Counted from the stretch's first letter, positions 1-33,819 are shown. The stretch is 33,819 nt of DNA from Candidatus Woesebacteria bacterium GW2011_GWB1_33_38 (GCA_000990005.1 LBPF01000011.1:1-33819); one strand, 5' to 3'. Made by a program: numbers and translations. Notes: generated from the letters alone by a model not told the origin.

Positions 1-262
<262 letters not shown>

Positions 263-323
263 ATTTGTAAGTGTTTAATATTAACTATTTAAATTATAAT
301 ATCCTTCAGTTGTCAGAGTACTT

Positions 324-447
324 AAGTCTTGGTGATTTGAGCGTGGTGGAACTACCTAATTCCATTCCGAACTTAGAAGTAAAACGCCACAGCGCTGACG
401 ATAGTTGCCAGGCAACTGGCCGCGAAAATAAGTCATCGCCAAGACTT
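324..447 (+). rRNA. rrf: 5S ribosomal RNA (boundaries approximate)
   Basis: Contains GCGTGGTGGAACTACCTAATTCCATTCCGAACTTAGAAGTAAAACGCCACAGCGCTGACGATAGTTG, matching the 5S core. Terminal helix AAGTCTTGGTGAT / ATCGCCAAGACTT. Located just downstream of 23S. Confidence 0.9.
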
Positions 448-463
448 AGGTACTCTCTAGAAA

Positions 464-491
464 GTCCCGTATTAAAGCGGGATTTTTTATT
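464..491 (+). terminator. Intrinsic terminator of the rRNA operon
   Basis: TCCCG-TATTAAAG-CGGGA hairpin followed by TTTTT. Confidence 0.75.
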
Positions 492-533
492 GGTTAAATT
501 TGTATTATTCGTAATGCCTTGCTTCTGACGAAG

Positions 534-559
534 TAAGTCATCGCCAAGACTTAGGTACT
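534..559 (+). repeat. 26-bp exact duplicate of the 5S 3' strand (original at 429-454)
   Basis: TAAGTCATCGCCAAGACTTAGGTACT occurs at 429-454 and again at 534-559, followed by a T-tract. Confidence 0.9.
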
Positions 560-612
560 TTTTTTATATAGACGGGGTGATTGTTCAAGTGCTTGAAGTT
601 AGTTTTTTGAAG

Positions 613-1284
613 TTAATGAAAAATATCTTTCTTTAAATCGTTTGCCAGACCTAGAAAGAATTTTTCCATTTCTGTAATTTTAAATGGGATTAAGACTTTA
701 GGATAATCTTCAGTCTTAATATCTTTAATCCTAATAAATTGATTTGCGAGATTGATTTTATCAATATTCCAGTCAAATTTTGCCTTAGCTAGTAAAATTA
801 ATTTATTAATCTCAAGTTTTTCTTTTTTGAATATAAAATACAAATCAATATAATCTCTTGTTCGAGGCTTCATAAATAGTGTATGAACTTTATTTGTAGT
901 AATATCTATCAAACTATCAACACTTAGATTTTTAAATTTAAGATCCCTTTCGATCCTTGGAAATGGATAGTAATTAAAATCTATCTTTAATTTATCCCCA
1001 TCTTTATAAATTAAATGATAACTAATTAACCCTAAAAATTGTGTACGATCAAATCTTTTAATTCTTAACTTTTGGGAATTTTTTTTCAAAAAGGCGTCAA
1101 TTGAAGGAAAGTGGACTTCTTTTTCTTCAGTAAACAAATCAATATCTTCTGAAAATCTATGATGCAAATAAAATTCAGCCAAAGCTGTTCCACCAGTTAA
1201 GTAGAACCTTTTAGTTATTTGGCTTTCGGTTCCGATAAATTCCAAAAATTTAGATTGTTTGGGAGTAAGTATAGTTTTCCCCAT
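613..1284 (-). CDS. Nucleotidyltransferase, AbiEii/AbiGii toxin-like
   Basis: GGTALAEFYLHHRFSEDIDLF matches the GG(T/S)...SxDxD NTase signature of the AbiEii family. Confidence 0.85.
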   Translation of the reverse strand: MGKTILTPKQSKFLEFIGTESQITKRFYLTGGTALAEFYLHHRFSEDIDLFTEEKEVHFPSIDAFLKKNSQKLRIKRFDRTQFLGLISYHLIYKDGDKLKIDFNYYPFPRIERDLKFKNLSVDSLIDITTNKVHTLFMKPRTRDYIDLYFIFKKEKLEINKLILLAKAKFDWNIDKINLANQFIRIKDIKTEDYPKVLIPFKITEMEKFFLGLANDLKKDIFH

Positions 1285-1478
1285 AATAGATATTCCATTG
1301 CTCTTTTTTTGTATGGATCAAGTCTATCAGATATATTAGGCCAAGCCTTAACTACTTCATTCCTATCAAGTTTTCCCCCATCCAAGCCATAGTTTATAAG
1401 CTGTGTTATCTTCCAAAGTTTATATTCTTTTGGATTTGTTTTTTTAAATTCTTTTTCATCAGTTGACCAGTTAATCAT
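1215..1478 (-). CDS. Small 87-aa protein, putative partner/antitoxin of the downstream AbiEii-like NTase
   Basis: Overlaps the NTase start by 70 nt. TATAAT-like -10 (complement of 1485-1490) placed 7 nt before its ATG. Confidence 0.6.
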   Translation of the reverse strand: MINWSTDEKEFKKTNPKEYKLWKITQLINYGLDGGKLDRNEVVKAWPNISDRLDPYKKRAMEYLLWGKLYLLPNNLNFWNLSEPKAK

Positions 1479-1542
1479 GTTGTTATTATACCATTATTGA
1501 GATATACTTCTCATACTTAATAAAGAAAGGTGGTTATGATAA

Positions 1543-2649
1543 GTGGCAACAAAAACAACTAAACAAGCTTCAAAAGCTGTTACTATGGCTGATTTACTTG
1601 CAAAAAGTAAATCATCAATTCGTAATCTGGCATTAGGTCAAAAAGTTAGAGGTACTGTTATTCAAAAATTATCTAAATCTTTAATCCTTGATATAGCAGG
1701 AAAAGCTGAAGGTGTTGTTAGCGAGAAGGCTTTTGCAGAAGCAAGAGAATATATTAGCAAGCTGAAAGTAGGGGATGAAGTAATAGCAACAGTCTTAGTT
1801 CCTGAAATGAGAGATGGATCAACTCTATTATCTTTACGTGACAGTGTTTCAGCTGCTGTTTGGCAACACATTGAGGAAAGCTATAAAAATAAAACAGAAG
1901 TTGCTGTTTTTGCCAAAGCCTTTGCTGGATCAGGTATTACAGTTGATGTAAATGGTGTTGCCGGATTTATTCCCACATCACAACTTTCTAAAGAATTTAG
2001 TAAAAACCCTGCAAGCTTGGTAGGTAAATATTTCAAAGCTAAAGTAATCGAACTTGACAAACAAAAGAATAAATTAGTTCTTTCAGAAAGAGAAGTAACT
2101 GACGCTAAAGATATTGCCCTTGCTAAAAAGGCTTTAGAATCAGTTAAAGATGGAGATGTCTTTGAAGGTATTGTAACAACAGTTGCCAATTTTGGAATAT
2201 TCGTAAAAATAATAATTGACGGCTCAAATGTTGAAGGATTAGTTCATATATCAGAATTATCTTGGGGTAAGGTGCAACATCCTTCTGAAATGTATAGTGT
2301 TGGAGATAAGGTAAAAGTTACTGTTATTGGTAGGAAAGATAATCCACAAACAAATGGAAAGTTGGCCTTATCTATAAAACAGGCCAAGCGTGACCCATGG
2401 ATTGATGTAGACAAAAAATACAAAGAAGAAGATAAAATAACAGGAAAAGTAAGTAAAGTTACAGATTTTGGTGTGTTTATTGAACTTGAAGCAGGTGTTG
2501 AAGGTTTAATTCACATCACAAAGATTGCTCCAGGTAAAAAGTTCTCAGTAGATGATGGAGTTAATTGTTATATTGAAGAAATTGATCCAAAGGGTAGAAA
2601 AATTTCATTAGGGTTAGTTTTAACTTCAGTTCCAGTGGGGTACAAATAA
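1543..2649 (+). CDS. rpsA: S1 RNA-binding domain protein (30S ribosomal protein S1-like)
   Basis: Repeated S1 motifs: GxVxxVxxFGxFVxxxxxxxGLVHISELSW and GKVSKVTDFGVFIELEAGVEGLIHITKIAPG. GTG start with upstream AAGAAAGGTGG. Confidence 0.88.
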   Translation: MATKTTKQASKAVTMADLLAKSKSSIRNLALGQKVRGTVIQKLSKSLILDIAGKAEGVVSEKAFAEAREYISKLKVGDEVIATVLVPEMRDGSTLLSLRDSVSAAVWQHIEESYKNKTEVAVFAKAFAGSGITVDVNGVAGFIPTSQLSKEFSKNPASLVGKYFKAKVIELDKQKNKLVLSEREVTDAKDIALAKKALESVKDGDVFEGIVTTVANFGIFVKIIIDGSNVEGLVHISELSWGKVQHPSEMYSVGDKVKVTVIGRKDNPQTNGKLALSIKQAKRDPWIDVDKKYKEEDKITGKVSKVTDFGVFIELEAGVEGLIHITKIAPGKKFSVDDGVNCYIEEIDPKGRKISLGLVLTSVPVGYK

Positions 2650-2655
2650 TTACTC

Positions 2656-2694
2656 CTTGACACGATTACTTACACTGTTGTATATTGACAGTAT
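2656..2694 (+). promoter_or_regulatory. Promoter of AbiE module 2, predicted leaderless
   Basis: TTGACA (2657-2662), 18-nt spacer, TATATT (2681-2686); expected TSS at about the ATG at 2695. Confidence 0.65.
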
Positions 2695-3285
2695 ATGGAA
2701 TCGTACAATTTAGGAGTTTTATCTAAAAAAATATTAGAATCTGGCATAGATTTGTTTTCTTCAAAAACCTTAATAAAATTATTAGAAATTAATAATGAGA
2801 GGACTTTTTATAGGATTATTAACGATTTTATTAAAAATAAAATCTTAATTAGCATCGAAAAAGATAAATATTGCATAGCAGGTAAAAATATTAATTCGTT
2901 TAAAATTGCAAATTTTTTATACCAGCCTTCATATATTTCACTTGAAACAGCATTAAATTATTGGGGAATTTTATCACAATTCCCATTTGAAGTGGCTAGC
3001 ATTACCTTAAAAAAGAGTGTTACTAAAAAGTTTGATGGAAAAGTATATGTTTTTAGCCATATTTCAAGTAAGTATTACGGAATGTTTACAAAGAAGGATG
3101 GAATGCTAATTGCACTTCCAGAAAAAGCACTTTTTGACCAAATATATTTTGCTTCAAAGGGAATTAGGCTTATTAATTTTAATGAATATGATTTAAAAAA
3201 TATTAATAAAAGAAGATTTTTTGAAATATGTAAACAATTAAAAGCAGATAGCAATATAATGAATTTAGCTAATAAAACATGTTAA
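2695..3285 (+). CDS. AbiEi-like antitoxin/transcriptional regulator (type IV TA)
   Basis: Winged-helix N-terminus, then FLYQPSYISLETALNYWGIL...SITLKKS...ALPEKALFDQIYF, typical of AbiEi proteins. Followed by an NTase gene with 7-nt overlap. Confidence 0.8.
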   Translation: MESYNLGVLSKKILESGIDLFSSKTLIKLLEINNERTFYRIINDFIKNKILISIEKDKYCIAGKNINSFKIANFLYQPSYISLETALNYWGILSQFPFEVASITLKKSVTKKFDGKVYVFSHISSKYYGMFTKKDGMLIALPEKALFDQIYFASKGIRLINFNEYDLKNINKRRFFEICKQLKADSNIMNLANKTC

Positions 3286-4046
3286 CCATTAATCAAGTAA
3301 AAGAACTTTCAAAACATTTAAAAATAAATGATAGTGTAATAATTAGGGAATATGTGCAACAGATTTTTTTAAAGGAACTATACGAAGAAAAATATTCTAG
3401 AAACATATTTTTTAAGGGAGGTACAGCAATACGATTAATTCTTGGAGGGACAAGATTTTCTGAAGATTTGGACTTCACGGTAGATGGAAATATAAGAGAT
3501 TTTAATTTGTTTATTAGTAAATTTTTTAAAAAACTTGAAAAATTATATGGATTTAACTTTAAGAAAAGAACAACAACTGTAGGTGAAAAATATTTACTAA
3601 CTGTTGATTCAAAAACTAATGATTATAAAATATATGTAAATTTAGACTTTTCCTTTAGAGAGAAAGTATTAGTGCCTGCCAAAGAAATTATCTCTACTGA
3701 CTATCCAGTCATTTTTACTTCCTTTATTACCTATATGGATAAAGAAGAAATATTAGCTGAAAAAATTAGAGCGATAATGACAAGAGAAAAAGGTCGTGAT
3801 ATTTATGACTTATGGTTTTTGTTAAACAAGAATATTTTGATAAGACAGGAATTAATCAAAGAAAAATTAAAATATTATAGTATTTATAAATTTGAATTTA
3901 ATGATTTAATTAAAAGAATTGAAAAATTTAGTAAAGAAAAATTTGTATTAGACCTAAGACCTTTCGTGCCTATAAATGAAAGAGAAAAGCTTGCATATTT
4001 TTTTGATTATATTATTTCTTTTTTGAAGAAAAAATTACATCAATGA
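3279..4046 (+). CDS. AbiEii-family nucleotidyltransferase toxin-like protein
   Basis: FFKGGTAIRLILGGTRFSEDLDFTVDG and KGRDIYDLWFLL motifs. Confidence 0.87.
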   Translation: MLTINQVKELSKHLKINDSVIIREYVQQIFLKELYEEKYSRNIFFKGGTAIRLILGGTRFSEDLDFTVDGNIRDFNLFISKFFKKLEKLYGFNFKKRTTTVGEKYLLTVDSKTNDYKIYVNLDFSFREKVLVPAKEIISTDYPVIFTSFITYMDKEEILAEKIRAIMTREKGRDIYDLWFLLNKNILIRQELIKEKLKYYSIYKFEFNDLIKRIEKFSKEKFVLDLRPFVPINEREKLAYFFDYIISFLKKKLHQ

Positions 4047-5356
4047 TTAAATCCTCAATTTTTGTTTGTCAGCAATGTGGTAATGAATTCTCTAAATGGT
4101 TTGGAAAGTGCACTGCTTGCGGAGCGTGGAATAGTTTGGTAGAAACAGCAAAATTTACGAATGCTAAAAAAGGAAATGCTAAAAAGATAAATTCAGGACA
4201 AAAACTAGAAATACAGAAGCTTACAGATATTAAAGCTGACAAAATGCAAAGAATTACAACAGGCATATCAGAACTTGATAGGGCATTGGGTGGGGGAATG
4301 GTAACAGGACAAGTAATTTTAATTGCAGGGGAACCTGGTATTGGAAAATCGACTTTGCTACTGCAGGTAGCTAATAGTCTACAGTCGACGGTTTATGTAT
4401 CAGGAGAAGAATCGGCAAATCAGGTGGCCATACGGGCTAAAAGACTGGGAATAAACAACAAAAGTATTCAGTTTTTGGAAAGCACGGATGTCGATGAAAT
4501 TTTGCAGACGCTGTCGACTGTGAGCAATAAACCATCGGCAGTCATTGTTGATTCCATTCAAACCATGTCGACAAACGATCTTACTGGTCTTGCTGGTTCT
4601 GTTGGACAGGTAAGAGAATGCGCCTTTAGACTTTTAAAATTTGCAAAAGTTAATAATATCCCACTTATTTTAGTAGGTCATGTTACTAAGGAAGGAACTG
4701 TGGCTGGTCCTGCAGTTTTGGCCCATATAGTTGATACTGTTTTGTGGTTTGAGGGAGACAAACAATCAAACTTGAGATTACTTCGATGTGTCAAAAATAG
4801 GTTTGGGGCAACAGATGAAGTGGGTATATTCTCAATGGAAGATAAGGGGTTAGTTTCTCTTGATAATCCTGAAAAACTATTTTTAGAGCAAGACAAAACA
4901 AATGTGGCAGGATCTGTTGTTTCCATCTTAATGGAAGGAACAAGATCAATTTTAATTGAAATCCAATCACTTGTTGTTCCCACCAAGATGGCCTTTCCGA
5001 GAAGGGTTGCACAAGGAATTGATTCAAAACGTTTGGAGATGCTTTTAGCAGTACTTTTTAGAAGAGCCAACGTCCCTCTTTATGATATGGATGTTTTTGT
5101 AAATGTTGCAGGTGGTATAAAGGCTCAGGATCCTTCAGTTGACTTGGCAATTTGTCTTTCAATTGCCTCATCATTTTTTGACAAGCCACCTCCAAAAAAA
5201 TTTTTGGCAGTTGGGGAGTTGGGGTTATCTGGAGAGATCAGGGCTGTTTCGTTCCAAGAAAAAAGAATTAAAGATTCAAGAAGGTTAGGATTTAGTGATA
5301 TTGCCTCATCATCAAGCTTCAAATATCTTCCACAAGTTATCCACAATTACTTCTAA
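4043..5356 (+). CDS. radA: DNA repair protein RadA/Sms
   Basis: N-terminal CxxC...CxxC zinc finger (FVCQQCGNEFSKWFGKCTACGAWN), Walker A GEPGIGKSTLLL, KNRFG motif and Lon-C-like C-terminus. ATGA overlap with the upstream AbiEii gene. Confidence 0.95.
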   Translation: MIKSSIFVCQQCGNEFSKWFGKCTACGAWNSLVETAKFTNAKKGNAKKINSGQKLEIQKLTDIKADKMQRITTGISELDRALGGGMVTGQVILIAGEPGIGKSTLLLQVANSLQSTVYVSGEESANQVAIRAKRLGINNKSIQFLESTDVDEILQTLSTVSNKPSAVIVDSIQTMSTNDLTGLAGSVGQVRECAFRLLKFAKVNNIPLILVGHVTKEGTVAGPAVLAHIVDTVLWFEGDKQSNLRLLRCVKNRFGATDEVGIFSMEDKGLVSLDNPEKLFLEQDKTNVAGSVVSILMEGTRSILIEIQSLVVPTKMAFPRRVAQGIDSKRLEMLLAVLFRRANVPLYDMDVFVNVAGGIKAQDPSVDLAICLSIASSFFDKPPPKKFLAVGELGLSGEIRAVSFQEKRIKDSRRLGFSDIASSSSFKYLPQVIHNYF

Positions 5357-5361
5357 TTATA

Positions 5362-5391
5362 AAAAATGCCGTAAAAACGACATTTTATATA
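5362..5391 (+). terminator. Likely terminator downstream of radA
   Basis: AAAATGCCGT-AAAA-ACGACATTTT imperfect hairpin immediately 3' of the radA stop, with a T-rich tail. Confidence 0.5.
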
Positions 5392-5442
5392 CCAAAAATA
5401 CTATAGGGACAAATAAAACATAGAATATTTTTACTATAGGAT

Positions 5443-5472
5443 TTGACAAGAGACCGTGAAAGGTAATATACT
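5443..5472 (+). promoter_or_regulatory. Promoter for the intergenic RNA candidate
   Basis: TTGACA (5443-5448), 18-nt spacer, TATACT (5467-5472); predicted TSS about 5479. Confidence 0.6.
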
Positions 5473-5478
5473 TGAAAA

Positions 5479-5740
5479 TAGATTTGATTAAGAAGCAAAA
5501 AGAGCATTGCTACCGCTGGGTTATCTCTCCCGAATAATCGGGAAAAAACTCACCACGAGTAGAAATGCTCTTTAAGAACTAAATTTGTCTTATGGACAGG
5601 AAAACCTTAAATCTTGTAAGACAAATCGTAAATAGACTAGATGTAAATTAGAGAAGTGTCAATAGCCTTTTAGTGGTTTTTAGGGAAGGGTGGTGGGTTG
5701 GGCAGGCTTACTACCCTTTCCTAAAGATTATTATAAGATT
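5479..5740 (+). ncRNA. Candidate structured non-coding RNA between radA and rho (class unknown)
   Basis: No ORF in the track. Has its own promoter and three strong hairpins: 5499-5508/5564-5573 (10 bp perfect, extended by inner helices 5510-5513/5559-5562, 5517-5522/5547-5552, 5528-5533/5538-5543); 5583-5592/5617-5626 (10 bp perfect); 5681-5694/5710-5723 (14 bp with two G-U). Confidence 0.55.
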
Positions 5741-5762
5741 TTACTGAATCAAAATTATCTCA

Positions 5763-5790
5763 TTGACAGTCTAATAAGAAGATGTAAAAT
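5763..5790 (+). promoter_or_regulatory. rho promoter
   Basis: TTGACA (5763-5768), 16-nt spacer, TAAAAT (5785-5790), upstream of rho. Confidence 0.55.
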
Positions 5791-5798
5791 TAAATTTG

Positions 5799-5830
5799 TT
5801 TAGTTAAGTTTTAGTTTAGTTAAGTTTTAG
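5799..5830 (+). repeat. Two tandem copies of a 16-nt unit in the rho 5' leader
   Basis: TTTAGTTAAGTTTTAG x2, exact, followed by CCCCTTTTAGTTTTTAG. Confidence 0.85.
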
Positions 5831-5859
5831 CCCCTTTTAGTTTTTAGATTATTTAATTC

Positions 5860-7065
5860 ATGCAAAAAGACGAACCAGTAACCAGTACATCTAGCAATAC
5901 GTTTGAAAGACAAATCCCTGATGCAAACCTCCCAACGGAATATGTTAAAGGAGTTTTAGACATTGCCCATGAGGGTAGTGGTTTACTTCGTCCAAAAAAC
6001 TTCGCTCCAAGCCAAGATGATATTTATATTTCAAGCTCACAAATTAGAAGATTTAACTTAAGAGTTGGTGATTTAGTTGGAGGACAAGCAAGAAGGCCTA
6101 AAGAAAATGAAAGATACTGGGGTTTATTAAAAGTTGAAAACGTAAATGATGAAGATGTAGAGAAATTTTTGGCTAAACCAAGAATAAATTTTGATGATTT
6201 GATGGTTATTTATCCAGATGAACAATTAAAACTGGGAACAGCTGAGGACATTTTAACTACCAGAATGGTTGATCTTTTAGCCCCAGTTGGTTTTGGACAA
6301 AGAGCTTTGGTAGTTTCGCCTCCAAAAGCTGGTAAAACATGGCTTGTTAAGGATATCATTGCCGGAATTGCAGAGAATTACAAGGAAAGAGTGCACTTGA
6401 TGGCAGTTTTAATAGGGGAACGTCCTGAAGAGGTAACTGATATTTTAAGAAATTTGGAAAAAGTTACTGATGGTAAAGGCGAAATAGCAGCTTCTAATTT
6501 TGATGAAGCTCCAAGTGATCAAACAAGAGTGGGAGAGTTGGCACTGGAAAGAGCCAAAAGACTTGTTGAAAACGGTCGTGATGTTGTGATAATGCTTGAT
6601 TCCATTACCAGAATGGCAAGGGCATATAATTTAGCCCTTCCTACATCAGGTAGAACATTAACAGGAGGTTTTGATCCAGTAGCCTTATATCCTGCCAAGA
6701 AGTTTTTTGGAGCAGCGAGAAACATTGAAAAAGGTGGGAGCTTAACAATTATTGGTACATGTTTAGTTGAGACAGGAAGTAGGATGGATGACTTGGTGTA
6801 TGAAGAATTTAAGGGAACTGGAAATATGGAGCTTCATTTAACACGTAAGCTTGCAGAGAAAAGGGTCTTCCCAGCAATCGATGTTAGTAAGTCAGGAACA
6901 AGACAAGATGAGCTTCTATTTGGTAGAGAGAAACTTACAAAAGTTAATACATTAAGAAGAATGATAGACATGATCAGTGAAGATGAAAGAACAGAAGCAC
7001 TTCTTGAAAAACTTCTAAAAACTAAAGATAACGATAAATTCTTAGATTCCCTCAAAACCATCTAA
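5860..7065 (+). CDS. rho: Transcription termination factor Rho
   Basis: GQRALVVSPPKAGKTWLVKDI (Walker A), VLIGERPEEVTDI, VIMLDSITRMARAYN, and GSLTIIGTCLVETGSRMDDLVYEEFKGTGNMELHL. Confidence 0.97.
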   Translation: MQKDEPVTSTSSNTFERQIPDANLPTEYVKGVLDIAHEGSGLLRPKNFAPSQDDIYISSSQIRRFNLRVGDLVGGQARRPKENERYWGLLKVENVNDEDVEKFLAKPRINFDDLMVIYPDEQLKLGTAEDILTTRMVDLLAPVGFGQRALVVSPPKAGKTWLVKDIIAGIAENYKERVHLMAVLIGERPEEVTDILRNLEKVTDGKGEIAASNFDEAPSDQTRVGELALERAKRLVENGRDVVIMLDSITRMARAYNLALPTSGRTLTGGFDPVALYPAKKFFGAARNIEKGGSLTIIGTCLVETGSRMDDLVYEEFKGTGNMELHLTRKLAEKRVFPAIDVSKSGTRQDELLFGREKLTKVNTLRRMIDMISEDERTEALLEKLLKTKDNDKFLDSLKTI

Positions 7066-7421
7066 ATTTTATTAAGTTGAAGCCAGCTTCCAATCATTTC
7101 ATAAGGAACTTTTATATCAAGTAAAATACTGGTCATAGAATATGCACCCTTTATTTTTTTGGCATCTATTCGCCCCGATATTATTAAATTCGGCATTCCT
7201 TTAACTGGTAATTCAAATATAGTTGTTTTATTATCACCATTAAGAGTTTCTTCATATGTAGCTTCGCCTGTCGTTTTTAATCTAGATAAATAATGTGCAA
7301 TCATTTCATTTTCTTCTCGTTTCTTCCCTGTTAGAGTTTGTATTTTAGGACCTATTGGTTCAGGATTTTTTCCTTGATTGCTAACCCAAGAATAAACTTC
7401 AATATGAAATCCATCACTCAC
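7062..7421 (-). CDS. Hypothetical protein, possibly a 5'-truncated remnant
   Basis: 119-aa ORF with a GTG start. The frame stays open upstream to about 7507 without an ATG. Confidence 0.45.
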   Translation of the reverse strand: MSDGFHIEVYSWVSNQGKNPEPIGPKIQTLTGKKREENEMIAHYLSRLKTTGEATYEETLNGDNKTTIFELPVKGMPNLIISGRIDAKKIKGAYSMTSILLDIKVPYEMIGSWLQLNKI

Positions 7422-7595
7422 ATCTTTTGGATCGATCTCACTTTCACTATTTGTTTCCCAATCATATCGAAGATTTTTTAAATAATGACAAGTTCCAGGG
7501 TTTACTTAAAATCGCCTAATCTTTCGAAACCGTACAGTCTTAATTTGTTACAAAATGGTACTTGATTGTAACACAAGATGTAGTAAAATGGACTT

Positions 7596-8903
7596 ATGTT
7601 CAAAAGAAACATTGAAGCCGAACTCCTTGAATGGAAATTAAGCCCGATAAGAAAACCATTAATAATACGAGGGGCTAGACAGGTTGGAAAGACAAGTGTT
7701 GTTCGCCAATTTGCAAAGAATAATTTTGATTATTTATTTGAGGTCAATTTAGAAAATAAAGAAACTTATAGAAAATTTGAAGCTGTAGTAAGTGTCGAAG
7801 ATTTTTTAAAGAGACTCGAAATCTCTCAAAATAGGAAATTTGTGAGTGGTAATTCACTTTTATTTATAGATGAAATTCAAGAATCTTCAGATGTGATGAA
7901 TTTGCTACGCTTTTTTGCTGAAGAAAGGCCAGATATCTACTTAATAGCCACAGGATCATTACTTTCTGCAAAGATTAACTCAAGTTTTAAGATTCCAGTT
8001 GGTAGAGTTGAATATAAATATCTTTATCCGCTTAACTTTAGCGAATATTTAGAGGCAACAGAAAATACAATCTTAAAAGAAGAAATTAATAAAGTTAAAT
8101 TAAGCGATGAACAAAGTTTGCATGAGATTGCTTGTCAACAATATAGAAATTATGTGTTTATTGGAGGTATGCCTGAGGTTGTTGCTAGTTTTGCTAGAAA
8201 CCAAAACTATATTGAAGTTAAAGAAGTTTTATCACGATTGTACGATACTTATATAGAAGACGTCTCTAAATATGCCAAAAGACAAAGCCAAAAAAAATAT
8301 TTAGAGTGGGTGGTTGAGATGGGACCAAAATTTGCAGGAGAGCGTTTCAGGTATGAAAATTTTGGAGATTCTGGTTATAAAAGCCGTGAAATGTCAGACG
8401 CATTCCATGTAACCGAAAAGGTTATGATATTAAACCAAATTGTTTCAGTAAATTCTACAGTTTTACCATTAAATTTTAAATTTAAGAGACCTAGAAAACT
8501 AATTTGGCTTGATGTAGGAATTGTTAATTATTTGAACAATGTGTATCCTGAAATGTTAAAAGGAATTTATGCTGGTAAAATTATGGAACAAATTGTTGGG
8601 CAGACATTGATATCAAAATTTAAAGGTAGATCGTTTCAGTTAGGTTATTGGGCAAAAGATAAAGATGAAGGAAACGCTGAAGTCGATTTTTGTTTTCAAT
8701 ATAAGAATAAAATAGTAGGAATTGAAGTAAAATCGGGAGTCGGAGCGAAGAGTAGATCGCTTGCCAATATGGTTAAAGTAGGAAAAAATAATGTTATTCC
8801 AGTTCAGATTTCATGGAATAAACTGGAATTTAAAAAAGATTGTGTATTATCAATCCCTTTTTATCTGTTAGAAAGAATTGATGATTTTCTAGATCTGGTA
8901 TAA
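7596..8903 (+). CDS. AAA ATPase with DUF4143 C-terminal domain (AAA_14/DUF4143)
   Basis: IIRGARQVGKTSVVRQFA (Walker A), LLFIDEIQES (Walker B), PVGRVEYKYLYPLNFSEYLEA, AEVDFCF...GIEVKSG. Paralog of 27564-28865. Confidence 0.9.
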   Translation: MFKRNIEAELLEWKLSPIRKPLIIRGARQVGKTSVVRQFAKNNFDYLFEVNLENKETYRKFEAVVSVEDFLKRLEISQNRKFVSGNSLLFIDEIQESSDVMNLLRFFAEERPDIYLIATGSLLSAKINSSFKIPVGRVEYKYLYPLNFSEYLEATENTILKEEINKVKLSDEQSLHEIACQQYRNYVFIGGMPEVVASFARNQNYIEVKEVLSRLYDTYIEDVSKYAKRQSQKKYLEWVVEMGPKFAGERFRYENFGDSGYKSREMSDAFHVTEKVMILNQIVSVNSTVLPLNFKFKRPRKLIWLDVGIVNYLNNVYPEMLKGIYAGKIMEQIVGQTLISKFKGRSFQLGYWAKDKDEGNAEVDFCFQYKNKIVGIEVKSGVGAKSRSLANMVKVGKNNVIPVQISWNKLEFKKDCVLSIPFYLLERIDDFLDLV

Positions 8904-8904
8904 T
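8879..8904 (+). promoter_or_regulatory. Extended -10 promoter of the M23 peptidase gene, embedded in the end of the DUF4143 gene
   Basis: TGGTATAAT (-10 at 8899-8904) overlaps the TAA stop of the upstream gene; ATG at 8916. Confidence 0.55.
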
Positions 8905-8915
8905 GGTCATTCACG

Positions 8916-9998
8916 ATGGATGATTTTGTCAAAATTGCAGATGAGTTAAAGGTTTTTTCAAAAGAACTTTTATTTTATTTAAACAAAAAACTTCATTTTT
9001 CATACATTCATTTAGAAGAAAATAAAAATGCATTTGTTTCGTCTTTATATAAACAAAGAGGTAGGCTTTCAAGAAAGTTAATTCATACGGGTATGGCAGG
9101 TTTAGTTGGTGTTGGTATGATGATAGCTCCGGTTATAGCACAGGAATTCCCAGGTAGAAGTGTTAACCCTTGGGAAGTTGAAGGAAGTCCACAAGTACTT
9201 TCAGCCACATCAGAATCTGATGGTATCGAAACTTTGGTTTCTGAAAAAGTAAGAGATGGAATTAAAGAATTTAAAGTAGAGGAGGGAGATACTGTTGCCT
9301 CAATTTCCAAAAAATTTGGGGTAGATGAAAATACTATTCGTTGGCAAAATAATTTAGTAAATGACAAGATAAAAATAGGTCAAGTTTTGCAAATCCTACC
9401 AGTTACAGGTATTGCCCATAAGGTAGTAAAAGGTGATACGGTTTATTCGATTGCTAAGCGTTTTGATACAGAAGCGCAGGGGATTGTAGATTTTCCATTT
9501 AACGCATTTAGTAATGATGAAACATTTGAACTGGCAATTGGTCAAATAGTTATTGTTCCAGACGGTGTCAAACCTGCTGAGGTTACTGCTTCACCAAGAA
9601 TTAAGCAAATCACACCCGATGCAGGATCTATTGTTGCTTCCGGAAGTTTTGTTTGGCCAACCAATGGTACGATTTCTCAGAATTTTGCTTGGTATCATCC
9701 AGGGCTTGATATAGCCAATCGTGCTGTACCAAACATCTTAGCTGCCGATTCCGGCACTGTAACATATGCTGGATGTCTAAATTGGGGCTACGGTTGTCAT
9801 GTTAGGGTTGATCATGGCAATGGATATACAACGCTTTATGCCCATCTCCAACAGATTTATGTGACAGTAGGCCAAAGAGTGGGAAGGGGTAATACCATAG
9901 GTAAAATGGGTTCTACAGGAAGATCTACAGGACCCCATCTTCACTTTGAAATTGTTCGAAACGGAGTCAAACTGTCACCATTGACAGTTTTGAAGTAA
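8916..9998 (+). CDS. LysM-domain M23 family metallopeptidase
   Basis: TM segment, two LysM motifs (EGDTVASISKKFGVDENTIRWQNNL; KGDTVYSIAKRFDTEAQGIVDFP), M23 motifs HPGLDIAN, YGNGYTTLYAHL-like and GPHLHFEIV. Confidence 0.93.
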   Translation: MDDFVKIADELKVFSKELLFYLNKKLHFSYIHLEENKNAFVSSLYKQRGRLSRKLIHTGMAGLVGVGMMIAPVIAQEFPGRSVNPWEVEGSPQVLSATSESDGIETLVSEKVRDGIKEFKVEEGDTVASISKKFGVDENTIRWQNNLVNDKIKIGQVLQILPVTGIAHKVVKGDTVYSIAKRFDTEAQGIVDFPFNAFSNDETFELAIGQIVIVPDGVKPAEVTASPRIKQITPDAGSIVASGSFVWPTNGTISQNFAWYHPGLDIANRAVPNILAADSGTVTYAGCLNWGYGCHVRVDHGNGYTTLYAHLQQIYVTVGQRVGRGNTIGKMGSTGRSTGPHLHFEIVRNGVKLSPLTVLK

Positions 9999-10111
9999 TT
10001 ATATATTATTTATTTTTTGGAATTGGGGCTATTTTTTTGTTGTTTTTACATCAATCAACCCAAACAAATTAAATTTCTTTTTAGGCATTAATACCATTAT
10101 AATAAGGGATT

Positions 10112-10182
10112 GGGCTGTTAGTACAGCGGTAGTACATACCCTTCGCATGGGTAAAACGGCGGTCCGACTCCGCCACAGTCCA
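10112..10182 (+). tRNA. tRNA-Ala (anticodon CGC)
   Basis: Cloverleaf: acceptor GGGCTGT/ACAGTCC with G3:U70 (alanine identity element), D-arm GTAC-AGCGGTA-GTAC, anticodon arm TACCC-TTCGCAT-GGGTA, T-arm GGCGG-TCCGACT-CCGCC. No encoded CCA. Confidence 0.88.
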
Positions 10183-10299
10183 CTTGACATTTTTATAGAA
10201 TAAATAATAATTAAACTATGAAACTAAAACCACTTCATCCCAAGAAATACTTTTTACGATTCTTATCGCTTGCCAACAAGTTTTTGATGAACCTGAAGC
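10177..10299 (+). repeat. Direct repeat R1, copy 1 (promoter and leader of Cys-rich gene A)
   Basis: Nearly identical to 12028-12152; the only difference seen is AA vs AAAA near the end. Begins inside the last nucleotides of the tRNA-Ala. Confidence 0.93.
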
Positions 10300-10342
10300 C
10301 AGTTTTTGCCCATGTGATATAAAAACGGAAGGTTATACACAT

Positions 10343-10831
10343 GTGTGCGTGGATAACAAAATTAAAATATGTAAATGTAATAACTCAACACGACTTTGTG
10401 GTTTCGTTGAAACTTATAATGGTAATTGTTCTAAAACAGGTAAGATTTGTGTTGAAAAAAATTCATGTCAAGCCGGTTGCGAATATAAACCAGATGATGT
10501 TTGCGTAGGTGGTGGTATTACTGTAGGTGATTTTAGATGTCAGGAAGGCATAGATAATAATAAACGAGATATTTGTTCGTCCGAGGGACTTTGGAAGTAT
10601 TTTGATGATTGTGCAGTTTATGGTATGAAGTGTAATCGGGACGCCCGGAAGTGTATCCGCATAACTAGTAGCACCAAACCAACTATTAAACCAACTCCAA
10701 AACCAACCACAACATCAAAATCAACCACAACCCCAAAACCAGTTATTTTACCATGTGCCTTTACTTGTGTTCCTTCAAAAATTGAATGTTTAGAAAACGA
10801 TGGTGTTGTAAAATCTAATATCGAAATATAA
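10343..10831 (+). CDS. Cys-rich, Thr/Pro-linker secreted or lipoprotein-like protein A (5' end frame-disrupted)
   Basis: Many Cys residues, KPTIKPTPKPTTTSKSTTTPKP linker, paralogous to 12121-12660. The reading frame is open further upstream and encodes ILFTILIACQQ. Confidence 0.65.
   Translation: MCVDNKIKICKCNNSTRLCGFVETYNGNCSKTGKICVEKNSCQAGCEYKPDDVCVGGGITVGDFRCQEGIDNNKRDICSSEGLWKYFDDCAVYGMKCNRDARKCIRITSSTKPTIKPTPKPTTTSKSTTTPKPVILPCAFTCVPSKIECLENDGVVKSNIEI
10720..10818 (+). repeat. Direct repeat R2, copy 1 (3' end of Cys-rich gene A)
   Basis: 99-bp exact match to 12555-12653. Confidence 0.95.
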
Positions 10832-10840
10832 TATATTTTT

Positions 10841-11437
10841 ATGAAAAAAATCGAAACAATATGGAGTTATTTGCTTTGGTTGGCAATTGAAAAAGGGGAA
10901 TTTAAACATACTCAAAAAGCTATAGCCGAATATTTTGACTATTCATTAAGTACAGTAAATTTGGCCGTAAAGCAATTAGCTTTAATAAATGGGATTGATG
11001 TCCGTGGTAAATTTTTTATTGTTAACGATCCTAAAAAAATACTGATATTTTGGTCAACCCATAGAAATATTCAAAAAAGTATTATCTATGAAACTTATGT
11101 AAATGCTCCAATATTGGAAATTGAAGGTCTGATCCCAGCCGAGGTTATATTTGCAGGATATACTGCAGCTAAACATATTTTGAAAGAATCTCCGTCAGAC
11201 TATTCAAAAGTTTATTTTTATATTGATGAGAGAAAAATTATTGAAGTGGAAAATCGTTTTCCGAAAATTGTTGGTACTCCCAATTTAATCATATTAAAAG
11301 CTTATCCAAAACAAATAGAGTGTGGAAACATCACTACTCTTGCTCAAACATTTGTGGACATTTGGAATATGGGTGATTGGTATGCAAAAGATTTTTTAAT
11401 AGAATTGGAAGGGAAAATAGATGGCTTATTATCATGA
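10841..11437 (+). CDS. Winged-helix, AbiEi-like antitoxin/regulator
   Basis: HTQKAIAEYFDYSLSTVNLAVKQLALI helix-turn-helix. Overlaps the downstream NTase gene by 17 nt. Confidence 0.65.
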   Translation: MKKIETIWSYLLWLAIEKGEFKHTQKAIAEYFDYSLSTVNLAVKQLALINGIDVRGKFFIVNDPKKILIFWSTHRNIQKSIIYETYVNAPILEIEGLIPAEVIFAGYTAAKHILKESPSDYSKVYFYIDERKIIEVENRFPKIVGTPNLIILKAYPKQIECGNITTLAQTFVDIWNMGDWYAKDFLIELEGKIDGLLS

Positions 11438-12038
11438 TTTGGTCACAGAGAAAAGTTGGGAAGAACTTAAGAAATTAAGTAAATCTATAGATTTACTTTT
11501 AATTGGTGGCTGGGCAGTTTATTTATATACAAAAGCTTTAAAATCAAAAGATATTGATATTTTGATTGAATATTCAGAACTTATTAAATTGAAGAAAGAT
11601 TATGAGTTAAACAAAAATGAACGACTTTTAAAATATGAGGCAAGACGAGAAGAAATACAAATTGATATTTATCTTCCACATTATTCAAACATTGGGATTC
11701 CAATAGAGGATCTAATAAAACAAAAAATTTCTCTTGAAGGTTTTATGGTAATAAAAAAAGAATATTTAATTGCACTAAAACTCTTTACGCTTAAAGAAAG
11801 AGGAAGAACTCCAAAAGGAAAAAAAGATTTTTTGGACTTGCTTTCTTTGTTTTTAACAGATGATATTGATATAAAACAAATTTATATTTTAACCAATAAA
11901 TATAAACTAGGCTCGTCAACCTCTTTTTTTGAAGAGATGTTGAATGAATATGTTGAAGTTCCTGAAATTGGTCTGAATAAACATTTATTTAAAAAACTCA
12001 AAGTAAAAATACTTAAATCTCTGGTCAAGTCCACTTGA
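11421..12038 (+). CDS. Nucleotidyltransferase, AbiEii/MNT-type toxin-like
   Basis: IDLLLIGGWAVYLYTKALKSKDIDILIEY (GG...D-x-D NTase fold). Confidence 0.72.
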   Translation: MAYYHDLVTEKSWEELKKLSKSIDLLLIGGWAVYLYTKALKSKDIDILIEYSELIKLKKDYELNKNERLLKYEARREEIQIDIYLPHYSNIGIPIEDLIKQKISLEGFMVIKKEYLIALKLFTLKERGRTPKGKKDFLDLLSLFLTDDIDIKQIYILTNKYKLGSSTSFFEEMLNEYVEVPEIGLNKHLFKKLKVKILKSLVKST

Positions 12039-12152
12039 CATTTTTATAGAATAAATAATAATTAAACTATGAAACTAAAACCACTTCATCCCAAGAAATA
12101 CTTTTTACGATTCTTATCGCTTGCCAAAACAAGTTTTTGATGAACCTGAAGC
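12028..12152 (+). repeat. Direct repeat R1, copy 2 (promoter and leader of Cys-rich gene B)
   Basis: Nearly identical to 10177-10299, with a 2-nt A-run length difference. Confidence 0.93.
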
Positions 12153-12660
12153 AAAAGGAGGTGGAGGGTGTTTTGATAGCTGTAGTGTTGATACGGAAGG
12201 GTATGAAGCTTGTCAGAATAATACGATTTATACCTGTGTCAAAAAATATGGCAAATACTTTTTTGATATAACAGAAAAATGTCGATCTGGATATAAATGT
12301 TTTGTTGAGGGTAATGGTAAACAATGTACTTTTGGTTGTATGTTGGATAACTCTAATGATTGTCAAATTGAAGGTGATTTTCAATGTGCATCAATGAAGA
12401 TGGATACCAAAAGGTACAGATGCACTGATGGCGTTTTGCAATTTTGGGAAGATTGTGCAAAGACACGTTATAATGGTTGGTGTAATCCTAACAGTGGAAA
12501 ATGTATGGCTCGTGCAACTGATAAACCTACTATTAAACCAACACCAAAACCATCATCAACCACAACCCCAAAACCAGTTATTTTACCATGTGCCTTTACT
12601 TGTGTTCCTTCAAAAATTGAATGTTTAGAAAACGATGGTGTTGTAAAATCTAAAATGTAG
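12121..12660 (+). CDS. Cys-rich, Thr/Pro-linker secreted or lipoprotein-like protein B (5' end frame-disrupted)
   Basis: Paralog of gene A with a Cys-rich core and the same C-terminal KPVILPCAFTCVPSKIECLENDGVVKS. TTG start at 12121 is assumed by the ORF caller. Confidence 0.65.
   Translation: MPKQVFDEPEAKGGGGCFDSCSVDTEGYEACQNNTIYTCVKKYGKYFFDITEKCRSGYKCFVEGNGKQCTFGCMLDNSNDCQIEGDFQCASMKMDTKRYRCTDGVLQFWEDCAKTRYNGWCNPNSGKCMARATDKPTIKPTPKPSSTTTPKPVILPCAFTCVPSKIECLENDGVVKSKM
12555..12653 (+). repeat. Direct repeat R2, copy 2
   Basis: 99-bp exact match to 10720-10818. Confidence 0.95.
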
Positions 12661-13591
12661 ACCTACCTTTACCGTGGGGGAGAAGTATTCCCAGGTTTGC
12701 CATTTTTGACAAGTCTCTGGAAGCTGTAATTTGACTGACTTTAAAAATCTTCTGCACATCTTTATTGGTTATTTTTTGATTTGGATTCTCTAAAGTACCC
12801 ATAATTTTATTTTGTCTATCTGTAAGTTTCCAACCAAGTTGTCTTACGGGTTCGGAACCTGTAAGTTCAAGATTTTTCAATACTTTTTCCATTCCCAGTT
12901 TAACTCCCTGTGTAAAATATTCAAGCCATTTTGTTGCGTTTTTGTAACGCTCAATTGAATTTGTAGCCTCTTTTAATGAAACTAAATCATCTCTATAGTA
13001 ATCTTCTAAAACTAGAAATCCATTAAGGTCGTAGCCGTATTTGGAAAGAATCAGGTGGGATAAAATTCTTGCAACCCTGCCTGTGGCATTTTCAAAAGGC
13101 GAAAGTTTAATAATTTCAATCTGAATAAGTCCAGATTGTATAACTGGATGGTCTTTACCCGATTCTATAAACTCAAGTATTTTGTTAACCTCAATTTCTT
13201 TAGATTTAAAGTACGAGGCTGTTGAACCGAAAACACTTTTACATAGTAAGTCATAAATATCCAGAATTTTTTTAGGATTTAGTAAGTTTTTTGAACCTGT
13301 CCATTCATTTCTAATATAATTTAAAGTGTTTATATAATTGATAACCTCTTTTTCCTCACCCGACATCTTTTTAGGTAGAGGAGATGAAAGAAGCTTAACA
13401 ATCTGTGTTTTTGAAAGTTTATTATCAGCTAAAGTTAAACCCCAATATGTTTTATTAATATTACTTTCCCAACGGATTTTCTGCTCAATTTTTGGTAAAA
13501 GTGGAGTTAGTAGTATCTTTGTACGTAAGGCTTCAATCTCTTTTAGTGATGTAGTAATTTTATCTGATAAATGGTATGACAGGTTAACCAT
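12650..13591 (-). CDS. Fic-family protein with degenerate active-site motif and C-terminal winged-helix domain
   Basis: Fic fold context IKLSPFENATGRVARILSHLIL (canonical HPFxxGNGRxxR). C-terminal TNKDVQKIFKVSQITASRDLSKMANLGIL wHTH. Confidence 0.8.
   Translation of the reverse strand: MVNLSYHLSDKITTSLKEIEALRTKILLTPLLPKIEQKIRWESNINKTYWGLTLADNKLSKTQIVKLLSSPLPKKMSGEEKEVINYINTLNYIRNEWTGSKNLLNPKKILDIYDLLCKSVFGSTASYFKSKEIEVNKILEFIESGKDHPVIQSGLIQIEIIKLSPFENATGRVARILSHLILSKYGYDLNGFLVLEDYYRDDLVSLKEATNSIERYKNATKWLEYFTQGVKLGMEKVLKNLELTGSEPVRQLGWKLTDRQNKIMGTLENPNQKITNKDVQKIFKVSQITASRDLSKMANLGILLPHGKGRSTF
12843..12865 (+). repeat. REP-like hairpin inside the Fic coding sequence
   Basis: CTTACGGGTT-CGG-AACCTGTAAG, 10-bp stem with one wobble and loop CGG. 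Confidence 0.75.
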
Positions 13592-13598
13592 GTAAATA

Positions 13599-13627
13599 AT
13601 CTTATCAATTAGTTATCAGGACGTCAA
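13599..13627 (-). promoter_or_regulatory. Predicted leaderless promoter of the degenerate Fic gene
   Basis: Minus strand TTGACG (13622-13627), 17-nt spacer, TAAGAT (13599-13604), then 7 nt to the ATG at 13591. Confidence 0.6.
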
Positions 13628-13776
13628 GTCATGTAACCATTCACCCTGTCAAGGCTAATTATAACATATTTGGTAAGATTGAGATAAGATAACTATGAAT
13701 GCAAATTGCCTCTTGACAAGATATTTGTCTAAGGACCATACTATTATCTAAGGAAAGTGGGGTGACTTTATAAAAG

Positions 13777-13920
13777 ATGTTAAAAAATATAGGTGCAACT
13801 GAAATTATAGTAATTGCTGTTTTACTTTTAGTCTTTTTTGGAGGTAAAAAACTTCCGGAACTTGCAAAAGGAATTGGTGATTCTATAAAAGAGTTCAAGA
13901 ATGCAGTAAAAGGAAAGTAA
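13777..13920 (+). CDS. tatA: Twin-arginine translocase subunit TatA/E
   Basis: Translation MLKNIGATEIIVIAVLLLVFFGGKKLPELAKGIGDSIKEFKNAVKGK (not in ORF track, 47 aa); TM plus FGGKKLPELAKGIG motif. Confidence 0.9.
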   Translation: MLKNIGATEIIVIAVLLLVFFGGKKLPELAKGIGDSIKEFKNAVKGK

Positions 13921-13923
13921 TAT

Positions 13924-16257
13924 ATGTGTTCTGCCCAAAATAAATTATATAAATCGCACAGGATATGTGCAAAGATTGCTACTCTCACAATGGGGGTAGC
14001 TTTCTTGTTATTAAGTACTGGAAACGTCATGGCTGCAGACACCACAATTGGAGAGTATTTGTATGATGATAATTATTTACCCGATACTGGAGCTGTTTGT
14101 GTCTTAAATGTTAAAAATCCTGATAGTAGTGCAAATATTACAAATCAATCATTAACAACTACAGCTGACGGGTGGTATGGACATACTTTTACTTCACCTT
14201 CTACAGTTGGTTATTATCGAGCTGAAATATGCTGTGACACTGGGGGGGATCATCTATGTATAGACAAAAGCTTCGAAATTAATGAGGCTGTAGACAGTAA
14301 TCCGTCGACTAACGACATCTCTTCCGCTGTTTGGGGATATTCTGGAAGAACACTGACTGGATTTAATAATCTTGTCTCGGATATTTGGGGATACGCTACT
14401 AGAAAATTGACAAGTGGAGAAAATATTGTAACCACCATTACTTCAACAAACATTGAAGAGATTAAAACAACATCTGATGAAACAAGACTATTATTGGAAC
14501 AACTTGTTAATAAGCCAATTATTGAAAATTCTTTTGAGGAGTTTACTGATTTTGATTTGATTGGAAAAATAAAAGATGGTCAAAAAGTATCAAACGAACT
14601 CTATATTAGTATACTTTTGGCACAATCTACAATTGATAGGGTAACAAAAGATTGGGGTAAACTATCAAATAATCAAATAGTTGAGTCTATAAGTGAAGTT
14701 AAAGAAGTATTAGGTGAAGAGTCTGATTCATCAAGCTCTGATACTTTGTTCGGTAGAGTAAATTTTTTGAGAGATTCCTTTGGATATAAAGAGGCTGATT
14801 TGATATATGAAGATATCCAAGCAGTTAAAGATTCCTTGAATTTTACTCAAACGACACTTGCGGTTAATGGGCAAAAAACCGTTTCTCTACAAAAAGAGTT
14901 TTCAAGCGGATCAACCTACCTTAAATCAAGTGAAAAGTCACTTGCAATTATTAATAAAAGACTCAAAGAGTCAGAAGGATTGTCTACTCTAATTGATACA
15001 AATTTAAATCAAGCCATAAATGTATTAGGTGGCTGGACAACAATGACTGAAAGAGAAAAGAATGAATCAGTCGATGGGTTAACTAAATCGACATTATCTT
15101 TAAATAGAGTTCCAAAAGTTTCAAATGTGCTATCTTCTGTATATGAAAACATAGTTGGAGATAAAAAACTTAAGAATAAACTTTTTTCGATTCGTGCAAT
15201 ATTATATTCAAATAAAAAACTTCTAGCAAATGGATCAAAGGCAGTTTTACTAACAAATTGGCTTGAAGAGGGTAGTTTGGTTATAAAAACCTTAATTACA
15301 AATCCATCAACCCTGATTTCTCAAGACGTACCGCTTAGATATTATCTTCCAAAAGAGCTTAAGAAGGAGGATGTAATTGAAACTGATGCTGGAGTAGAAG
15401 TTAAATATGATACAGATCAAGAACAATTATATGTTGAGGGTAACTTTATTCTTAAGCCTGCAGAAACAAAAACAATTAAAGTTAGAGTTGAAGATGTTTG
15501 GACTATAAGTGAGGGAGAAATTGATACTCTTAAAGCACAATCAGATAGTTTGATTAAGCCATTAGAAAAGTCTGCCTTTTTTGCTCAAGGAATAACACTA
15601 AAAAGTGATATTGATATTTCACTTGAAAAGGCAAGGGGACTAATTAAAGATGGTGTAACTCCTGAAGCAAAGATTAAATCGTATAGAGAAGCTGAGCTTG
15701 AAATCATAAGCGCAGAAGAAAAGTTAGAAAAACTTAAAGATATGGTCAGTCAAGCAAGTTCCTCAGGATCGATTTTAGGCTTTGTTGGTGGAAGCCAAGC
15801 AATTGCAGTTTGGGGAATAGTCTTAGCGGTCGCAACTGCTTTTGTATTCATGACAGTTTATATGAAAAAGTTAATGGGAAAAGAGACTGCCAAGGCAAAA
15901 GTCGTTGTTCACAAGACTAATAATTATGACAAACTGGCCGTATTTTTAGTAGTTGCTACAATCTCTGGGCTGTTGTCATCAATTGGTGTTAAGAAGTTGG
16001 TTTTACCAACTTACGCAAGCCAAAATAAAGAGGTTCTTGGGACTTCTGTGGTCGATTACAAGACTATTAAAATAGTAAAACTGGTTGACATATCTGGAGT
16101 TGTTAAAACATATCAAAATGAAGGTACTGAGGCAGTTTTAGAAATTTTCGATTCAGGCAAAGTAGCAGTTGAAGTTGAAAGAGGAGAAAAAAGAATTAAG
16201 ATTATTGTTGATCAAAAAGAGGCCTATGTTGACCTTCACAACGTATTTAGCGAGTGA
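13924..16257 (+). CDS. Large secreted, membrane-anchored protein with N-terminal Ig-like region and tail-fibre-like AVW motif
   Basis: Signal peptide IATLTMGVAFLLLSTGNVMA, repeats DISSAVWGYSGRTLTG / VSDIWGYATRKLTSG, C-terminal TM segments. Confidence 0.7.
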   Translation: MCSAQNKLYKSHRICAKIATLTMGVAFLLLSTGNVMAADTTIGEYLYDDNYLPDTGAVCVLNVKNPDSSANITNQSLTTTADGWYGHTFTSPSTVGYYRAEICCDTGGDHLCIDKSFEINEAVDSNPSTNDISSAVWGYSGRTLTGFNNLVSDIWGYATRKLTSGENIVTTITSTNIEEIKTTSDETRLLLEQLVNKPIIENSFEEFTDFDLIGKIKDGQKVSNELYISILLAQSTIDRVTKDWGKLSNNQIVESISEVKEVLGEESDSSSSDTLFGRVNFLRDSFGYKEADLIYEDIQAVKDSLNFTQTTLAVNGQKTVSLQKEFSSGSTYLKSSEKSLAIINKRLKESEGLSTLIDTNLNQAINVLGGWTTMTEREKNESVDGLTKSTLSLNRVPKVSNVLSSVYENIVGDKKLKNKLFSIRAILYSNKKLLANGSKAVLLTNWLEEGSLVIKTLITNPSTLISQDVPLRYYLPKELKKEDVIETDAGVEVKYDTDQEQLYVEGNFILKPAETKTIKVRVEDVWTISEGEIDTLKAQSDSLIKPLEKSAFFAQGITLKSDIDISLEKARGLIKDGVTPEAKIKSYREAELEIISAEEKLEKLKDMVSQASSSGSILGFVGGSQAIAVWGIVLAVATAFVFMTVYMKKLMGKETAKAKVVVHKTNNYDKLAVFLVVATISGLLSSIGVKKLVLPTYASQNKEVLGTSVVDYKTIKIVKLVDISGVVKTYQNEGTEAVLEIFDSGKVAVEVERGEKRIKIIVDQKEAYVDLHNVFSE

Positions 16258-16260
16258 TTA

Positions 16261-16285
16261 AATTACGGGTTCGGAACCCGTAATT
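16261..16285 (+). repeat. REP-like hairpin flanking the RAYT gene
   Basis: AATTACGGGTT-CGG-AACCCGTAATT, 11-bp perfect stem, loop CGG. Confidence 0.85.
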
Positions 16286-16291
16286 ATGCAA

Positions 16292-16930
16292 TCAATCAGA
16301 TCTGGACAAATCTAAATCTTCATCCTTGTATTTAAATTCTTCAACAAAATATTTATAAGTTTTTATGTTATTATGTTGCATAAAAGTGCTTTCTTTGAAA
16401 TATTCAAGCACAATATTTTTGTTTACCCAACTTAAATTTATATTTCCCATGTAATGAGCGTAACTGGAAAAAGTATCAATCAAGTTTTTAGTATATTTTA
16501 GTGGGTTTTTATGTATATATCTTGAAATATCAAGTAAATAATCTTTGTTTATTACATTAGTAGCTTTGTATTTACCTTGGAATAGAGGACCCTCCCTTTT
16601 GTATTTTTTGTTAAAATACATGCTATATCTTGTAAAAAGTGATTTAGTAAATTTTTTAATTGAATCTTTGTCTTTCTGTTTGATTAAAAGATGTATATGG
16701 TTTGGCATCAAACAAAAAGCCAAAAGTTCAATCTCATCGTAAAAACTTTTCAGGTTCCGAACCTGGAATCTTGAGCCATCTTCAACAGGTGAAAGACATT
16801 CTTTTAGATAATTTAAGAAGACTTTATAGTCTTGTTCGTCTTGGAAAATTAGATTTTTGTTAATACCTCTGTTGTAGATATGATAAATTGAGTTTGGAAT
16901 GTAATATTTAATTGCATTTTTAGCAGGCAT
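16292..16930 (-). mobile_element. REP-associated tyrosine (Y1, IS200-like) transposase
   Basis: SIYHIYNRGINKNLIFQDEQDYKVFL, LLAFCLMPNHIHLLI (HUH motif), LFQGKYKATNVINKDYLLDISRYIHKNPL; flanked by REP-like hairpins. Confidence 0.9.
16751..16765 (-). repeat. Inverted-orientation REP-like core inside the RAYT coding sequence
   Basis: CAGGTT-CCG-AACCTG on +, i.e. CAGGTT-CGG-AACCTG on the minus strand. Confidence 0.65.
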
Positions 16931-16939
16931 ATAAATATA

Positions 16940-17317
16940 TTACATTACGGGTTCGGAACCCGCAAGACTGATTTGGTTGAATAAGTAGTGAATTAGGATT
17001 GCGAGTGTTAGGCCGAGCCACCAGAGATTTCTTTTATGGCGAAGCTGAATCTCATTAAAATATTGCATTACAAGAAGGGTTGTTATGTGCATGGGAGTTA
17101 CTACAAGAAAGCGAAAAAAAGAGGGATTGGGATTAAGAAAATAGAAAACAGCTTCAGAGAAAGAGAATAGAAAACCTAAAATAATAACAACTCTAGTAGA
17201 GCTTGTTGATTTGGCAAGAAATAATTTATATAATTCCTCAATAAAATAAGGGTAGGGCAGGAATTTTTCTACCAATAAAAGAAAGAAAGGGCCAATTAGA
17301 GAGAATAGATAAACCAT
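16940..17317 (-). CDS. Small PrsW-like / intramembrane protease-like membrane protein
   Basis: TM segments with IEELYKLF (EExxK-like), FSEAVFYF, MHITTLLV and ILIHYLFN, resembling PrsW motifs. Confidence 0.5.
   Translation of the reverse strand: MVYLFSLIGPFFLLLVEKFLPYPYFIEELYKLFLAKSTSSTRVVIILGFLFSFSEAVFYFLNPNPSFFRFLVVTPMHITTLLVMQYFNEIQLRHKRNLWWLGLTLAILIHYLFNQISLAGSEPVM
16945..16965 (+). repeat. REP-like hairpin upstream of RAYT, forming the 3' end of the PrsW-like gene
   Basis: TTACGGGTT-CGG-AACCCGCAA with one mismatch. Confidence 0.75.
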
Positions 17318-17320
17318 TTA

Positions 17321-17473
17321 TTAGTTTTCTGATTTGTTGCTAACTGATTTTTTAAATTCTTTGATAGAATCTCCAATTCCTTTTCCAAGTTCTGGCAGTT
17401 TTTTGCCTCCAAAAAGAATTAATAAAACTACGGCAATAATTATAATTTCAGTTGTTCCGATATTTTGTAACAA
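17321..17473 (-). CDS. tatA: Twin-arginine translocase subunit TatA/E
   Basis: Translation LLQNIGTTEIIIIAVVLLILFGGKKLPELGKGIGDSIKEFKKSVSNKSEN with TTG start (not in ORF track). Confidence 0.87.
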   Translation of the reverse strand: MLQNIGTTEIIIIAVVLLILFGGKKLPELGKGIGDSIKEFKKSVSNKSEN

Positions 17474-18205
17474 TTAAATCACTCCCTTTCTTAGAACCCT
17501 ATTTAAAAATAGGGTTATTTCAAACAAAAGTATAAGAGGAAGGGTTAAAAGAATCAAGGATAAAATATCTGTCGGAGGCATAATTGCAGCAAAACATATT
17601 GCAACAATGTATGCAATTGGCCGTTGTTTAATAAAAGTAGTAAGTGAGACAATTTTGAATCTCATCAATAAACTCATGGCAATAGGGTATTGAAATGCAA
17701 TACCCATTAAACTTGAGGTAATTAAGATTTTGCTTAAAAGATCAGAGATATCTAACATGTTTCCAATATTTAATTCAAGAGATTTGCTGTAGAAAATTGA
17801 AACAACATAGCGCATCATAAAAAAGCCAAATGTAAAACCGCCAATAAATAAAAATATGGAAAGAGGTAGAAAGGCAATGACAGATCTATACTCTTTTACC
17901 TTTAACGCGGGTCTTAAAAATATCAATAATTGATATATTAAGATAGGTATTGTAGCGATAGTACCTATTAATAATGATGAACTAATTGCCAGGTTTAAAA
18001 ATTGAAATGGGGAAGTAAAAACTATATTAACTTCACCTAAATCAATTAAATTTATTATAAAAACAATTATTTTCTCATAATAAAAAAATCCAGTAACACC
18101 AAAAAGCAGAAAGATAGAAAAAACAAAAAGAAGCCGCTTTCTAACCTCTGACAAAAGAGGAGAGTAACGATTTATATTTTCTTGAATTGTAGGTGTATTA
18201 TTCAC
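17474..18205 (-). CDS. tatC: Sec-independent protein translocase TatC
   Basis: Six-TM pattern with FTSPFQFLNLAIS, FLRPALKVKEYR and AIMPPTDILSLILLTLPLILLFE. Confidence 0.93.
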   Translation of the reverse strand: MNNTPTIQENINRYSPLLSEVRKRLLFVFSIFLLFGVTGFFYYEKIIVFIINLIDLGEVNIVFTSPFQFLNLAISSSLLIGTIATIPILIYQLLIFLRPALKVKEYRSVIAFLPLSIFLFIGGFTFGFFMMRYVVSIFYSKSLELNIGNMLDISDLLSKILITSSLMGIAFQYPIAMSLLMRFKIVSLTTFIKQRPIAYIVAICFAAIMPPTDILSLILLTLPLILLFEITLFLNRVLRKGVI

Positions 18206-18225
18206 TTACTGATTTTTTTTGTAAG

Positions 18226-18360
18226 CTATTTCAAGCTTTGTTTGAATTCTTTAACTGATAAACCGATTGATTTTATAAATTCAGGTAACTTTTTGCTACC
18301 AAAAAATACAATTACTAACAATGAAAGAATTAAAATTTCAGTTGTTCCTAGATTAGGCAT
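18226..18360 (-). CDS. tatA: Twin-arginine translocase subunit TatA/E
   Basis: Translation MPNLGTTEILILSLLVIVFFGSKKLPEFIKSIGLSVKEFKQSLK (not in ORF track). Confidence 0.88.
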   Translation of the reverse strand: MPNLGTTEILILSLLVIVFFGSKKLPEFIKSIGLSVKEFKQSLK

Positions 18361-18550
18361 CTAAACTGACACCCCCCTTCGTTTTTATTTTCTCGACTTC
18401 TTTTTGGGCTCCGCTAAATTCCTTTTTTATTTTCTTTAGTTCTTTTCCAGCTTCACCTGCACTTCTTGCCATTTCAGTCATTTTTTTACTACCGAAGACA
18501 ATTATTAAAACGAGTGCAACTAATATTATTTCTGGTAGACCTATATTCAT
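18353..18550 (-). CDS. tatA: Twin-arginine translocase TatA/TatB-like subunit
   Basis: MNIGLPEIILVALVLIIVFGSKKMTEMARSAGEAGKELKKIKKEF; overlaps the next tatA by 8 nt. Confidence 0.88.
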   Translation of the reverse strand: MNIGLPEIILVALVLIIVFGSKKMTEMARSAGEAGKELKKIKKEFSGAQKEVEKIKTKGGVSLDA

Positions 18551-18568
18551 ACGCTAATGATAATCTAG

Positions 18569-19867
18569 CTATTTCAAGGAAGCAAGTGTCGCTTTAAGTT
18601 TAGTAGCTTTAAGAACTTGACCAACAGACCCCGGAGTAGTGTGACCTGTTATTATTTCATCCCATACAGCATCAGCAATGTCGGATGCTGAAGCACCACC
18701 CGCTGGCGTTTCGATGAATGTTCCAGTACCCAAGTCTCTTGTTGCTCCTAAAGTGTTACCTGAGAATGTGTGGTTAAGTCTGACACCTGTTCTAACTACA
18801 CCTGTTCCGACATCAACTCCATAACCAGTATTGTTAAAAATTAAATTATTTTCAAAAATATTGTCGGCTATACTGGCTCCAGCTAGATCTGCCCCGTCTG
18901 TACCATTTCCAGACAAAATACATTGTTTGATTACGGTTTTGGAGGTGCTGGCGCCTATTTTGACTCCACTGAGTACTGAATTTTCCACTGCGGAATTTTC
19001 AATTTGTGTACGAGTACTACTTGATATATCAATTCCATTTCCCGTAACACTTTTAACCCAAACATTTTTAATCAAGGCATTATCACCACTAACTGTTATG
19101 CCATTATCAGTTCCACCACTTGCAGTACCAATATAGAATCCTTCAAATTCGACAGAATCTCCAGAAATGTTGATAGTAGAGGAACCAGCCGTACTTGGGA
19201 TGATTTGGAATTGATAACCAGCACCTCTTATTTTTAGTGAAGATTTTGTAATATTTAATACTTCTGTCGTTGTTGTAATTCCATCCGAATCTGTCGCGAG
19301 TGCAAAGATAATGTCTCCAGCACCAGCTGTTGACAAAGTTTGAGCTTTATTAAATGTTGCAACCGCGTTTGAAGGGGTTAAGCCGTCATTTGAGTCGTTT
19401 CCACTAGTTGGATTCCAATACCAAATTGCACCAACTGATCGATTCCTACCGCGCATGCTTTCCAACATATAAAGCATGCCGTAATTAGCGTCAGCCTGAA
19501 TAATGGTCGGGGAGGATGATTGAGCAATATTAACTTGAGTAAAGGCTGTAGCCTTTAGTGGATTATTAGCATATTGGTTAATAGCAACTAAATTTCCCCC
19601 TGAAATAGTGCACCCAATCGTATCAGGACCCAGCCTTGCTTCGAATGCAATTCTCCAGTCGTTTATAAGTTCTAGGGTAATTCCGATATAACTGCCTGCA
19701 CCTAAAGCTTGTTTTCCATAAGCGTTTGCAATATGACCATAATCTAAGTTATTTAAATTTTCTTCATAGAGCCTGATTTGATTTAGTAAATCCTGAATTG
19801 TAACTGATGTCTGGGGACCATCAACTTGAATTACTCTCTCATATTTAAAAAAGGTCAGTGTCGCCAT
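18569..19867 (-). CDS. Phage tail-fibre/tailspike-like protein with right-handed parallel beta-helix
   Basis: Pectate-lyase-like repeats (NGITVSGDNALIKNVWVKSVTGNGIDISSSTRTQIENSAVENS...) and C-terminal SDIADAVWDEIITGHTTPGSVGQ motif typical of phage fibres. No signal peptide. Confidence 0.75.
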   Translation of the reverse strand: MATLTFFKYERVIQVDGPQTSVTIQDLLNQIRLYEENLNNLDYGHIANAYGKQALGAGSYIGITLELINDWRIAFEARLGPDTIGCTISGGNLVAINQYANNPLKATAFTQVNIAQSSSPTIIQADANYGMLYMLESMRGRNRSVGAIWYWNPTSGNDSNDGLTPSNAVATFNKAQTLSTAGAGDIIFALATDSDGITTTTEVLNITKSSLKIRGAGYQFQIIPSTAGSSTINISGDSVEFEGFYIGTASGGTDNGITVSGDNALIKNVWVKSVTGNGIDISSSTRTQIENSAVENSVLSGVKIGASTSKTVIKQCILSGNGTDGADLAGASIADNIFENNLIFNNTGYGVDVGTGVVRTGVRLNHTFSGNTLGATRDLGTGTFIETPAGGASASDIADAVWDEIITGHTTPGSVGQVLKATKLKATLASLK

Positions 19868-19869
19868 AC

Positions 19870-20703
19870 TTAATTAAAAACAGATACGTTTATAAATTTG
19901 GTTAATTTATCTCCAATCATTTTGTATGTATAATCTTGGCCAATTTTTATTGCTAAATATTTTTTAGGAATTTCATTTGTTGTGTCAGTTTGAGTAAAAC
20001 TTTGATTTTCTTCATTGAATATAAAGTTAATAACTTGAAGTTTTGTATTAATCGGTAGTTTTTTAATATTAAAACCGCTCAAATTTGTAATTTTGGCATC
20101 TCCATTTAGATATTGAGGGAAGTTTAAACTAATTAGACCTCTATCAAAAAGAGCAATAAACTGGGGGATATTTTCGGCTACTTTTATAGAAAACTCATTA
20201 ACTATTAGATCTTGACCATTAGTTGTTAAAAGATATTCTAATAAATGACGATTAACTAAAACAACTTCCATTTTTTTGTTTAGACAAAAGAAAATTAGCG
20301 TGTCTCGATACTGAAAAAGGGGAGTAAGTTGATATAGATTTAGTACATTCTTAATAGTGGGATCTATTTTGATAGTGGTTAAGTCCAAGATATTCGCACT
20401 ATTTGGAAGATAACAGTTTATCTGCGGGTTATAAATTCGAAAGCCACAACCTACTGCAACATTATTGATTAAATTTATAGTTACATTGTCATCTTTTGAA
20501 ATTGTTACAGTAACTTGCCCTGTTTTTTCTAGTTTTAAGTGGGCTACAGTAGGTGTTTCTAAATAGTAAATAAACGCTTTTTCCTTAGTCTCTTTTTTGA
20601 CCTCAATATCTCCTACAAAAGTTAATAAATAATCAATAATCTTTTGAAAATTACTTTTGAGGTCTTTGATTTTGTGGATATTTCTTAAATAGTAATGAAT
20701 CAT
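19870..20703 (-). CDS. Hypothetical protein of the fibre-like gene cluster
   Basis: 277-aa ORF, co-oriented with a 2-nt gap to the 432-aa protein gene. No recognised domain. Confidence 0.6.
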   Translation of the reverse strand: MIHYYLRNIHKIKDLKSNFQKIIDYLLTFVGDIEVKKETKEKAFIYYLETPTVAHLKLEKTGQVTVTISKDDNVTINLINNVAVGCGFRIYNPQINCYLPNSANILDLTTIKIDPTIKNVLNLYQLTPLFQYRDTLIFFCLNKKMEVVLVNRHLLEYLLTTNGQDLIVNEFSIKVAENIPQFIALFDRGLISLNFPQYLNGDAKITNLSGFNIKKLPINTKLQVINFIFNEENQSFTQTDTTNEIPKKYLAIKIGQDYTYKMIGDKLTKFINVSVFN

Positions 20704-20704
20704 A

Positions 20705-20959
20705 TTACAAAACTTCGTCTATTTCCTTGATGTCTTTTTTAAGTGAAGCAATCATTCCGTCAACTCTTTTCATTTCAGTTTTTTCTTTTTCAATTGCTTC
20801 CTCAAAAACTAAAATGTTTTTCTTTATTTTTTCTTTATATTTAATAAGGTCGTTTACGCCAAATTCCCTAATAACTTTTGTACTTTTAAGTCTTTTTTTG
20901 TCAATTTTTAATTTCATACTTTTAGTTTCATTTGTATTTACTATAATATTGTTCTTCAA
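20705..20959 (-). CDS. Small coiled-coil hypothetical protein (start may be internal, MKLKIDKKRLKS)
   Basis: 84-aa ORF rich in Lys/Glu heptads, directly upstream of the 277-aa gene. Confidence 0.55.
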   Translation of the reverse strand: MKNNIIVNTNETKSMKLKIDKKRLKSTKVIREFGVNDLIKYKEKIKKNILVFEEAIEKEKTEMKRVDGMIASLKKDIKEIDEVL

Positions 20960-21221
20960 TTTTTTGAGACAAAAGTATTTTCATCAGAGATTGGTAGGGG
21001 ACATCTTGCATATTTGCCATCATTTTAAGGTCATCAAGCATCATTTGAGGTAGCCGTAAAGTTACTTTAGCGGTTGATGGTTTAAGATTTGATAAATCAA
21101 GTTTAACTGGGTTGTCGAAGTCAAAATAATCTGTGGCATCATGAGTATCCCAAAATTTTATTTCTTCATCTTCATTCTTAAAACTTGGTATTGGTTTAAA
21201 TGTTTTTTTTGTTTTTTTCAT
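20928..21221 (-). CDS. brnA: BrnA-like antitoxin (CopG/RHH type)
   Basis: FWDTHDATDYFD...VTLRLPQMMLDDLKMMANMQDVPYQSLMKILLSQKI; overlaps the upstream BrnT gene. Confidence 0.85.
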   Translation of the reverse strand: MKKTKKTFKPIPSFKNEDEEIKFWDTHDATDYFDFDNPVKLDLSNLKPSTAKVTLRLPQMMLDDLKMMANMQDVPYQSLMKILLSQKIEEQYYSKYK

Positions 21222-21480
21222 ATTTAATCTTTTCCTTTTTACTCATATCTCTTGCTGAAATTACTCTTACTTTATTATCTCTAATTGTAAAAAGAATTGA
21301 TAAAAATCTTCTCTTGCTAGTTTTACCTAGAGCAGAGTACCTTACTTCAACCAAGGAATGCTTAGGATCCTTTGCAATAACAGGCTTATCAAGTAAAATT
21401 TTCTCACATTCTTTGATAGTAACCCCATGTTTCAACCAATTTTTATTTTTATTACCTTCATCCCAATCAAATTCTTCCAT
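21196..21480 (-). CDS. brnT: BrnT family toxin
   Basis: FDWDEGNKNKNWLKHGVTIKECEKIL...RFLSILFTIRDNKVRVISARDMSKKEKIKYE. Confidence 0.9.
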   Translation of the reverse strand: MEEFDWDEGNKNKNWLKHGVTIKECEKILLDKPVIAKDPKHSLVEVRYSALGKTSKRRFLSILFTIRDNKVRVISARDMSKKEKIKYEKNKKNI

Positions 21481-21494
21481 ATTATTAATAATAT

Positions 21495-21508
21495 CATATT
21501 ATAATATG
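21495..21508. promoter_or_regulatory. Perfect 14-bp palindrome upstream of brnT (candidate BrnA operator)
   Basis: CATATTATAATATG, between the predicted promoter and the brnT start. Confidence 0.5.
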
Positions 21509-21540
21509 TACATCTTTATACCATACAATTTGAGGTTTTG

Positions 21541-21933
21541 TCAAGAAGTTAATTTGTCCCAGAAGGTTTTCTTTTCTTTTTCTTCAGGGTCTAGTTGGCT
21601 TTTACTTATAAATTTACCATCAGGACCTCTTGTAACTCTTTTTGAAGTTGGTTCAACTACTTCGTTAACAACTGTTGGTACAATTGGTTCTTCAATAACT
21701 TCAACATCTTTGGTTAAGATTACTTCTGCCTTACCCTTTTTAGCTTCTTTTTCAAGTCTTTTTTGTTCTGCTAGTTCGTCTAGATATTGCTGCTCTTTGA
21801 TATAATTATCAATTGCTTTTTTAAGTTCTTTTTCAGTGTTTTGACGAAAAACAACAACTCCTGCGGAATTTCTAGCAATATGCATCACTAGATCTCCGTT
21901 TAATGATAGTGATAATTCATATTTTTTATACAT
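21541..21933 (-). CDS. Hypothetical 130-aa protein downstream of the 813-aa fibre-like gene
   Basis: Co-oriented, 23-nt gap to the 813-aa gene; contains RGPDGKFISK. Confidence 0.6.
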   Translation of the reverse strand: MYKKYELSLSLNGDLVMHIARNSAGVVVFRQNTEKELKKAIDNYIKEQQYLDELAEQKRLEKEAKKGKAEVILTKDVEVIEEPIVPTVVNEVVEPTSKRVTRGPDGKFISKSQLDPEEKEKKTFWDKLTS

Positions 21934-21956
21934 TTGTTTTTTTAATTTCTTTTACT

Positions 21957-24398
21957 TTAGACAAATATTGTATCAGTTGTACGAACAACAGACACGTTTG
22001 TAGGATTTGCACCAACCACTGAACTGTCCTGCTCAAATGGTAAAATATTTCCTGCTTGTCTTGCACGAACTCTAATAAAGATATCACCATCAGTTACTGA
22101 ATGTGTAATTGTCACAGCCTCTGAACCTGGAGTACCAGTTGAGCCTGTTGTTTCGTAAGAATCAATAAATGGTACGTACCAAGTATCTTGTGGGGAAGTT
22201 GTTGTCGCAACAGGTAATGCATTAAATTTAATATTATCTGCAGTTGTTTGACCTGTAATTGCAGGTGAAATTGTTACATTGTTAGCATCAACTATTACAG
22301 ATACATACGAAACAGCATTTGTCTGTGTAACATTTAAGACTAAATCTCCAACTAAACTTGCAGTTCCGATTCCTGTACTAGTTATGTTTGTAGTTGTGGT
22401 ACCTGCTGAAGCTGAAGCTACATTTGTATATGCTAAATTAAATGTTCCATTTGGAGTGTTAGTCCAAGTAGAAAATCTTAATCTGTATTCTCTGGTTGCT
22501 GACGTATCGACAAGCCTAATAACACCACCAACTGTTTTTCCTGGTGAGTCTGTCGTAATTGGTACACCTAAAACTACGGTTGTTGCAGCTTGCGATTGTA
22601 CAGTCGCATTATATTCCGCTTTATTAATATCACCACCACTTGCGGTTAATCTAAAGACTGCCACTTTGTCACCAAGTCTAGTGTTACTTACAGTAATAGT
22701 TGCCTTAGTTGGGGCGAGTCTTACAGTTCCATTATCATCAACCAATTGGAAATTATTGGCATCGGCCGTTAAGTAATCAGAAAGAACAACACCTGGGGCA
22801 CAGAAGAACTTTCCCCCAGCGAATGTTCCAAATGGTGCAGCAGCAATAGGTGTAACTGCAGATGCTTCTGAATTTGGAGTAAATGTTCCTGAAGCAGTGT
22901 CGTCCGTTACTATGTTTGTTGTGTCAAAAGTTCCTCTAGAATTTCGGAGTATGACTATTTTGTCTGTAGTATTAACCTCAACAATTGTTCCTTTGGCGCC
23001 TGAAGTAGTTTGAGTACAAGTATTTCCTTCAGAAAATGTCCCTGTAATGGAACCAGAATATCTTAATCTGTAATCTGATCCTATGTAAAATTGTCCTTGC
23101 AGGCCATCTGTGTTAGTTGTTGCTGTTTCTCCGCGTCTTGTTATGTACTTTGAATATTGATAAACGTTAGCAAGAGAATTTTGATTACAATCAACTGTGA
23201 CGGAATAATTTTCAGGTGTTCCGTTTTCATCAATATCGTTAGTACCTCCATCTGATAGACCTCCATGAGTAATTACAGGTGAGGTTCCGAGTGCAGATGG
23301 ACCAGCTGCGGCCGGAGTACCAGCCGTAACTGTTGCGCTAGATGTTTCCCCTGTTACTGAAGTGTCTGCGTTTGCAAAATTTGTAATCGGATCTCCAATT
23401 AAATAGTAAACGATTGTAGGAGTTGTTCCAGGGGAGCCTGTAACTGATGTAATGACACCTTTCTTGAATGTTCCAGATTTACTTATAACTTCTCCAACTA
23501 CAAAAGTTCCAGTTCCCGAACTACCCGTAAACGTCCAATATCCTGTCTGATTATCCAAATCGTTACCAGTTTGAAGAGGGATAGGATTACGTCCTCCGTT
23601 TGTTAAGTCAACTGTATAATATGAATAAGTTTTAGAATATTGGCGGGCAAAGACTCCAATATAACCTTCATCAGTTTCAACGCCCAACTCTTTTACATTA
23701 ACTAAAATGTCAATGTGTCCATCGCCCCACCAATCAGTTGTATCTTTGTAAGCTGTTAAATTAGCTCCATTTTGACTAATATATAAATGCGTATTAGATT
23801 CAATTGTACCAAGAGTATAAATATTGGCCCAAAGAGATTCGCCTGCAGATGCTGTTGAAGTCCAGGTTGCAGTATGAGCGTTACAAGTTAAAGTTCCTGC
23901 ATCATCAAAGTCGTTAGTTGCAGTATTATCATCAGGCCTAACCCAAAGAATAGAACCTGCACCAGTTCCTTTGACGTCAAGTAATGTGCCTGTATTACCA
24001 CCAATTGTGATATCAAAGCCAATATCTCCGGCAACTATTGAAGTATTATTACAAACGATTTTTAATATACCAGTGTTAGTTCCTGTAACTCTGTCCCAGC
24101 TAGCAGTTTTTAACGCACCTCCTGATAAATATTCAACAGAAGTTCTATCAATAAACCATGGATCTTTATCTCCAGCGTCAATTATTCCGATTGTGTACTC
24201 AGTAGGGGTCTGTGCAGACATTGGAACACCATCATCCATCTGTGTTAACTCGTCAAATTGATTCTGAAGTGCAGAATAAAGAGCATTAACAGTATCTGTT
24301 ACTGTCGGAGTAATGGAAGTATCTCTTGTAATTCTTTTTTGTCGGTTTTCTGCGCCATAATATACAACCCAACGTCCGCTTAATATTGTATCTGCCAT
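21957..24398 (-). CDS. Large phage-structural/fibre-like protein (813 aa)
   Basis: Repeated phage-structural style motifs (GTGTFVVGEVISKSGTFKKGVITSV; GTFSEGNTCTQTTSGAKGTIVEV). No signal peptide. Confidence 0.65.
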   Translation of the reverse strand: MADTILSGRWVVYYGAENRQKRITRDTSITPTVTDTVNALYSALQNQFDELTQMDDGVPMSAQTPTEYTIGIIDAGDKDPWFIDRTSVEYLSGGALKTASWDRVTGTNTGILKIVCNNTSIVAGDIGFDITIGGNTGTLLDVKGTGAGSILWVRPDDNTATNDFDDAGTLTCNAHTATWTSTASAGESLWANIYTLGTIESNTHLYISQNGANLTAYKDTTDWWGDGHIDILVNVKELGVETDEGYIGVFARQYSKTYSYYTVDLTNGGRNPIPLQTGNDLDNQTGYWTFTGSSGTGTFVVGEVISKSGTFKKGVITSVTGSPGTTPTIVYYLIGDPITNFANADTSVTGETSSATVTAGTPAAAGPSALGTSPVITHGGLSDGGTNDIDENGTPENYSVTVDCNQNSLANVYQYSKYITRRGETATTNTDGLQGQFYIGSDYRLRYSGSITGTFSEGNTCTQTTSGAKGTIVEVNTTDKIVILRNSRGTFDTTNIVTDDTASGTFTPNSEASAVTPIAAAPFGTFAGGKFFCAPGVVLSDYLTADANNFQLVDDNGTVRLAPTKATITVSNTRLGDKVAVFRLTASGGDINKAEYNATVQSQAATTVVLGVPITTDSPGKTVGGVIRLVDTSATREYRLRFSTWTNTPNGTFNLAYTNVASASAGTTTTNITSTGIGTASLVGDLVLNVTQTNAVSYVSVIVDANNVTISPAITGQTTADNIKFNALPVATTTSPQDTWYVPFIDSYETTGSTGTPGSEAVTITHSVTDGDIFIRVRARQAGNILPFEQDSSVVGANPTNVSVVRTTDTIFV

Positions 24399-24534
24399 AT
24401 TCTTAAATTATATATACTAAAACTAATCTAGTAACCAGTTTGCGCTATCAATAATGTGCTTGTCAACTAACATTATCTGTATCAAATGAGTCGGAATTGA
24501 TACATTTAATCGCTAAAAGTAATAGTCAATTTAT

Positions 24535-25491
24535 TTACCTTCTTTTACCTGCTAGATAGCTGTTAACTGATTCAATTGTTGACAACCAATTTCTTCCTTC
24601 CTTGTGGGCAATTAACTTTCCCTTTCTAACTAGTAGATTAAAGTATTTAGGAGAAAAATTAAAATGTTTACTTAATTCAGAAAGTGTCAAAAATCTTTCC
24701 GAATCGGATTTTATACCGATAATGGTTTCTAAATATATATTTAAGGATCTTTCAACTGATTGAGTGACAAACTCTATAAATGGTAAATAGTTTCCATTAT
24801 CTGCTTTTGAAAGTGTCTCGTAATATTTTTTGCGATCATTCTTTAAAATGACAACTAGTGGAAATCCCTCTCTTAATAATATTATATCCATTACAATCCT
24901 TGCTGTTCTGCCGTTTCCGTCTTCAAAAGGATGAATAGATACAATTTTATGATGTATTAAACTTGCAAGTTCAATTGGATGTAATTTCATTTGGTTTTGT
25001 CTAAACCAAGAAATTAACTCCTGCATTTTGTGGGGTATTTCAATAGCTAGTGGTGGTTTATGTCCAGACCCTGCAATTGCAACATCACCACCTCTGTATT
25101 TTCCTGCAATATTTTTGTCAATTGGTGATATAACCAAACTTTGTATTTGGCGAATTAATGTCTCTGAAATTGTTGGCTTGGAATCAAACTGAACTAAATC
25201 ATAAATAAATTCAAGAGCATCATGATGGCTCTTGGCTTCTAAATGATTTTTAAACGATTTTCCTTTAACTGTAATTCCTTCATTTATTATTAAATAAGTT
25301 TCTTTGTATGTTAGGCTGTTACCTTCGATAGCATTACTGTTGTATGTCATTTCAAGCATGAATCTTTCTCGTAACTTATTAACTACTGTTTTTGAAAGTG
25401 GTCTTTTAAGTTGTAATCTATGCCATTTTTCATCAATTCTTGTTATTGTTTGAAGTGACAAATAGGCAGGTTTTGTATGGTATAACTTCAT
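24535..25491 (-). CDS. Fic family protein, canonical active site
   Basis: MTYNSNAIEGNSLT (inhibitory-helix-like motif), VSIHPFEDGNGRTARI (HPFxDGNGRxxR), C-terminal HTH-like region. Confidence 0.93.
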   Translation of the reverse strand: MKLYHTKPAYLSLQTITRIDEKWHRLQLKRPLSKTVVNKLRERFMLEMTYNSNAIEGNSLTYKETYLIINEGITVKGKSFKNHLEAKSHHDALEFIYDLVQFDSKPTISETLIRQIQSLVISPIDKNIAGKYRGGDVAIAGSGHKPPLAIEIPHKMQELISWFRQNQMKLHPIELASLIHHKIVSIHPFEDGNGRTARIVMDIILLREGFPLVVILKNDRKKYYETLSKADNGNYLPFIEFVTQSVERSLNIYLETIIGIKSDSERFLTLSELSKHFNFSPKYFNLLVRKGKLIAHKEGRNWLSTIESVNSYLAGKRR

Positions 25492-25498
25492 AATTAAT

Positions 25499-25526
25499 AC
25501 TATACCATATCTAAAGAAGGTGTCAA
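25499..25526 (-). promoter_or_regulatory. Predicted leaderless promoter of the canonical Fic gene
   Basis: Minus strand TTGACA (25521-25526), 16-nt spacer, TATAGT (25499-25504), 7 nt to the ATG at 25491. Confidence 0.65.
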
Positions 25527-25532
25527 GAATTG

Positions 25533-26012
25533 TTAAGGATTAAGAACGGAAGAAGAATCGTTTGACTGACTAGTAGGTAAGTGTGTTACATTTTTTCTTT
25601 GTGGAATGAGGAAGTCTGCAATACCTGCAAATATATAAAAAATAATTGGAATTATTAGTATTGCCCCTCCGTATGAAATAGCTAAAGTCCAGAGAAGGGG
25701 AGTTATTTTTGCACCAGTTGCAAGTTGTTGGAAGGCATAAATTTCTGCAATAAAGCTTAAAAAGAAGGCAATTCCGAGCTTTTTAAAATATTGACGTTCC
25801 ATAATAGATAAAATTAAAGTAACCGATAACATAATAGCAACTGAACGGACAATTACGGCAACATAAGTCATTGGGTAAAGTTTGAAAAAACTTTCATTTA
25901 AAAATATAAGAGGGTTCGTAATTTGTAATTTAAGCGCCCCTGCAAAATAATCTAGAATATAGGCAAGAAGAAATAAACAGGTTGTTATTACAAGTGTTAC
26001 TTCCTTTTTCAT
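25533..26012 (-). CDS. Hypothetical multi-pass membrane protein
   Basis: 159 aa with several hydrophobic segments. Confidence 0.6.
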   Translation of the reverse strand: MKKEVTLVITTCLFLLAYILDYFAGALKLQITNPLIFLNESFFKLYPMTYVAVIVRSVAIMLSVTLILSIMERQYFKKLGIAFFLSFIAEIYAFQQLATGAKITPLLWTLAISYGGAILIIPIIFYIFAGIADFLIPQRKNVTHLPTSQSNDSSSVLNP

Positions 26013-26172
26013 AATTACGATATTAGATTATAATAGTATTATAATCAAGTAATCTTTATGTATAACCATTTACTTTATTTTTCTTATTGGGTGGTGAATT
26101 CATTTGCTATTTCACTCTTTAATTATTTATTTCCTAATAACTTTGTACTAGGAAATTGGAAATTATTTGGCC

Positions 26173-26201
26173 TTGACAAGATTCACTAATTAGTATATTA
26201 T
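26173..26201 (+). promoter_or_regulatory. Promoter of AbiE module 4, predicted leaderless
   Basis: TTGACA (26173-26178), 17-nt spacer, TATTAT (26196-26201); ATG at 26212. Confidence 0.6.
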
Positions 26202-26211
26202 TGTCCTAATT

Positions 26212-26796
26212 ATGGAATCGTTATCAATCAGCCAAATAATTAAAAAATTGTCTTTAAAAAATATACCTCTGTTTACTATAAACGAACTAGGGGGAATTTT
26301 GGGTACTGATAATCGTCAAACATTATATAAAAGGATTCAAAGACTTACCAAAAGTGATCTTTTGCAAAAACTTATAAAAGGAAGGTATCTGTTTACATTA
26401 AAAGATACAAATGACTTTACGAAATCAAATTTTTTATATCAGCCGTCATATATTTCAATGCAGTCTGCTTTGTCGTTTCATAATATTATGACTGGGTTTT
26501 CATATCAAATTACTGGAATTACTATTAAAAAATCAAAAAAATTTGTAATAAATGATAAAGATTTTAGTTATTCCCAAATAGATCCTAAATTATTTTGGGG
26601 CTTTGAGAAAAAAGAGGACTTTTTGATTGCAACGCCTGAAAAAGCACTACTTGACTATTTATATTTTTCTACAAAAGGAATTAATAACTTGGATTGGAAT
26701 GAAATAGATACAACAAACCTAGACAAGAAACTACTAATAGAGTGGTCAAGAAAGTATAATAAAATTGTTGTAAGGGAGCTTAAAAAGCATATATGA
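26212..26796 (+). CDS. AbiEi-like antitoxin/regulator
   Basis: FLYQPSYISMQSALSFHNIM...GITIKKSKKF...IATPEKALLDYLYF; paralog of 2695-3285. Confidence 0.82.
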   Translation: MESLSISQIIKKLSLKNIPLFTINELGGILGTDNRQTLYKRIQRLTKSDLLQKLIKGRYLFTLKDTNDFTKSNFLYQPSYISMQSALSFHNIMTGFSYQITGITIKKSKKFVINDKDFSYSQIDPKLFWGFEKKEDFLIATPEKALLDYLYFSTKGINNLDWNEIDTTNLDKKLLIEWSRKYNKIVVRELKKHI

Positions 26797-27509
26797 TTAC
26801 TAACGGTCAAATTAAAAATTTAGCAAAAGTTTTTCAAATCGATGAGTATAGTGTATTCAGGGAGTATCTACAGCTAGTATTTTTAAGCTATCTATATCAG
26901 GAAAGAAAAGCCAATAAACTTCTTTTTAAAGGGGGAACGGCCTTAAGGCTGTTTTTTGGGTCACCAAGATTTTCTGAGGATTTAGATTTTTCTACAAATT
27001 ACAATGATTCTGAAATTATTGAGTTGCTTAACAATGTTGTGGTAAAAATAAAAAAAGAACTACCTAATTTTAGAATTATATCGCTACATAAGGGTACAGA
27101 GGGAATACGTTTTAGAATTCTTTTTAATCAAAAAGAATTTAAGTACCCGTTTAGTATCAGACTTGATTTTCACCAAGAAAAAGAAGTAACAGGCGCAGCG
27201 GTTTCAACTTTGTTAACACAGTTTCCACTGATGATTTTTCCTCAAGTCTATCATTTGTCTGGTGAATCAATTTTATTTGAGAAATTTGATGCATTAAAAA
27301 ATAGAAATAAAGGTCGAGATATATTTGATATATGGTTTTTGTTATCAAGGGGTATAAGGATTACTGATGTCAAAAAAAGTGATATTAAAAATATAGATGA
27401 ATTCTCTCAAAAATTACTTGAAAAAGATCTTGGTCAGTTCTTGCCTCATGGCCAAAAACAAATAATAGCTGTTTTAAAACAAGAAATTATAAAATTGTTA
27501 CAAAAATAA
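26793..27509 (+). CDS. AbiEii-family nucleotidyltransferase
   Basis: LLFKGGTALRLFFGSPRFSEDLDFSTN and NKGRDIFDIWFLL; ATGA overlap with AbiEi. Confidence 0.88.
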   Translation: MITNGQIKNLAKVFQIDEYSVFREYLQLVFLSYLYQERKANKLLFKGGTALRLFFGSPRFSEDLDFSTNYNDSEIIELLNNVVVKIKKELPNFRIISLHKGTEGIRFRILFNQKEFKYPFSIRLDFHQEKEVTGAAVSTLLTQFPLMIFPQVYHLSGESILFEKFDALKNRNKGRDIFDIWFLLSRGIRITDVKKSDIKNIDEFSQKLLEKDLGQFLPHGQKQIIAVLKQEIIKLLQK

Positions 27510-27563
27510 TCTTGTAACAAACTGGCACTTGATTTTAGTATTACTCGTAATAAACTGGTATAT

Positions 27564-28865
27564 ATGTTTAAAAGAAAGCTAGAAAGTCAACTTATTGAAT
27601 GGAAAAATAGTGATGTCCATAAACCCTTGATTGTTCGTGGTGCTAGGCAAGTGGGTAAGACTAGCCTTATTCGAAATTTTGGTACTAAAAATTTCAGTAA
27701 TGTAGTAGAGATCAATTTGGAAAAAGAAACACATAAACAAATGTTTAATAGTGTAATGAGTGTTGAAGATTTGGAAAAGAGAATAAATTTAGGACTAAAT
27801 CAAACAATTTCTGCAGGCAAGACATTAATTTTTATTGATGAAATTCAAGAGTCGCAACGAATGTTGGAGTTACTGCGGTTTATGGCTGAAGAGAGGCAGT
27901 CTTGGCATGTATTAGTCGCCGGGTCACTATTGGAAGTAAAATTGGGAAAGGATTGGAAAATTCCTGTTGGAAGAGTTGGATATAAATATTTATATCCATT
28001 AACCTTTTTTGAATATTTGGAGGCAATGGGCAAAACAAATTTACTAAATGAGTTAAATAATGTTAGTTTTGGGAAGACTGTTGGAGGATCATTATTTCTA
28101 GAAGATGAATTCAGACAATATATTTTGTTGGGTGGAATGCCTGAAGTTATTGCAAATTTTTCAAAGTACAAAGATTATGGCAAAGTCAGAGAAATTTTGG
28201 CAAGGATACAAACAACATATGGCGAAGACGTTGGTAAATATCTAAAAAGTGATGAAGAACGTAAATATTTGGAAGCAGTGATTGAAGACGGTCCACGAAT
28301 TGCTGGTAGTATTTTTAACTATCAGAATTTTGCTGGATCAACATATAAGAGCCGTGAAATGTCTGATGCTGTAAGGAAAATTGAGAGGACGATGTTATGT
28401 ACCCAGTTGCCTGCAATTAATTCTACAGTTTTACCAATTGTTTATAAATACAAAAGGCCAAAAAAAATGATTTGGTTAGATGTCGGAATTGTAAATTTAG
28501 TAAATAATGCATATCCAGAATTAATTAAAGGATTGTATGGCGGACGATTAATGGAACAAATAATTGGGCAAACGCTAATTGCGACGATGTTTGATGGTTT
28601 ATCAAAGCTTTCCTATTATGCAAAAGATAAAGATAAAGGTAGTGCAGAGGTGGATTTTTGTTTTCCGTGGAGAGGGCGTCTAGTTGGAATAGAAGTTAAG
28701 TCAGGTAATACATTTAAGAGTCGATCTTTAACTAAAATGAGAGAAGAAGCAAAAGAAAATCTAATTCCTGTAATGATGACTTGGAATAAGTTTGGAATAA
28801 AGAATGGGGTATACAATATTCCATTTTACTTAGCAGAAAGATGGGAAGAGTTTTTGACAGTTTGA
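27564..28865 (+). CDS. AAA ATPase with DUF4143 domain
   Basis: LIVRGARQVGKTSLIRNFG, LIFIDEIQESQ, PVGRVGYKYLYPLTFFEYLEAMG, SAEVDFCFPWRGRLVGIEVKSG. Confidence 0.9.
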   Translation: MFKRKLESQLIEWKNSDVHKPLIVRGARQVGKTSLIRNFGTKNFSNVVEINLEKETHKQMFNSVMSVEDLEKRINLGLNQTISAGKTLIFIDEIQESQRMLELLRFMAEERQSWHVLVAGSLLEVKLGKDWKIPVGRVGYKYLYPLTFFEYLEAMGKTNLLNELNNVSFGKTVGGSLFLEDEFRQYILLGGMPEVIANFSKYKDYGKVREILARIQTTYGEDVGKYLKSDEERKYLEAVIEDGPRIAGSIFNYQNFAGSTYKSREMSDAVRKIERTMLCTQLPAINSTVLPIVYKYKRPKKMIWLDVGIVNLVNNAYPELIKGLYGGRLMEQIIGQTLIATMFDGLSKLSYYAKDKDKGSAEVDFCFPWRGRLVGIEVKSGNTFKSRSLTKMREEAKENLIPVMMTWNKFGIKNGVYNIPFYLAERWEEFLTV

Positions 28866-28920
28866 TACTTGACAAAGTGTTTCTGAAATGGTATGTTTCA
28901 TATACCAAAAGGGAAACAAA

Positions 28921-29547
28921 ATGAATCGAATAGCAAAATTAACGCTTTTTAAAAATACGCCTGCATTTAACAAGCGTACCTTGCAACGTATCCTAGATAT
29001 TAAAGATGAAGCCTTAAATGCCAATGTTAAAAGATGGTTAAAAAAGGGTGAATTAATTCAACTTAAACGAGGTTGGTATGTAACAAAAGACTATTATCAA
29101 TTGAGTTCAAATAAACAAAATTATTTTGAATGGTTAGCTAACAAATTCAAGGAACCGTCGTATTTATCGATGGAGTATGTATTACAAAAATATAATTTAC
29201 TTTCAGAAGCTGTATATTCGATCACTTCAGTAACATTAAAAAAGACAGGTAATTATTTGAACAATTTTGGTCAATTTAGCTACTATAATATTAACGACAA
29301 CCAATTTATTGGCTATAAAATGTTTCAACGAGGGGAATATAATATCAATGAAGCAACCTTAGCAAAGGCCTTATTCGACTATCTGTATTACAAAATTGGG
29401 AAATTGAATAAAATCACTACTGACTTGTGGGATGATTTACGAATTAACACTGAAGTTATTACTGATGGAGATAAGCTCGAATTTATTAAATATTGTGGGA
29501 TGGAAGGATCAAAAAAGATGAAACAAATTGCAAAATTATTAATATGA
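28921..29547 (+). CDS. AbiEi-like antitoxin/regulator (ORF track start 28888; ATG at 28921 preferred)
   Basis: KEPSYLSMEYVLQKYNLLSEAVYSITSVTLKKTG...NEATLAKALFDYLYY. Promoter TTGACA (about 28868) / TATGTT makes the 28888 start unlikely. Confidence 0.75.
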   Translation: MNRIAKLTLFKNTPAFNKRTLQRILDIKDEALNANVKRWLKKGELIQLKRGWYVTKDYYQLSSNKQNYFEWLANKFKEPSYLSMEYVLQKYNLLSEAVYSITSVTLKKTGNYLNNFGQFSYYNINDNQFIGYKMFQRGEYNINEATLAKALFDYLYYKIGKLNKITTDLWDDLRINTEVITDGDKLEFIKYCGMEGSKKMKQIAKLLI

Positions 29548-30377
29548 ATATGATTTTAAATGATTTAATTCGGGTATCAGGAGAGTCTAAAAGACTTGGT
29601 ATGTCTGATGGTTACATTAAAAATTACCTAAGAGAATATTTACAAGTTTTTATTCTCAATTTTATTTATTCAAGCAGTAAATTTGGAGACAATCTAATAT
29701 TCACAGGAGGCACTTGCTTGAAACATGTTTACGATCTACCTAGGCTCTCGGAAGATTTGGATTTTGATGTAATAGGTAAATTGACAACAAAAGAATTAGC
29801 CGATGGATTAACTAAATTTTTTAATATTACACATATGTGGAAAGAGGTGACAGTTTCAGTTAAACAACTTGATAGACAAATTTTACTTAAATTTCCATGT
29901 CTTAGAGCCACGGAACTAGCAGGGATGAATGATAGTGACTTACTGTATGTAAAAATGGATCTTAACCGTGATATTGCAAAAGGATATAATGCGGTTGTAA
30001 CCGTAAAATCTGGATATGGAATGAATTACGCGTTAGTACACTATGATTTACCAAGTTTATTTGCTGGTAAAATCTCTGCTGTACTAACTAGAAGACGATT
30101 ATCCGACTATTTTGATTTATTGTGGTTTTTAGAAAATAAAGTAAAACCCAATATGATTAGGTTGAATAATGTGTTAGGGAAAAAAATAACTATAAATAAA
30201 TTAGTAGAATTATTAGATCAAAAAGTAGATGAATTGATGACTAAATATCCATTAGATTTAAAAAGAGATCTGGGTCCGTTTTTGCAAAACCCGAACTTAA
30301 TTGATAGATATATTACAAATTATAAAGAAAGTTATGATGTTGCAAAACAATATCTCACCCTAAGGTCAAAAAAGTGA
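29544..30377 (+). CDS. AbiEii-family nucleotidyltransferase (start by ATGA overlap at 29544)
   Basis: LIFTGGTCLKHVYDLPRLSEDLDFDVIG, RRRLSDYFDLLWFLE. Confidence 0.85.
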   Translation: MNMILNDLIRVSGESKRLGMSDGYIKNYLREYLQVFILNFIYSSSKFGDNLIFTGGTCLKHVYDLPRLSEDLDFDVIGKLTTKELADGLTKFFNITHMWKEVTVSVKQLDRQILLKFPCLRATELAGMNDSDLLYVKMDLNRDIAKGYNAVVTVKSGYGMNYALVHYDLPSLFAGKISAVLTRRRLSDYFDLLWFLENKVKPNMIRLNNVLGKKITINKLVELLDQKVDELMTKYPLDLKRDLGPFLQNPNLIDRYITNYKESYDVAKQYLTLRSKK

Positions 30378-30380
30378 ATC

Positions 30381-32942
30381 TTAGGCTGTCGTATCTTCAA
30401 TTAGTGTAATCGTTGCTGAAAAACCTGAAGAAGTTATTGTGCCTGTTGTTGATGCTGGATAATATTTTACTTCTCCATCTGATGACTTTCTGACCCTTAT
30501 GTAAATATCAGTATCAGCAGTATAGTTAAACGATCCTGTTGCTATTCCGTTTGTAGCTGTACCTGTTCCAGACCCTGCACCTGTTGCAGTAAAGATGATA
30601 CCAACAGTGTTAGATGTCGCTCCGATTACTGTAAAATCAGTAGTTCCGACTGTTATTATTTTATATTTTACATCAATTACAAATGAACCAGCAGTTACTG
30701 TTTCTGTGTCACTATTCATAAGTTGGGAATTGTCATTTGATTTATAAATTGCAGTTTGGGCTGCGGTTACTGGAGAATTGCTGGAATCCACAACGCTAAT
30801 TTTTAAACTAACAGCATTATTAACGGTCGTTGTTGCGCTTGTGCCATTTCTATAAGTTGGTGTACTTCCCGCATTTGTGATGTTTAATGTTACTGATCCG
30901 CCAGAATCGTTAAAAATTGCTGCTGAATTTGTTCCGTTTGATCCAAAACCTGTAAAAATATTTCCACTAAAATCATATGTACCAGCAGTTGTAATTCTTA
31001 TTGCATGACCGGTCGAGGCAGAGCCTGTAAAAGTATTATTTGAAAAGATTATGGGTGAGGAAACTGAACACCACCTGTTTCCAGAGGTGACACCAGTAAC
31101 ATTTATAGCTGAACTATTTATAACAGTTGATCCATTTGTTGTTAAAGTGTCGTTTCCTGCTGGAACGTTTTTGATATTGGCATTTGTTACAGTACAACCA
31201 CTAAAGTTAAGAGTTGGGCAGGAGGTAAAGTTCATTGAGTCGAATGTCATTACATTTCTTAAGGTTACATTTGCACCAACTATTGATAATCCTGTAAAAT
31301 CCCAAGTGGCAGCACTTATTGCAGCTGAATTTATCTCCCAATAATACGGACTAGGGGATGTAACAACAGAGTTGGTATGTTTAATGGTGTCCCCAGATTT
31401 TCCTGCGTAACTTATTCCAATTGCATTATTCTGGCCGTGATAATTTATTTCTCTGTCTGCAAGGCTATAAATTCGTGGAAATTGTAATGCCCCAGCATCA
31501 ATTTGAAAATTAACTCCATCCCCACCTCCAATTTGAATTGGTATATAAGCCAAAAGTCCGGAGGCGCCAGACTTTGCAATTAGGGGAATACGGCAATATT
31601 TACCTACTTCATATAAACCCTGTGTATTTACAGGTGAAGCCGAAGTTCCTCCCGCGACGGTTATTTTTTTAATAAAATGCCAATCCATATATCTAAATGC
31701 TCCTGTAGCATTTTGTCCTTTATGAAGAATTAGCATTTTATCTATTGCTGTAATTGTGGGAGCTGTTGCGCTGTACCCGTATTGTGTTTGTGTCTGGTTT
31801 GGTTGGACTGATATTATTGAAAAACCTGTTCCATTTCCATCTTGATTGTCACGAGCCATAACACGATAACTACGATAATTTGTGCCCTGTCCAATTACAA
31901 GATAAGTACCTCCTTTTTTAATATTTCCCTGATTGTATAATGCCATTTTGGATGTAGAAGCCATAAAACCACCGACAACCCAACCTGTTGTCATGTCAAT
32001 TGCAGTAGTTGGGAAATTGCGTTGATATCCAATGGCATTTGTTGTGGTTGACACTGGAGTACTGTTAATTGATGAAGAATAGGGATTAAATCCAGTGTCA
32101 ACGACTACAGCAGGTGCATCGTAAGTTGTTGCTTGTCCTGCGCCGTTTGGTCCGATATTTGCATAGGTTAATGCTGTAGGATAATTTTCATTATTTAATG
32201 TGGTTGCCGAAAGATACCACGAACAAGTGGAAAGTTTCTGTCCAAGTGAATCTACATCGTCGATGTACGGTGGAACAACTCCTCCAGAAATATTACGGAA
32301 AGCGATAACAAAACGATGGGTAATTGATGATGCACTTAAGTCCCATGTGGGAGTTGGTGTTGCCCCTGCTGTTCGTTGAATGTACCATGCACAAGCTGAT
32401 CCTGTCATCGTAGTTGCAGTTGTTCCACCAGCATCAGAGGAATCTATAAAATGTGTGGGTCCAGGAACAGTAAGTGCTGAAATGGGTGTTGTTGATGGTG
32501 GTTCAATACCCAAGTAATACAATATCAAACAGTCTGCAGTTGTAGTAGTTACAGATGCAGATGTAAAAGTTGAGGCAGTAGTAAAAACTGCCGATGACGA
32601 AGTTGATAAATCATTTGTGACGTCAATTGCAGTTGTAGTATTTACATCCTTAATGATAAACATAGAGACATTTATGGCGTCTGCTGTACCCATTGTAATT
32701 GTGCATGTTTCAGATGATCCTGCCGCGCGTTTCCACCAAACTCCAGATGATGAGGCAGACGCTGATATTTGAGTAACTCCAATTTGTGCCCATCCTGATG
32801 TACCAACGGAAAGTGTTACACCCCCATCGGCATTTGCTGCTACTACTATAATATCGTTTGCAACATGATCAGGCAGGGTAAGGGCATATGAAGTTGCACC
32901 ACTAGTACTAAATTGTGTTAAAAAATCATCAAGATATGCCAT
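30381..32942 (-). CDS. Large phage-fibre-like / beta-helix protein (853 aa)
   Basis: N-terminal phage-structural style domain (VANDIIVVAANADGGVTLSVGTSGWAQIG...SGVWWKRAAGSSETCTIT), beta-helix-like central repeats. No signal peptide. Confidence 0.65.
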   Translation of the reverse strand: MAYLDDFLTQFSTSGATSYALTLPDHVANDIIVVAANADGGVTLSVGTSGWAQIGVTQISASASSSGVWWKRAAGSSETCTITMGTADAINVSMFIIKDVNTTTAIDVTNDLSTSSSAVFTTASTFTSASVTTTTADCLILYYLGIEPPSTTPISALTVPGPTHFIDSSDAGGTTATTMTGSACAWYIQRTAGATPTPTWDLSASSITHRFVIAFRNISGGVVPPYIDDVDSLGQKLSTCSWYLSATTLNNENYPTALTYANIGPNGAGQATTYDAPAVVVDTGFNPYSSSINSTPVSTTTNAIGYQRNFPTTAIDMTTGWVVGGFMASTSKMALYNQGNIKKGGTYLVIGQGTNYRSYRVMARDNQDGNGTGFSIISVQPNQTQTQYGYSATAPTITAIDKMLILHKGQNATGAFRYMDWHFIKKITVAGGTSASPVNTQGLYEVGKYCRIPLIAKSGASGLLAYIPIQIGGGDGVNFQIDAGALQFPRIYSLADREINYHGQNNAIGISYAGKSGDTIKHTNSVVTSPSPYYWEINSAAISAATWDFTGLSIVGANVTLRNVMTFDSMNFTSCPTLNFSGCTVTNANIKNVPAGNDTLTTNGSTVINSSAINVTGVTSGNRWCSVSSPIIFSNNTFTGSASTGHAIRITTAGTYDFSGNIFTGFGSNGTNSAAIFNDSGGSVTLNITNAGSTPTYRNGTSATTTVNNAVSLKISVVDSSNSPVTAAQTAIYKSNDNSQLMNSDTETVTAGSFVIDVKYKIITVGTTDFTVIGATSNTVGIIFTATGAGSGTGTATNGIATGSFNYTADTDIYIRVRKSSDGEVKYYPASTTGTITSSGFSATITLIEDTTA

Positions 32943-33303
32943 ATTTTACGTTTCTTAAGGCCTTTTTTACTAATCCATCAAGATCGAGATCGCTTTTAAC
33001 TATATATTCAATAGCTCCTTTACTTTTTTCTTCATCTTGGGCTAAATTTGAAGCAACTATGACAGGTATGTTTTTTAATTTTTTGTTGGATTTAACCCTT
33101 TTTAAGAATTCATAGCCATCAATTCCTGGAAGTAAAATATCTAAAATTATTGCGTCAGGTATCCAAATCTTAAGAAGTTCTAGTCCATCTTCTGCATTTA
33201 AAACCGCTTTAACCATAAACTTTTTGGCCTTAAACTGCATAGACATGGCCTTACTAATAAATTTGTCATCTTCGACTATTAGTACTTTTGGAGTTTTGCT
33301 CAT
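32929..33303 (-). CDS. Stand-alone CheY-like response regulator receiver
   Basis: PKVLIVEDDKFISKAMSMQFK...AIILDILLPGIDGYEFLKRVK...IEYIVKSDLDLDGLVKKAL. Confidence 0.9.
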   Translation of the reverse strand: MSKTPKVLIVEDDKFISKAMSMQFKAKKFMVKAVLNAEDGLELLKIWIPDAIILDILLPGIDGYEFLKRVKSNKKLKNIPVIVASNLAQDEEKSKGAIEYIVKSDLDLDGLVKKALRNVKYGIS

Positions 33304-33716
33304 ACCTCTAATGACTTTCTGCCATGATCTGACATTTTGATGTAATAAAGTGTTTTTCTGACTATTTCTTGTAAGTCCATGTTGCTTTTAACAAAAAACT
33401 CTGCTGCAGATAGTTTAATTCCTTTTAAGACATCTTTCTCTTGATTTAAATTTGAAGCAATTAAAACAGGCATCCCTTTTAACTTTTCAGTCTTTTTGAT
33501 TTCTGTTAAAACTTCAAAGCCGTCCTTTTCAGGCATTAATATGTCTAGAATTACAGCAGATGGAACCCACTTATTTAATATATCTAAGGCTTCGTCACCA
33601 TTTTTTGCAATTTTAACCTTGAAATTTGCGCTTTTAAATTGTATAGACATAGCTTTGGCAATTAATTTATCGTCTTCAACTATTAGAACTTTGGGGCATA
33701 TCTTCATATTATTCAT
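33300..33716 (-). CDS. Stand-alone CheY-like response regulator receiver
   Basis: PKVLIVEDDKLIAKAMSIQFK...AVILDILMPEKDGFEVLTEIK...AEFFVKSNMDLQEIVRKTL; 4-nt overlap with the next receiver. Confidence 0.9.
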   Translation of the reverse strand: MNNMKICPKVLIVEDDKLIAKAMSIQFKSANFKVKIAKNGDEALDILNKWVPSAVILDILMPEKDGFEVLTEIKKTEKLKGMPVLIASNLNQEKDVLKGIKLSAAEFFVKSNMDLQEIVRKTLYYIKMSDHGRKSLEV

Positions 33717-33740
33717 AATATCATTAATCCAATCTTGATA

Positions 33741-33760
33741 CCATGGGCTTTAGCCCATGG
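33741..33760. repeat. Strong hairpin palindrome, possibly an IS200/IS605-type or REP-type end
   Basis: CCATGGGCT-TT-AGCCCATGG, 9-bp perfect stem. Confidence 0.6.
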
Positions 33761-33819
33761 AGGAAGAAGCCCAAATGAGTGGAATTAAGATGTTAAAATG
33801 GGAATGTGGACACAAAAGT

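Follow-up and report, generated by a model that had tools for sequence, protein, structure and literature searches.

The locus described in this work is best interpreted, by a modest margin, as a phage capsid-appendage module that has been domesticated on a Tat-linked membrane chassis, where it probably serves surface attachment. The window, meaning the whole stretch of DNA that was analysed, is an entire contig (G000:C11, 33,819 bp) from the genome of Candidatus Woesebacteria bacterium GW2011_GWB1_33_38 (845,411 bp in 14 contigs, 97% complete), a tiny and probably host-dependent organism. The locus is real and conserved, and no description of it was found in the literature searched; phage domestication as such is already known. 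Because the contig ends there, the locus is truncated at the right edge of the window, and the remaining genes lie on contig C12. The palindrome GGGCTTTAGCCC has only two copies in the genome (window 33745 and L013:76), one on contig C11 and one on contig C12, near the ends that face each other. From this it is inferred that the two contigs are probably neighbours, and the palindrome is likely the repeat that broke the assembly.

Table 1. Features of the locus on the window and on contig C12, with supporting evidence and recurrence among 26 related loci.
Feature	Position	Strand	Evidence and recurrence
CheY-like receiver 1	33300..33716	-	PF00072, E=4e-21; receivers in 7/26 loci
CheY-like receiver 2	32929..33303	-	PF00072, E=4e-16
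F853 (853 aa), fibre/horn-like phage virion protein	30381..32942	-	phage-contig homologs; 13/26 loci
AbiE and AAA_14 genes	26212-30377
TM159, conserved 159-aa membrane protein	25533..26012	-	12/26 loci
Fic protein	24535-25491
F813 (813 aa), phage virion protein related to Syn5 gp53	21957..24398	-	17/26 loci
Small protein (130 aa, f19 type, C-terminus FWDKL)	21541..21933	-	co-oriented
BrnT toxin	21196..21480	-	PF04365, E=3e-21; not a module member
CopG-type antitoxin of the BrnT pair	20928..21221	-	PF12441, E=8e-29; not a module member
Coiled-coil protein (84 aa, f22)	20705..20959	-	profile match to phage coil protein
D277 (277 aa), cassette protein of unknown fold	19870..20703	-	relatives between F813 and B432 in 10/26 loci
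B432 (432 aa): phage-type N-terminal domain, beta-helix, C-terminal VWDE...ATLASLK segment	18569..19867	-
TatA-like 1 (65 aa)	18353..18550	-	sequence; family at 18/26 loci
TatA-like 2 (44 aa, MPNLGTTEILILSLLVIVFFGSKKLPEF...)	18226..18360	-	read from sequence
TatC	17474..18205	-	PF00902, E=8e-41
TatA-like 3 (50 aa)	17321..17473	-	sequence and family
TM125, conserved membrane protein	16940..17317	-	20/26 loci
M777 (777 aa), membrane-anchored surface protein	13924..16257	+	22/26 loci
P313, Fic/HTH-like, conserved neighbour of M777	12650..13591	-	15/26 loci
f11, membrane protein with Tat signal	C12:5985-6605		10/26 loci
f15, Cache-HisKA type histidine kinase	C12:96-1673

A sequence-only reading of the window had placed proteins of 432, 813 and 853 aa and small co-oriented ORFs of 277, 84 and 130 aa on the minus strand, with two CheY-like receivers on one side and a Tat cluster on the other. 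All of this held, the Tat cluster consisting of TatC and three TatA-like ORFs. Its claim that the large proteins have beta-helix or phage-structural character held as well, the 432-aa protein being a beta-helix and the other two having full-length relatives on phage contigs, as did its claim that the phage-like proteins carry no signal peptide, there being no N-terminal hydrophobic signal segment. Signal peptides missed at alternative starts were looked for and can be excluded, because the upstream in-frame extensions span only 1–7 codons. The BrnT/CopG, Fic, TM159 and AbiE/AAA_14 genes had been left out, as had M777, which lies just beyond the region covered.

Proteins similar to the 130-aa protein occupy the equivalent position in other loci. 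The BrnT/CopG pair is inserted inside the cassette and is absent from that place in the sister genome G001 (Woesebacteria MAG GW2011_GWB1_33_22). M777 comprises a signal peptide, a large ectodomain with phage-like VWGY.TR.LT segments and a C-terminal transmembrane segment, its hydrophobic segments falling at residues ~15 and ~627. P313 matched PF02661 only at E=1e-3, below the curated cut-off. A Y1-type (IS200-like/RAYT-like) transposase lies between TM125 and M777 (window 16292-16930) and at the same site in G001, and is under selection as judged from its dN/dS of 0.048. Genes of toxin-antitoxin type are unusually dense for a reduced 845-kb genome, with one pair within the phage-derived cassette and AbiEii genes at window 613-1284, 3279-4046, 26793-27509 and 29493-30377.

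Homology shows F813, F853 and B432 to be proteins of phage virion type. F813, whose family is present in 22 of the 374 genomes sampled from the class, has 12 full-length homologs at about 50–53% identity on IMG/VR phage contigs of 14 to 452 kb, and its initial methionine is invariant across 16 bacterial and phage homologs. F853 is 40% identical over its full length to a protein (L042:7544-9925) whose gene follows a phage major capsid gene at a distance of a few kb, and it matches Virus Rctr197k at 38% identity across 26% of its length; its C-terminal domain is common to many phage fibres. Neither protein gave a significant Pfam or PHROG match, and searches of PHROG, Pfam and INPHARED with the window proteins returned almost nothing for F813 and D277. 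The phage link was established first from IMG/VR and then from cyanophage Syn5 via an alternative cassette. B432 contains a right-handed beta-helix (PF13229, E=8e-10), and its N-terminus matches phage proteins encoded just downstream of the F813 homolog, the homology spanning most of B432 in phage contig L047. A phylum-wide search found full-length B432 only within the class.

Structure prediction gave a B432 model of mean pLDDT 66.6, in which the beta-helix reaches ~90 over residues ~230–360 and the C-terminal helix is of low confidence. Foldseek returned phage pectate-lyase-like and tail-fibre/tail-spike proteins as its best BFVD matches. The F813 model is of low confidence (mean pLDDT 65.6) and forms a chain of beta domains, matching phage structural proteins in BFVD at low TM-scores and nothing informative in the PDB.

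Most of the IMG/VR contigs share one gene order, consisting of an F853-type protein, an F813-type protein, a coil protein of ~123 aa and a protein carrying the first ~120 aa of B432. The 84-aa coil ORF of the window shows a profile match (E=3e-6) to the ~123-aa phage protein located between the F813 and B432 homologs. Since F853, F813, the coil gene and the B432 N-terminus all match in the same order, a phage neighbourhood of four genes survives in the window. The idea that bacterial contigs had been mislabelled as viral in IMG/VR was dismissed, given the capsid genes near the matches. The L037 record carries a terminase. PF03237 detected TerL in only one of ten related phage contigs, and the phage status of the others rests on the capsid genes. 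On L042 the F813 homolog is preceded, at a distance of about 7 kb, by a gene for a phage major head protein (phrog_2522, E=5e-76), and on L038 the capsid gene near the match is recognised by its HK97-like sequence and a phrog_16565 match.

In four genomes (G009, G108, G201 and G351) the corresponding site holds a different cassette, F853-f25-f26-f27, of gp53-f26-gp55 type. The f25 protein is a full-length homolog of Syn5 gp53 (32%, E=9e-65) with an identical C-terminal ERNYSNP, and f27 matches Syn5 gp55 (34%, E=2e-13). F813 has a profile match to gp53 (E=5e-5), and B432 matches gp55 at E=0.01, which is weak by itself. In Syn5, the vertex opposite the tail bears a horn, and knob-like capsid proteins are also present (PMC10575957); gp53 and gp54 are reported to be the horn proteins, and gp55 has been tentatively assigned as one knob (PMC9207676). 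The genes for gp53, gp54 and gp55 are consecutive in the Syn5 genome. Homologs of f25 occur in at least 186 viral contigs, and among 80 that were examined f27 was a neighbour in 57 and F853 in 33; the complete F853-f25-f26-f27 order is also present in phage contigs. Because the chromosomal f25 sequences branch from within the phage tree at two or more points, the direction of transfer for this cassette was from phage to bacterium. Both kinds of cassette occupy the equivalent place directly before tatA, and, with a single exception among the bacterial copies examined, both end in a C-terminal VWDE...(K/R)AT(L/I)ASLK segment, which was present in none of the phage homologs examined.

Phage core genes that would accompany these proteins in a prophage were not found. 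The PF03237 terminase profile had no match in the whole genome and was detected in 6 of 14 control genomes. This profile misses most of the related phage contigs, and a search with phage-locus proteins formed the second leg of the analysis. When 303 such proteins were compared with all 845,411 bases, only F853, F813, B432, the fibre on C12 and a few non-virion genes were matched. No major capsid or connector match was obtained in this search, whose queries covered major capsid, connector and terminase proteins, but very divergent capsids are not excluded. Tube, sheath and baseplate were likewise without a Pfam or PHROG match among the locus proteins. Strong purifying selection on the cassette is shown by dN/dS between G000 and G001 (F813 0.031, B432 0.061, D277 0.10), with TatC (0.070) and Rho (0.046) for comparison; synonymous sites are near saturation for this pair (dS ~1.1). 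In the F813 tree, chromosomal copies from four candidate phyla (Woese-, Davies-, Roizman- and Beckwithbacteria) cluster together (support 94/99), apart from the phages. The tree is unrooted and shows the bacterial and phage groups only as two sides.

The same neighbours, tatA-tatC-TM125-M777, are found in about 20 loci, in contrast to the sporadic insertion expected of a prophage, and across Microgenomates the arrangement [853-813-277-432]-tatA-tatC-TM125-M777 is encountered repeatedly. Of the two options left by the sequence-only reading, the tail end of a prophage is not supported, with no terminase genome-wide, no capsid match in the genome to proteins of the nearest phage loci and chromosomal copies that group apart. 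A domesticated fibre or appendage is supported by the virion-type genes, the purifying selection and the conserved order with Tat, its surface-appendage part remaining inferred. The locus was filed neither as a prophage nor as a tailocin, as the defining features of each were tested and not met.

A strong statistical linkage to Tat, which had not been claimed beforehand, is also shown. The window encodes the only TatC found in its genome, and tatC is present in 46 of the 374 class genomes (12%). Full-length B432 occurs in 19 of the 374, and 18 of these have tatC, always on the same strand and with a gap of -3 to 3,888 bp; in the one exception B432 is near the edge of a short contig. The 18 genomes are spread over nine families. 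The co-occurrence (Fisher p=2e-17, 374 genomes) should be taken only as a guide, since related genomes do not count as independent observations. The cassette is missing from about half of the genomes with tatC. Protein distances follow those of TatC closely for M777 (r=0.83) and P313 (r=0.87) and only weakly for B432 (r=0.32), the latter indicating that the cassette moves independently of the chassis. On this reading of the distances, the chassis (Tat, f11, M777, TM125 and P313) is inherited and the phage-derived head is exchangeable. Tat is known in Microgenomatia (PMC9166423). The sections of that paper bearing on Tat do not report linkage to a cassette, and the literature searched contained no report linking Tat to phage structural proteins in Microgenomates or Patescibacteria.

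The likely client of this Tat system is f11, in which ERRKFLKLIGAAGGSLFLLATFTKRAEA-SFFGS contains an RR-x-F-L-K motif, a hydrophobic segment and a cleavage-like AxA. Upstream transmembrane helices and a cytoplasmic linker precede the RR-x-FLK signal, and the hydrophobic stretch and AxA are followed by a conserved FFGSVPGPGT domain. As the only protein with both RR and AxA in its genome, f11 is its only convincing Tat substrate, export being inferred from the signal. It was found in 52 of the 374 class genomes, 38 of them with tatC (p=2e-32) and 14 without a detected tatC. The motif is RR in all 22 cassette genomes and mostly KR where the cassette is absent. No f11 homologs were found in viral contigs, so on present evidence f11 is not a phage gene. 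Its neighbours on C12 are a second fibre, the Cache-HisKA kinase and a dCache protein, in the same order as in G012.

The KR-FLK proteins make up a second f11 subfamily (L131-L138, L143, L146-L163) of genomes without the cassette, some of them also without a detected tatC. In G004, long SPSPSVSPS-repeat proteins with a fibre-like C-terminus lie beside a KR-type f11 and tatC (L147:9460-13774). In G008, genes for a TPR/OGT-like glycosyltransferase (PF13844), a second member of that family and an FkbM methyltransferase are situated between F853 and F813 (L027:13107-18555), an arrangement that could possibly reflect glycosylation of the fibre proteins.

In the proposed explanation, virion-appendage genes, homologous to the Syn5 gp53/gp54/gp55 region and to huge phages, would have been captured by Microgenomates and placed on a chassis of TatA/TatC, f11, M777 and small transmembrane proteins, with the Cache-type histidine kinase and CheY receivers as putative regulators. 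F853, F813 and B432 would be folded and assembled while still in the cytoplasm, much as virion parts are, before docking onto a chassis of f11 and M777; that the conserved segment at the C-terminus of B432 mediates this docking is a guess. Tat carries folded proteins. Surface exposure would occur by or together with the Tat machinery, and the exposed product may be an appendage through which the cell adheres to or senses other cells. Docking, the route across the membrane, surface location and adhesive function are all inferred, without expression or localisation data. Membrane passage is the weakest step. As F853, F813, B432 and D277 have no N-terminal Tat or Sec signal, their crossing is unexplained, and hitchhiking with f11 or release by lysis are both possible. 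The existence of tatC without the cassette and of f11 without a detected tatC also counts against this reading.

The rival that survives best, and remains possible, holds that cassette and Tat chassis occupy one locus but are not directly coupled in a mechanical sense. Only f11 would then be served by Tat, with the fibre proteins either acting in the cytoplasm or reaching the surface by lysis or some other route not yet identified. It is favoured by the many tatC genomes without the cassette, by the weak correlation of B432 with TatC distances and by the lack of an RR motif in the fibre proteins. However, full-length B432 is almost never away from tatC (18/19), RR-type f11 accompanies the cassette and KR-type mostly its absence, and two different cassettes with one C-terminal segment occupy the same place before tatA. 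A second rival, considered unlikely, is an intracellular anti-phage device in which appendage or decoration proteins act as decoys that spoil huge-phage assembly, the surrounding toxin-antitoxin genes forming a defence island and the Tat linkage reflecting another use of the site. The absence of an export signal on the phage-like proteins, the nearby BrnT, AbiE and Fic genes and the location of the phage homologs among head genes are in its favour, but the conserved order with tatA/tatC, f11 and M777 and the linked Cache sensors point to the envelope, and the toxin-antitoxin genes vary from genome to genome. An ordinary prophage or remnant with its other genes outside the window is very unlikely: the genes do belong to the phage virion class and have mobile and toxin-antitoxin genes among them, but the rest of the genome yielded no terminase and nothing homologous to the capsids of the nearest phages, the order of genes beside tatC-M777 is kept in many genera, dN/dS is as low as that of Rho and the chromosomal copies form one group.

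The domesticated, Tat-linked module thus remains the preferred reading. A bolder version, which the evidence falls a little short of carrying, jointly proposes a new class of surface organelle on the membrane chassis, in which a phage capsid-vertex (horn/knob) appendage is exported or displayed by a dedicated Tat machinery and serves the ultrasmall Microgenomates in host contact. Its heads would fold in the cytoplasm and be exchangeable, having been acquired from different phages on two or more occasions. Little is known of the means by which Microgenomates recognise other cells and hold on to them, and the locus supplies concrete candidates. It ties a rare exporter, Tat, both to a single inferred substrate and to proteins derived from phages, adds capsid appendages to the tails and capsids already known from phage domestication, and provides huge-phage genes of unknown role with a non-phage partner system. 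Proof of surface display through Tat would make this a new kind of organelle.

Like tailocins, eCIS, T6SS, GTAs and encapsulins, the locus represents bacterial reuse of virion structural genes under selection. Unlike them, it has no tube, sheath, baseplate, portal or capsid that could be found, and its parts are of capsid-appendage or fibre types linked to Tat rather than to lysis or contraction. The closest phage counterpart is the Syn5 horn/knob region, with F813 and f25 corresponding to gp53 and f27 to gp55, the B432 N-terminus resembling gp55 less strongly, and the genes being grouped locally in the same way. In Syn5 these genes lie within a phage that has capsid, terminase and tail, whereas the locus adjoins a bacterial Tat operon and has no capsid gene, so that assembly on a capsid vertex would not be expected. 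Polytopic membrane substrates with Tat signals exist, for example actinobacterial Rieske-type proteins. With its upstream transmembrane helices, internal RR-FLK signal and C-terminal domain, inferred to be exported, f11 resembles these, but no cofactor-binding motif was seen in it and it is tied to phage-derived cassettes. Among Patescibacteria, type IV pili mediate host attachment of Saccharibacteria (PMC12206443). The locus contains no pilin or pilus motor genes and encodes another kind of protein, and what it would share with these pili is the proposed role in contact with host cells.
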